Source: Jaminaea rosea (lineage: Eukaryota; Basidiomycota; Exobasidiomycetes; Microstromatales). From it: a stretch of DNA of 64,000 nucleotides. This document shows, piece after piece, positions 1 through 64,000 of the stretch. Location: positions 2,933,496 to 2,997,495 of the forward strand of contig NW_020289975.1 in the NCBI RefSeq assembly GCF_003144245.1. The letters run 5' to 3'. The position numbers were made by a program, and so were the translations under genes. Every line of letters begins with the position of its first letter. Positions within the stretch are counted from its first letter, which is position 1. The notes under the pieces were generated by a model. It ran no database searches. It was not told the origin of the DNA and was given only the letters and a program-made list of their open reading frames with translations.

Positions 1-1299
1 CGAGGCGGCGTCGAAGCTGACCGACCTCGAGCGTGTGGGTGGTAGAATGGAGACCTACCACTCTCTGCTCCTCAGGGCACTTATTCTCGGACAAGGCCTT
101 CAGCACGCAGCGGCTCTTGCTCGATTCCACGCGGCTCAAGAGGTGCACGATGCCGTCGTCTTGACTCCCCTTCGCGCTGGCCGCTTGCCCTACAACCGAC
201 GAAAAGGGCACAACCCAACGGGCATCTTTATGGGAGGCTACATCTCGGGCGAGGACCTCGACATCCTGGACCAAGAAGCAAAGTCTGGCCGATGGTTCTT
301 CGAGCTGCGTGAGGGTAAAGTCTCCTCGCTCTACAACCTCTCCCTCCCCGATCGCGCTCTCTTTGCCGGCTTGGCCCTCGTGGCATACTCTGCGTGCCCC
401 GAAGAGGACGGCTACGGAGAGGTGGTCCTCACGTGGGACGCAGCACCAATGGGGATCTGCCTGCGCCGTTTCTGGGATGGGCTGCTGGGCATGTTGCCTC
501 CGGCAAGCATAGAGAGGAGACGCCAAGCTCACCGGGCTGTAGTGGATGGCATCATCGCCCAGCGCCACCCTCGCCACAATGAACTTTCGCTGAGGGCAAG
601 ACTCGGGTGGGACGGCCTCGGAATCTTGACGTAGACGGCAATCTGCTTTCCGGCGATGCCCTCGTGCCGACCATCCCACGGCAAGGAGCAAAGGAGCAGC
701 AACTTCTGGAGGACCTTCGCCGACACTGCAACCTGGCGGCAGGTGCCAGAGGCCGACGGATGAAGGCCGGTGGCGCCACTGCTTTGGTTGCAGGAACGAC
801 GGAGATAGGCCCTGCTCGGCGGTGAAGGGAGGCGAGGCGTGGTGGGCGGCAGACGTGTGGCATGAGGAGCGAGAGGAGTGGATGGCGCCGCCGCACCAAT
901 TCTACCGGCCCTCGCGCAAGTTGGACAACGGCAGCAGATCTGAACCCCTCATGGATCTGTTCCGAGAATACGACTTGGTCTTCGGAGGCCGACGATCGGT
1001 GAAGGTGCCTAACCTCTTCGCCGTGCGCAACCGCAAGGTCAGCCTGTGCAACGAGCCTGCGGGAGAGGAGGCCTACGGTGCTGGCACCATGCGGATGACG
1101 GCAGGCGGTCGCGTGGAGTACTTGCACTTCTGCGAGGATGAGGTGCGGAAGCTCTTCGACTCGCCTTGGCAGGGCAAATATACGACTGGCCGTGCCCTTT
1201 TTACCCGCATCGACGGCACTGACGCTCAAGGACCTGTACGGAGAGTACGACACGCTCCTTGACAAGAAAGGCAGGCTTCCACCTGAGCACATCGCGTAA
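1..1299 (+). CDS. Unrecognised protein, 3' part; frame changes
   Basis: I do not recognise this protein. Coding-like sequence is open from base 2 (frame 2) and its 5' end lies outside the window. Frame 2 stays open to 634, but the sense seems to move to frame 1 near 595, to frame 3 near 815 and back to frame 1 near 1180, ending at the TAA at 1297-1299 after a tail reading ...LKDLYGEYDTLLDKKGRLP. The first change can be explained by an intron 539-594 (GTAGTG...CTGAG, 56 nt, phase 0). I found no good splice sites for the other two. It is therefore either a gene with unusual introns or a gene decaying by small indels. The peptide is rich in Trp and charged residues, with no motif I can name. Exon ends are uncertain. 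Confidence 0.35.
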
Positions 1300-2287
1300 C
1301 ATATAACGCACGCCAGAGGAAGCCGGCGCCGTCTTGGATTGATGCGATCCTTGAAGCGCACAGGAAACAAGAAGACCTGTTTGATATAGCAGTGACAGAA
1401 AGCAAGTGCCATAATCGCCGCGAACAATACCATCTTTTTGCTACCTCACGAGCGTAACGACTCACCACTTCTGAGCATGCACAGCTTTGTGAGCTGAGTG
1501 ATTGATGCCCGAGCTCGCGTCGAAGATGTGAGAGCACAACGAGGAGGGGGCAAGACATGTACGTCAGTCTTTGGTCAGTCAGATCCTCAGCGAGTCTTGG
1601 TTGGGTCTTTCGCTCTGTCGTGATACTGACAGGGCCTGGCAAGAGCTACGTCTGATGCTCTTGAGCAAGAAGGTAGCCCGGCGCAAGACGTGTGCGAGGA
1701 CAACGCGCCGGGAGTGCGACACCACCGCCTAGCGTGACGCCGCGTGCAGCGGAGTTGAGCGCGGCACTCCGCCAAGCCACGAGCATGGCCTGGGTCAGCT
1801 GTGAATGCGGTCAGTCTGTTCGTGTGATCGTGTACCAGAGAAGGTCAGCAAGTTCACTTTCACGCCACATTAGTGATCGAAAAGTGGGTGAGACAGCCAT
1901 GCTCGAAGACGTGCTCCCTCCGCTAAATTGGTTTCAGCCCCGCAGTCCCACTCAGCGGAGATTCAAAAACGCGGGGAAGCGAAGCGAGGCGCAACGCCCA
2001 GGAAGGTACAACATCTTGGGGAGGCGTTTAGAGCTCGGCGTGGCGCGGTGAAAGGCGACGCTGGAAGATCGTGGCGAGCAGTCAAAGCAATTGGTCGGGC
2101 CGAGTGCGCCGGTGAAGGGAGTCAGGACAAGTAATAGATTGCGGACGGAAAAGAATGCAATGGAAATGAAAGGGCTACGGGTGCGTAGTGAGAAGAAGTC
2201 GAAAAGGGTTGGCGAGTCTCAAAAGAATGTGGTGGGAAGGTAGAGATAGTGTTCGAGAAGGGGGTGTGGGTGCTGCGATTCGCAAGC
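1300..2287. other. Intergenic, no gene seen
   Basis: About 1 kb between the 3' ends of the unrecognised gene and the first secreted-protein gene. Open frames on both strands are short and of arbitrary composition. I see no RNA gene or repeat. Confidence 0.5.
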
Positions 2288-2673
2288 TCAAAGCTCCCAG
2301 CGGCGCTGAGCGCCACAGACGGAGTTGGCGTACGAGCGAGCCTGCTCGCACAAGCTGGGGCACGAGTCTGAACCAGAACCAGCACCAGCTCCTGCGCCGT
2401 TGCCGCTTGAACCGCTGCCGTTCGAGCCGCTTGAACTCGAGCCGCTGCCGCCTTGCGATGAGCCGTTTCCGCCTGAGCCAGAGCCTCCATTGGAGCCCGA
2501 GCTGCCGCTCCCGGAGCCAGAGCCTCCGTTGGAGCCTGAGCTGCCGCCGCCGCCTGAAGACCCTCCTCCCGAGTTGCTGCCACCATTGCCTCCCTGTCCG
2601 CCATTACCACCAGATGAAGAGCCTCCCGTGTTGCCACCGTTCCCGCCGTTACCGCTGCCGTTCCCTCCCGGAC

Positions 2674-2704
<31 letters not shown>

Positions 2705-3792
2705 CGGGTGCGGGTGTCCGCCGTTGTTGTTGGTGCCGACTGGGACAATTGCCGTGGAGGTACCCGTGAAGGTCGCGGTGATGGAAGAGACCTCACCATC
2801 GGTCGTGGTGAGGCCAGTCGAGGTGCTCGTAAAAGTGGTCACAGAGGTTGAGGAGATGGTGGAAGGCTGTGCGCTCGTAGAAGGCGCGCCGCTTCCCGTA
2901 GACGCGATCGAGGAAGGAACGTTGCTTCCCGTAGAAGCCACAGAGGAGGGGACATTGCTGTTCGTGGAGACGCCCGTCTCGATGGGTCCAGAGGCGGTAG
3001 ATGTGGCACTGGCCATGCCGGGACGGTCCAGGCAAACATGCACATCAGCCGCTGCGGCGACTTCGACGCAGATTTGGTCTGGGTCGCAGGTTGTGTCCCG
3101 CGCACACGATTGTGCCGCCGAAAGTGGTACACAGAATCCGCCAAGGCACGAGCCACTTTGACAGTCATCATCGGCTGAGCAAGTCAGCGTAAGTGGTCCA
3201 GTACCCAGCCCGACACAGACGTTGTCCAGACAGAGGAGGTTGTTACTGAAATAGACGCGTAGGAGGGTCAGCTGCGGCCAGGACGCTTCGTTTGTCTTGT
3301 CTCGCGTTCAACTCACCCACAGTCCGTCTGAGCGGAGCATCCGAGGCCAAGAGGGGGTACGACACCGCTGGGCAGGACCGAGTTGATGGCGCTGTTCGGC
3401 AGGATAGAAGAGACCTGGCTGGCAATCTGCGACGCCACGCTCTCCACGGGCGTCAAGACAGGACCCGCGGCGCTAGTAACCCTAGAGACAACTTGAGAGA
3501 GGTCTGAGGCCAGAGTGTTGAGAGGAGGCTCCGCTGCTGAGAGCACGGGCGAGGCCGCACTACCTACGTCGGATACGACGGAGCTCACGATCGAGATGGG
3601 TGCCGAGGCTGCAGAAGTGACAACGCTGAGTACGCTGCTCAAGGCGCTGGCCCCATCGCCTACAGCAGAGTTGACCGCACTGAGGACGGGATCAAGGGGC
3701 GAGTCGTCAAGCTGACGCTTCATGTGAGGTACGCGAGCGGCCTCTGCCTGGGTGATGGCCACGAGGGCGATGGTGTAGAGGGCAAGCTTCAT
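2288..3792 (-). CDS. Secreted Ser/Gly-rich protein, Cys block and His-Pro tract
   Basis: Model: exons 3317-3792 and 2288-3245, with a 71-nt intron (GTGAGT...TTTCAG, phase 2); 477 residues. The ATG at 3792 starts a signal peptide (MKLALYTIALVAITQAEA) followed by a Kex2-like site (HMKRQ). Next comes a Ser/Val/Ala-rich region to about residue 150. A cysteine-rich block follows (CSAQTDCG, then CLDNVC, CSADDDCQSGSC, CARDTTC), resembling the Dickkopf N-terminal cysteine pattern. Then a Ser/Thr-rich stretch, a run of His-Pro pairs at about residues 357-370, a long Gly/Ser/Asn linker and a short Cys-containing end (CPSLCEQARSYANSVCG). No GPI signal is seen. The layout matches the next gene upstream, so the two are tandem paralogs. 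A wall-associated or metal-binding role is a guess from His-Pro and Cys content. Confidence 0.8.
2674..2717. repeat. (GGGTGA)n-like hexamer repeat coding His-Pro
   Basis: The plus strand carries repeated GGGTGA/GGGTGC units. On the minus coding strand these are CAC CCT codons, giving the His-Pro run of the secreted protein. The G-rich strand is the template strand and could fold into a G-quadruplex. Confidence 0.85.
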
Positions 3793-3876
3793 GGTGGGCG
3801 GAGACGGGTGGGAGAAGAGGAGGGGCGGGGAGGAGTTGATGAGGGACAATCAAATGGGGGCATGAACACCCGCGTT

Positions 3877-3882
3877 CTTATA
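3877..3882 (-). promoter_or_regulatory. TATA-like box (TATAAG)
   Basis: On the minus strand the sequence reads GCTATAAGAAC, about 85 nt before the ATG at 3792. Spacing and motif fit a core promoter TATA element for the secreted-protein gene. A pyrimidine-rich leader lies between it and the ATG. Confidence 0.45.
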
Positions 3883-5469
3883 GCGTTTCGTCGTGAGATG
3901 TCTTGCTTCGACTTGATTGCTTGGGGCGAAAGCGCTGGACGCTGGGGACCAGGGCCTCTCCTGGACAATGAGGCAGCCTGCTCACCTCGGCGTGCCCGTG
4001 AGACCCGTGTCACGCCTCTGCCCCCTCAAGGACACCAAAGTGTCCTTTTCTTGCTACTTCACGCCGCATTCGTGGAACAATCATCGAGGGTGGCTCTCAC
4101 GTCCTTGCAGAAAGGAGGGGTGGTGAGTGATTGATATGCCACGGTGACCGCGAGCAAAGACCTCGTTCTCGGCGTCGAGCGGCTCCCGCGTTCCTGGCTG
4201 ATTCCCCGTCCGACTACACCCTCATGGATGTGAGACATCGTGGCAGCACAGTCTTGTTAGCGAGCGGCGACGCAAGTGCTCGACGACATCGACGTTGCCC
4301 AGCTGCAAAGGCAATTACTGGGGTGAGTGAGACTGCGCATTCAAGGCCCGCCGACTTTGCGGGGCGGGCGCGCGAAAGAGGGCGGAGTCGTGAGCGAGGG
4401 TGAGATCCACTGGGCTGAATCGGAGGGATACAAGCAGCACGGTTTCTCCGCCGAGGTTAACAAGCATCGCTCGGCACTTGCTTGCACTCGCCTTCTATTG
4501 CGTCTTGTCACCACCTGATGTCGCACTGGACGTGTGGCTGCAAGACAAGCGCGCGTGAAGCCTAGAAGTCTCTGTGCTGGACCGAGGCGCTGCCAACAAG
4601 CAGTCAGAACGCACAAAGACAGCTCTCACGGTAAAGCGCATTCATTGAGGGCGCACAAGGGCGCGCGAGGGCGAATCTATGCCGGGTCAGCTCATTAAGC
4701 TCCTTGCGCGCGCGCGGCGCTGCTGCCGATGATTTGTGCGCCGGGAAGGCGAGCACTAAGTGCTTGAAGGTGGGAACCAGACTTCTTCGGCGAAGGATTC
4801 CACAAAACCTTGAATACTGGAAACAGGCAGTCTCGGGACCTGACAACCTTGCTTCTTCGGCTTCGATTCGGTCAGGCCTGGACAGAGAGCAAGGTACAGC
4901 AATCGCTGGATGCTTAGCCGAAAGAAGCTCGATCGGGGATCCTTTGACCCTGCCGAGGTTCCCTATGCGTGGGAAATTGCGGGCGCATCGGGCGTGCGCG
5001 CTGCGACGCGTCAGCGTGGCGACTTGATCAATGCGATACGTTTGCCGTCGTCATCATCAGCGTCGACGTCACACAAATCATATTGCTACTCGCTCATGGC
5101 CGCGATCTCTCTCTTCCATCACCTTGGTCGCCGATGAAGAGCGCGGTGACAGCGAGAAGTTGGGGCGGGCCCATTGGTCGTCATGTGGAGTCAAGTCTGA
5201 CCGAGGTATCATGCAGGGATGTGCAGGTAAAAGCTTGTATTGACTCTCCGCAAATCTAATTCTTATCGAGTCTAAGCAGGAGGGTAAAAAGCAATATAAC
5301 GAATTGCAGCGGAGGCCGCCCAAGGAAGGCGAAGATGAAGATGAACAGTGGATGTCACGGCACAAAGGCAGGTAGCGCGAAAGGGTGAAAAGAGCGTCGA
5401 TAAAGTTGGGGGACCCGAGGCAGAAGAAGAGAGCAGTAAAATGTCCAGAGAGAGGGCGAACTAATCAAC
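3883..5469. other. Intergenic between the two secreted paralogs
   Basis: About 1.6 kb without a supported gene. It should hold the upstream promoter of the 2288-3792 gene and the 3' end of its paralog. Open frames here are short and overlap on both strands. No repeat or RNA gene was recognised. Confidence 0.5.
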
Positions 5470-7530
5470 TTAGTTGCCGCAGATGCTGTCGGCCAGCGCT
5501 CGGACGGCTTGGCACATCTGCGAGGACGACGACGAGCCGGAGCTGCCCTTGTTGCCGTTGGACGAAGAGCCCGAGTTGCCCTTGTGGCCAGACGACGACG
5601 AGCCGGAGCCGCTGTGGCTAGACGAGCCGTTTCCTGAGCTGCCAGAGTTGTGGTGAGGGTGCGCGTGGTGGTTCTTGGACGGGTGCGAGTTGCTACCGCT
5701 GCCGTTGTTGCCAGAGTGGGGGTGAGTGCCGTGCGAGGGGCGAGGGTGTGGGTGAGATCCACGGCTGGCCGATGGGTGCGGGTGAGGGTGAGGGTGAGGG
5801 TGAGGGTGGGGGTGCCCGTTGCCGCCGGCACCAGCTCCTCCGGTAGACGAAGGGCCCTCTACAGTCACGGTCGAGGTAACTACGTCAGTGGTCGTGACAG
5901 GTTGAACCTCAGAAGCCATGGAGGCGCCAGAGCCTGATGGGGCGGCCGTTGTAACGAAAGTCGTCGTAAATGTAGTTGTGAAAGTCGTCACGGAGGGCTG
6001 CGCCGAGCTGACAGCACCCGTAGAAGAGGCGCCACCGGCAGCGGGGTTAGCCAGGCAGACGGCGTCATCGTCGGCGGTTCCGTAGGCGAAGCACAGCTCG
6101 TCGGCAGCGCAGTCATTTTGCGTGTCGTTGCACTCGGAGAGCACGGCGCCAACACAGTAGCCCTCGACGCAGGTGTCGCCGTTGGAGCACTGAGCGCTGG
6201 TCGAGCAAGTCTGGTCGAGCGTGCCTTGGCCGAGGGGAGTGCAGATGCCCTTGTTGCAGAGGAGCGAGGAGCCGCAGTCGGTCTGAGCGGAGCACTGGTC
6301 ACCGGCAGCGGGAGCACCAGTGGGGAGCGTGGTGGGCAGGACCGAAGAGGGGACGACCGACGAGGGGATCGAGATGCTGGGCACCTGAGAGGGGACCGAG
6401 ACGCTGGGGACATCCGAGGGGTTGGCGATGCTGCTGATGATCGACGAGATGCCAGTGGGCAGGGCGGTAGGGGCGCCAGAGATGGAGGGTGCCGCAGTGG
6501 GGATGGCGCTCTCGATCTCGCTAGCGCCAGAGGCGATGACGGACGAGGCCTGGCTGACGATCGAGCTGATCAGAGAAGTGGGGATGGGTCCGTCGGTGAT
6601 CTGGGATACAACGGACGAGATCTGCGACTCGACGGCGCTCTCAATGGAAGAGATGAGCGACGTAGGGATGGGCTCCTGCGAGGCGATGGAGCTAAGGATC
6701 GAGGAGACGTCCCCGGCGACGGATGAGGCCTGCGAGGCGATCTCTGACGCAATCGACGTGGGGTTAGGAAGAGCGCTGGCCTCTCCCGAAGCGATGGAGC
6801 TGATGATGCTCGAAGCCTCGCCGGCTCCCGAGCTCGCAGCGCTCTCGATGGCGGAGGCTACGGACGACGGGTTGGCGGGGGCATCGCTGAAGATTGAAGA
6901 TACCAGCGAGGTAGCCTGGCTTGCAACGGAGCTTGCAATGGACTCGACCTGAGAGATGATGCTGGTGGGGACCGGGCCCTGATCGCTGATCACCGAGGAG
7001 ATGATGCTGGACGCATCGCCCGCGACGGAGCTGGCTGCAGACTCGATGGCTGAGATGACGGACGTAGGGTTAGGGTCCGGGATGCCATCGCTGAAGATCG
7101 AGGAGACGATGGAGGTCCCCTGGCTCTCGATTGAGCTCGCAATGGACTCGACTTGGCTGATGATGCTCGTCGGGAGAGGGCCTTGGTCGCTGGCCACACT
7201 TGAGATGATCGACGAAGCGTCGCCTTGCACAGAGCTGATGACGCTCTTGATCTCGCTCACAATGCTGGTGGGGAGGACCGACGGGCCAGCGCTCTCCAAA
7301 GAGGAAACGATGGACGCAATGGGCGCATCGGTCAGGATCGACTCAATGGCCGAGGGAAGACCCGAGGGGCTCTCGCTGACCACGCTCTCGATGACGGAGG
7401 CGATGCTCTCGATGGGGGGGTTCACGGGGTCCTCGGGGAGGGCCTGGCGGCGGTACATCCAGGGGACGTGAGCGGCGTTGGCCTGGCTGATGGCCAAGAG
7501 GGCAAAGGCAAGGAGGTAGGACTTGTTCAT
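5470..7530 (-). CDS. Large secreted Ser-rich repeat protein, paralog
   Basis: Single exon, 686 residues. The ATG at 7530 begins a signal peptide (MNKSYLLAFALLAISQANA), followed by HVPWMYRRQ, a Kex2-like dibasic site shared with the paralog downstream. Residues ~45-390 are degenerate tandem repeats of about 65 residues rich in Ser, Ile, Val and Ala, with recurring phrases such as PTSIISQVESIASS and GDASSIISS. Residues ~405-490 form a cysteine-rich block (CSAQTDCG, CNKGIC, CSTSAQC, CVEGYC, CNDTQNDC), Dickkopf-like in spacing. A Thr-rich stretch, a His-Pro run (~571-586), further His-rich sequence and a Ser/Gly tail follow. It ends MCQAVRALADSICGN, matching the paralog's end. Unlike the paralog, the Cys block has no intron. 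Probably a cell-surface or secreted structural protein; function unknown. Confidence 0.82.
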   Translation of the reverse strand: MNKSYLLAFALLAISQANAAHVPWMYRRQALPEDPVNPPIESIASVIESVVSESPSGLPSAIESILTDAPIASIVSSLESAGPSVLPTSIVSEIKSVISSVQGDASSIISSVASDQGPLPTSIISQVESIASSIESQGTSIVSSIFSDGIPDPNPTSVISAIESAASSVAGDASSIISSVISDQGPVPTSIISQVESIASSVASQATSLVSSIFSDAPANPSSVASAIESAASSGAGEASSIISSIASGEASALPNPTSIASEIASQASSVAGDVSSILSSIASQEPIPTSLISSIESAVESQISSVVSQITDGPIPTSLISSIVSQASSVIASGASEIESAIPTAAPSISGAPTALPTGISSIISSIANPSDVPSVSVPSQVPSISIPSSVVPSSVLPTTLPTGAPAAGDQCSAQTDCGSSLLCNKGICTPLGQGTLDQTCSTSAQCSNGDTCVEGYCVGAVLSECNDTQNDCAADELCFAYGTADDDAVCLANPAAGGASSTGAVSSAQPSVTTFTTTFTTTFVTTAAPSGSGASMASEVQPVTTTDVVTSTVTVEGPSSTGGAGAGGNGHPHPHPHPHPHPHPSASRGSHPHPRPSHGTHPHSGNNGSGSNSHPSKNHHAHPHHNSGSSGNGSSSHSGSGSSSSGHKGNSGSSSNGNKGSSGSSSSSQMCQAVRALADSICGN
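5773..5816. repeat. (GGGTGA)n-like hexamer repeat coding His-Pro
   Basis: Same kind of repeat as at 2674-2717. Its plus strand has at least four GGG runs separated by three bases. It encodes the His-Pro tract in the larger secreted paralog. Confidence 0.85.
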
Positions 7531-7629
7531 CTTGATGGGCGGCCTAGGGGAGGGGAAGGGGCGGGAGAGGAGGAGGACGGATTGGAGAGGGATGAGGAGA
7601 AGACGATGGGTGGTCTCACCTCGTCCTCC

Positions 7630-7636
7630 TTTTATC
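7630..7636 (-). promoter_or_regulatory. TATA-like box (ATAAAAG)
   Basis: On the minus strand GATAAAAGGAGG lies about 100 nt before the ATG at 7530. The region between is strongly pyrimidine-rich on the coding strand, as in the downstream paralog. Confidence 0.4.
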
Positions 7637-9464
7637 TCCTTGTGACGGTCAGAGTGGGAGGGTGTTGTGGGGGCGTGGCTGCTCAAGCTCACGCGCTTCG
7701 TCCGCATCCATGGAATGCTTCCACTTCGACTGCTGAGGAAAGAGAACCCTCATTGGTGCTGGCAAACGTAGAGCTTGTCAATGGCTACCTCGATCAACCT
7801 GAAACAAATTGACAGCGAGGCTTGACAGTCGTGACGGCCGGATGGTATCGCACCGCACTCGTCGCGCCGCCGCACTCGTCGTCGAGACCCTAACTTCAAT
7901 TTCCGACTAGCTCAGATTCCTACGAAGCCTAAAGCCGTAGACCCACCTTTTTGTTCATGCTCCGACAGAAGATCCGCTCGACTGCCCGACCGTGCGCACA
8001 CGCGCGCTTTTCCGCGTGGTACAACGGCGAGCTGACCAAGAGGTGTGCAAGCACTTCGGTGAGGAGTCACCATCACTCGCTGAAGTCGCTTTCCTTACCA
8101 CCGCTTGGTAGGCGACCGCGATGCTTGTTACTCCCGTCCTCGGCCCGCCCTGCGTTCGCTGTACGTGAGGCACGCATGGTGCTCCCAACAATCAACCTTC
8201 GCTCGGCTCGGCGGTGTCAACGAAGCTTCGCTTGGCTCGAGGCGGCATCGAACATCTCGTGGTCTTCACCACCTGAGTTAATTTGTGGAATCGACGAATC
8301 AGAAAAAGACTGCCATTGGTCGACACGCAGCGGGATCCGCGAGCTCCACGAGCTTGTGTTCGCTGCCTCGAAAGGTTCGCTGCCGACTCGTCACCCCCTT
8401 GGCGACGTCGTGCCGACTTACGTAGCGACGAACCTTGACCATCGCAGCAACAAACCTTGTTGGCGAGTGACCCTCCTGTCGTGCCTGCTTAGGCGACCAA
8501 AGAAGCTCAGGACGTCAATGCGGGAGACGAGGCGACGTCAAGCCACCGAGAAAGTTTCTTGCGCATTGCTAGCAAGCTATCGTGGATGTCGCTGCCCTTG
8601 CTTGGCCCTCGACACTGAAGCTTGAGGACCGCATCGTTGCGTGAGTGGTACGCGGTTTGCGGGGAACGAGATGCGGCGACGGACTCGTGGTGAGAGAGTG
8701 TTAGCTGACCTCAGGCCACCTGCCCATCTGTGTGCAGCACGAGGAGTGCGGAGATTGCGCGGAGATCGCGCGGAGTCCGCGGCGGAGAGCGGAGTGTGGG
8801 ATGGATTTGATCGATTCATTCGGCCTCGACTCGGGCGACGCTACAACTTCTCCGCCGCGGAATCCTCCTCAATGCGGTCGAGAGGAATGACCTACTCTCG
8901 CGCTTGGTCTCGCGCTTGGTCTCGCGTGGCCGGTAAGCTATAGGCTTCGAAGTGGGTCCCGTCTCACATCGTTCGCCAAGCCCATCGCGTGGGTGGAATG
9001 TTCGTCGTCGGACGGCGACCAGACGTTAAGCTTCTTATGAGACGTCGTTTTGAGCTTCTTCTGTCGCGTGGGGACATAGCAAAGGGCGGGGCGATAGCTA
9101 CGTTAGCTCGCAAGGATCTGGCTGACTTCCATTCGTGGAAATCGGCGTTCTCTCCAGCCCACCACCTCGGCATGTTACCATGTCGAGAGGAAGGCGAATG
9201 TGGCCGGAACGGGAGCAAACGGCGCCTTCCCAACCACGTGGTGATGGTCACCCCGCATGGCCCGTGCGAATTTGGTTCGACGGCGATCACGCAAGCAACC
9301 GCTCGCCTCGCGTTGTTCTCGCCGCCGTGGTGACCTGATCGCGAAGCATTGCGAGATGGAACACGTTTCGCCGTGTGCCGGGTCCGTGGTAGTCATTCTC
9401 GACTGTTGAATTCTGTCTTGCACCTTCTCAATCCAACCATATTCTCTTGCGCCCTCCTTTTGCG
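7637..9464. other. Intergenic, divergent promoter region
   Basis: About 1.8 kb between divergently transcribed genes. The longest open frame (7951-8625, 224 codons, plus) has no domain-like pattern and starts in featureless sequence, so I do not call it. A short imperfect repeat of tctcgcgcttgg occurs near 8897-8930. The last part should hold the promoter of the reductase-dioxygenase gene. Confidence 0.45.
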
Positions 9465-12002
9465 ATGCCTGTAGCACCATCAGCCTCGACGGTCCTCGTC
9501 ACCGGCGCCTCCGGTTACATCGCCGTGCACGTCGTTCACCAAGCGCTCAAGGCTGGCTTCAATGTCGTCGGAACTGTTCGCTCCGAAGAAAAGGGCAGGT
9601 ACCTCGAGCAGCTCTTCGCCAAGCAGTACCCGGGCAAGTTCAGACATGCCATTGTCGCTGACATCGAGCAGCCGGGAGGATTTGACGAGGCGGTCAAGGG
9701 TGTGCAGGCCGTCCTCCACACCGCATCGCCATTCCACTTCAATTCCGAGGGCAAGGCGCTCGACGCTCTCGTAAACCCCGCGGTCAACGGCACCAAGTCC
9801 GTTCTCAAGAGCATCAAAGACCATGGCACCGAGGTCAAGCGTGTCGTCCTCACGTCATCGTTCGCCGCCATCCTTGACCCGTCCAACAAGACGCCGAAGG
9901 AGTACACCGAAAAGGACTGGAACGAGTCCAGCCCGGCTAACAGCGCAAAAGAGGGCAACAGCCAGAACCCAATGGACGCGTACCGCGCCTCCAAGTCCAT
10001 GGCAGAGCGCGCTGCATGGGACTTCGTCGAGCAGGTCCGTGTAGCCCCCGGCTAGCTTGCTTGGTCACCTACGCTGACATTACACCCCCGTCTCTTTGCA
10101 GGAGCAACCACAATGGGACCTCGCAACCATCAACCCGCCCTTTGTCCTCGGGCCCGTCCTCCACCAAGTCAACTCGCCAGACTCCCTCAACACGTCAGTC
10201 GCCAGCATCTGGAAGCTCATTCAAGGTACTGGCAAGACCGAGCAAGACCTTCCCGGGCCGGCAGGCTGCGTCGTTGACGTACGCGATGTGGCTGCGGCTC
10301 ACATCAAGGCACTTCAGGTCGCCGATGCGGGTGGGGAGCGCTTCGCCCCAACCATTGGCCAGTGGACTTGGCAGAATGTCGTCGACATCGTGCATGACGC
10401 GAGCTGGATCCCCGGAGAGTACAAGGACAAGGTGCCCAAGGGAAAGCGTGGCAACTACGACGTCAAGCAGAATGATTTGTCCGGTGCCAAGACGGAAAAG
10501 GTTCTCGGCGTCGAGTATCACTCGCTCAAGAGTACCATTGAGAGTGGGTACGCGGCGCGACATGTGGCGAGGAGATCGCTGCTGACCCCCGTCACCCATT
10601 CTCCTGCGCAGCCACCGTCGGATCGCTCCTCGAGTACCAGGCGCGCGACTGGCAAGGCGCCCCCGCTCTCCCCGCCGTGTAGGTGTCTGTGCACCGTATC
10701 ATGCAATACTTCATGCCTCTCACATTCTCTCATCCCGCTTGCCTGAATACCCGCGCATGCTGATCGCCCCACGTACAGCGACATCGACCTTCCTCCCTGG
10801 ATCCCTCCCAAGCAGACTAGCGAGTCCGGCCTCGAGTGGGCGCCCCTACACACCCTCGACCTGAGCCGCGTCACGATAGAAGGCGACCACACGCACGTAC
10901 CTGAGGATGTGGTGCGCGATGTAGGCCAGGCATTTAACACGATCGGCTTCATTTATGCCGTGGACCACGGACTGACCTATGGCGAGCTGCTCAGGCAATT
11001 TGCGATTGGACAGTACCTCCTCAACAACGTGTCAGACGAGGACAAGGAGAAATTCCGCGCGAGAATTCGCGAAGACGGCTCCTTTGTCGGATACAAGCAG
11101 CAGGGCAAGTGGCAGCTTGATGGTGTGCTTGACCGCGTAGAGCAGTGTGAGTGCGCGCAGCGGAGGTCGAGTCATGGCATTGAAGTTGGTGCTGACACCA
11201 CGCACCGCGTTCAGGCAACTTCGGCTCCAAGTCCTTCCAACCGTCGATCGCGTCCAAGACCTTCCCGCCCTCCGTCCAACCCTTCATTCCCGAGATCTTG
11301 GCCTTTGCCCGCTTCAATCACGCAGTCATTTACCGCAAGCTCCTCGCCGTCTTTTCGCGCATTCTCGATCTCGACTCCGAGTTCCTCTGGAACCTCTCGC
11401 AGAACCCCGAGGAGCGTGGCCTCGACCTCCTGAGGTACGCGCTGTACCACAAGCCGAGCCAGGCGGATGACGATAAGCTCGGCGGCGTGCGTCTGAACAG
11501 CCACACGGACTTTGACTCCGTCTCGATCCTCTGGAGTCAGCCCATCACCTCGTTGGAGGTCCTCATGCCAGACAACCAATGGCGACTCGTAAAGCATCGC
11601 CCCAACGCTCTAGTTATCAATGCGGGCGACGCGCTCGCTTTCGTCTCGGGCGAATACATCAAAGCGACAATTCACCGCGTTGTCAAGCCTCCGCAGGACC
11701 AGGCTTCCTACCCACGTCTCGGCGCATTCTACTTTGCCTTCTTCAACGAGGACACCCCGCTCTCTCCTCTCACGCAGTCCCCCGTCGTGCAGAAGGCTCT
11801 CGCGGGACGACAGGGCAAGCCGTTCTGGCCTGCCGAGGTGCCAACTTCGGGCAAGTGGGAGCAATTGCGCGTTAAAGCGTACGGTGCTGGCGGGGAGAAG
11901 AAGGGAGAGGACGGACACACGCACGAGGAGTTGGCGGGGAGGAAGGTGACGTACCATCAGGGTCAGACTGTTCAGGCGAGGAGGCAGGCGCAGGTTGCCT
12001 AG
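9465..12002 (+). CDS. Predicted SDR reductase / 2OG-Fe(II) dioxygenase fusion
   Basis: Model: exons 9465-10034, 10102-10543, 10612-10678, 10779-11146, 11215-12002; 744 residues, all phases consistent. Residues 1 to ~350 are an atypical short-chain NADPH reductase of the Gre2/dihydroflavonol-reductase type: nucleotide loop TGASGYIA (13-20), TVRS for NADPH, YRASK with Tyr173 and Lys177, then INPPFVLGP. A linker (ALPAVDIDLPPW) leads to a 2-oxoglutarate/Fe(II) dioxygenase of the isopenicillin-N-synthase-like superfamily, with His579-Thr-Asp581, distal His636 and Arg650 (YPRLGAF). The dioxygenase exon at 10779 is open in frame but has no Met before VLMPDN, beside the iron site. The only ATGs between 10683 and 10778 cannot splice to it. 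The 100-nt intron (GTAGGT...TACAG) joins the two parts. Substrate unknown. The alternative is two genes with an unseen start. Confidence 0.7.
10680..10682 (+). other. Intronic stop that would end a reductase-only form
   Basis: If the intron 10679-10778 is kept, translation of the reductase stops at this TAG straight after ...GAPALPAV, at a natural length for a Gre2-like enzyme. The stop overlaps the GTAGGT donor itself, so splicing decides between a reductase and a two-domain protein. This is a prediction from sequence only. Confidence 0.45.
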
Positions 12003-12303
12003 TGCGCGAGGCGTGCGATCACACCATTTCGTCCTTGAATAGAATACTTTGTGCTTGAGCGATGCAGCTAGCTCGAGGTCATGGCCGCGTGGGCGCATGG
12101 CGCGTGGCGTGTGAATCCCTTCTCGCCCCTCTCGCCCCCACTCGCCCCTCTCGGCAATCGGCCCGAGTCGAAGAAGCTCAATCGCTCTTCCAATTGCCGG
12201 ACGCGGGGCGCGTCAGCTCGCTCGCCGTGGCATCTCGTCGTGTCTCGCCCGCTACTCCACCTTCTTGTCCTCCCTTCCATCACAGCACCACGATATCGTC
12301 ACA
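12003..12303 (+). other. Short intergenic spacer, same-strand genes
   Basis: 301 bp between the dioxygenase stop and the DUF2470 ATG. It contains CCCCTCTCGCCCC-type pyrimidine-rich sequence, likely leader of the next gene. Nothing else is seen. Confidence 0.5.
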
Positions 12304-13123
12304 ATGGTCACCACGCGTCGCCAACAAGCCTCAACGGGCGGTCCCTCCACGGGCTCACCGCTCGGCCCCACCCCTCCCGCATTCGAAGGGGCAGTCACCC
12401 ACATGAATGCGGACCACCGGGCCCACCTTTCCTGCATCGTTTCGCATCACCTCTCCCTGCCTGGCCCTCCGAGCTACGTGAAGCTGGTACGAATGGATGA
12501 AGCGGGGTTGGAAGTCGAGTACGAGGAGGCGGAAAGCTTTTGGAGGAAGCCCGTCAGGCGAGGGGTCAGGATTGGGTGGGAGGAAGTAGGAGGTAGTACG
12601 ATTGAGACGGGCAGCCAGGCGAGGCCGCTGTTGGTCAAGATGACGAGGGAGGCGCAAGAGGGTTTGACGGGACGCAAGAGAAAGGTGAGTGCGGGCGGCG
12701 GATGTCAATGGTGCTGCAAACTCGGCTGATGTATCCGCCTCTTCGCTCGCGCAGCCCCCAATCCGCTACTCGCTCCCACCCGAGGTCCCAGGCGCACTCA
12801 TCCTCTTCGCCGTCCTGCACTACCTCTCAACCACCCACCCGCTCACTCACCTCCCCGAGCCTATCCTCTCGTCCATCTATATTCCCCTGCGCAAGGCACT
12901 GCGCCTCGAGACGTCCATCCCGTTCCTGCTGCGCTGGGTCGCCTACGCGCATGTCGCCGAGTTCTTCCTGATGCTCGGGCTGGTGCTAGGCAAGAGGGAA
13001 GGGCGCGTAGGGGCTGCGCTGGCTTGGGCAGTCAGTACTCTACCTGTAGGCTTCCCGACTTTCCAGCGATTCAGCAAGCTGAACCCGACTTGGAAGCTCG
13101 ACGAGGGAAAGAAGGAGCACTAG
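12304..13123 (+). CDS. DUF2470 domain membrane protein
   Basis: Model: exons 12304-12684 and 12755-13123, 70-nt intron (GTGAGT...GCGCAG, phase 0); 249 residues. Residues ~28-125 fit DUF2470, a small domain related to the C-terminal part of HugZ-like heme-utilisation proteins; the diagnostic start is the AVTHMNADHRAHL phrase, followed by LVRMDEAGLEV. The second exon encodes two or three hydrophobic segments (ALILFAVLHYLS, FLLRWVAYAHVAEFFLMLGLVLG, ALAWAVSTLPVGF), suggesting an integral membrane protein. It ends TWKLDEGKKEH, a basic/acidic cytosolic tail. Its 3' end converges on FIG4 with only 83 bp between stops. Family assignment is good; cellular role in fungi is not established as far as I know. 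Confidence 0.8.
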
Positions 13124-13206
13124 CCGGGCGAAGGGTCATGACAGATAGCTAGTTGGATTGCTTCGTATAATACACATGTACAGGACACCGCACATCTCTC
13201 GCCCGC

Positions 13207-16200
13207 TCACCTGCCCCTCTCCCCAATACTCAGCCAAGAGCGGAACGCCCGCAACTTGGCCTCGCTCGCACCCTTTATGCCTACATTCATGCCCAATGTG
13301 GCATTCCCACCCGAAGCGAGGGAAGCGTAGTTGAGGAGGATTGGATCCACTTCATCTGCTCCGGCGACTGCGCTCGCGGCTTGGTGCTGTGATGCGTTCT
13401 CGGCGCCGCGCATCGCCATCAGCCGTCTTCGAGGACTGTCGTGCGGCGCTTCCCCCGCGCCTGCACCCGTACCCGCCGCATCGTAAGTCGCAGTACCGGC
13501 CGCCAACACCGGGCACGTCCCTCGCCTCACAGCTTTGACATACACCTCGACATCCGCGTCCGCCAAGTGCACGTCCCCGCGCTTAGCCCCTACAGTCCGA
13601 ACCTCGAGGGGTGTCTCCCCCCACATACCTGCACCAGCGGAAGCGTCCAGCGTCAGATCGCCCGTGAACTGCTCGAGCCACAGAGCGTACTCGCGCGCCT
13701 CACTGGGCGCTACGGTTGGATGCGTCGAGGACTCGAGGAGGGTCTCAACTGGCTGGTGCGCTTGCGTCGAGGGAACAAAGGGGTTCGTCCAGCCGCCGAT
13801 GCCGGCGGGGCCAGCCGAGGCGCTGCTGGCTGGACCCTTGCTCGCGAGTGAGGCAGCCTTGTCATTGCTCGAGGTTGTAGAGGAGGTTGCGCCGGCTTCT
13901 GGTTCGCCAGCGGCACCCATACCAGAGGCGCGTCTCTGACCCCTCTGTCCACTCAGTGGAGATGCCTCGCCCACGCGTCGCCCATTATTCAAACTCATCC
14001 ACCTCCTCACACCTCCAATCAGCGCCTTCGGATCGCCTGCAGCTGAAATCGCTGTAGCCGTGGGCGCGCTTGACCCCACCGCGGTCGAGCTGCTGTCCCA
14101 CGTAGTCGATGCGCTTGACGATCCACCAGACGCGAAAGACGACCCGGACGTCGACCGTAGCCTCTGAGCTGCCCTCGAAGTCGGCTTGGCGGGGGAAGAG
14201 GGCGTACGACGATGCCCGACCGCATTTGACCCTAATCGTCCCTGTTGCGCGGGCGCCAAGCGAGAAGTAAAGGGAGAAGTGACGAGAATAGCCGCGTCCG
14301 TCGGACCTACGCCGCCATGACTGCTTCCTCCTGCCACGGTCCCGCCAGACCCTGAGCCAGGTCGAGCGGTGGAGAGTGTGGCCATGCTTGAAATGCTGTC
14401 CTTCTTCGAGCGATGACCAGGAGCACTGCCGCCAGAGAAGCTGCCGCTCGCCCTACCCGTCAATGACGGGCTACTCGTCCGCCCCTCGTCATCCCGCTCG
14501 CTGGTCGGAGCCGTCACCACCAGCCCCACGGGCTGATGCTGCATGACCGCGGTCATCTTGAATGCATGGTGTCGCATCAAGTCGGTGAAGAGTCTCGGTC
14601 GGTAGTACTCCGCCCAGAACCCCTCCTGCCTACGCACCACCTCGTGCAGTCGCGCAACACGCTCCGCCGTGGCTTCTATTCGTTCAACGTGGCGCGGTGT
14701 GTACCAGGCTTGGTAGTCTCGCCTATTGGCCTGACGACGACGTGGTCGATACAGCTGTTGATCACTGGGGTTCGCACGACGCGTCGCCTGGCCACTCGGG
14801 GCGACGGTGAATTCGTCAATCCCAAGAAATAGGTTGATAGCCGCTTGCTTGTCTGCATCCACAAACGAGTTGGCGTAGTAGCGCTTCAGTCCCTCGAGCA
14901 TATCGCGAGAGTGGCTCGTCCACTGGTTGATCTTGCGGTACGTCTCCATCGTGTTGACCAGGTGGGAACCGCCATACTGCAGCGCAATGGTGTCGCCGAG
15001 GTCGTGGTACATCTCCGTCAGCATGTCGACGGCGTCTGAGTCGAAGGGAAGGGCGGGATGTTCGAGGAGCCCGAGGGCGTGAAGTTGGTGCCCCAGGGCC
15101 GCCTTGCCTATGACGAATTGGGCGGCATTGGTACGGTCCAGACAGTCTACGCAGTTCACGCGTGCTACGCCCGTCTGTGTGAGGATCGTCTGCCTGCGTG
15201 GGTGTCTCGTCGTAGAACCATCCGAACCCGCTTCAGCTGCTGGCGCATACTCGAATCGCGTCGGCTCAGGTCCAGAATGAAAGAACCCAGTCCTCTCAAT
15301 CGTCTCTTCAGCTATATCCTCCAGTATCCCAATGACATCCTGATCGTGTGACTTGCTCGCCCGACTCATGTCCCAGGCGATGTAGACCATCTTCTTGTCG
15401 TCGGGGAGGAACTGATTGAGATAAGCGACGCACTCCCCAAAGGCCTTCAGGAGCTTGGTCTCGCGCGGCGTCTTTTCGCGTGATTTGATGAGATTCAGGA
15501 TGATGAGAGGCGAGCCATACCGGGCGAACATGTCGTCCTGATAGGGAGGTGTCGGGTCAGCGAGACCTTCGGTCACGCAAGCTCGTCGCGCTAGTACCCA
15601 CGAAATGGAGCGCTGCGCTCGAGTAGAATGGGTCAGCGACGGGTATCTCGATCGGCGGTCTAGGCGACATGTTTGTGCTATCCTGCGTCCAAAAGATGGG
15701 TATAGAGCCGCGGTGCATGACGTAGGATGTAAAGCGCGGATTGGCAGCGTAGCAGTGGGCATGCTCCGCAGCGTAGAAAGGCGTGGTCAGGGCTTCGCTG
15801 ACGATCTGCTCCGTCTCGACGTCGTTTGCGACTTGTCCTGCATCATTTGCGCCACGCTTGAGGAAGCGCGCCCCTGCAAAGTGGCGCGAACGTCGGGCGA
15901 TGAGGGTTACGTGGATGGTGCGGTTGAGGACGGACAGCTTGGCTTGGTCCACGAAGCCGTAGCAAAGCGGGCTGCGCGAGGTGGTCAGAGATGATACGTC
16001 AGCACGGCTAATGAAGCGACCTTCCGATGTTCCCCGCACTCACAGCACCCAATCTGACGCTGCGGCAGACGAGTCGAATGCTGGACTGAGCAGGTGGTGA
16101 TTCCAGATGAACTTCTCGCAATATCCCCACGAGCTCGCATGATCCTCGAAGCGCTTTCCCGTCAAATTCTCCTGCAGAGTCCTCGTCAAGTCGTAGGTGT

Positions 16201-16965
16201 ACGAGAAGTAGAAATTCTTGCTCAGATCCACTTGCTTGAAGATGTGCAGCAGCCTCAATTCCTCCTGATCCATCGCCTTTGTTCTGCCGGGGATGGCGGT
16301 GGAGGGGTGGCAGACGGGGATGATCTTGGTCTCGTCGCAGTGATAGATGTAGTGTCCACCCAAGAGCGCCACTACAGAGCGCCGAGAGATAAGAACCATA
16401 TAGTATGTGGATGTGAAGCGGATCAAGCCCACGAGACCGAAGAAGTGGCCTACCTCTTTGAGCCCGCCATTGGCCTTGTTGCCGTCCGATATCATGTCCA
16501 GCAGTTCGGTGATCTGGGCTCGATCGTACTCTGCAGCATCGGCGACGATGTTGAGCTGCCAGTAGGCGGAGCTCGAGGGGTGTAGAGGTGTCGCAGCGTC
16601 GTCGCCGCCAGACGTGGACGTTGTGGATGGTGCTGCGCCGCCATGTCTGTCCTCTGCCTTGCTCTGGGATGGTCCGCCTTGAGCTTGGTCTTGCTGACGA
16701 TGGTGGCCAGCTGGCGTGCGATCAATCTTGAGGACATGGAAACGTGTCTGAGCCGTATTGTAGGCGACCAAGTAGAAGCCTGGCGGGCGGCGTGACGGGC
16801 GTGACGATGTGGTCAGACATTTCAGTCGTGTGAGCGGATGGCCCGCATATACTCACGAGCTTTCGTCTCCCACAGCGTGAACCTCGACGTGCGAGAGAAG
16901 TCTGTGCCGACGACATCCTCCTGCGTCGACCGTGAGAAGTCCTCAGACTTGCTCTCCTGCGCCAT
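13207..16965 (-). CDS. FIG4: Polyphosphoinositide phosphatase Fig4
   Basis: Model: exons 16857-16965, 16044-16779, 15602-15971, 13207-15537; introns 77, 72 and 64 nt; 1181 residues. SAC-domain phosphatase that removes the 5-phosphate of PI(3,5)P2 and, with Vac14 and Fab1/PIKfyve, controls PI(3,5)P2 at the vacuole or endosome. The N-terminal SAC start is [15 protein letters not shown]. The catalytic CX5R loop is Cys534-VDCLD-Arg540, preceded by GVARVN and followed by [10 protein letters not shown], which is the Fig4 rather than the Sac1 version. [14 protein letters not shown] and [10 protein letters not shown] are further family landmarks. The C-terminal ~450 residues hold long Ser/Gly/Ala-rich low-complexity stretches, so it is longer than the yeast protein. 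The ATG at 16965 was chosen because the family start follows 25 residues later. Confidence 0.93.
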
Positions 16966-17293
16966 GATGATTAGGCGGCCTCGACAGCCATGGTTGCGGT
17001 GAGCGCTCGAATCATGAACTGAATGACCGAGTGTTGGTTGCTCCCCGCCCACGAAGTGAGTGGGCGTCGAGGGCGGTAGGGCGGACGGGCGGAGGCGGAG
17101 AGCGGAGAGGGCGACGGAGCTCGGGCGCCTTTCTGTCGTCTGAGACTCGAGTGAGTGACTGCCAGCCAGTGAGGCAGCGGGGCGAGCGAGCGAGTGAGCG
17201 GGCGGGCCAATGGCCCTGGCGCAGGCGACGAGGCTTCTCGTCCATCACTACCATCTCTCCTGATTCCTTCTCTCCCATCCTCTCTAGCACACA
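16966..17293. promoter_or_regulatory. Divergent promoter, FIG4 / septin
   Basis: 328 bp between divergent start codons. It contains a short gagc/gcga-type run near 17185-17205 and CT-rich sequence just before the septin ATG. No specific factor site was identified. Confidence 0.4.
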
Positions 17294-19047
17294 ATGGCTC
17301 ACCAAGATGGTCTCGGAATTGGTGAGCAGCCGCGCAAGAGAAGCAACGAGAATGCAATCTCACTCTGATCTGCCTTCGCTCCCTCGACAGGCATTGCCAA
17401 TCTGCCCAATCAGGTGAGGAGCTGCAACGAAGTCCAACCTCTCGTCGTCTGATCGGCGATGCTCATCATACCTCTTTCCCTGTCTTCTCGCACGCAGCGT
17501 CACCGCATTGTCTCCAAGGCTGGCGCCCACTTCACTCTGATGGTCGTCGGAGAGTCTGGCGTAGGCAAGACAACTTGTAAGTAGCGGCAGCTGTCTGTAT
17601 GCAGTTGGCCATTCATTCATCCTCTTCTGGACCCCCCGCAGTGATCAACACCCTCTTCTCTACTGAGCTCGCCGCCAGCAAGGTGAGTCTGCAGCGTCTC
17701 TCGCTCCGCTCAAAGTCAAAGGCTGATCCCATTTCCCACTTGCTCGCTCTGCCAGGACTACTCTCGCCGCCATGCCAAGCAACTCGACAAGACCGTTGAG
17801 ATCGACATCATCAAGGCGGAGCTCGAGGAGAAGCAATTCAAGTGCAAGCTCTGCGTCATTGATACTCCCGGCTTCGGTGACTACGTCAACAACCGCGACT
17901 GCTGGACGCCCATTGTGAGCGAGCGAGCGAGACTGCTGAATCGTAGAGGGTCGATGCCTAGGACACGAAGCTGATATGCTTCTACCCTTGCACTCTCAGG
18001 TCGACTTCATCGATGACCAGCATGAGATGTACATGCGTCAGGAGCAACAGCCTGAGCGTAATGAGAAGACGGTGAGCAGAGAAGGCGAATGTTCAGACGC
18101 CGACTGCGATGCTGACTCCTCCTAACGCCCCAACCGCCAGGACCTTCGTGTTCACGCCTGCCTCTACTTCATTCGTCCTACCGGCCACACTCTCAAGGTG
18201 AGCAGCAACGGCAGCAACGACATCGCCGCCGTCATCTCATTGAAGCTGACGATCCGTTTCCCGCACCCACGCAGCCCCTGGATATCGAAATGATGAAGCG
18301 CCTCGGCACTCGTGTCAACCTCATTCCCGTAGTCGCCAAGGCCGACACTCTGAGCCCCAAGGACCTCGCCGTCTTCAAGCAGCGAATTCGTGAAGTCATC
18401 AACACGCAAGGGATCCGCGTCTACTCGCCCCCCATCGAGGTAGACGACGAGGCCAGCGCAGAGCACGCCAAGACGCTCATGAGCGCCATGCCCTTCTCGA
18501 TCATTGGGTCCACGCAGGACGTTCAGACCCACGATGGCCGTACAGTCAAGGGCCGTGACTACCTGTGGGGTGTGGCAGAGGTAGAGAATGAGGAGCACTG
18601 CGACTTCAAGAAGTTGCGTTCGCTCTTGATCCGCACGCACATGCTCGACCTGATCACAACGACCGAGGAGCTGCACTACGAGAACTACCGTCAGACGCAG
18701 ATGGAGACGAGGAAGGTGAGCGAGCGCGGCCCAGAGCACTCATCTCCACGCATGCTGACGTGCTTCACCCCTCTCTTGCACAGTTCGGCGAGCCCAAGGT
18801 CAAGAAGCTTGACAACCCGAAGTACCGCGAGGAAGAGGAGGCTCTGCGTCGTCGCTTCACCGAGCAGGTCAAGCTCGAAGAGTCGCGCTTCCGTGCTTGG
18901 GAGTCGCACCTCATCGCAGAGAGGGACAGGCTCAACAAGGACCTCGAGCAGGCCCATGGCTCAATCAAGGCGCTCGAGTCGGAGCTGGACGCGCTGGGAG
19001 GCTACGGCAGGCAGAATGCCGGAGGGCAAAGCACCGCTAGGCGTTGA
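17294..19047 (+). CDS. CDC12: Septin, Cdc12 type
   Basis: Nine exons: 17294-17321, 17391-17413, 17498-17576, 17642-17682, 17756-17914, 18000-18071, 18141-18197, 18275-18715, 18784-19047; eight introns of 65-85 nt; 387 residues. GTP-binding septin that assembles into filaments and rings at the bud neck or septum. P-loop GESGVGKT (35-42), switch DTPGFGDYVNN, AKAD specificity motif and the septin unique element WGVAEVENEEHCDF are all present. The start (GIGIANLPNQRHRIV) and the FIRPTGHTLKPLD phrase match Cdc12 more closely than Cdc3, Cdc10 or Cdc11. The last ~90 residues are a charged coiled coil. The first two coding exons are only 28 and 23 nt and are easily missed by gene finders. Paralog assignment is less sure than the family. 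Confidence 0.93.
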
Positions 19048-19317
19048 GCGTCAACCGTCGTCTTCACCTGTTGCCTTGCTCCTCCTAACTCTCTTCCTTC
19101 TCTTCACCCCGGCGCATCGTCATACGGGACTTTGCCTTCTCCCTCTTGAGTCCGTTCCCCAATGTTCCTGCTATTCCGAATACCTAGCTAGCTTTCGTGC
19201 TGCCCACACCGTCGGAGTGACATCACGTTACGCTCCTCGCAGACTGCCAAGCTTCTCTGAATGTCTGTCCATCTATTAGGCAAGCGGGGCATATCGTACA
19301 GCGCCTGTCTCGACTGC

Positions 19318-21177
19318 TCATCCGAAGTTGAAACCAGGGTGGCCTCCCCTCCTGCCACCACCGCCGAAGCTAGCACCTCCTCCAGGGAAACCGCCTCCGC
19401 TACTGAAGCTCGCCCCACCACCGCCGGGGAATCCACCCATCCCGCCCATACCACCCATACCTCCCATTCCTCCCATACCACCCATCCCTCCCGCAGCACC
19501 AAAGAGCTCGCTCAAATCGACACCTCCCATTCCCCCCATGCCGCCCATGCCACCCATACCTCCTCCCGCAAAGGGGCTCTCACTCTCTGGATCCTCGGCG
19601 CCCGAGTCGTACCGTCTACGCTTCGTCGGGTCGCTCAGGATGTTGTACGCCTCGCCAATATCCTTGAACTTGGCTTCGTCCCCTCCCTTGTCGGGGTGAT
19701 GCAAGAGACTCTGCTTCCTGTACGCCTTCTTGATCTCTGAGTCCTCACAGTCCCTCTTCAGACCCAGGATCTTATAGTAGTCCTTGCGCAAGCTGCGCTT
19801 GTGAAGCATTTCAGCCTGCTGAAGCTCCTTACGCAACCCGCGAGCCGTTCCCTCCGGGTCGGGGTCGGAAGCGGGGGAGATGGAGTCGATTGCCTGCTTG
19901 AAGTCGCGGATTGAGGACTCGAAGTCATCGAGGGCGAGGTGGGCACGGGCGCGTGTGCGGAGGGCTTTGAGGTAGGACGAGTCGAGGGACAGGGTCGTGT
20001 CGCAGTCCTCTAGTGCTGGTGAGTAGGATTTGAGCTTGAGGTTGGCGGTGGCACGGTTGGAGAAGAGGGTCGCGCGGAGCATGCGTGATCCACCGGCCGT
20101 TGTAGGGGCGGTGACGCTTGAGAGGAGCGTGGACAGTGAATCACCCGACGAGGTCGTAGCCTCTGCGGCATCGCCATTCGTTTGCTCCCCATTCGCCTCG
20201 CCATCGCTTACCCCCAACTCCTTGAGCGCCTCGGTGTACTTGGCCTTGGCCGCCTCCCACTTGCCGCTCTTTGCCTCATTATTCCCCTCATCCTTCATCT
20301 TCTCGATCCTCCTCGCCAGCCTCATCAAGTCGCGCGCATCCCTCAGATCCGGGTCATTCCTCAGGGCAGCCTGGGCATGCTGCACGCACTTGGCTACATC
20401 TCCTTGGGCAAAGAGGATGCGGGCACGCAGCAGGAGAATCTCCGAGTCAGAAGGGTTGGAACGAAGCAGGTCGGTGACGCGGCTCGATGCCGTTTGGAGG
20501 GAGGAAGCGTTGCGGAGGAAGAGGAGAGAGATGGAAGCAACGCGCCAGGATGTTGGTGGGGACGGTACCAGGCCAGTGGAGGCAAGAAGCTTGTCCATTG
20601 CCATCGAGGCCATGCGTGGCTCCTTTGCCTTGACATCTCGGATCAAAGCATCCCAGTGCGCTTCGAGGCTGCGCAGCTGTTGAGAGAGGGTCTCGACTGC
20701 TCCTCGCTCTTCCTCTGGAGTCGAGGCCGTTGGCGAGAGGAGCTCGTCCAGCCGGCTTCGAGCTGAGGGAAAGTCGCCGCAGCCAATCGAGGCACGACAG
20801 AAGCGCAGCTGTGCCTTTGTGGTGGCAGAACCGCTGCTGGCCTCCTGCACTTCAATGGCTTTGCGACAGTCGTGGACGGCGTCTGAGTGGCGGTTCAGGG
20901 CCATGAGGGCGGCGGCGCGATTAAGATAGAGGGAGCCGTCGCTGGGCGAGGCCGACGAGGAAGAAGAAGCAGATGGCTCGGCATGTCCGTTGGGTCCATC
21001 ACCATTGGGAGCAGCATGCCCATTCTCCTTTGGCTGCGCCTGCGCCTTGAGATTGGCAATACGCTGCGCCTCCTCTTCATCAATGGCAGCATTGTACTTG
21101 TCCAGGGCAGCCGAGTACGACTTGGCTTTGAAGAGGTCGTTGCCCTCTGCTCTGAGCGAAGCCACGTCCGTCGTCAT
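19318..21177 (-). CDS. TPR and J-domain co-chaperone (DNAJC7-like)
   Basis: Single exon, 619 residues from the ATG at 21177. Several TPR-like helical repeats occupy residues ~1-455, starting SLRAEGNDLFKAKSYSAALDKYN. A J domain covers ~458-525 (DYYKILGL... with the HPD motif in HHPDKGGD), expected to stimulate Hsp70 ATPase activity. The TPR-then-J order is that of DNAJC7/TPR2 proteins, which bridge Hsp70 and Hsp90. The tail (~540-619) is made of Gly-Gly-Met repeats around VDLSELFGAAGG and ends in Gly/Phe-rich sequence. Upstream in-frame sequence to 21435 lacks a convincing start and overlaps the promoter of PUS1. Convergent with the septin gene, 270 bp apart. Confidence 0.9.
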   Translation of the reverse strand: MTTDVASLRAEGNDLFKAKSYSAALDKYNAAIDEEEAQRIANLKAQAQPKENGHAAPNGDGPNGHAEPSASSSSSASPSDGSLYLNRAAALMALNRHSDAVHDCRKAIEVQEASSGSATTKAQLRFCRASIGCGDFPSARSRLDELLSPTASTPEEERGAVETLSQQLRSLEAHWDALIRDVKAKEPRMASMAMDKLLASTGLVPSPPTSWRVASISLLFLRNASSLQTASSRVTDLLRSNPSDSEILLLRARILFAQGDVAKCVQHAQAALRNDPDLRDARDLMRLARRIEKMKDEGNNEAKSGKWEAAKAKYTEALKELGVSDGEANGEQTNGDAAEATTSSGDSLSTLLSSVTAPTTAGGSRMLRATLFSNRATANLKLKSYSPALEDCDTTLSLDSSYLKALRTRARAHLALDDFESSIRDFKQAIDSISPASDPDPEGTARGLRKELQQAEMLHKRSLRKDYYKILGLKRDCEDSEIKKAYRKQSLLHHPDKGGDEAKFKDIGEAYNILSDPTKRRRYDSGAEDPESESPFAGGGMGGMGGMGGMGGVDLSELFGAAGGMGGMGGMGGMGGMGGMGGFPGGGGASFSSGGGFPGGGASFGGGGRRGGHPGFNFG

Positions 21178-21502
21178 GCTGATGGTGGGTGAGGACGGTG
21201 ATTGGTCGTCGTCGTCGTCGAGGTCAGACGAGAAGTGGTTCGACGGGCCTTTCTCACTTGCACCCCGCCCGCGCCTCTCTCTGTCTGCGCGCCTTGGCCT
21301 GCTTCCGGTCGACAGGACGGAAGAAATTGAAAGTCGTCGCCGACGCGGATTGGCGGCATACAGGCAGCAGCACCCACACGCCATTGCTGCTAGCGTCTCG
21401 CCATCAACTTCACATTGAGACTCGTAGCCCATCACGGCTCTTCGACCTTCAGCACCCCGCTACAGCTGGCTCAGTCGACTCGTGGGATTCACTCGCTCCC
21501 TC
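21178..21502. promoter_or_regulatory. Divergent promoter, J-protein / PUS1
   Basis: 325 bp between divergent ATGs. A GTCGTC run occurs near 21205-21220. No recognised binding site. Confidence 0.35.
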
Positions 21503-23329
21503 ATGGCAGACTCAGACGCCGCGGCTGCTGCGCCGGCCAAGCGATCACCATCGCCCGCACCACCCTCTGCTACTCATGCGGCTGGCTCATCATCAAGCGC
21601 AGACGCCCCAAAGCAGAAGCGCCAACGCATCGATCGCCGCGGTGACGATTCGCGTGGTCAAGACAGCAATGACAACTCCTCGGGGGCCGCCGAAGGGGAG
21701 GTTCGCCTGCCTAAGCGACCCGTCGCCCTCCTCTTTGGGTACTGCGGCGTAGGCTACTCTGGGCTCCAAATCAACCCTGGCGTAAAGACGATCGAGGGAG
21801 ACATCTTTGACGTCCTATGCAACGCAGGCTGCGTATCAAAAGACAATGCTGTCAACCCGAACAAGGTCAGCCTGCAACGCTCCGCTCGAACCGATCGTGG
21901 TGTCCACGCTGCGGGCAATCTGCTCAACATGAAGTGCATCCTCAACCCTCCTGTCTCGCCGAGCGGGGAGATGAAGCCGCTGATCGCCTATCTCAACTCG
22001 CAGCTGCCGCCTTTGATCAGAATTTGGAATATCGTCAAAGTGCAGAGCAGCTTCAATGCGAGGAGTAGCTGCGATTCGAGGTACTACCAGTATTTGCTGC
22101 CTACCTACGTCTTCTTGCCGCCAAAGCCGGGATCCGCTATGTGGAAGATGTACAAGGAGTGGGAGAAGGAGGAGGAGGAGGGCGTGGGAGAGGAGGAAAA
22201 GAGGAGATTGCAACAGATTCTCTATCACCCTTTCTGGGCGGATGCATACGCGGCGTACAAGGAGAAGGAGGAGAAGGGTCCTGCCGCAAAGGAGGGAGAG
22301 GGAGAGGGTGAAGCTTCGGCGGCGACAGCGACATCAGCAGAGGACCCTACGGACGTCAAAGTGGACTCAGCCACCACCGATACTGCCCCTCCTCCTGCCG
22401 CGGACACCTCCCCTTTCAAAGCGGACACGATCCGCAAGAGAACCTATCGCCTCTCAACCGACCCTTCCCCCTACGGCGCCGAGCTTCTCCCGCGATTACG
22501 CACTCTCTGGTCCACCTTCCTCGGCACTCGCAACTTCCACAACTTCACAGTCGGCAAGCCCTTCAAGGACCCCTCGGCCAAGCGCGTAATGAAGAAGATG
22601 GAGATCTCCGACCCTTTCATCGTGGACAATACGGAGTATGTCAGCTTGACGTTGCATGGCCAATCGTTCATGCTGCATCAGATCAGAAAGATGGTAGGCT
22701 TGATCGTCATGCTCGCCCGTTCTCCCGCTCCGGGCCCCAAGCTGCTCAACGCAAGCCTAACGACGAAGGACAAGATTCACGTACCCAAGGCGCCCGCATT
22801 AGGCCTCTTGCTGAACAGTCCCGTCTTCGTAGGCTACAACGTCAAAGTGCGAGCGCACAATGCCCAGTTGGAGAAGATGCACAAGGAGGGCAAGATCGAC
22901 GAGACGAGAAAAGCAGACCAATGGCGCGAGGAGATCTCTTACGATCCTTTTAGGGCGGAGATGGAGGAGTTTAGGATGAGGCACATCTACCAGACCCAAT
23001 ACGAGACGGAGGAGAGGGAGGACGAGTTTGCTAAATGGCTCAACTATCTCGACTCCATCGTTGGGCCGGACTTTTTGTTCCTCAATCTCAAGGGGAATAT
23101 TCCGAAGGAATGCTTAGTGGGAGGTAATGCCGTCGGTGGGGGGAGTAGTGTGATGAAGGGACTGGGAAAGAGCGAGAGGGCCGAGAAGAGGAAGGAGAGG
23201 GATGCGGCACCTGCATCTGGGTCGATCGGAGAGGTGGCGAAGCAGGGCAACGATGAGGAGTACAAGGGCAGCGATGATGAAGATGAGGCACTTCCTGCTG
23301 GAGCAAAGGCGGCAGACTACGAGGGATAG
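21503..23329 (+). CDS. PUS1: tRNA pseudouridine synthase Pus1
   Basis: Single exon, 608 residues. TruA-family enzyme that isomerises uridines in tRNA and some other RNAs, mainly nuclear. The catalytic segment is SARTDRGVHAAGN with Asp131 as nucleophile. VALLFGYCGVGYSGLQ near residue 75 and YYQYLLPTYVF, RNFHNFTVGKPF and MLHQIRKMVGL are family landmarks. The N-terminal 70 residues are Ala/Ser/Pro-rich with a basic KRQRIDRR patch that could be a nuclear signal. An acidic, Glu-rich insertion lies at ~215-300, between the two halves of the catalytic domain. The acidic tail ends SDDEDEALPAGAKAADYEG. The ATG at 21503 is the first in frame. Convergent with SF3A1, 86 bp between stops. Confidence 0.93.
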   Translation: MADSDAAAAAPAKRSPSPAPPSATHAAGSSSSADAPKQKRQRIDRRGDDSRGQDSNDNSSGAAEGEVRLPKRPVALLFGYCGVGYSGLQINPGVKTIEGDIFDVLCNAGCVSKDNAVNPNKVSLQRSARTDRGVHAAGNLLNMKCILNPPVSPSGEMKPLIAYLNSQLPPLIRIWNIVKVQSSFNARSSCDSRYYQYLLPTYVFLPPKPGSAMWKMYKEWEKEEEEGVGEEEKRRLQQILYHPFWADAYAAYKEKEEKGPAAKEGEGEGEASAATATSAEDPTDVKVDSATTDTAPPPAADTSPFKADTIRKRTYRLSTDPSPYGAELLPRLRTLWSTFLGTRNFHNFTVGKPFKDPSAKRVMKKMEISDPFIVDNTEYVSLTLHGQSFMLHQIRKMVGLIVMLARSPAPGPKLLNASLTTKDKIHVPKAPALGLLLNSPVFVGYNVKVRAHNAQLEKMHKEGKIDETRKADQWREEISYDPFRAEMEEFRMRHIYQTQYETEEREDEFAKWLNYLDSIVGPDFLFLNLKGNIPKECLVGGNAVGGGSSVMKGLGKSERAEKRKERDAAPASGSIGEVAKQGNDEEYKGSDDEDEALPAGAKAADYEG

Positions 23330-23415
23330 ACGCGTCGGGTCTTATCAAGCTTTCGAGCATGCAATCGGCATCATCATTGTATCGTATCGTACATGGCGTC
23401 TGCGCTCGCCCGCCT

Positions 23416-25743
23416 TCACTTGACGATAACCTCGATCTCCCCTTGCTCGCCACCCCCACCCGGCTCATTCGAGGGCTGGAAGCCCAACTCGCCCAATGTC
23501 TGCTTCAGAGTCAGCATCTTCCCCGTACTAACCATCTTCAACTTCAAGCGACTAGCTCCCGTATTCGGGAAGCACTCCGCCTGACAACGGTCACGCAACG
23601 TAGCGACCGTCGTGCTCGGTTGAAGGTCCGAGTAGGTCTGGGTGCGAGAGAGGGAGGGGAGCGAGAGGGTGACAGATAGGGCAGAGGGAGCTGCTTGCTG
23701 TTGGGGAGGGCCCCAGCCGGTCCCCGCTGGTGGGTAGCCCTGCGGTGGTTGGTGGTGGTGCTGCTGCTGCTGTTGCTGCTGCGGCTGGCCATACTGACCT
23801 GGTTGGCCGTACTGTCCAGTCTGCACCCCCACTTGAATCGGGACCGGCCCGCCGTGCGCCCCCTCGTACGCCATGCGCTGCGCCGGCGGAGGATACATGT
23901 TGCCCTGCGGGTACATCTCCTCCGCCGGCCTTTTCATGCCCGCCGGTCCACCAGCTGTATAGTTTACGGGTGCGGAAGAGGCGTCGGCGCCGACCACATG
24001 CTCCGGCTCTGGGTACGCCTGTGGCTGCTGTGGTGGCTCTGGAGTAGCCTGTGCCTCCCCACCTTCCTGACCGGGCACACGAGGACCAATACTCTGCGTG
24101 TCCTTTTGCGGGAAACGTTGCTCCATCTCCTTCGCCCGCTGCTCAACCAGGTCCGTACGATTGAACTCATCCATCGTCCTCCCCCTGCTAGCAGCATGTC
24201 CATCCCAGACCAGCTTCTCCCTCTCTCTCGCCCTTTTCCTTTCCTCTTCCTCTCGTTCTCGCAGCGTCCCCTCCTGCTCTTGCAGACCGAAGATGTCGCG
24301 CCTCGCTCCGGCGAAGGAGCGCAGGAATTTCGCAGGGTCAGCCCCTTGGGTGAGGGCGGCTTGCTGAGCAATGCGCGACTCGAGCTCGGCGCGTTGCGAG
24401 CGGTAGGCAGGGTTGAGGAGCTCGATGCGGACATGCTCGTCGAGCTCGGAGGTGGGGATTTGTTGGTGGCAGATGGGGCAGGACGTTGTTTGCTGCGCGG
24501 AGGCGGCTTGGCGTTGTGCGAGGGTCTTGGGGACATAGTCTTTGCGGATTTTGATGTTGCTTGGTGGGGCTGATGCGGGAGGCTTCGAAGGGTTGCTCGC
24601 CGATGCTGAGGGCTGCGCTTGTTGCGATGCTTTCTCGCCTTCATCCTCACTGCCACTATCCATCTGCATCTCCTCGGCTCCGCCCTGCCCATTCGCCTCT
24701 GGCGCATCCTCCTCGGCGGGCTCCTCGCCCCCGCCCTGCTCCATGATCATAGCCGCCATCCTCTTCTGCGCCATCGTCATGTTCTCGACATCCCTCAGCG
24801 ACATTGGTACGGGCAAGTCAATGTGTGCGTCCGTCTCGGTGATCTCGACCGTAGAGACGACGACAAAGTCTTGCCAATCGATCTGATTGAACGCAGCTCG
24901 CTCCTCCTCCTCCTCGTCCGCCCGCTTTTTGCGACGTTGCTCTGCCCATTTGTTGTAGGCTGCACGACGGCGAGCTTCAGCGAGAACTAACTGACGTGGC
25001 CCGCCTGCGCCCATACCCGTTTTGCTCGTCGAAGCGACGGGGCCTGCCTCGCTGCCGCCGCTGCCGCCGATCTGCTCGAGGAGGTCCTTGGGCGGCTCGA
25101 GTACAAGTCTGTACTGCTCGACGAGCCGATTGAAGAAGCCGAAGAGACTATGAGATGGGCGTAGGAACTCAAATTGGTAGCTGCGCGCCTCTCGTTCGAG
25201 GAGGGCAGTGGCGAATGCTGGGCCTTTGCGGGCGACGAAGAGGGCTGTGAGCTTGAGGACATCCAGGTCTACGGCGGTGATGTTGGGGAGGTCTGTGGTG
25301 AAGAGTAGAGGGCGAGGCTCTGGAGGTGCAGATGATGATGGGTCTTGCAGGAGAGCATTTGCTGCATCCTGGGGTGCACCGGAAGCCGTCGTCATGAGCT
25401 GCCCTTGACCTGGTCCATCCGCTGTTGCTAGAGGGCCAGTGCCATCTCGTATTGCCTCGATCCTAGCACGGTAGTATGCATTAAAGGCATCGCCATCGTT
25501 GAGAAAGGCAAACTTGGTGTTTGCTCTCTCATCGCCTTTGATCTTTGACTCGAACGTCGCACCATTACGAGCGACAAAGGTGGCCGTCTTGTCAACGATG
25601 GAACGAATGTCCGGCGGCGGGTAGATGAGGCCGCCCGTCGAGAACTTTGGCTTCGAGGCCGCGCTGGTGGAAGCTTCTGCCACCTCGTCGACATCCTCGA
25701 CTGTGGCGCCCTTCGACGGCGGTGGCAGCTCGAGGGCTGGCAT
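23416..25743 (-). CDS. SF3A1: Splicing factor 3A subunit 1 (Prp21/SF3A1)
   Basis: Single exon, 775 residues from the ATG at 25743. Component of the SF3a complex of U2 snRNP, needed for branch-site recognition in pre-mRNA splicing. Two SURP modules are visible: residues ~47-92 (IRSIVDKTATFVARNGATFE) and ~165-215 (LKLTALFVARKGPAF). A central PRP21-like segment follows (INQIDWQDFVVVSTVEI-like, ~315-345), then a short Cys pair CPICHQQIP, a charged helix and a Pro/Gln-rich region with a Gln run. The last ~80 residues (LSVTLSLPSLSRTQTYSD to IEVIVK) are a ubiquitin-like fold, as in metazoan SF3A1; budding-yeast Prp21 lacks it. Shares a 206-bp divergent promoter with the IleRS gene. Confidence 0.92.
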   Translation of the reverse strand: MPALELPPPSKGATVEDVDEVAEASTSAASKPKFSTGGLIYPPPDIRSIVDKTATFVARNGATFESKIKGDERANTKFAFLNDGDAFNAYYRARIEAIRDGTGPLATADGPGQGQLMTTASGAPQDAANALLQDPSSSAPPEPRPLLFTTDLPNITAVDLDVLKLTALFVARKGPAFATALLEREARSYQFEFLRPSHSLFGFFNRLVEQYRLVLEPPKDLLEQIGGSGGSEAGPVASTSKTGMGAGGPRQLVLAEARRRAAYNKWAEQRRKKRADEEEEERAAFNQIDWQDFVVVSTVEITETDAHIDLPVPMSLRDVENMTMAQKRMAAMIMEQGGGEEPAEEDAPEANGQGGAEEMQMDSGSEDEGEKASQQAQPSASASNPSKPPASAPPSNIKIRKDYVPKTLAQRQAASAQQTTSCPICHQQIPTSELDEHVRIELLNPAYRSQRAELESRIAQQAALTQGADPAKFLRSFAGARRDIFGLQEQEGTLREREEEERKRAREREKLVWDGHAASRGRTMDEFNRTDLVEQRAKEMEQRFPQKDTQSIGPRVPGQEGGEAQATPEPPQQPQAYPEPEHVVGADASSAPVNYTAGGPAGMKRPAEEMYPQGNMYPPPAQRMAYEGAHGGPVPIQVGVQTGQYGQPGQYGQPQQQQQQQHHHQPPQGYPPAGTGWGPPQQQAAPSALSVTLSLPSLSRTQTYSDLQPSTTVATLRDRCQAECFPNTGASRLKLKMVSTGKMLTLKQTLGELGFQPSNEPGGGGEQGEIEVIVK

Positions 25744-25949
25744 CCTTGAGTGGTGGATGGGAAGATGCAGTGATGGAGTCGCAAGACAAGCTGCCCGCTC
25801 ACACTCTGTCCGCTGCCGCCCTCCTCCCGCTCGCTCGCGCAGTCCGGCAGAAAAGTTGGTCCGCGTCGTTGATTCATGGCCCGAGCGGATCGTGCCTGGC
25901 ACTCCTTCTTCTCTGCCACTCGAGCGCATACAGCCAGCGGGAAAGGTCC
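25744..25949. promoter_or_regulatory. Short divergent promoter, SF3A1 / IleRS
   Basis: 206 bp between divergent ATGs; must carry both transcription starts. No TATA box or named site seen. Confidence 0.35.
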
Positions 25950-28900
25950 ATGGTTCTCGGCCTCAGCAGGGCAGGCTCATCGCTGCGAGCATCAGCAACA
26001 TGTCACTGTGGCTCGTCCACGCTGGTCTCGCTCCAGTCCCTCGCCAGGCCAGGTGGGGGACGCCTCATCCTCGCTCGACGACTCCATAGCAGTCCCTCCT
26101 CCCTCGCACGTCGCAATGAGCATCAATCAACGCTCAACCTTCCCAAGACCGCTTTCGCCATGCGAGCAAATGCGGCAGCGCGTGATCACCTCTTTTCCCG
26201 TCGAACAAATGAAAATCTCTATCGTTGGCAGCGCTCCCACTTGCCTGCCACGCATGAATGGCATCTCCAAGACGGTCCGCCCTACGCGAATGGCTCGCTA
26301 CACATGGGTCATGCCCTCAACAAGATCCTCAAGGACATTGTGAATCGCTATCAACTACTACGCGGACGCCGTGTTCTGTACAAGCCCGGATGGGACACGC
26401 ATGGTCTCCCTATCGAGCTCAAAGTCTTTTCGCAGCCACAACTCAAGGACACGACCGCACGCTCTGCCGATCCACTCCTCGTCAGACGGCTGGCCAGGGA
26501 GTTTGCGCAGAGCCAGGTGGACAGGCAGCGTGAAGAGTTCAAGGAGTTTGGTATCATGGCAGATTGGGAGGAGACGTACCACACCTTCGATGCCGAGTAC
26601 GAGAGCAGGCAGCTCGAGGTCTTCGCAAAGATGGTCGAGAAGGGCTTGGTCTATCGGGCGCATCGGCCGGTCTACTATTCGCCGACCACGCGTACGGCGC
26701 TTGCTGAGGCAGAGCTGGAATACAATGACGCGCACGAAGCTAGGAGCGTCTTTGTGCGCTTTCCACTCGTCAAGGTGGGGACGCAGTTGATGGAGGCGAT
26801 CAAGGGCTCGCGCGAGGCAAGCGAGGCAGTGCAAGCAGGAAAGGTGGATGCCATCATCTGGACCACGACGCCTTGGTCCCTGCCGGGTAACATGGCGCTG
26901 GCCGTCAATCCCGAAATGGAATACTCGATTGTACGGTCGAAGCTGCACGGCTACATGATCGTGGCCGCAAATCGCGTCGAGTACCTCTCGCAGCGTAGGG
27001 CTGGGGCGGTCGTCGAGGTGAGCGACCCCAGCAGCAGTAAAGGCAGCAAGAAGAGGCCTGATACACGGCCAGAGATTGGTCGACTCGAGGTTCTGGCTAC
27101 CTTTTCTGGATCAACGCTCATTGGCTCGTCCTACCGACCTCCCTTTGACAGCAGGGAGCGGCCCATCCTGCCCGCAGACTACGTCACCGACGATTCCGGC
27201 ACAGGGCTGGTCCACACGGCCGCGGCGCATGGCCTGGACGACTATCACCTCTGCGCCAAGCATGGCCTGCTCGACGATGTCGGAGGCAAAGACGGCTCCA
27301 CCTCCAACAACACCCACAGCAGTGCCTCTGCCTCCCCTCTAAGCCCAATCGACCTCGACGGTCGCTTCACCTCCTCCCTTTCCTCCATGATCCCTGGTCT
27401 CGCTGGCCAACCCGCCCTAGGCTCCGGCACACCCTTAATCATCTCCCACCTCTCTACCTCAGGATCCCTCCTTGCTGAGCAGCGCATCACACATCGATAC
27501 CCATATGACTGGCGCTCCAAGCAACCAGTCATGATGCTCGCCACCGATCAGTGGTTCGTGGATGTTGAACCTCTCAAGCCTCTGGCGCGTCAGGCGCTGG
27601 AGAACGTCGAGTTTGTGCCGGACAGCAGAGGTGCGCGGGAGAGACTGGCGCGAATCATTGAGTCAAGGACCGAGTGGTGCGTGTCACGACAGAGGGCTTG
27701 GGGAGTGCCTTTGCCGGTCGTGTACGAGGAGGCGACAGATGGACAGAGGATCCCGCTTTTGACGCCAGAGAATGTCAGGCATATCGCCGACCTGCTGAGA
27801 GAGAAGGGAACCGACTACTGGTGGTCCGGCGAGGCAGAGCAATTCGTGGCCCCGCAGTATCGCGCAGAGGGGAAGCGATGGACAAAAGGCACCGACACTT
27901 TGGACGTATGGTTCGACTCTGGCGTCTCGTGGCTCGGATCGGGCGCTCGTACTGTGGGCGATGAGGAGACACCGGCCGATCTCTACCTCGAAGGAACTGA
28001 CCAGCATCGCGGCTGGTTCCAGTCTTCTCTCCTCACAAAGCTAGCCCACTCCTCCCACTCCTCCACCTCACCTCCCGCCGCGCCGTTTAAGCGCATCGCA
28101 ACGCACGGCTTCGTGCAAAATTCGGCGGGGGAGAAGATGAGCAAGTCTTTGAACAACTTCCTCGGTCCTCTGCCCTTCATCAAAGGCGGGGAGAACAAGG
28201 CCACCGAGCCCGCCTGGGGATCAGACGTGCTGCGCTTCTGGGCCGCGGGGGTCAGTTGTTGGGGAGAGGATGCGAGGGTTGGATGGTTGACAATCAAGCA
28301 TGCTGGGGAGGGGTTGCGCAAGCTGCGTAACACGCTGCGCTTCTTGCTCGCCAATCTACCACCTAGCAGGGTGGAGGAGAGCGCTTCGACGGCGCTGCTG
28401 GAGAGGGAGTCGATTCGCTCCCACCTCACCCTGCTGGATAAGCACGTCCTTTCCTCCCTGACCTTCCTGAGCACAGAGTGCCAGGCATGCTACGAACAGC
28501 TCGACTACCCAGGCGTGGTGAGACGCCTCTCCCATTTCGCGAACACGACGTTGAGCAATGTCTACTTTGCCGTTGTGAAGGACACGCTCTATGCTGATGC
28601 ACCCGAGGGGCCCAGAAGGCTAGCAGCATTGGCAGTCTGCGAAGAGGCGCTGCGTACGATTAGTAGCGCTCTTGCGCCTATTGCGCCCAATCTTGTGGAG
28701 GAGGCTCATCATTACTCTCAAGGGGCCGAGGCGGACCCGCCCTCGAAATGGGAAGGCAGCGAGGTGGAGCCTAGTTTCTTCCACGGCGGGTGGCGTGAGG
28801 TGCGCGAGGCCCGTCGATGGAGAGAGGAGGATGCTCGTCCTGCCGGAGCAAAGCTACTTGAAGTGCGAGACGCGGTCCTGAAGCTCGTGGCGGCGAGGCC

Positions 28901-29267
28901 CAAGGAGGAAGCAGGAGGGAGCAGTGCAGCGTACGACGTCTTGTTGGGCTTGACCCGCAGTGAGAGTGAGGGCGACGAGATGAGAGCGCATGAGGTGGTG
29001 CGCTCCCTCTCTCACGATGATCTCGCGGAGACTTTCATTGCTGCGAGTGTCGAGGTCATAGAGGGTGAGGCGCAGACGAACGAGGAGAAGCTCACCGTAG
29101 ACGGTGTCACGGTCTGGGTCCGACCAACGCACAACGTCAAGTGTCCACGATGCTGGCGCTTTGCGGTAACCGTGGAGGAGCAGAGCAGGAAGGGTGAGGA
29201 TGCATTGTGCGGACGATGTACTGACGTCTTGGAGGAGAAGGCGCAAGGAGAGAGCGAGGCGCGTTGA
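25950..29267 (+). CDS. ISM1: Isoleucyl-tRNA synthetase, mitochondrial
   Basis: Single exon, 1105 residues. Class I synthetase charging tRNA-Ile. HIGH motif is HMGH (118-121) in DGPPYANGSLHMGHALNK; the KMSKS loop is intact near residue 729 (GEKMSKSLNNF). The CP1 editing region follows TTPWSLPGNMALAVNPE. The C-terminus has a zinc-finger-like Cys set, CPRC near 1063 and CGRC near 1086, typical of bacterial-type IleRS. That type plus an N-terminal Arg/Ser-rich stretch (LARRLHSSPSSLARR) indicates the mitochondrial enzyme. The ATG at 25950 gives this presequence; a second Met at residue 71 could start a shorter form. A Ser/Asn-rich insertion near 448-465 lies in the editing domain. Confidence 0.95.
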   Translation: MVLGLSRAGSSLRASATCHCGSSTLVSLQSLARPGGGRLILARRLHSSPSSLARRNEHQSTLNLPKTAFAMRANAAARDHLFSRRTNENLYRWQRSHLPATHEWHLQDGPPYANGSLHMGHALNKILKDIVNRYQLLRGRRVLYKPGWDTHGLPIELKVFSQPQLKDTTARSADPLLVRRLAREFAQSQVDRQREEFKEFGIMADWEETYHTFDAEYESRQLEVFAKMVEKGLVYRAHRPVYYSPTTRTALAEAELEYNDAHEARSVFVRFPLVKVGTQLMEAIKGSREASEAVQAGKVDAIIWTTTPWSLPGNMALAVNPEMEYSIVRSKLHGYMIVAANRVEYLSQRRAGAVVEVSDPSSSKGSKKRPDTRPEIGRLEVLATFSGSTLIGSSYRPPFDSRERPILPADYVTDDSGTGLVHTAAAHGLDDYHLCAKHGLLDDVGGKDGSTSNNTHSSASASPLSPIDLDGRFTSSLSSMIPGLAGQPALGSGTPLIISHLSTSGSLLAEQRITHRYPYDWRSKQPVMMLATDQWFVDVEPLKPLARQALENVEFVPDSRGARERLARIIESRTEWCVSRQRAWGVPLPVVYEEATDGQRIPLLTPENVRHIADLLREKGTDYWWSGEAEQFVAPQYRAEGKRWTKGTDTLDVWFDSGVSWLGSGARTVGDEETPADLYLEGTDQHRGWFQSSLLTKLAHSSHSSTSPPAAPFKRIATHGFVQNSAGEKMSKSLNNFLGPLPFIKGGENKATEPAWGSDVLRFWAAGVSCWGEDARVGWLTIKHAGEGLRKLRNTLRFLLANLPPSRVEESASTALLERESIRSHLTLLDKHVLSSLTFLSTECQACYEQLDYPGVVRRLSHFANTTLSNVYFAVVKDTLYADAPEGPRRLAALAVCEEALRTISSALAPIAPNLVEEAHHYSQGAEADPPSKWEGSEVEPSFFHGGWREVREARRWREEDARPAGAKLLEVRDAVLKLVAARPKEEAGGSSAAYDVLLGLTRSESEGDEMRAHEVVRSLSHDDLAETFIAASVEVIEGEAQTNEEKLTVDGVTVWVRPTHNVKCPRCWRFAVTVEEQSRKGEDALCGRCTDVLEEKAQGESEAR

Positions 29268-29759
29268 GAGGTCAGTGCTGAGGGCACCGTGGATCGTCAC
29301 CACTTGCCTCGTAGATGGACATGTTCAAATGACCATAGATAGAATTAAAGCTCAAAAGAGCATCTCAGATGAGGCAAGCAAGAGCAAGTGTGAAAGGTTG
29401 ACGCAGACGAAGGACAAGGTGCGAAGAACGAAGGACGAAGGACGAAGGACGAAGAACGAGGGGCGACGGACAATGCTGCGACGACGAAAAGGAAACTGCA
29501 GAGAGTGCGATACGGTGCAACCAGCTGTGCACGTCGACCGGGCTGATACAGAGGATGTTGAGGGGACTACAGAAGCATTTGGGTGAGCATGGGCAGGTGC
29601 AGGTGCGGGTGCAGGTGCACAGCAGGTTCGCGGTTGGTGAGCAGCTGAATGGGTAGCAAGGAGGTGATTGCGTGGGGCAACTTGGTATAAAAAGTGTGAT
29701 GTGCCGGGTCGAGACCAGGATGGTGGGTGATCTCGCGTGCTGAGTGCTTGGTGCTTGAC
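29268..29759. other. Spacer with two minisatellites
   Basis: 492 bp between convergent IleRS and CDC25 ends. It contains about five 7-bp units GAAGGAC/GAAGAAC (29423-29457) and four GCAGGT-type hexamers (29593-29616). No gene seen. Confidence 0.6.
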
Positions 29760-32660
29760 CTACGCTGCCCTTCCTCCCAGCGAGTTGAAGCGTCCCGTGG
29801 TCCCGGCCCTTGCAAAGGGCCTACGCGCCGGAGCGAGAGGCAAGGAAGCTGGCTTGCTGCTAGTGTCAGCGCCGAGAGCAGCCCGCCTCGACCCAGCAGA
29901 AACGACAGCGCAAGGGCTCATGTTAACGCCCACACCTGAGTCGCCTAGCAACCCACCGCCGGGACAGCTGTCCATCGAGTCGAAGCTCGCGTCGCCCATG
30001 CTGGATGAAGCCGTCAAAAGCGAGGGCGGGGTAGGCTCCGTTTCCTCCTCCTCGTCGTGCCCACCACTGCCCGCGCGGAGATGCTTCTTGACAGCAGCAA
30101 AGTTGCTCGGGCTACTCTCCTGCTCAAACGAGCTCTCCTCCTGTTGCTCACAGATCATACTGCTCAGCGTGCGCGTCGCAGGCTTGGGGCGCGGGTCCAC
30201 CATCGGCACAGCGGTATTCCCGTACGCGGGGCCCCCACGCCCTTGCCCACGAGTCGTATCTCCGTACGTAAAGGAGCGATGGCGGCTGAACTGCTTGCGG
30301 AATCCATTGAGCTCAGCAGACCTGCGATCTTGGTAGGTCGGATCGTCCATCTTCACGTACGCGCTGGGCTGGCAGACGTGCGCAAATCGCTCAAAGAAGC
30401 CGCTGTACCCTCCCTGCAAGATGTAGATCTCAGGGTAGTGGCAATTCGGGTAGTCTTGCGCCAAGCTGCGGTCCGCCTGACGCAGGGCGAGGGCCATGGA
30501 GGGTGCGCGCTTGGCGCTGAACTCGCAGTGGAAGACCAGCACCTTCTTCAGCGTGTTGCCATGCGCGTCGGGCTGGCCAGATTGAGAGCGCGAGGGGAGG
30601 TTGCCCTGCTTGGCTACGGGGCCTGTTGGTGAGAGAAAGTGCTCCTTAACCCTGTCGACGGTAGAGAGATTGATGGCGCCCGGGATGTGTCCACCGTCAT
30701 ACTCGTAGCCAAATCGACAATCGATGATCTGGCAGCTGGCCATCTGCCCCTCGTATTTGCCGCCGAGGAGGTCAACGAGTGTCTCGGGTTTGATGCGCAT
30801 CAGCCCGTCCTCCTTGACGTTGAAGCAGGGCAGAACCTTTCCGCTGCGCTCAGAAGCGCCGAATCCAGGCATGCACTCTGCACCGAACGAGGACGAGGCG
30901 GATGGGTCTTGGAACTCGTCGTCTACGGTCGAGAGGCCGGATGCGTGGTTTGCAGCAGCTTGGCGACGCGTACCGTAGGGCAGCGGGGAGGTGTCGTCTT
31001 TGCTCGTTCGGCGAAGCAGACTAGGCCTCTTGCTGGCGGGAGCGATGGGTGAGCCATTGGCGTCGAAGTCGTCGGGGTAGCCGCCGAGCATGCCCTCTCG
31101 GGAGCGGGAGGGCGGGAGGAGCATTGCGGCGCTGTGATCGTAGCTCGAGATGGCGCGACGAGGCGCAGGTGCAGTCTGCCTCTGAGATGTCTCGGTGACA
31201 ACTGGCGCGCTCTTGTTAGCAGCCTTGAGCCCCGGACGGCCAGCTGCGGGGGCTTGCTGGCGGTCAGCTACTTTGCGCTTCGAAAAGGGTCCCAACGTGG
31301 CGGATGGGGCGAGGATAGCATCGGTGTGCGCCTTTTGCAGAGTGCGAGGTCGCAAGGGGAGCAGGCTGGGCTTCGACGAGGATGCCACATTGGCTGCGGA
31401 TCCCAGCTTGGGATGCGCCGGCGCGACAAAGCTGTGCTCGGGGGACTGAGGGTCGAAGAAGTAGCTGCCCAAATCTTGCCTCTCAAAGGTGCCCGGCGAG
31501 GGCGACTCGAGAATGGTATTGTGGGACGCAATGGCGCCGAGTCCCATTTGGTCCGCCCTCTCTCTGCATCTTGCCTCAAAGGAGGAGGAGGACTCGGGCT
31601 CAGAAGATTGGCGGTTGGATGACATGACTGCGCTCGTGAGCGAAGGTGCCGACGAGCGGTTGCCCTTGATGTGCAGAGAAGGCAGTACGTCGTGGCTGGA
31701 GCGACGGCGCGGCGCATCGTTGCTGTCGGTCCCAAACGAAGTCGTGAGCGAGGACGAGTTGGTTCGCATACCGGCACTGCGCAGGCTGGGTCTGACGGGT
31801 ACTTTGCCCTGTCCCATGGGCAGCGACGTTGGCCTGCGCTTTGAAGCAGGAGCGAGAGCCTCGAAGCTGTTGTCCGCGTCGATGCCGCTGCCAAAGCTGT
31901 CGTCGCCATCGCGTGCGGCATTGACCGAGAGGCAAGTGCCAAAGAGCCTACCCAGCGACCCTCCTTGCTGCGATGCTTGCTGCCCCTTCTTTGTTGGCTC
32001 TACATCGGCCGGGCTCGCGCTGCGACTGACGCTGCGACTGGAGCGACTGCTACTGCCTGCTCGCGAGCTTGGACGGCTATTGGGTCTGCTGCTGACTCTG
32101 CGTCTTGCTGCGGGCACAACGGGCGTGTCCTCCTTCATCGCGCTGCCTGGTGGGAGCATGGGCGAGGACGAAGAGGCCAGGGGCTGACGAGGAGCAGGCG
32201 AGATGTCCATGTAATGGGGTGAGCTGAGCTTTGCTGCGAGACCAGGCGACTTGCCATTGAGCTCGGTACCCATGGCCTCGCCCAGACGTCGGCTTGATGT
32301 GGGAGAGGACCGCTTTGCGCTGCCCAATGGCACTCTGCGCGGTGGTGATGGCGACGAGTGTGACGAGGATGTAGAGGAAGAGAAGGATGCTGATGTCGAG
32401 GGACCCAGTGCAGCATTGATTGTATGGCCCGAGTCTGACTTGGGTAGGATGTTCCTCGATGACGATGAGGACGAAGGCATATGGCCAGACTGCGCTGATG
32501 GGAGCTCGAACGATGAGCCCAGCGACATGCTGGACCCAAAAGATCGATCTCCAAACTCGGCGGGCAGGTCATCGTGACGCAGCGTCGGCGAGCTGGGCTG
32601 CTGGTCGAAGATGTCGAATCGCATCGGGGGTCCCATTGGTGAGGAGAGGAGAGCTGTCAT
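29760..32660 (-). CDS. CDC25: Cdc25-type M-phase inducer phosphatase
   Basis: Single exon, 966 residues from the ATG at 32660. Dual-specificity phosphatase that removes inhibitory phosphates from Cdk1 to start mitosis (Mih1 in yeast). The rhodanese-like catalytic domain spans ~600-790: IKPETLVDLL, IIDCRFGYEYDGGHIPGA, and the CX5R loop Cys712-EFSAKR preceded by His, then GYSGFF and the family end YVKMDD. The N-terminal ~590 residues are Ser/Pro-rich and disordered, with many SP/TP and RR.S sites, fitting regulation by phosphorylation and 14-3-3 binding, as known for the family. The C-terminal ~170 residues are also low complexity. A GGC repeat sits just before the ATG (32672-32688). Confidence 0.93.
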   Translation of the reverse strand: MTALLSSPMGPPMRFDIFDQQPSSPTLRHDDLPAEFGDRSFGSSMSLGSSFELPSAQSGHMPSSSSSSRNILPKSDSGHTINAALGPSTSASFSSSTSSSHSSPSPPRRVPLGSAKRSSPTSSRRLGEAMGTELNGKSPGLAAKLSSPHYMDISPAPRQPLASSSSPMLPPGSAMKEDTPVVPAARRRVSSRPNSRPSSRAGSSSRSSRSVSRSASPADVEPTKKGQQASQQGGSLGRLFGTCLSVNAARDGDDSFGSGIDADNSFEALAPASKRRPTSLPMGQGKVPVRPSLRSAGMRTNSSSLTTSFGTDSNDAPRRRSSHDVLPSLHIKGNRSSAPSLTSAVMSSNRQSSEPESSSSFEARCRERADQMGLGAIASHNTILESPSPGTFERQDLGSYFFDPQSPEHSFVAPAHPKLGSAANVASSSKPSLLPLRPRTLQKAHTDAILAPSATLGPFSKRKVADRQQAPAAGRPGLKAANKSAPVVTETSQRQTAPAPRRAISSYDHSAAMLLPPSRSREGMLGGYPDDFDANGSPIAPASKRPSLLRRTSKDDTSPLPYGTRRQAAANHASGLSTVDDEFQDPSASSSFGAECMPGFGASERSGKVLPCFNVKEDGLMRIKPETLVDLLGGKYEGQMASCQIIDCRFGYEYDGGHIPGAINLSTVDRVKEHFLSPTGPVAKQGNLPSRSQSGQPDAHGNTLKKVLVFHCEFSAKRAPSMALALRQADRSLAQDYPNCHYPEIYILQGGYSGFFERFAHVCQPSAYVKMDDPTYQDRRSAELNGFRKQFSRHRSFTYGDTTRGQGRGGPAYGNTAVPMVDPRPKPATRTLSSMICEQQEESSFEQESSPSNFAAVKKHLRAGSGGHDEEEETEPTPPSLLTASSSMGDASFDSMDSCPGGGLLGDSGVGVNMSPCAVVSAGSRRAALGADTSSKPASLPLAPARRPFARAGTTGRFNSLGGRAA

Positions 32661-34939
32661 CGCAGCAGCAGCGGCGGCGGCGGCGGCGTGAACGACGTTT
32701 TAGGATTGACGATGAAAGAGGGAGCGAGAAGTAGGATATGAGAGTGTGTTGGGGGCAGAAGAGCAGGAGACAAAGCAAGGGCAGTCCTGTGTTGCGTTGT
32801 GCGCGTGAGTTGAGCTAAGGCTGTGCGTGGGCGTTGGCAAGACAAAGGGAGGTGCGAAACCAGCCTGAGACGGACGAAGGAGGATCGTCGGTCTATTGAG
32901 TTGCGGTCTCGGGCTGCAAAAGGGTGGGAAAGGGTATCACTGATGGTGAGACGATGGTGATGTCGTCACAAAAGGCGGTGGGGATGGCAGTAATGGAAGC
33001 CAGGTCAAGCCTCGTCGTTGATGGATTGGCACCACCTGCGAGCATTGCCCGCTCTCTCTCTCTCTCTCTCTCTCGCTCTCTCTCTCGCCCGCCCGCTCGC
33101 TCGGCCCTGCCCGCTTGCCTGCCTGCTTGACTGTGATTTCAAGGTGGTGTTGGTCTGCCCGCCCCGCCCGCCTCGCGCCGCCTTCCAGTGCCTCCTGCTT
33201 GGCAGCAGCGGCGGCGGCAACGGCGGGATGGATGAGAGATGCAAGCCACTCGGCGCGCCTTGCCTGTGTGTTGAGTCGACGAGCGCGAAACGAGTCGAAC
33301 AGCAGGCTCAAAGCTAGAGGAACGAGACGATGCACACAGCGCACCCCCATCTTGAGAGCAAGTAAGTGACCGAGCGAGCGAAAGGATGCGACCAGCGTAC
33401 GTCCGATCTGGGGACATCATTCGATCTCTGTGGACCGAGCTTCGCTACTACGAAAACGTCCCTCACGCCGCGAGACGTCGGGATCGCGCTGCAAGACGCC
33501 TGCTCAGCGTGCTACGATGACGATGGGCCTCCAATGATGGCCGAGTGACAGACTTGCGCAACGCCTTGAGATGCCATGCCCGCATCGTCATCCTGGTGCG
33601 GGCAAGCTTTCGGTGTTCTCCGTCTGTGCGATCAGTCGCTCTCACCATTGATCGAAGCTTCCACGAGCAGGCCCATCAAGCAACTCAGAGCGAGGAGCGA
33701 GACAGCCAGCCCGAGCAATGTTCGAGAGGTCACCGCCCCCTCGTAGCCGCTGCTCCGACCACAGGTGCGCGTCCTCTTCCTTGCTCGCCGCCCCGGCTAC
33801 TCCGTCGATTCCGTTCAGCCTTTCGCCCTCGGCCAAAAGTAGAGTAGACGGTTCGCTCGACGATGTCGCCAGACTAGGGCCTCTGCTTCTAGCGAACCGA
33901 CATCGTGGTCTGCCCAGGACCCTTTTTCCCGCCCAGGCTTCACACATTGCCTCGCAAACGCCCACGCACACACTTGGCTCGTCACCCAAAATGATACGCC
34001 AAATCGAGGCGCTGTGCTGTGACTTGAAATGAGAGACGAGCAGGAGGACCACAGGCCCAGTTGGAGATCGGGGTTGGACCGGCCCAATGAATGTCGGTCG
34101 CAACGTCCGGTGCAGCAAGGGTCTTGTGACGCTCCATTCGTGCGACTCGCCAGCGAGCGTCGCTGCACCACACTGATCATCACCGTACATCCGCGCGCGC
34201 GACATCAAAGAGCTGAGCACAGCACAGCCAGCGAATTAGCAACTACGACGATTTCATGGGGTCCATGAGCGTTTCACACCACCCCTTGAGGAGCGACGAA
34301 GCCTGCTCGGTGTTGCTACGCGTGCTATGCTGCAAATAAGCAGAGCAGTGCGAATGTGATATATGTCTGGAAGTGAGCTTGACTGAGTTAGTAGTCTCGT
34401 TGCGTTGCAGAGCCGCGGCGGCGTACAGGCGCAGCAGGGCGTCAAAAATGGTAAACACGCACTCACACGCGCTACAATTCAGGCGCGCCAGTGCGGGCAA
34501 AGCCCGGCCCAACCAACAACAGGCGGGCGTGAGCCGTGAGCTGAGGCCAACAGGCGTGAGCCGAGGCTCCGATTTGACCGACGGCCAAGCCACGTCGTTC
34601 CGCCCTTCGAAGCTTCGACGACGATGATGTCAACAACGACCCGAGGGGGCTTCGACGAGAGGAAGAAGGGCAACATCGAGCAGGCGGAGCAGGTAATGAG
34701 CGCATGCCGAGTGATCCGCTTGGAATTTAGAGCTCGTTCTGAGAGGCCCGAAAAGAAGCAGTCAGCTTCGTAGCGGGCAGAGCGAAGCCTGCTCGTGTGA
34801 CGGTGAGACAAGGCAAGAGCAGCGTGCGTAACTGTGGCTGGCTGCTGACTGGCTGACTGTCATGAGGCTCGTATCAATGAAGTAGATGGAAGTACAGATG
34901 ATGCTGATGAATGATGAGAAGCACTGTCGCACGTCGCGC
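32661..34939. other. 2.3-kb gene-poor gap
   Basis: The largest stretch without a supported gene. It holds the CDC25 leader and a TC dinucleotide run (33051-33087). The longest open frame (33642-34220, minus, 192 codons) has no hydrophobic, repeat or motif pattern and overlaps open frames on the other strand. A species-specific gene or a noncoding transcript cannot be excluded. Confidence 0.5.
33051..33087. repeat. (TC)n microsatellite
   Basis: Run of TC dinucleotides broken once or twice by a G, followed by CGCCCGCCCGCTCGC. It lies upstream of CDC25. Confidence 0.9.
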
Positions 34940-36234
34940 TCACGCGCCCACGCCCCCCGTATAGCTCTCGAGCGGCACCCTCCAGGCCCTTGGCCCAGCA
35001 AGAGCTACAATCGACCCTGCCCCTACTTGCCCTCCTGTCCCTCCTGCTCCCTTCTGTCCCCAACCCCTCCCACCACTCCACACGCAGTCCCCCAATGGCT
35101 CCCCACCTTCGCCGACCTCCTCGACCCCTACCGTCCCGCGTGTACACATCCTTAAGTCCCACATCCTAACCTTCCCATCTGGACAGCCCTGAATGCAGTA
35201 ACTGCCATGAAAGGCTGGTCGCCCCAGCCTACCCAGTGCCCCTACACTCGTCGAGTCGAGCCAGCCAAATTGCGTGACGGGCTGCTGTGCCGCGCGCAGA
35301 TCGTAAAGCTTATGCTGATCGTAGTCGGCCCGTAGCGAGGTTATGTCGAGGATGTGGGGCAGGCGGGTGCGAGTTAGCTTGGAACAATGGTCCGTCGAAT
35401 GCCAGAAGCGGACCATCTTAGACGTGCGACCATCGAAGGCCATCAAGTCCGTTCCATGGCCAGAGGCAGGGTCTGTTCTTGGATGCCCCGCCGTAGTAGC
35501 CTGCTGTGGGGGACGCGAGGCGCTCACCACTAGCTCGATGCTCGGAAGCGTCTCGAGCGCGTAGATGGCATGACGATGCGGCTGGACGTCGAGACGCTGC
35601 ACGCTGGCTTTGGATCCGCGACGATACGACCACGAGTGGACGTGTCCGTCACCCCCACCGGTGATGAAGCTGAGGGCGTCGCCTTTGCCACTGTTGTCGT
35701 TGATGGCACCGTCGTTCATGGGCAAAAAGGGCGCGACAGAGGTCGCTCCGCCGCTGGAGAGGTGAGGCTGTTGCGGCAGGGCAGTGAGAGAGGCACGGAC
35801 GGAGCGCCGTTCTCGCTCGTGTGCATCCTTGTCATCGTCGTCCTCTTCGCTTTGCGAGGGCCTTGCGAAGACCAAAGTCACCTGCGTCCCCGCCTCTCGC
35901 CCAGTCTTGTGCTTCACGCTCTTCGTAGGCGACGAAGCGATCGCTACGGCGTGCGTGCTCAGCCTCCTAACATCGCGCGGCTTGATAGCAGGTGAGAGGC
36001 TCGACACTTGACAGTCCCTACTTCTCAGAGCCAGCGGTACGTTATCCTGCTCGTCGTCATCTTCCTCCTCTCCAGACAGGCATATTGACGTCCTGCCGCG
36101 AGAAGAAAGGGCAAACAGGGTTGAGAGGCCGGTAGATTGGGATCGCATGCTAGCAAGCCAGTGGAAGCTCGCAGTCTGGCCGTGCCCGAGGGGTATGCGT
36201 TCGTGACGATGCCAAGGGGCAAGACGGAGCGCGG

Positions 36235-36266
<32 letters not shown>

Positions 36267-38779
36267 GTGTGCGGCTTTGTGGACGGCAAAGTCGACGTCG
36301 AGGCGTCAGGCTCTGCTGCGGCTTTGCCATTACTGTCATCCGAGGCCGTAGACTTCGCAGAGGTCAGGGCGGGCTTTGTGCCACTGTCCTCCGATCGCGC
36401 GATGGATGGGACAGGACTGGCATCCCGGCCGAAGAAGACGTCGTTGAGCTCGAGCTGGGCTGGTGGTGGCGGCAGGGGGGTAGTCGCTTCAGCGGGCGCA
36501 GGTGGCATGCCTTCCTCTTGTGCGGGCGCCCCTGAGCTTTCCTTCAACCATTCGTTTGCGGCCTCGATCGCTGCCTGGAGAGCCGAGCCACCCATCAAGT
36601 CGGCTGAGAGGAGAACAGGAGTCTCGGGCTCGCTGCGCCCTGCAGGTGGGACATGCGCTGGTAATGCTGAGGCTGCGTTCGATTCTGGCGCTGCTGGCTC
36701 GAGGTGCTCTTCCTTGATGGAGATGGGAAGCGGAGCGGGCATTTCAGTCGCTTCTACTGGCTGTTTTGAAGCGACCGAAGCCGTCGTGGCGGGAGCAGTA
36801 TCATCTTGCTCTTGCCCCTGGCGTTGCTCGCCGACGTTGCTGTCCGCTTCCATCTCATCAGCAGGCGCGGTACCCAGATCCTCTGCAGCGACTCTTGGTG
36901 CCGCCACGGGTGGCTCGGCCTTTGTGCCTATGCAGCCGTCTTTGTGTGGGGCTACACTTTTCTTCTGGGCAGTCGCCTCCCGCGGCATTTGTGCAACTTC
37001 CACGATGGACAGCTCGTCGTCTTCGTCTGTGAGTTCTTCGTCGATGGTCAAGTCTGCCTCAGGCTCCTGTCCACCCGCACGCCTCAGCGACTCTGGAGCG
37101 GTTGGAGGTGTTCCTCTGACTAGCTCGTCCTCCTTGGCCTTGGCCTTGCCTTTGCCTTCGCCATTGTCGTGATCTACAGTGGCCGCCTCATGCTCTTTGC
37201 TACGTGGAGGTTTCTCCTCTTCTCGAGTAGCGACACCACTCGTCCCGCTACCGGAAGCGGCGGACCGCCTTGCATGATCTTGCGCAGCCCTAGCCTCCTC
37301 CTCTTCCTGCCGCTTCATTCTTCTGTTGAGCTTCTTCCTTTGCGACTTGCTCATTCCGCTGTCGGCAGCCAGCGGCGGGCCACCTCGACTCACAAAGGCT
37401 GCCGTCGCAGCTGCATGCTCCTTCTCCTTTTGCGCCTTCGCCTTCGCCTCCCTCTCCCTCGGCGCTTTCACCCTCTCCTCATTCTCTCGCTTCTCCTTCT
37501 CCTTCCGCTCCTTCTTCATCCTCCTCTCCCTCTCCTGCCGCTCCTTCTCCTCTCTCTCCCTTGCTTCCCGCTTAACCCTCTTCTCCTCCTCCAGCTTCAA
37601 GACCTTCTCCCGCTCGTGCAAAGGCAGCTTCTCGAAGTGCGCCTTCTTTCTCTGCTGCTTCGCCTCCACTGCCTGAGCATACGCTTCTTGTCTCTTGCGC
37701 TTCCTGGTCTGCTTCTTGAGCTCGAGTTTGGCGGCCGCGTCTGCCTTTGCAGCCTCGGCGTCTGATTGAGCAGGGGTGGCTCTGCGCGAGGACGGGACCG
37801 AGAAGGAGGACGAGGACGAGGGAAGGGGGGAGTCGGTTCTGGAGGCGGATGTTGAGGTGGGAGTGGACATTGACGGCTCGTGGGCTGGAGATGGGGCGGC
37901 TGTACTTTTCGGTCTCGGAGCTTGAGGTTGGTGGTCGACCTTCGCCTTCTTCTTGGCTCGAGGTGGACTGCGGGCTTGTGACAGCGATGAGCTGCCCTTG
38001 GCGTTTGCGGCGTCGCTGCCTTTCTTCTTCTTTTTGGTGGCGCTGCGCTCAGCTTGCGAGCTTGACGAGCTCGCCTGCGTCTGAGGTGACTGGGGTTGTC
38101 TCTCGCTCAGCCTCGAAGAGGATTGTTCCGACGACGTACGATTCGAGATCGAAGTACTAGTTGACGACTGCCCTGTGAGCCAGGCGGGTGCTGCAGGAAG
38201 TGGGTGAGACACAGCGGCTGGTAGATTGGATGGAGGTGCAATCGTCCGAGAGGGTCCAGCGAATGGTCTTGCTGATAGACTGCCGCCTCTACCAAGAAGT
38301 GGTCGTGGAGGTGGATAAGGCCGGGTCCCTCCCGAGGACGACGATGCTGCTGCGTTTGCTAATGTGAAGCTGCTCTTGGGCCGTGCAGGCACAATGCTCG
38401 GCGGAGCGCTAGGCTTCTCCGGCGCTACATGACGTCTGGTGGTGAACATGCTTTGCAGCGCAGGCTGCGGCCCGATCTCGTTAGGCTGGACATCCTCTGC
38501 CCGTTTTGGCGGCGCCTGGACGGCTGCTGTGGGTCCAGCGGGAGCGTTTCGAGGTGGGCCTCGATCGAGCCGCGAGGGAGGCTGTGACCTAGAGGACGGA
38601 CCATGCTGTGTACCGCTGGGCTGTCGTGATGTACTGCTGCTGGGCGACGATGACGGAGGGTCAACGGCGCTGTCGTGGCGGCTGCTCCACCCATTGTCAT
38701 GTCGAGGCCCAGTCGGTGCACCTGGCCCAGTCCAGCCGCTCTGACCCCAATTCCAGTGCTGTGCGTTACTGCGAATCAT
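34940..38779 (-). CDS. Large coiled-coil and WD-repeat protein, role unknown
   Basis: Single open frame, 1279 residues from the ATG at 38779. Open frame continues upstream to about 38947 without an ATG, so an extra 5' exon is possible. Residues 1-330 are Pro/Ser-rich. About 335-500 form a highly basic/acidic helix (KLELKKQTRKRKRQEAYAQ, repeated REREEKE phrases), a likely long coiled coil with nuclear signals. The middle is acidic and disordered. The last ~430 residues contain WD40-like strands: FITGGGDGHVHSW, HAIYALETLPSIELVVSAS, KMVRFWHSTD, KLYDLRAAQQPVTQFGW, and CPDGKVRMWDLR. I do not recognise the family. A nuclear scaffold or RNA-processing role is only a guess from composition. Confidence 0.72.
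36236..36265. repeat. (GCT)10 coding a Ser run
   Basis: Ten GCT triplets on the plus strand, read as AGC (Ser) on the coding strand of the WD protein, just before its WD-like part. Confidence 0.9.
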
Positions 38780-39115
38780 AGCGAGGCCTGCAATGGCGCC
38801 AAAGACGCAGGGTTGGTGGCGATGATGGCCATGTGAGCGATAAGGTCGATGATGATGAATGAAATGAGGCTCGAGCTGCCTCCGCTCCTCGCTGCCTTTG
38901 TCCAACTTCAAGATCCGACGACGCGGATGTGAACGACGCCCACTCACTCTCTTTCCGTCCAGCCCAGGCTACAAGTCGGATCGGAATGGCCCTGTGCAAA
39001 CCACGTGGCCGACAATGACAAATGGGAAGGCCGGCTGGACGTGGTCATCGTCGTCGACGCCGACGTTTCCCCACCTCCTCAATCTCCACTCCGCCACTCC
39101 TCATCACACGCCATC
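38780..39115. promoter_or_regulatory. Divergent promoter, WD protein / complex I 24 kDa
   Basis: 336 bp between divergent ATGs. Part of it is open in frame with the WD protein, so a 5' exon of that gene may lie here. No named site seen. Confidence 0.3.
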
Positions 39116-40154
39116 ATGTCCCTCCGTGCAGCAGCTTCGAGCGCCCTCCGTGGCGCAACTAGGTCATCACGCGGTGTCGTCGCCAGCTCGTCATCAGCCC
39201 GCGCTATCAGCACATCGGCGCCGCGAGCTTCGGACTCCATCTTCGTTCATCGCGATACCGATTACAACAACCCGTCGATCGTGAGCACGACCACTGCTCA
39301 GATCCCCACGCCACGTCTTGGCGTCTCACTGACTTTGCCTTCCCTCCTCTCCGCGCATGCAGCCCTTCAAATTCAATGACCAGATGCTCGCCCAAGCGAA
39401 AGAAATCATCTCGCACTACCCTCCTCAGTACAAGAAGGCTGCCGTCATTCCGCTCTTGGACTTGGGGCAGAGGCAGAACAGCGGCTGGACGTCGATTAGC
39501 GTCATGAACTACGTAGCGGAGCTGCTCGAGATGCCTAGGATGAGGGTGTACGAGGTTGCGTCTTTCTACACGATGTGAGTGCGCGAGCAACACGAGGCTA
39601 GATGAGGGATGTATGCTGATCACGGTCCACGCTCTCGCCCAGGTTCAACCGCGAGCCCGTAGGCAAGTACTTCATCCAGCTCTGCACCACGACCCCCTGC
39701 GCCCTCCGTGGTGCCTCCCCCGGCTTCTCCTCATTCGTCCAACCGGGCGAGTCCATCTTGGAGACCATGGTCTCGCACCTGGGTATCAAGCCCGGCCAGA
39801 CGACCAAGGACGGTATGTTCACGCTCCTCGAGGTTGAGTGCCTGGGAGCGTGCGCCAATGCACCGATGGCGCAGGTTAATGACTTCTTCTACGAGGATCT
39901 GACCCCGGAGACGACGAGGAAGTTGTTGGATGACTTGAAGGCGGGCAAGGTTGTCAAGGCTGGTCCGCAGGGTGGGGTGAGGCATACGAGTGAGGCGGCT
40001 ACTGGAAGGTGAGTGCGCGCACTGCTAGAAAGACGATGAAGACAGAGCCGTAGCTGACCGCCTCGTTGTTGCAACCTACTCCCTCTTCGCCAACAGGACC
40101 GCCCTTACGTCGAAGCCGACAGGCACGGAAGTCTTCAGGGCTGACTTTGCTTGA
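39116..40154 (+). CDS. NDUFV2: NADH:ubiquinone oxidoreductase 24 kDa subunit
   Basis: Exons 39116-39280, 39363-39574, 39643-40008, 40097-40154; introns 82, 68 and 88 nt; 266 residues. Thioredoxin-like [2Fe-2S] subunit (NuoE/NDUFV2) of the complex I N-module in the mitochondrial matrix. Cluster ligands are in [10 protein letters not shown] and CLGACANAP, the family's CX4C and CX3C pairs. [16 protein letters not shown] and [14 protein letters not shown] precede them. The N-terminal ~40 residues are rich in Ala, Ser and Arg without acids, a clear mitochondrial presequence. The last coding exon is only 58 nt and ends ...TEVFRADFA. The gene is followed after 232 bp by IPI3 on the same strand. Confidence 0.95.
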
Positions 40155-40386
40155 TCATCGTCTCTCTCATGCGTCTCGTGTATCTCTCATATCCTCTCAT
40201 ACGTCTCGATGTGAATACAATGCGAGCGTAGCGACTCCTTGTGCCTCTCCTGTATGCTCCCCGACGCCCGTGGTACGCTTACATAATCGCCTCCGCCCTG
40301 TCGAAATATTTCTCAACTTTGGCAGCGTCGTTGGCCTCGTTCCGTGCGTCCCTTGCGATTCATTCTCCTCTCGCACCAGTGTCATC

Positions 40387-42208
40387 ATGGTCCGCCTCCC
40401 GCGCGAGTCGCTCCTCTTCTCATCGCCAAACCACCTCTGTCTGGTCGATGTCGCCCATCCAAAGCCTTCAGCGCCCGTCGTGAGCCTCAAGCCGTCCTCT
40501 TCGACGCCTCCTCCAGCGCAATGCTTGTCCGTCGTTCCTCCTGACCCCTCGCGTGGTAGCCAAGGATTGGCAGCATGGGTCGACGGTCCGAAGCGCAATA
40601 TCATCTACGTCTCGCCTCTTTCCACGCCGACCTCCTCATCATCGTCAAGTAAACAGGCCTCGCCAACTGCAACACGCTGGCATCCCCCGCAACCGGTCTC
40701 CTCACTCTTGCTCAGCCCGGACGGACGCCTCCTCCTGGTAGGATGCGACGATGGGCGTGCCTACCTTTGGGAGGTGAGCAGCGGTCTGCTTAGAGCGACG
40801 TGGGAGCCACACTTTCGTGCTGTGTCAGCGATAGCATGGAGTGCTGATGGCGGGATGGTGGCTACGGGGAGTGAGGATGGCAGAGTGTGTGTTTGGAGTA
40901 TTGTAGGGTGAGTACGACTCAGGCTCGATCTGGGCTGGCCGAGCTCCTAGCTTACGCATGACCCTTTGCAGTCTCTACCATCCCTCTGGTCCCCATCCGC
41001 AACCCTACGCAACTCTCTCCTCCCACCTGCTCCCAATCACAGCCCTCTCCTTCTCCCCGGCAACATGCAATTCCACCCCTTCGCGCGCCCAACTTTGGTC
41101 GGCAAGCAAGGACGGGACAGTCAAGCTGTGGGATATGCGCAGCAGATCGCTGCTGGCGGATGTGGTTGATCCGGCAGGTATTGCAGCAGGAAGCGCGAAG
41201 GGTGGGGCATCTCCTGCGGTAGACGCTCTGGCAGTTGATCAGACGGGACGCTTTGCCTTCGTAGCGGCTGGTGGGCAAGTGAGTCGCATAGACGTCTACA
41301 AGAAGATCTCGGAGCCTTCCTTCGCAGCAGCAACAGCAGCATACGAGACTTTCGACCCCTCCTCCTCCTCTTCTGCAACCGCCTCGTCATCGCGAAGTAT
41401 CTCCCTCCCCACCAGCTCCGGTCGTCCAACGTCTCTCTGCGTCTTGCCCTCCTCTTGCACACTGGCAGTAGGAACTGCGCAGCCTTCCGCCTTGCTATTC
41501 GTGGATATCGCCTCCCGCCAGGTATTGCGGAGTGTTTCCCTCGCCGGGGAGGGGGCGACGGCAACCTCAGCAGCAGCAACGGGCGCTGTAGGAGTGACAA
41601 ACGTGGCGGGGATGTACAGGCCCAACGAGGACGAGAGGGGCGAGGGATTCGTGGCGAACAAGGCAGCAGCAGCCCCGAGGATCATTGCAGCCAAATTGGA
41701 TCGCGTCGTACGCTCGGCGGGCGGGGTTGGCGCTCATGGCGTCGAGGAGGGAGAGGAGGAAGACGATGAAGAGTACTGGGCTATCCTCCCTGACAGGTGG
41801 GACGCTCACATGGCTGAGGTCGCGCCCTCTGCGTATCCCGCCACCGCTGGAGCAGCAGCAGCAGCCTCCTCGGTACCTCAGACGAACGGAGCCGCGGCTT
41901 CGACTAGTGATACGGAGCTTCAGTCGCGTCTCAAAGCCTCAGAAACCCGTACGGCGCAATTGGAAGCGCAGGTCAGGCGAGCGGCCAAGTTGAATGACGA
42001 TTTGTGGGGAATGTTGGTCAAGGGAGGACATGTGAAGCAAGGCGAGCAAGCTGGCGCTGCGGCTGTGGCAGGGACTGAGAAGGGAAAGGGGGATGAAGAT
42101 GATGAGGAATCGGAGGTGGAAGAGGAGAAGGAAAAGGGCAAGACGACACGCGCCTCACGGTCCAAGGCAACCGCGGGTAAGGGGAAGCAAAAGCGGAAGC
42201 GCCACTGA
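40387..42208 (+). CDS. IPI3: WD-repeat protein, probable Ipi3/WDR18
   Basis: Exons 40387-40907 and 40972-42208; 64-nt intron, phase 2; 585 residues. WD40 strands: PVSSLLLSPDGRLLLVGCDDGRAYLWEV-like (~95-125), AVSAIAWSADGGMVATGSEDGRVCVW, then LWSASKDGTVKLWDMRSR. The C-terminal part has a short coiled coil (ELQSRLKASETRTAQLEAQV) and a strongly acidic then basic tail ending KGKQKRKRH, typical of nucleolar proteins. Overall layout fits Ipi3/WDR18 of the Rix1 complex, which acts in ITS2 processing and 60S pre-ribosome export. The assignment rests on domain order and tail, not on a unique motif; another ribosome-biogenesis WD protein is possible. Confidence 0.75.
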
Positions 42209-42394
42209 GGCGAGGTCACAAGGCGTTTGCTCAAATGGCGCACATATCGATCTACGCTCATCTTGCACGTCTGAGAGCGTTTCCATTTCGTTCCGAATCA
42301 AGCTACAGCACGATCCAACGCGATCGTTCAGAGGTAAGAAGAAAGTCGAGGCCAAGGTTCATTCGCCGATCAGCGACGCGTCGCGCTCCTGCCC

Positions 42395-45300
42395 TCACGC
42401 GTCCTTCCTGAGGCCCGCAGCAGCCGGCGGACTACTGCTCTTCCTCCTTCCAGCCCCGTAAGCCTGCGCAACCCCCTTCCTCGTCGTCTCATCATCGAAC
42501 ACCACCCTGCCCCCAATGAACGCATATGGGTAGTCCCGCTGGTACGCGTTGCACACCGTCTTCCTTCCCGCGACACAGGGAGTGCTCGCCCAGCTCCCAC
42601 CCAGGACAACATCGTGTCGCCCGTCGTGGAAATCGGCACTGTAACCCGGGTAGAGGATGGAGGGTACGAACCCTTCATGAGCGGAGAAGGCGGTACAGGT
42701 CCATTCCCACACACCGCCGTTGTGTCCGGGAAGACCGAGGGAGTTTGCGCCGCCTTTGGCTGTGATGTTGGTGGGGAGGGCGGCAGGGACCGGGTGCCAA
42801 TAGCGGAATCCGACGTTGCTGCCCGGTCGGTCCACGCAGTTGGGAGACGTGGCAGAGTCGAGGAAGCGACGGAGCTCGGCATGCGTAGGTAGACGTCCGC
42901 CTGCCCAAGCAGCGTAGCGACGTAGCTGTGCGCCTGAGCCCGTGACGGGCCAGAGGCGGGCGACGGTAGCCAGGGGCACGGGGCCGTAGATGGTGCGGAC
43001 ATTGTAGTCATGGCTGGACTTGCTGCCGGTGCCGGTTGCCTTGATCCAGGAAGGGGGAACGTCCTGCTCCTGATAGCCGGTGGCGGCAACGAAGCGCAAG
43101 TACTGCTCGTTGGTGACCGGGCTGGCCGTGATACTGAAGGCCTTGGTCTGCTCCTTGCGCGCGGGCTGCTCGTTGTCCCACCCGAACTCCGGGTTGCCCA
43201 GCTGCGCATTGAGGGCTCGCACATCCTTAGAGGGAGCTTTCGTCTCGAAGTCTGTGTCGCGGCGGTCATCATCATCGTGACCGATCACCACGGTGTCGGC
43301 CTTGAAGTTGACGAGAGCGTTGCGCTCTTCCTCGCCTCCCTGTCGAGCGTCTTCCTTCTCCCACTGGCGAGTAAGAGACGCCCAGTCCGGCTGCGAGAAG
43401 CCGACGGGAGGTAACGTCTCGTCGCTCTGTGCCAGCATGTAGAGCAGTGTCTCCTGATGCAAGTCGATGTGCTCCTGCACCATCTTGATGCACCTCGCGA
43501 CATGCCTGTTCAATGTGCGCTTCCCGCTCGCGAAATCAGCATAGATTCCCACGAGCCTGTCCATCACCTTCTCCCTGTACGCCAAGATCTCTTCGACCTT
43601 TGGCCAGTCCTCCTCCGACTGAGGCACCTCGCTGTGCGAGTGGCACTGCGTGGGATCGTCGACGTGTGGGTCGATGCCGCGCTCGAAGATCTTGTTGTAG
43701 TATGCGTCAAGGGGCTCAAGGTCGGGAAGAACCTTCAACAGGAGGATGTCCACGAAAGCGGGAATGTGCCCGAGGTAGAAGAGGCAGATGTGACGCAGGT
43801 CGATTGGTTTGACGTGGAGCCTGGTGAGCAAAGGGGGAGCAAGAAGGTCAGTTGAAGGCGATCTCTTCGTATTCATGGAGGTGGTGCGCGTGCTCACATT
43901 CGGCGAGAGATCATCGTCAGGGTAATCACGTCCCAGCTTCGCCAGCTCGACTCCCTGGGCACGAAGAGGGCACGAAGAGGGCACGAAGAGGGCACGAAGA
44001 GGGCGCGAAGAGGGCGCGAAGAGGGCGCGAAGAGGGCGCGAAGAGGGCGCGAAGAGGGCGCGAAGAGGGAAGCGATGGGTCAGCGTGTGCCTACGTATGA
44101 CGCGTGCCGCCTCTGACTTACCACTCGTCGAGCGAGGGCATCCCCCAGGACCCCCAAGCCTCATGAGGCTTGGGCGGCCCACCAACACTGAATGCGCTGG
44201 ACCCTCCATCAGCGTCAAACTCGTGCGACCCATTACTGTTATGAGCCTCCTGCACCGACAAGCCCTTGCCGACTTGCTCGCGCCATCCAGTCAAGAGGCG
44301 CGTCGACTGGAAATGGAAGGGAGTCTTCTCCACCAGCCAGAGGTCGTAACGCTCATCGTCATCGGTCCATTTCTGGACGACGCGCAGACCAGCATGATCG
44401 AGGGAGTCGAGAGTCTCACGCTCAGCGTACTTGTAGCTGCGCTCTACGTGGATGAGCTCGCCTTCCTCCAGCTCGACCGTCTCGCCGTCTGGGAGGGTGA
44501 GGAGTTGCGTCAGGAGAGAGCGATAGTAGCTTTCGTGACGACCCTCGACATCGTTGTATCGATCATGATACTCGAACCTCGCGGGGTCAATCACCCCTTG
44601 GCCGCCCAGAACGCGGTCGGCGTGCTTGAGCCCATTCATGACGAATGAGGCTGTCAAGCCCTTAGGGTCGTTGTACGCCAGCTCGATGTCCCTCGCAGCG
44701 TTGCGGCGGTCAATGCCGATGAGCATCTTGTCACCGGCTCGCATCGACTTGTCGGCCATGGACTTGAGGAACTCAGCACCATCACGGCGTTCGAAGTTAC
44801 CAATCGATGAGCCCAGCCAGAGGAAGACGCGACGCCCATCCCCGAGCCCGCCGTCGGCGATGTGCTCGAGCCCTTTGTCGTACGTGGCCCACAGGCCGTT
44901 GATGGCTACCTTTCCATCGAGGATGGTCCACTCATCGCTGACGCAGGCCTCCTCCTTTCCTTGACCTCCACTCGTGCTCGAGCCCAGCTGCGAGCGGAGG
45001 TCGTGCAACGTGCGTACAAGCTCAGACTTGTCCAAGTCCAAAGCATAGTATCGCACGGGGTCCTGCTTCTTCAGCCCGGGCAGCTCGCCCAGACCACGAA
45101 GCAGGTGAATGGTCTTGCGCAGCGAGCCGGCGCCAAGCTCTACGACGGCGGCTCCGGCAGCTGGTGAGCCACCAGAGCCGCAATCGTCGAGACCGTGCTC
45201 CGAGTTGACGCCGCCGTTGTGACGGCCAACGGTAAAGTCGCCCCACTTCTCTTTGAGGGTGCGATACTCTTCGAAGTGGAGACCGTCGAATACGGGGACC

Positions 45301-45992
45301 TATGAGCGCGTGGGTCGGGGGAGTGTCAGCATGGTCGCCCATCAGCCTCGCCTTCATGTGCGGCACACGCACATCCTTGTCGTCCTTGTTGTGCTCGTGC
45401 TTCTTCTTGTCCTCGCGCTCGAAGTCCTGCTCGCTGAGTGCTTCGCGGAGCATCTGCAACGTCTCCTCAGTCTGATGACCGAAGAGACGCAAGGCAATCT
45501 CGCGGCCATGCTTCTCCAAAATTGTCTTCTCGGCCTTCCAGAGGTAGTACTCGGGTACCTCGACCATCTGTACGGAGGTGCAAGGGCGGGTCAGCATAGG
45601 GTCATCCACTCCTTGCGCCCTGCCACTCTCCTGCTCACCTGATCGTAGATCTTCAAGCCGGCCTCGTCATATAGCAGCGTGGTAGGCAATGTCTTCCTGT
45701 ACGCCCACTCCACATCTTCTGCGCGGTCGGTGCTGCCAGGCACCGTAAGCGTGGCGTGGCCCTTGAGTCCAGCAATGACCTGACGCTTGAGCTCCTCAGC
45801 CTGGCCCTCACGATCTTGTTCGGGAGATCCAGATTGGAGGTCTACTACGGGCGGCTCCTCCTGCGCAGTACCATTGGTTCCAGCCACCTTGGACGGGACG
45901 CTACTGTTAGGCCCCGTCTTGAGCGACTTGGCGGCCGGTGGAGCCGTAGGCGTCGGTGCCGCCGACTCTACTGTCGTGGCGATGGGTGCCAT
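42395..45992 (-). CDS. EGT1: Ergothioneine biosynthesis protein Egt1
   Basis: Exons 45639-45992, 45373-45567, 44122-45299, 43898-43954, 42395-43820; introns 71, 73, 167 and 77 nt; 1069 residues. Bifunctional enzyme making ergothioneine from histidine: an N-terminal EgtD-like SAM-dependent histidine trimethyltransferase (LLYDEAGLKIYDQ, VELGAGSLRKT, LWLGSSIGNFER) and a C-terminal EgtB-like iron sulfoxide synthase. The DinB-type half has the HX3HXE iron motif at His712, His716, Glu718 (HIDLHQE); the FGE-sulfatase half includes GGRLPTHAELRRFL, GGVWEWT and GGSW. The 57-nt exon must be read as ESSWRSWDVITLTMISRR, joining LDEW to MLHVKPIDLRHICLFYLGH, which matches fungal Egt1. The third intron is swollen by an 11-bp minisatellite. 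Confidence 0.95.
43958..44067. repeat. 11-bp minisatellite, 10 units, in EGT1 intron 3
   Basis: Four units GGCACGAAGAG followed by six units GGCGCGAAGAG on the plus strand, head to tail with no gaps. On the coding strand the array is CCTCTTCGCGC, a pyrimidine-rich block ending beside the acceptor CAG at 43955-43957. It accounts for 110 of the 167 intron bases. Confidence 0.95.
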
Positions 45993-46781
45993 GATGCGTA
46001 GATGAGAGAATGAGATGGTTGGATGGTTATGGTCAGGAAGACACAACAAAGCTGGCTGAGAGAGAGAGAGTCTCTTGGCTTAAGACATCACCCCCACACT
46101 TGAACCAAATGGTCCCGCTCTCGTCCCTGGCGCAGCATCATCACTGTCGTTTGGCCGACTCAAGTCACTCAAGCCCCCGCACGGGCCCTGGTTCTCGACC
46201 CAGTGACAAGGGTCCTTGTCCCACTCCTCTTCTTCCTAGCCGCCGACGTCGCCGCCCCGCGGTCGCCGTGCCGTCCGTTTTGCTTCCTCAGCTGCCAGAA
46301 AAGTGCCCGCGAATTCAGGCACTGCGCCACTCTTTGCGCAGAGTCGAGTCTATTCCGCCTGCCCTATGACCACGTACGACAGCCACGACAGTAGCCTGGC
46401 GCCTGGTGGAGGCGAGGCCGGCAACTCGCATCTGGAAGTCAATTCATTTGGGGACCATCAGCGCGGCGCAGCTCTCGCAGAGAGAGAGAGAGAGAGGAGA
46501 AAGGGGTAGTATTCGTCTTCGTGAGATGAGAGAACATAGATGGAGGGGTGAAAGGAGGGCAGCCGGCGCTGCCGTCCTGGCCAGCTCGGAACGTCGAGCG
46601 CTGTGGAACGAGCAACGCGTGGAGCGCGACGATTCGACGCCACGGTCGAGTCTGCGGTGTACCATAAGATCACTCGTACTTGACGGCTTGAGCGTCGCTC
46701 CTCAAGGACGCGCAGGACCTGTGGGAAATGCATTACGATGTCAGTATCATCATATGCTCCTCGCTGCGCAGGTCGAAGCTC
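45993..46781. other. Intergenic upstream of EGT1
   Basis: 789 bp between the EGT1 start and the 3' end of the next minus-strand gene. It includes a GAGAGAGAGAG run (46057-46068) and another near 46480-46495. No gene supported. Confidence 0.5.
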
Positions 46782-47798
46782 TCACTGGCCAGGGCCGAAC
46801 GGATTGTCCCACTGTGCAGCAATGCTCAATCCATAGACGTTCTTGAATGTCATGGCCGACGGCAGTGAGGGAAAGAGCACTGCAGTGCGGTGTCGTGCGC
46901 GACAAGTAAGCAACATTGCCCTTCTGAGTGAGCTGTACCGCCTCGTTCGCCTCCCGACACTCACCCTGTACCGTGCTGCCCTTGACTCTGAACGGGTGAG
47001 CATATGTCTCATCAAAGTAGAAAGTCTGCTTTGTGCACGTTGGGATATCCGTATGCTCGTACGGGGCACTGAGCACGCCTTTGAAGAATTTCGGATGGAT
47101 CGACTTTCTGTTACTGCTGCCAGCCCTGCTGAAGATGGCATTCACCACCGGCGAGTCTGGAGTGGGCAGACCGAGCAGGCCGTCGAGCTTGACGCCGACG
47201 TCCACGCTCAAGCTCATTTGTCCGCCCCCGATGGACTTGTACGCGGCATCGGGAGGGTCGAAGTTAGCAAGGACCATGTTGTTGAGTTGTTGAAGGGTAC
47301 CAGCTAGGGCAGGAACGAGCTGAGAGATGTAGATCACCGTCGGGATGCGAGTAAAGGCTGTGCTGCCGTCATTGCTGGCGTCGACGAAAGGGAGCAGTGT
47401 CCGTTGGATCTGCGGAGGAAGAAGGGATGTCCGATTTTTAGCACAGCTCGGTGTGAGAGTGACAGCGAGCTGATACTCACTACGAGGTTGGGAATGGTCA
47501 CACCAACCTGCCTGATGTCGTGCTGCAGTCCGCCATACAGGATGAGGGGATGCTCGTCTTCCTTCAGGTACCCTGCAGGCAAGCCGCGTACGGGCAGCAG
47601 CTTATGCCCATTGGCCATCGACTGAGCGAGACTCTTCTTGATCGGCAGGGCGAAGGCCGTCAGGTTCCATGAGGCCGTCTGGCCTACCGGGTCAGAGGGG
47701 TAAATGGTGTTGGGTGCCTGGCGGGACGCGAAGGGCGTGTGTGAAAGAGCTATCGCCGCGGTGGCGAGCGAGAGAAGGGAGAGGATGGAGGGAAGCAT
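46782..47798 (-). CDS. Secreted protein of unknown function
   Basis: Exons 47481-47798, 46965-47409, 46782-46879; introns 71 nt (phase 0) and 85 nt (phase 1); 286 residues. ATG at 47798 begins a signal peptide (MLPSILSLLSLATAAIALS), followed by FASRQ, a possible processing site. The body is globular rather than repetitive: ASWNLTAFALPIKKSLAQSM, VTIPNLVIQRTLLPFVD, GGQMSLSVDVGVKLDGLLGL, CTKQTFYFDETYAHPF. The last exon gives MTFKNVYGLSIAAQWDNPF; without the last splice the frame would run on to 46750 with unconvincing sequence. I do not recognise the family. Context gives no clue: Egt1 lies downstream and a low-complexity protein upstream. Secretion is well supported by the signal peptide. Confidence 0.72.
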
Positions 47799-47873
47799 GC
47801 CGGGAGAGAGATGGGCTGGATCGTGATGGTGCGCTCACAATAGGATGGCAGGGCGAAGGCAGGCTATATAGCA

Positions 47874-47881
47874 ACTGCCTG
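47874..47881 (-). promoter_or_regulatory. TATA box (CTATATAG)
   Basis: A palindromic CTATATAG lies 76 nt before the ATG at 47798. Position and sequence fit a core promoter TATA element for the secreted-protein gene. Confidence 0.55.
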
Positions 47882-48742
47882 AGATGCTCACGACCCCAAT
47901 CACCCTCAGCGGTTCAACATCTCGCACCTCGAACCTCGGCGAAGATGTTAATCGAACCGCAAGCGCTCCTTGCGCTCCTTCCCTCCCCGCCAAAGTTATG
48001 AGACAATTGCTGACAGAGAACGGGGCTCGATCTCGTATTAACTTCGCCCTCTGATGACCCCGCTACGCGCCCGGACCGCTCGTGCCGTAGAGCCGGTCCG
48101 AGCTTAGCCTTTTCTGTGCATACAGTACCGCAGCGCAGGTGCAAGAAATTGGGGATGGGGGCATAGAGAAGGGGCTCCAGCGCGTGTGCATCTCCTCTCT
48201 ACTCTACATTAGCTTGCTCTGGCTTAGCGTAGAAGCTGGGCAGGGGGATTCAGGCAAGATGTCACGGCTTGCGACTCCGGTTTCCGATCGCACGGCGGGA
48301 CATTAGGGATAGCGGGGTGAAGCAGTTTGCGAAGCTGTTCTAATGAGCACGAAAGTACCGCTTGCTCACCCGGATTTTGGAGGCAATGGGCGAGCCGAGG
48401 GCGGCAGGTGTCATGCGATGAATCATCTAATCGACGACCTTTACGACCCGTGGCGGGGTGAGTGAGCACAGGAGGCAAGAAGAGCGTGACGAAAACGATG
48501 CGCGCAGACGAATGAAGGCAAGACGAGTGGAGAGGATCAACTATCGAGATTGCGTCTTTGTGTGTTTGCCTCAGTCTTGTCTGCCTATCTGTCGGTGAAG
48601 CGTGGAAGAAGAGGGAGAAGCTTTGAACATGGATCGAAAAGTGGGTGCGAAATAAAGGATGCGAAAGGCGTGTCAGGTGAGAAGGTGGGGGAAAGTGTCC
48701 ATTGGTGAAAAGTGCATGGTCGATCGGCGACGGTGAAGACGA

Positions 48743-48780
<38 letters not shown>

Positions 48781-48808
48781 TCGGGCGGGGAGCCGGGATG
48801 ACGCGGGC
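47882..48808. other. Intergenic with (GAC)n run
   Basis: About 0.9 kb between two minus-strand genes. Only short, composition-driven open frames are present. The right end contains the GAC triplet run described separately, probably in the 3' UTR of the following gene. Confidence 0.5.
48744..48780. repeat. (GAC)12 triplet run
   Basis: About twelve GAC units, 30 nt downstream of the stop of the Pro/Gln/Gly-rich protein gene. An open frame reading it as poly-Arg on the minus strand is an artefact of the repeat. Confidence 0.9.
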
Positions 48809-50151
48809 TTAGAATCTTCTAATCGGCTGTTGTTGCTGCCCACCATAGCCCTGCTGCGGTGGAGCCCTGAATCCTCCCGCACCGCCGCCACCGCCGTACC
48901 CTCCCCCTCCCTGCTGAGGAGGCGGCGGCCTCGATCCACCGTATCCCTGCTGTGGTGGTGGCCTCGACTGTTGGAAGCCAGCGGGCGGATGCTGCCCTCC
49001 ATATCCACCCTGCTGTTGCGGGGGCGGTCGTGCCGCGTAGGCCATGTTCTGCTGCTGTGGGTAGCCTCGCGGGTCTGCTGGGCCTGCTCCCGGCCGAGGG
49101 TTGGAGTAGCTGCGCGGCGGTACGGCTCCGTTGGCTCCGTTGGGTTGAAGACCACCACCACCACCGCCGCCGCCATTGCCGTATGGGCTTGGCCCATTAG
49201 GACGACCGTTCATCGGCGCTCCATTCGGTCGAGGTGCCGGACCACCCATCCCTGCCAGTCTACCTCCATTAGGCGCTTGCACTCCTCCACCTGCCGGCCT
49301 GCCACCAGCAGTAGGCCTCGAGCTCGGCACGGCTGCCATCCTGGATGGGGATCCCCCACTAGCTGCGGCACTCTTCTCCGCCGCCTTGATAATCTCCTCA
49401 TCCAGCACGTTGAGAGCAGCACACAGCACGATCCACTCGACCATATCCTCGTTCCCCTCGCCCAGCGTTTGCCAAACGGCCTTCTCCTCCGGGCTCTTCC
49501 CCGTAATCGTGACCCTAGTTCCTCCTCCTCCCCCACCTCCCCCGCTTGAGGAGCCCTGCGTCGCATTCTTCTGGATCTTGCCAAACTCGATTCGCTTAGG
49601 CGGGATAAGATGTCCCGCGTACGTGAAGTAGAACATGGTCCAATAGGGAGCGTTAGGGTTTGGCTTGGAGATCTGAAAGAGTGGTTGCTCGTGGCCGGGA
49701 GCGTCGGGGTTGGGGAGGGTGAGCTTGTACACGGGGGCGTTGATGCCCGTGTTGGTGATGGACCACTTGAGGTTGCGCGACGCCTCGCAGCGCACTGAAC
49801 GATCTCGATTCGGGTCGTTGCTGTGTCCTGGATCAGATGCTTGACCACCAGGACCGCGCGAGCCGGGGGGAGGGACCATCTTGGCTACGCATAGGTCGCC
49901 TTGTGGGGAGGGGGTGAGGAGGTACGTCTCTTTGTTGAAGTTGGTGTGGATGTAGCTGTACAGGGTGTGGTGCGGTTGGCCGTGTGGGGTTACTATGAGG
50001 GTTGGGAGGTGGTTGGGGATCGGGGCATGATTGGGAGACGTGAAGACTGAGTAGGACGCTGCGAGCGGGAGAAGAGGGGGGATGGATGAGATAGATGTTG
50101 TTAGCGGCTGCCACAACAGCCAGGCTGTAGCTACGTCTACTCACCTGACAT
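48809..50151 (-). CDS. Pro/Gln/Gly-rich protein with conserved N-domain
   Basis: Model: a 7-nt first coding exon ATGTCAG (50145-50151), an 86-nt intron (GTGAGT...TCGCAG), and exon 48809-50058; 418 residues. Residues ~1-210 look globular: SYSVFTSPNHAPIPNHLPTL, RNLKWSITNTGINAPVYKLT, PLFQISKPNPNAPYWTMFYF, and AVWQTLGEGNEDMVEWIVLC, a beta-rich pattern that could be a PH-like or tubby-like fold. The rest is low complexity: Ser/Ala, then Pro/Asn/Gly and repeated QQGYGG and RPPPQQ phrases ending QQQQPIRRF, prion-like in composition. I do not recognise the family. The start in a microexon is supported because the frame upstream of 50058 lacks a better ATG and the splice signals are canonical. Confidence 0.7.
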
Positions 50152-50962
50152 CTTGGCGGCGATTGCGACGTCAGCGCCGCGATGTGGTGATGGATGCTCG
50201 GCGAGGTTGTCGAGGACGAGGACGAGTCGGACGAGGGTTCAGGGGCAAGCAATCGTACAATCAATGAGCCGCCCTTGTTTGTCGTTGCGCAAGCTAATGA
50301 GGGTGAAAGGACGCGCGGATGATAATGTTGATCAAACCACGCTGTGATAGCCGTCAAGGGATGAAGAGGAATCTGCGCTGCGGATGCTGTTTTGGGTGTG
50401 TCGTTGGTAGTGATGATGGTTGATTGAGAGAGGCGTTTCTTGGCTTCGCTGCATATAGAACGACGGAGCGAGCCAGTTGAGACGGCCGACAGGCAGGCAG
50501 GCAGGCAGGCGGGCAGGCAGGCGTGGGCAGCAGGGAGGCAGCCAAGGCGGAGGCGGGCAGCGGGCAAGGCGCGGCTCAAAGTAGAGGCGGCTCCACGGGC
50601 GCGAGAGCAAGCAGACGGATGCCCAGCCCAGCCAGGAGCCAGGGGCTAAAGCCGCCCTCATCAACCTCCTCCTACTGCAGCACCAGTCGAGGTTCCTTGG
50701 CGCGAAAAGGAGGCAATGCCTGCGGGGGAGGAGGAAGGCCAATAATAGGAGGCAGCAGCAGGCAAGTCATGCTCTGATATCATCGTCATTAGGCACACGC
50801 AGCGGCGAGGGGTCACACGAGCTGCGCTCACGTTCTGCTGTAAAATCGCTCTGCTCATTGAATCGAGACGACGATGTAGGAGGGACAAAAAAGTACATGA
50901 GGATCATCGCATCGAGCCGACAAGCATTGCTGGCGCTGGCAAACGCCGTAACACCCGCACGC
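50152..50962. other. Spacer with (AGGC)n repeat
   Basis: 811 bp between the start of the Pro/Gln/Gly-rich gene and the 3' end of RPS13. The tetranucleotide run at 50491-50522 (about eight AGGC units, one changed) is the only structure seen. No supported gene. Confidence 0.55.
50491..50522. repeat. (AGGC)8 microsatellite
   Basis: About eight AGGC units, one altered to GGGC, upstream of the Pro/Gln/Gly-rich gene. Confidence 0.9.
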
Positions 50963-51660
50963 TTAGGCGACGAGGGTGGAAGCGGTGGCAGCCTCGTACT
51001 TGAAGGTGGGAGGGACAGCACCGACGCGCTTGTAGTAGCGGGCGAGGCGGTGGATACGCGACTCGATGAGAATAAGGCGGAACTGTGGGCGTGAGCGGGG
51101 CAAAAGAAGGTTAGATGCTGGCTAGCTGAATGTCGAGTGTCAGAATGGGCTCGACTCACCTTGGAGTCCATGTCCTTCCTGTTCCTCTCAAGGTGCTTGC
51201 GGACCGAGACGGCCTTCTTGATGAGGTGGTACAGGTCCTCGGGGATGCTGGGAGCGAGGCCCTCCGACTTGAGGATACGGAGGATCTGCGAGGGGGCGGT
51301 GAGAAATGAGAAAAGTCAGTCTTGTATTCACTCTCTCGGCTCTGTCCCTAGCCGCCCGCACGCACCTTGTTACCAGTGACGAATCGGACCTGGCCAATGC
51401 CCTGCGAGTCACGGAGCTGGACACCGATCTGCGAAGGGGTGAGACCCTTGCGTGCCAGCTTGAAGATCTGGGTAGAGACCTCCTCAGGGGTGGTCTTGAG
51501 CCACGAGGGGGCAGAGCGCTTGTAGGGCAGAGCGCTCGAGGCGATACCCTTTCCGTTGGCTGCGAGTGGGAGAGGGTAAGATGATGATGATGATGAGCAG
51601 GGGCGCTCACGCTGCCAGATAGGTTGGTGTCTACGCCAACTCACAGTGCATGCGACCCAT
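50963..51660 (-). CDS. RPS13: 40S ribosomal protein S13 (uS15)
   Basis: Exons 51645-51660, 51366-51559, 51160-51285, 50963-51082; introns 85, 80 and 77 nt; 151 residues, the usual eukaryotic length. Starts [20 protein letters not shown] and ends [14 protein letters not shown], both diagnostic. Core: [67 protein letters not shown], and [13 protein letters not shown]. Small-subunit protein binding 18S rRNA in the platform. The first coding exon is only 16 nt. A probable 5'-UTR intron lies upstream (see the feature at 51962). Faces RPS30 across 1.29 kb. Confidence 0.97.
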
Positions 51661-51961
51661 GTTGGCTTTTTGAGGAAAAAGAGGGTCGAGCGGGTAACGA
51701 AGAGCAGCAATCAAGTCAGCTCAAGTCGCTCCCTTGAGAGTCCGGGTCATTCATCCAAATGGGACGTGCTGCGAGGCTACGCTCATTGGTCGAAGCCAGG
51801 CTGCCATTTGCTGAGCGTGGCCAGACCGCAAGTCGAGCTGTGATCAGCCGTCGATGACGATGACGATGTGATGGTCCGCAGAGCCTTTGCTCCCTCATGG
51901 CAGTCCTTCGCAGCACGTCCTCCAATTCTCTCCTTCCAACTTTCTCTGCATGTATGCTCAC

Positions 51962-52035
51962 CTGCGAGAGGGTAAAAGCAATGTCAGCAACTGGCGATGA
52001 GATCCTCGAATGATCCGACAGCAGTGCTCACTCAC
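51962..52035 (-). other. Candidate 5'-UTR intron upstream of RPS13
   Basis: On the minus strand AAG|GTGAGT at 52035 and TCTCGCAG ending at 51962 enclose 74 nt with a CTGAC branch-like site, the size and style of coding introns here. The base right after the acceptor begins GTGAGC, so an acceptor and a donor abut. Transcript evidence is lacking. Confidence 0.4.
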
Positions 52036-52951
52036 CTTACTTTGATGTCTTGACGAACCGGGGAAAGGAAGAGGACGAAGGGTGGTGGTAGTGAGGACAG
52101 GCAGCAGCGAGAACTTCGGACCGAGGGCGGGTGGGCCGATTCGAGGATCGACGCCAGCGCTGCACGTGACTTGAGCCTCATCCATTTTTGCGGCCGCAGA
52201 TTTCGAGGCACTGGAGCAGAGGTCCGTTTTGGCTGGCGCTGCACATCGCAGCCTCAGCTCAGGCTCAGGCTCAGCCTCTCAGACAGCGCGGGCGGGCGGC
52301 CAGGCCAGACGTGAGCTCATCAGCCTCGAGGCCGAGGATCCCACCTTGTCACCCTATCCCTCATCGCCACCACCAACCCGTGGGTATCATTTGCAGAGCA
52401 CGCATCGAGATGGCGAAACATTCGCTGCATTGGGAGTGCTACAGGCAGGCAGGCTGGCAGCGTGGCGCGGCATTGGCATCGACACATCGACGTATAGAGC
52501 AACGAGCGAGGCTGGCTGGCCGCGCGAGGCATGGAATGTTGGAGGAGATAGCATACCACTGTCAGCGAACGACGTGGGCAATGGTGCGAGGGGAAGATGA
52601 CGAATGAGGAGGGAAGAAGAGTGGACAGCATCGTAGCAGTTCGACGGAATGAAGAGGGCCTGCGTGTCGAGGCTTCACCTGCGATGGGTGCGCCGTCCTG
52701 CGCCTTCGACGTGCACCTCGTCCATACTCGTTCGCCAAAACGAGGACGACGATGATGGGCAGGTGGAACTAGTCTTCTGCGCCACCATCAGCGTCAGCCA
52801 CACTTGCCAGCACACGCCGCCACGCCACGCCAGCCACCCTCCCATCAGCGATCTCGCCATCCTCCATCTTGCCACTCGCTGCACCATCTCTCTCTTCAGA
52901 CACTGACCCTTTCCCTACCTCTCGCTCTAACAGCTCAACAAACAATCCAAA
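52036..52951. promoter_or_regulatory. Divergent promoter region, RPS13 / RPS30
   Basis: The rest of the 1.29 kb between two ribosomal protein genes. A GGCTCAGGCTCAGCCT-like run occurs near 52250-52275. CT-rich sequence precedes the RPS30 ATG. I found no site I can name with confidence, and no additional gene. Confidence 0.4.
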
Positions 52952-53222
52952 ATGGGAAAGGTCCACGGATCCCTCGCGCGTGCCGGTAAGGTCAAGTCGC
53001 AGACCCCCAAGGTCGAGAAGCAAGAGAAGGCAAAGGTCCCTCGCGGCAGGGCAAAGAAGAGGCTCTTGTACAACCGCCGGTGAGTAGGCTGTCGCGACCT
53101 CAACGCGCACTCATTGTCAGTCAGTGACTGACTCACCCTTTCCACCCGTCTCGCCCACTCGCAGCTTCGTCAACGTCGTCGCCGGCCCCGGTGGCAAGAG
53201 GAGGATGAACCCCAACAACTAA
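52952..53222 (+). CDS. RPS30: 40S ribosomal protein S30 (eS30)
   Basis: Exons 52952-53079 and 53165-53222; 85-nt intron, phase 2; 61 residues. Starts [20 protein letters not shown], continues [19 protein letters not shown] and ends [12 protein letters not shown], which is diagnostic for eS30. Highly basic small-subunit protein near the decoding site. There is no ubiquitin-like FUBI leader, as expected in fungi. Starts at the ATG at 52952, preceded by CAAAA, a normal fungal start context. Confidence 0.97.
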
Positions 53223-53708
53223 GCGTCCACCCTCTCACGAGGAGGAGCGCACGCACGCACGCACGCACGCATCGTAGCGCTACCTTGACGCTCTAGTTGG
53301 TTCTTCCGAGTCTCCATCATGTACAATCGCACACACACTACACCTCTTGACTTCAAATCGAGCACTCATCCACACATACACACGCATGACTGGGCGAGGT
53401 GGTACACAGCGAATAGCGTCATTAATGATTAAGGATAGGGGATAAAGACGAGGGGAAGACGAATGATTTGCCGGTAAGAAGGGATAGAGTATCGTGAGAT
53501 GAGCGTGCGCCATGCGTTGCGTTACACCGCCGCTGCTATTGCTGCCGCCGCTGCCGCCGCCGCCGCCGCCGCCGCCACCAACACCGCCTGCGTTGAAGGG
53601 ATGGGTATAGCAGAGCGAGGAAGGTCACGGGTCGGCCGCTGGCAGTCCTTTGCCCTTCCATTGCCTTCGTCGTACAGAGTCGTGCCGCCCGTTACGCTGC
53701 TGCCGTTA
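53223..53708. other. Spacer with (CGCA)n and (GCC)n repeats
   Basis: 486 bp between convergent RPS30 and the 1976-residue protein. CGCA tetramers at 53248-53271 lie in the likely RPS30 3' UTR; a GCC/GCT triplet run covers 53541-53578. No gene. Confidence 0.7.
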
Positions 53709-56700
53709 TCAGCTCTGCACACCTGCCCACACTCCATCCGCTGAGCCCCTCGTAGTCGCCTGGCCCCCCGCCAGGCTGGGCGAGGGCACCGTAGACCTTG
53801 CCGATGCTGACGTATTGGTGGAAGGGACCGCGCTACCCCTCTCTGCGTGTCCAGACTGGCCGAGAAGATTCATAATCTCGTCCTCAACACGACGACGCCC
53901 CGCGTCGCTCTGGCGCAGGAGTGAGGTGGTGGCAGAAGTGGACTTGCTGTTGAGTCCGCTGCCGTCCGGGCTGCTGGGGGAGAGGAAAGAGTCTCTGCCC
54001 TGCTGGCCAGTAGGGTCGTCCTCCTCCTCGCGATACGCGCGAGAGATGGGTCGCATCCCTGCCCCTACGTCAGAAGTACGAAGCTGTGCTCCTGGTTGCT
54101 CCGCTCCCTCTCCACCGACTGTTCCACCACCCTCCTCGAGCAACCTCCGCTTGACAGCATAGTACTGCTTAGGGTCAAAGAGGAACTTGCCGCCATCCTC
54201 GTGCTGTCGGGCCAGGGACTCGAGGAGTTGCTCTAGCTCGACATCATTGGTGTAGACCACTCGCGTGTCTAGTGCCTGATCGGCAAGACGGAGATTGAAG
54301 GCGCTCTGAGCTGCAGCCAGTCGCGCGTCTTCAGAGGAGAGGCGAGGTTGAGCTTCGTCTCCTTGCTGTTGAGCTGCTTGCCAAGGTGCGAGTGGCAAGT
54401 CGGGCATGCCTTCCTCGCCACCCTTGTACCCCTGCTTACGCTGTCTCATCGCCGCGGCTACGTTGCTCTCGGTCCTCTGTCTTTGGAAGAGACTGCGTGA
54501 GTCGTCCTCTCCGTCTCGTAGGAGGCCAGTGAAGGTTCGGCCACCTTCCTCAACGCTCGGTCGGCCCTGCTGCTGATACGTCGAATGTCCCGTAGCCTGC
54601 GGTAGGAGGCTGCCGTTGCTTGCATCGGCGTACGAGTCCCTGGGCGGTCGGTTGAGGAAAGAGAATTGCGATGCATCGCTGTTTCCCCTCGTGTGCCCGC
54701 CAGGAGGAGCAGCAGCCGTAGCGCCCTCTTCTCCGCTTCGTCTCTCGCCCTCGCCCTTGCCCAACCCAGCAATGATTTGCCAAACGACCGACCCGTCCGC
54801 CCTCTCCGTGACCTCAATATGACTGCCCGTGGGCACCTGCGCATGATTGAAGGCCGACGAGCCGGGGCGAGAACCGTCGTAGAGCGAAGCGCCATCGCGG
54901 TCTTCATCGCCGGCAGCGCCCGAAGGACCGATGTACATGTCGTAGAGGGAGCCGGCATACGAGCCGCCGTCAGCGCCACCAGTGGCGGTGGAGACGCGTC
55001 GCGTGCTGTTGGCGAAGCTGGGCGGTCGTAGGCTGGCGGCACCGAACTTGCTGGCGCGGGACATTCGCATGGTTGCTCTATTCGCTCCGCCGGCATTATC
55101 CTCTGATCGACGAATCTGCGACGAGGGTCGCGAAGCCTCATTGCCCGCGCCACTTCCACCGGCGATCAGAGCAGCGTAGCTTGCATTTGCCTCGTCGTCA
55201 TCAAACTCGCCTGCCTTGTTGGGGCGAGACTTGCGTCTTGAGGCGACCGACGGGGCGACAGAGGAGGCGACGCTGAGGCGGCGGCGTTGCTCTTCGTTGG
55301 CGGCGGCTTCGTTGGGGAAGATGAGAGTGCGACGAATGATGGTGTTGCGTGCAGAGGAGGAGGCGACGGCTGGGGCGATAGATCCGTTGGCTGGCGGGTC
55401 GCTCGTCGGGAGGCTGCCGGATGTGGCCGTGGACACGCGGTTCTGCGGTGCCGAGGAAGCTTGAAGCTGGGCTTGCTGTTGTTGGGGCTGCTTCCACGCG
55501 GGAGCAAAGCCGCCAAAATTGTCCTCCTGGATAGCTGCAGGGGAGCCCAGCAGACCCTTAGAGCCACCGCTCTCGTTCGCTGCGAGCGAGTGATCTGCAG
55601 TACTCGAGGTGCGCCAGCTATCCTCGTTGGCCAGGGGAGCAGATGGCCCAGACCAGTGTCCCAGCGCAGACGTCTCACTGCGGTCAACGATGGGGCTGGG
55701 CATCATCCCCGTCAGGCGACCAGCGGCACCGCTCTCCGGCAACGTCGAGTCTGTAGACAGGCCGCCCGCACCTCCAGCTCCTCGCCCTGCAGGGCCGGCA
55801 CTCTCGCCAATGCCGAAAGGCGAAGGGCCACGCATGGGTGTGCCCCTGTCAGGCAGCATCGCCGAGCCCGTTGCGCTATGATCAGCAGCAGAGAGGCTGG
55901 GCGACTGCTGAGTCACAGAGGGCGACCCTTCCTCGGTAGGCTTGCGTACGCGCATCCTCGACATGAGGCGACTGAGGCTGCCGTTACTGCTGGAAGCGGG
56001 CAGAGTCCCTGCAGCACTCCCTCCGCCGGAGCTCTTGATCGAAGCTGGGGTACCAGGAGCGACGAGGTTGCCTGCGGGTGCTGGCGCGCTTGCTGGCGCG
56101 CTTGCTGGAGGCTCACGTAGGGTGCGAGACGCTGGAGGCGTCCAAGCAGCCGCGGTACTTGCGGGCGCGGCAGATGTCGGGCTGGACCACTCTTCGGCTC
56201 TGGAGCTAGGCGTGTCCAATCGACCTCGATGACCGAAAGAGCTAGAGCGACGCATGTGCAGCAAGGTCGCAGGCATCGTCTTTGGATCGTTGCGGTAGTC
56301 GCTTGCTTGCCTGAATGGCGGGCGTCGTTGAGTCGCAGCGTCGGCCGTCTGACTGCGCGGTGACTTCTTGTTGACCGTCGGCTCAGGGATCGGTTGTGCG
56401 TGACCCATGTACTGGCTCGTCGTGAGCAGTTCGGGCGCGCCAATGAACTTGCCTGGGTTGCGCTTAGCCTTGCGCTTCGAGAGGATGCGCGACCTACGCG
56501 GCAGGAGATGAGGGCCGCCATCTCCTGAGTGAGGGCCTTTCAGCGCGGCCGTAGCAGCTTGGGCTTGCGCGGCGACGTCATCCACGAGATTGGGGGTGAA
56601 GCCTTGCCCCTGGCGTGGGGAGCGGGAGTCTGACCATACCGACTGGGCGGAATGAGGGCTGCTCATGTTGGCGGCTGCGCTGGCGTTGGCGTTCCCACCC

Positions 56701-59700
56701 GCGCTGGCGTACGGATGGCCCTGCTGCATCGATGGGTACGACTCGTCGTCGTAGCCACCCTCGGCATCGTCCTCTTCGATTGCGGGAGCGAACAGCCCAC
56801 CGTAGTCGTGCGATGTGCTGCCTCCGGCGGCACGGCTATGCCCATCGGAGAAGCTTTCAAAGTTGGCCGCCTTGTCGAGTGCCTGCTCAAGCGACATAGA
56901 GTAGGAGACGCTGTCTGGCTGGATGCCGTTGAGGATGTTGAGGTCCTGAATCGTGGGCAGGCCGCCTGATGTGCGGCCAGGTGGTGGAGACGTAGGGCGA
57001 TGACTAGACGTGACGTCATACATGACTTCGCGACCTTTGAAGGAGCGCTGCGAGTTGGAGTGGGACATTCGCGCAGATTGACTGGCAGGCCAAGCAGAAT
57101 CCTCGCTGGACGTGACTTGAGCTGTTGGGCCTCGAGACGGTGAGCTTGGCGTCGATCCGCTAATCGAGCCTCCCCTCACTCGCTCAGCTGCAATCTGTCT
57201 CGCCCTCTCTCGCGCCTTTTCAAGCTTGACAGGCGAGACTGGTGAGAGAGGCTGCACTAATGCACTCTGCGCTGGCCGTTCTGGTGACAGAGGCTGCACC
57301 GTTGCCGTCTGCGCTGGCCGCTCTGGCGACATCGGCGGCGGTATCGCGTTTGGGTGCGAGGCAGGGAGTGGGATGGGCGGGGCGATAGGTCCAATAGGTC
57401 CCATGCCATGACGCTGGCTGACGGAGCGGACAAGGTTGGCCTGGATCTCTGCAAGCTGATTGACCGTATCGCCGTTGAACTGGCTAGCGGCCTCTGCGGG
57501 CGGCATATGGCTGACCGGGCGGTACTCGTCCATTGTCGGTACGAGGGATGAAGTCTGTCCGGCACCGAGTCCACGAGATCCGCTCGCAGCCGCGTCCCCT
57601 TCTTCTGTGCCCATGTTGCGGGCCACCTTGGCCCACACATCGTCGACTTCAGGCTCCTGTTCGAATTGCCTCTCAAAGTCGGAGATGTTCGACTCGCTCC
57701 CACCGCCAATGCTTCCAACGTCGCTGGGCGAAGCCAGGCTCGGCTGGCCGTACGTCTGCCGCCAGCGTTGTGCGAGGATAGGGTCGTGGGTCGGCGGCTG
57801 AGGAAAGAGACCGCCCGTGGTTGGACTCAGGACATCCTCCTGCGATGCATTGATTGCCCGCTGCGTGTCGACGTTGGCTGGCGGAGGCTGGCGCCGGACG
57901 ATGCTGCTGAAGCCTTGCGAGGGAGTGTTCGTGGTCGCAGCCAAGGCGCTCGACGCAGCAGCGAGGCTGCCGTCATTGACCAAGGGAGCGCGATCTGAAG
58001 TTGACCCGGCGGGCGTCGATGGGCTGTTTCTGAAGCCGCTTGCGTATTCGAGGGGCAGCGTCGTCTTGATGCCTCCGCCAGCTGAAGGGAAGTAGCGCTG
58101 ACTTCTCGCCGCGATGTTCCCAGCGGAGATAACTGAGGCGCTCGTGCCGCTGCTAGAGGAAGGTGGGGTACTCGCAGCGAGGCTCGCGTTGCCGGCAGAC
58201 GAGGGCTGTACGGGTCTTCGTGGAGCTGAGTTTGCAGCGCCTTGCACCCTAGGCGTCGTCATGACTTCTGGCCTAGGGGTCTGCTCCAGCTGAGGGGTGC
58301 GTTGGACGTCTTCGTGAATGGCGACGCTGGTAGCCGTTTCTTCCTTGGCGGATCTGAACGACTCGCCGTCCGAGTCTGATGCCTCCTTGCCGCGTGAAGT
58401 CAAGCCTCGTAGGAGGTGACTCTCGTCGCTGACCTCGTCGTCCGCTTCATCCCCACGATTCGAGCGAGTCGCCATACCTTCTGCGAAGAGATTCTCCCCC
58501 GCCAACGAGTGGCCGCGACTTTGCTCCTCGTCTTCCATCTCATCCTCGCCGCCGTCTTCTCCGTCCTCCTCGTCCGACTCCTCTGCGGAGATGGCGTCGA
58601 TCTCGTAATCGCCGTCGTCTCCCGGTGCGCCGCCAAAGCGAGGCAAGCTGCCAGGTGACACGATGCCGATGACCTCCTCGAGGGCGGTGCTGACTCGGCG
58701 AAAGGCTTCCGGAGAGAGAGCGGACAAGAGCTGCGATTGACGCTGTGGTTGTTGGAGGGTGGGAGGAGCGAGGTGTGCGCCGCTTCGCTGCGCAGCGACC
58801 TGTGACTGCGCATCGCCAAAGCCGCCTGGCACAGCAACATCGTCCTGAACCGCTCTCTCCTCTTCGGGGTACTGCAGCTCTACTTCTTCTTCTTGCGTTC
58901 CCTCGTCCTCCTCCTGCTGCTCCTCCTGCTGCTCCTCCTCCTCCTCTTCCTCCTCGATGGGACTCGCCATGCTAGCTACCTTGCTCTTGTCGAGGCTGCG
59001 CAAGTAGGCATTGTCCCTCTCTGAGCTCCTACCAGAGAAGAGACTGCCGCTGCCGCTCGACGGAAAGCTCGAGACGTTCTTGAGCTCGCCGAGACTCTCT
59101 GTCAAGGAGCCTATGCGGTCGGCTGCCGAAGACCTCTCACCAGTCGAGGATGCATACGATGCGCCGAAGCCGTCGCTACCGGATCCGACGGTGAATCGAT
59201 CGCGATTGGTATCGCCATCCTGGCCATTCGCCTGCGCAAAGAGCGTCTGCTGTCTCATCTGGTCGATGATCTCGTCCTCTTCTTGCTCGGTGAGGAAGTT
59301 TCCCCCTGGCTGGCCAGTAGCGCGTGCTCTGGCTCTCTGAGCTCGAAGCTGCGCTCGCATTGCGTCAGGAGTAACCATGGTACCGTCTGGGGCTCGTAGA
59401 AGTGTGAAGCGACGAGTGAGGTGGGGCATGATTAGTGATGTGCCTGCGAGGATGGGATGGGGCGGGTAGAGCACGGGATGTCAGTCCGGCGTCTCTGCGA
59501 CTTCCTTCGAGCGCATGTCATCCTCACGGTAGTCGCTCTCTGGTGGTAGGGAGAGGAGTGCTCCTGACGACGACGACGACGTTGATGCAGCATTGTCATT
59601 CTCGTGTCTTTGCTGTTGTTGCTGCTGCTCCTTCATCTGCTGATTGCGCTGGGCGAGACCGATGCGAATGCCTCCCGGCTTCGAGGGCTGGCGAGCTTTT

Positions 59701-59723
59701 CGCCGGAAAGGGTTGGATAGCAT
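53709..59723 (-). CDS. Large conserved fungal protein, unknown function
   Basis: Exons 59528-59723 and 53709-59443; 84-nt intron (GTGAGG...TCGCAG, phase 1); 1976 residues. The join restores a continuous start: FRRKARQPSKPGGIRIGLA (exon 1), then SDYRTSLIMPHLTRRFTLL. I recall this combination from N-termini of uncharacterised fungal proteins; that is memory, not a search. An acidic, Gln-rich run follows (~220-250). Most of the protein is Ser/Ala/Gly-rich and disordered, with many SP and RS sites. The C-terminal ~150 residues are more ordered: DTRVVYTNDVELEQLLESLA, KFLFDPKQYYAVKRRLLEE. No catalytic motif or membrane segment is visible. Size and phospho-site density suggest a scaffold, possibly at the cell cortex, but that is inference. 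Confidence 0.75.
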
Positions 59724-59794
59724 GGTGTGGTATCGCGATGGTGGATGGCGGCGGCGGCAATGAGGATGATGATGACAAAGAGAGGTCGCGGCCC

Positions 59795-59833
<39 letters not shown>

Positions 59834-60510
59834 AGTTGGATACGAGGGAAGCGAGGGCTAATGCCGGCTGCGAAGGGGGGAGATGAGAGGGCGGGCGGCA
59901 GCGGCAATCGAGGGCCACTCGGCGGCGGCAATGAAGTGGGCACAGATGGAAGAGCCCCGACAAAAGCTGATCTTGCGGGCTGCGGAGCCGCAGGTCGAGA
60001 TGATGCAGAGTAGAGAGAGTGATGAGGAAGAAGAGACCGCCTCGCTCGCTCGCTACCTCGGGGACTGTACGTTGCCCTCTTGCTTGCCGTCCGTCGTCGT
60101 CGTCGACGTTGCCGGGCCAAAGGGAACGACGCACGTAGATTATTTCGAGGTCCGACGCCAGAGATGAAGGAAGCGGCAGAGGAGAGCGGCAACAGGCCTG
60201 TCAACGAGCAAGACGCGGGCAAAGACGCGGAAGAGGACCGAGAAAGACGCGGGCGCGGACGATGATGCAGGGCGAGCGGCACCACCACCCCATCTCTAAG
60301 TTTGGGTCTCGCAGCCAGACCGTAGCGAGTGTGAGGTGAAGCAGGGATGCGATTTAAAAGGGAAGGATGCAGGATCAATAGCAGTCCTGCGAGATGTGAA
60401 TGGGATAAACAAGGGGCAACAAATCCCCAGCGATCACTGTAAGCTACGCGGTGGTATCGAGGAGCAGCGGGAATACGGGCGCGCATCACCATCGTCACCA
60501 CACATGCAGC
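59724..60510. other. Upstream region with (GCT)12 repeat
   Basis: 787 bp between the large gene's start and the 3' end of the DUF2235 gene. Open frames through the triplet run (poly-Ser or poly-Gln) look artefactual. A promoter and 5' UTR are expected in the left part. Confidence 0.5.
59797..59832. repeat. (GCT)12 triplet run
   Basis: Twelve GCT units about 75 nt upstream of the ATG of the 1976-residue protein; read as CAG on its sense strand, likely in its 5' UTR. Confidence 0.9.
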
Positions 60511-62328
60511 TCAGTGGACAATCTGCCAGATGGCCTCATCATCCGCCGTCGCCTTGACACGGTATCCCTCCTTAGCCCACCTCTCCCTCTGCCTCACCGA
60601 AAAGTGCATCTTGGGCTCCGTCTCCCTCACAGTACGGTACCGCCCGCGATTCAACCCAATCTTCTTACGCCATATCCCCGTCTCCTTGTCCTGGATACGG
60701 TACTTGATGGGCCAGGCCAGCTCGAGGATCCACCACACCTTGGCCTGCTTGAGCTGGTCGTTGAGCGACGCAATCGAGTCAAAGTAGTCCTCGTGCGCCT
60801 CATCGAGGATGTCGAGTTCATCGACCGGGGAGCCGTTCTCACAGACGCCGCGTACCATTGAGCGTCGGGAGTCGAGAGTAGGCAAGTCGCCACGCGCATG
60901 CCTCTCGAGGTAATTGGGAGATGGCCCAACTGCAGGCTCGCTGCGGGGGAGCACCTTGGGGTATAGCGTCTCGACGTCGAGGCCATGCTCTGCCAGGACG
61001 TCGGTACGGTAGAGCAAGCCCGTATTGCACTTGAAGGTCTCGCGGATCATCCAGCGCAGCGGGATGCGTGATGCTTGGTGACGCTCCGAGTTGGGGACAG
61101 CACCGCCGCCTACATCTGCGTGGCTGCCAGCAAACCAGACCTGCGCGGGCGCAGCGTAGAAGAAGATCAGCAAAGCTGGAATTCGCGCGTTGAAGGTTCG
61201 GTCCCGACTCACCTCCTCGACGTCAGTCTGGAACGGAGGACGACCCCACTCCCTGGCATCCTTCTCCTTGAATTCCTTGATCAGGTTCAATTGCCGCTGA
61301 CTCTTCTTCACCTTGCGCTTAGAGTCGCCGAGGTCCTCAGCCGTATTCGCGTCTCGGAGGGTGGTGGACGAGTTGGACGTGGCTAGCGAGCTGGGATCGG
61401 TCGTAGAAGGGCTCATCTGCTGCGACTGCTGCGCTTTCGTGGTCTTCGCTGGCGGCGCACCCTGCTCTGCGTTATCGTAGAGCCCCTCAAGATCAAAGGT
61501 ACCGTACACTCCGTAGCTCGACTCGCGGCCAGACGAATCGACGTGGGTGCCTCGTCCTGCACCTCGAGTGCGGCGACGATGCTCGCGAACGGCATCCTCG
61601 GTCTCACTTCCCTTCTTGGCCTTGGCTGGATGGCGTTGGTACCAGTGATTGGCCTTAAATTTTGCTCGGCGCTCGTCGAGGGCGAGAGCGTGACGAAAGA
61701 AGGCGACGGAGGAATTGTCGCTCTTGGCTAGAGGTAGGATACGAGGGATGACTCCCACGCTGGCCACCGTGTCCCAGCAACCCAAGAAGTGCACGTTGAC
61801 GTCGATGGAAAAGGTACGCTTGAAGTCGGCGCTCATCTGCCATCCGTATGCGCTATCATCGCAGTACCAATCGTATGCAAAGGGAAGCTGAGCGATGTTG
61901 TGCCTGGGGAGCAAGCCGACCTTGGTGAGCATACCGCAGAGAGCTCGCGCCGTGTATGCTCCCCTCGAGAAGCCCAGCACGCTGATCTTGTCACCCTCTC
62001 TGTACGTCTGCATCAGGAATTGGTATGCCTCCTTGACGTGTGTGCCGAGTGAAGAGCCGATAGCCATGTCGAGGGCAGCAGAGAAGCCGGTCTTCAAGGA
62101 GCTCTTGGCAGATGAGGTGTAGGTGCCGACACCGCATTGATAGTAGCAGAGCTGGCGCGGGTCGTCCTTGCGTAGGGCTTGGAACAGCTTGACGACGTTG
62201 CTGTTGTCGCCGTCGAACATGTCACCGGTCCCATCGCATAGGAGGCAGATGACGCGGGGGGGGGGCGTCGATGCTGTTGTAGAGTCAGCGACGGCTTCCA
62301 CCGTGGCTGGTATGCGTCGGAGCACCAT
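60511..62328 (-). CDS. DUF2235 alpha/beta hydrolase
   Basis: Exons 61213-62328 and 60511-61140; 72-nt intron (GTGAGT...GCGCAG, phase 0); 581 residues. DUF2235 (T6SS phospholipase effector-like) hydrolase family, common in fungi. Family start ICLLCDGTGDMFDG (27-40), nucleophile elbow GFSRG with Ser121 in LGFSRGAYTARALCG, then FLGCWDTVASVG and VWFAGSHADVGGG, carrying the likely acid Asp and His. The intron is a multiple of three with no stop, so the frame reads through it, but only removal gives VEEVWFAGSHADVGGG as in the family. A charged linker separates the two halves (~235-370). No signal peptide or transmembrane segment is seen. Substrate is unknown; lipid ester hydrolysis is inferred from relatives. 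Confidence 0.88.
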   Translation of the reverse strand: MVLRRIPATVEAVADSTTASTPPPRVICLLCDGTGDMFDGDNSNVVKLFQALRKDDPRQLCYYQCGVGTYTSSAKSSLKTGFSAALDMAIGSSLGTHVKEAYQFLMQTYREGDKISVLGFSRGAYTARALCGMLTKVGLLPRHNIAQLPFAYDWYCDDSAYGWQMSADFKRTFSIDVNVHFLGCWDTVASVGVIPRILPLAKSDNSSVAFFRHALALDERRAKFKANHWYQRHPAKAKKGSETEDAVREHRRRTRGAGRGTHVDSSGRESSYGVYGTFDLEGLYDNAEQGAPPAKTTKAQQSQQMSPSTTDPSSLATSNSSTTLRDANTAEDLGDSKRKVKKSQRQLNLIKEFKEKDAREWGRPPFQTDVEEVSRDRTFNARIPALLIFFYAAPAQVWFAGSHADVGGGAVPNSERHQASRIPLRWMIRETFKCNTGLLYRTDVLAEHGLDVETLYPKVLPRSEPAVGPSPNYLERHARGDLPTLDSRRSMVRGVCENGSPVDELDILDEAHEDYFDSIASLNDQLKQAKVWWILELAWPIKYRIQDKETGIWRKKIGLNRGRYRTVRETEPKMHFSVRQRERWAKEGYRVKATADDEAIWQIVH

Positions 62329-63420
62329 GATCGTGGATGGAAGAAGACAAGAAGGGGAGCAGGCTATTGACGATGTGTTGTCCCACCCACGATTGTCTCA
62401 GATTCGGTGCTTCGCTCGGTCTCACATCACGACAACGCCTCGCGCGGCCCCGCGTTCTGTTCTTCCTTGGCTGAAAGACAAGGAGCACCGCGACTTCCTC
62501 TCATTCACATTGCTTCGACCTGTGAATAGATCGCCGACACCTCGCCGCCTACTCTCGCACGAAGATCCCTCGCGCACCATCGCCGCTTTCTCATCACACC
62601 TCGTCCCGAGAGGCGATTCATCCGCTGCGAACACGCATCCCGCTGACCAATGACGTTGAGAAGGGCGTTGTCAAAAGAGGAAGGAGCTCCAAAAGCCGAC
62701 TCACTTCGACCCAGGTAGACTACTGCCGGCAACGCAGCGCTCGACGCCCCCCTTTGCCCCGCTGCCGTCATCATCGCGATGTGATATCAAGATGGCATGC
62801 ATGCTCGAGTCGGCCCTGCAATGACCTCTTGAATTGGTGCGCTCTTGGTGCGCTCTTGTCGCGCTCTTCGTTTGCTCTACTAACGAGTCGTTCTGCGCGT
62901 GAACAAGGTTCAGGAAGATTTGTGTTGGTCGCTTAGAGTAGAGGAGCGTCGGCAGGCTGGGACGGAGAACGGGTGCGTGGGAGGTCAGGGCCTTGAGTGC
63001 TTTCCTTCATTGGCCGGCGCTGCGCTGCGAGGTGGACTTGCACATGCGAGAAGTCGATGCGTGCACAGGCCGCCTCCCAGCCCGCGTTTCGCGAGAGGGA
63101 GAGAGGAAGGAGGCATCGAGGGTCGAGTGAGAGTGCGACTATCGCTTCGTCTCCTCGAAGCCGTCTCGGTCATTTGTCACCTGGCGGACAAAGGCGCGGG
63201 CAGCCTCGCCATTGCCCAGCAACTCAGCATCGACAGGCAAAGCATCGCTGATCGAGTCTCTACGCACCTGGCCACGATGCCCGCCGCTTTTGCTAATCAG
63301 AGGTTGGGCGCTCGTTCGTCGTGGCTGCCGCCGTCCTCGCTACGCCGTCCCCGCCACGATTGGCATATACCCAAGAGAGGAGATCAACTCTTCTTGACCT
63401 CTTACTAGTCCATACCCATC
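62329..63420. other. Divergent intergenic region
   Basis: 1.09 kb between the divergent DUF2235 and Ppo-type genes. No open frame with convincing features. CATATAC at 63365-63371, about 50 nt before the ATG at 63421, is a weak TATA-like candidate. Confidence 0.45.
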
Positions 63421-64000
63421 ATGGCAAAGGGAGTCTCCAAAGTGAGCAGATTCGTGCTGTCAAGACGATTGCCCGCATTCTTGCTGACCCAACACTACGC
63501 TGACTCGCACCCAACAGATCTTTGATACCATCAAGCGCAAGGCGCCCACGGCGCCCGACGGCCGCTACGACGCCGAGGCCGCAAGCAGCCCCGCCGAGGC
63601 AAAGGAGACGTCTGTCCTCCACGATCTCTTCCACCTCAAGGGCAAAGACGCCGTCACCTTGGCTAAAGCTCTCGAGGGCATTGCCTCGGGAGAGCCCCTC
63701 GATGATCGAGACTTGCTGCTCGAGCGAGCTGTAGAGATGCTGCAGACACTGCCCGCTAACAGCGGCTTGTCACACTCTGTCAGCGACGCCTTCATCGGAA
63801 CACTCTTCAACGAGATGCCTCATCCTCCTCAATCGACCATCGAGCCTCGATCTCGCTACCGCACCGCTGACGGGAGCGGCAACAATCCGTACAACCCGGA
63901 CTTGGGCAAGGCAGGCTCGCCTTACGGTCGCACTGTTCCACCTCTCAAGCCGAAATCTCCGTTCCAACCAGACAACGCGCTGATCTTCGATACACTCTTC
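63421..64000 (+). CDS. Ppo/linoleate diol synthase, N-terminal part
   Basis: Exon 1 63421-63441 (MAKGVSK), 76-nt intron (GTGAGC...CAACAG, phase 0), exon 2 from 63518, running off the right edge; 168 residues visible. The N-terminus matches psi-factor-producing oxygenases: LHDLFHLKGKDAVTLAKAL, DRDLLLERAVEMLQTLP, FNEMPHPP, YRTADGSGNNPYNPDLGKAG, SPYGRTVPPL and DNALIFDTLF. In this family a heme dioxygenase domain makes 8- or 10-hydroperoxides from linoleate or oleate and a C-terminal P450 domain may isomerise them to diols; the products act as oxylipin signals in sporulation. Neither catalytic centre is inside the window, so integrity and subtype cannot be judged. Confidence 0.85.

Follow-up and report, generated by a model that had tools for sequence, protein, structure and literature searches.

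Gre2-type enzymes are NADPH-dependent methylglyoxal/carbonyl reductases, and chains of this type (4pvc, 6kws, 5b6k, 5gmo) consist of 334-366 residues in one domain, with TGxxGxxA as the cofactor motif and YxxxK as the catalytic motif. Fe(II)/2-oxoglutarate (2OG) dioxygenases carry an H-x-D...H iron triad together with a C-terminal Arg, and the DIOX_N/2OG-FeII_Oxy type includes bacterial proteins named isopenicillin N synthase family oxygenase, thymine dioxygenase (5c3p), TropC (6xjj) and SpoC (9l52). In plants, dihydroflavonol 4-reductase and anthocyanidin synthase are separate proteins that catalyze consecutive steps on one flavonoid, so such a reductase-dioxygenase pair can serve one pathway. 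The natural fusion of two enzymes often signals two activities in one pathway, and the ergothioneine enzyme Egt1 is an established fungal fusion of EgtD and EgtB.

The DNA analysed here, referred to as the window, is a stretch of 64,000 nucleotides that is probably basidiomycete nuclear DNA, judging from its G+C content (60.4%), the absence of any N and the CTGAC/CTAAC-like branch motifs in its introns. On the forward strand, five exons between 9465 and 12002 splice to a single frame of 744 codons plus a stop codon with no internal stops (Table 1), and this region probably constitutes one gene for a fused reductase-dioxygenase. Three Pfam domains follow one another on the 744-residue frame, namely Epimerase (residues 10-268, E 1.4e-16), DIOX_N (385-488, E 3.1e-10) and 2OG-FeII_Oxy (562-644, E 7.6e-12), all exceeding the Pfam cut-offs, and the proline-rich stretch of about 25-35 residues between the domains would be a linker. 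The spliced frame confirms the observation of the first-pass annotation that a complete Gre2-like reductase can be joined in frame and in phase to a dioxygenase.

Table 1. Features of the reductase-dioxygenase region and of the Egt1 control intron (window coordinates).
Feature	Position	Strand	Description
Exon 1	9465-10034	+	Start of Gre2-like extended SDR; Rossmann motif TGASGYIA
Intron 1	10035-10101	+	67 nt, GTCCGT...GCAG; CTGAC branch-like motif
Exon 2	10102-10543	+	Middle and C-terminal part of the reductase
Intron 2	10544-10611	+	68 nt; Gre2-type homology crosses the splice, reaching residue 347-349
Exon 3	10612-10678	+	End of the reductase domain, start of the linker
Joining intron (proposed)	10679-10778	+	100 nt, GTAGGT...TACAG; phase 2
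TAG	10680-10682	+	Nucleotides 2-4 of the joining intron; would end the reductase on intron retention
In-frame TGA	10744-10746	+	Closes the dioxygenase frame upstream
ATG	10757-10759	+	Nearest upstream of the dioxygenase; out of its frame
Exon 4	10779-11146	+	Remainder of the linker and part of DIOX_N
Intron 4	11147-11214	+	68 nt, GTGAGT...TTCAG; CTGAC
Exon 5	11215-12002	+	2OG-FeII_Oxy core (SHTD, TIHRVV, PRLG) through the stop codon
Egt1 inter-domain intron (control)	43955-44121	-	167 nt, GTAAGT...CCCAG; in-frame TAA at nucleotides 2-4

The Epimerase match (PF01370) covers profile positions 1-232 of 240, corresponding to a complete extended-SDR domain, and the alignment with yeast GRE2 (4pvc, 342 residues) spans residues 9-349 of the fusion and 2-341 of that chain. 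Both TGxxGxxA and YxxxK are found in the spliced protein, as TGASGYIA and YRASK, and the corresponding positions of 6kws read SGATGFIA and YRGSK. Among solved structures the matches included carbonyl reductases and, more distantly, dihydroflavonol 4-reductase (2c29, E 6e-22). The N-terminal half is best explained as a predicted Gre2-like NAD(P)H-dependent carbonyl reductase of the extended SDR kind. It shares a near full-length domain alignment and both motifs with the one-domain Gre2-type chains, whereas the fungal protein adds 384 residues at the C-terminus. A search of the fused protein against NCBIfam gave 15 matches, all within the reductase half and all under their cut-offs. The Gre2 alignment ends at residue 349, eleven residues before the TAG at 10680, which could be a natural terminus and is in keeping with two adjacent genes, a reductase that ends at this TAG and a dioxygenase whose start near 10757 is misframed through faulty assembly or through a recent disabling indel. 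Such a pair of genes is the leading alternative to the fusion but improbable in our estimation, and the evidence on it is taken up below.

The scores of the dioxygenase half lie above the curated cut-offs (DIOX_N, 41.2 bits against 27.3; 2OG-FeII_Oxy, 45.9 against 23), and the H-x-D, the distal H and the R are conserved in all five aligned sequences. Matches in solved structures included thymine dioxygenase, TropC, SpoC and anthocyanidin synthase, the last being a weaker relative (2brt, E 2.1e-6) as the plant reductase is of the other half. The C-terminal half is best explained as a predicted Fe(II)/2OG dioxygenase of the DIOX_N/2OG-FeII_Oxy kind. Isopenicillin N synthase proper was considered and rejected, as the best chain of that enzyme (9s1j, E 2.9e-4) matched far more weakly than 3oox (E 1.3e-14). 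Relatives encoded on plasmids showed 24.5-27.2% identity among the matches listed (20 of 129 records), and the three annotated ones that were inspected are stand-alone bacterial proteins with their own starts. Their first residues correspond to about residue 15-16 of the visible dioxygenase exon, and the fungal dioxygenase thus lacks only a start codon and no part of the fold. A family search launched from a plasmid record recovered PF03171 in that record and in one of 14 control genomes, a search of plasmid DNA gave no match, and one pattern-based scan each of viral contigs and of prokaryote genome contigs with the dioxygenase confirmed no relatives.

The absence of an own start codon is also what would be expected of a start-less pseudogene remnant, an explanation that we regard as very nearly negligible. 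The dioxygenase frame is open over 384 codons, for which the chance is about 9e-5 at the stop frequency of the window, and its iron ligands and Arg are intact. In a separate codon test, which left out the target and took its training data from 19 other gene models, the in-frame log-odds amounted to +75.1 for the reductase and +66.4 for the dioxygenase, and the five other frames of each were negative; exon 4 taken by itself also gave a positive score in one antisense frame (+6.3 against +19.8 in frame). The open frame and its coding signature also speak against two adjacent genes.

The first-pass annotation had found no Met before the iron site, and this held, the spliced dioxygenase having no Met until residue 240, beyond the SHTD that starts at residue 218. 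Upstream, the dioxygenase frame reaches the TGA at 10744 with no ATG in between, and each of the ATGs at 10701, 10713 and 10757 lies in another frame. It had further been stated that no ATG could be spliced to the first dioxygenase exon. When every ATG from 9301 on was allowed to reach the dioxygenase frame through one intron of up to 400 nt, 156 routes were formally available; the best scored 3.2 against 8.96 for 10679-10778, and the claim thus stands in the sense that no route is comparable. The same routes are what a separate upstream first exon of the dioxygenase would require, overlapping the reductase gene and spliced into 10779 or nearby. This arrangement is highly unlikely, since the top-ranked routes involve introns of 215-347 nt, in contrast to reference introns that score 10.3-18.8 at lengths of 67-88 nt. 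Stop-codon readthrough was rejected as well, because the frame past the TAG stops at 10761 and never enters the dioxygenase frame.

Translation of two proteins from one bicistronic mRNA, with the second frame reached by re-initiation or from a non-AUG codon, is a further alternative, and two reports (PMC4503453, PMC10352335) present bicistronic expression as a real possibility in fungi generally. At this locus we consider it quite unlikely, as re-initiating ribosomes would encounter the three ATGs just named, each outside the dioxygenase frame, and no in-frame AUG precedes the iron motif.

For two adjacent genes, the ATG at 10757 lies 23 nt ahead of the first whole codon of exon 4 and is preceded by a pyrimidine-rich lead resembling those of gene starts; the pyrimidine content of the preceding 74 nt is 0.66, within the 0.47-0.69 of the pre-start stretches of 13 genes. 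The ten-base context of this ATG is identical to that of the start at 39357 in an earlier gene model, although the later model of that gene starts at 38822. In addition, a study of 20 fungal proteomes (PMC10158824) reports that errors had inflated the estimate of domain gains about two-fold. Against two genes, the gap from TAG to ATG would be just 74 nt, compared with 301 nt (12002 to 12304) for the smallest other same-strand gap in the gene models obtained at an intron cost of 10, and a phase-matched join would have to have arisen by a coincidence of 1.5-2.5%.

This last figure refers to the proposed joining intron. When 20,000 sites were placed at random on each strand, 1.5% (forward strand) and 1.7% (reverse strand) of them had a phase-matched join with a score at least as high. 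An equally good join was present at 73 of the 2970 stop triplets with the phase randomly chosen (2.5%), and at 160 of the 2970 in any phase. The phase-matched join gives moderate support for the fusion, and the missing alternative start is a stronger argument than these statistics.

The joining intron had been called a canonical intron of 100 nt. The length is exact, but the word canonical was generous, for none of the 16 introns in the first reference set scores as low as its 8.96 (leave-one-out scores of 10.3-18.8). The acceptor is fair (5.8) and the donor weak (1.1 log-odds units); its CTGAT is rather close to the 3' end, at 19 nt compared with 21-48 nt for the best motifs of the reference introns, a CTGAA is located at 36 nt, and the length exceeds the 67-88 nt of that set. 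Its pyrimidine content (0.62) is higher than that of 15 of the 16 reference introns, which was counted against the fusion. The set comprised 14 of the 24 introns of a strict gene finder plus 10544-10611 and 11147-11214 of the target gene. Ten introns were dropped as doubtful (10912-10994, 11123-11214, four of the model 17294-17974, 18072-18197, 18198-18274, 40908-40971 and 53080-53164). As most of its members came from the strict gene finder, the set is biased to strong introns. It was enlarged to 18 by two Egt1 introns read by eye, so that the target gene contributes three of the 18 and the joining intron was never included. With the enlarged set the joining intron scored 9.05, above one of the 18, the 167-nt Egt1 inter-domain intron (6.74), which places it at the low edge of the range and not outside it.

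A phase-2 intron that starts with GTAA, GTAG or GTGA presents a stop codon at its nucleotides 2-4 when retained. This geometry occurs in three of the 14 reference introns with a computed phase and in the inter-domain intron of the likely Egt1 gene, and the apparent reductase stop at 10680 is therefore not decisive.

The likely Egt1 gene served as a control within the same window. At 42395-45992 on the reverse strand, two neighbouring frames match Methyltransf_33 and FGE-sulfatase in Pfam, which is the architecture of Egt1, the likely identity of this gene. Like the reductase-dioxygenase gene, it would be bifunctional with a domain-junction intron starting with an in-frame stop, whereas its enzymes are unrelated to the reductase and the dioxygenase. 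A second Egt1 intron after the inter-domain one shifts the frame, and both were read from the three-frame translation. A tandem repeat of 11 nt (43957-44069, 10.3 copies, 99% matches) lies wholly within the Egt1 intron and could vary in length among strains.

Gene structure was also predicted with a dynamic-programming gene finder, whose splice models were built from the 18 introns with the joining intron excluded and whose codon model was seeded with genes including the spliced target. At all eight intron costs (4-11) the output was exactly 9465-12002 with the four introns of Table 1. The adjacent tandem gene 12304-13123 stayed separate at costs 6, 8, 10 and 12, and Egt1 was returned as the single gene 42395-45992 at costs 8 and 10, its introns being within the training set. 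When the intron 10679-10778 was forbidden, the gene finder joined the two parts through another intron at 16.7 units lower. It is biased toward joining because the dioxygenase has no ATG, and its support is a matter of consistency, not proof. The earlier, stricter gene finder had missed introns 2 and 3 and returned a reductase at 9465-10746 and a truncated dioxygenase at 10907-12002. The first-pass view of a single protein thus remains the best reading of the DNA, given the complete domains, the phase, the absence of any comparable start and the choice of the gene finder, without amounting to proof.

As one gene, the locus would encode a bifunctional oxidoreductase of 744 residues, with an N-terminal reductase, a proline-rich linker and a C-terminal dioxygenase, as a single product of about 82 kDa. 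Splicing of the joining intron in vivo would remove the apparent stop codon of the reductase. Most probably, the reductase would then reduce a ketone or an aldehyde, and the tethered dioxygenase would hydroxylate or desaturate this small molecule or another compound of its pathway. The first-pass idea that one metabolite undergoes both oxidation and reduction is a reasonable guess. If the joining intron were retained, the reductase would be made alone. A bolder and rather doubtful extension is that the weak intron acts as a switch, giving the fusion when spliced and the single reductase when retained, by which coupled reduction and oxidation would be tuned in an architecture new in nature.

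The first-pass annotation regarded the architecture as undescribed, which holds for the collections searched, namely solved structures, plasmid records and literature listings. The solved-structure lists of the reductase (38 entries) and the dioxygenase (39 entries) have no entry in common. The fused query matched 189 plasmid records, none of which had one place covering 80% of it, and no paper describing an SDR-dioxygenase architecture appeared in the titles and abstract starts among the matches listed. Both families are already known, and it is their combination that may be new. Should the fusion be real, it would hint that a Gre2-type carbonyl reductase and a 2OG dioxygenase are related through their substrates, and it could serve as a ready-made two-step redox catalyst; should it be a start-codon artefact instead, it would exemplify how gene callers produce false fusions. 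The separate plant proteins do not imply a flavonoid substrate for the fungus.

The neighbouring genes include those of a tRNA pseudouridine synthase, a DnaJ-TPR protein, a PRP21-like splicing factor, a class I tRNA synthetase and the likely Egt1. They are unlike a biosynthetic cluster, and the gene context therefore offers no clue to the substrate. No RNA elements reached Rfam gathering scores in 9000-12400. Elsewhere on the reverse strand of the window, a very long open frame at 53709-59480 (1923 residues from stop to stop) had no Pfam match at E 1e-4, and the product of 60511-62397 strongly matches the T6SS Tle1-like phospholipase catalytic domain (E 8.1e-79). A gene model with three introns at 50963-51660, also on the reverse strand and of use for taxonomic placement, encodes a product that looks like ribosomal protein S13.
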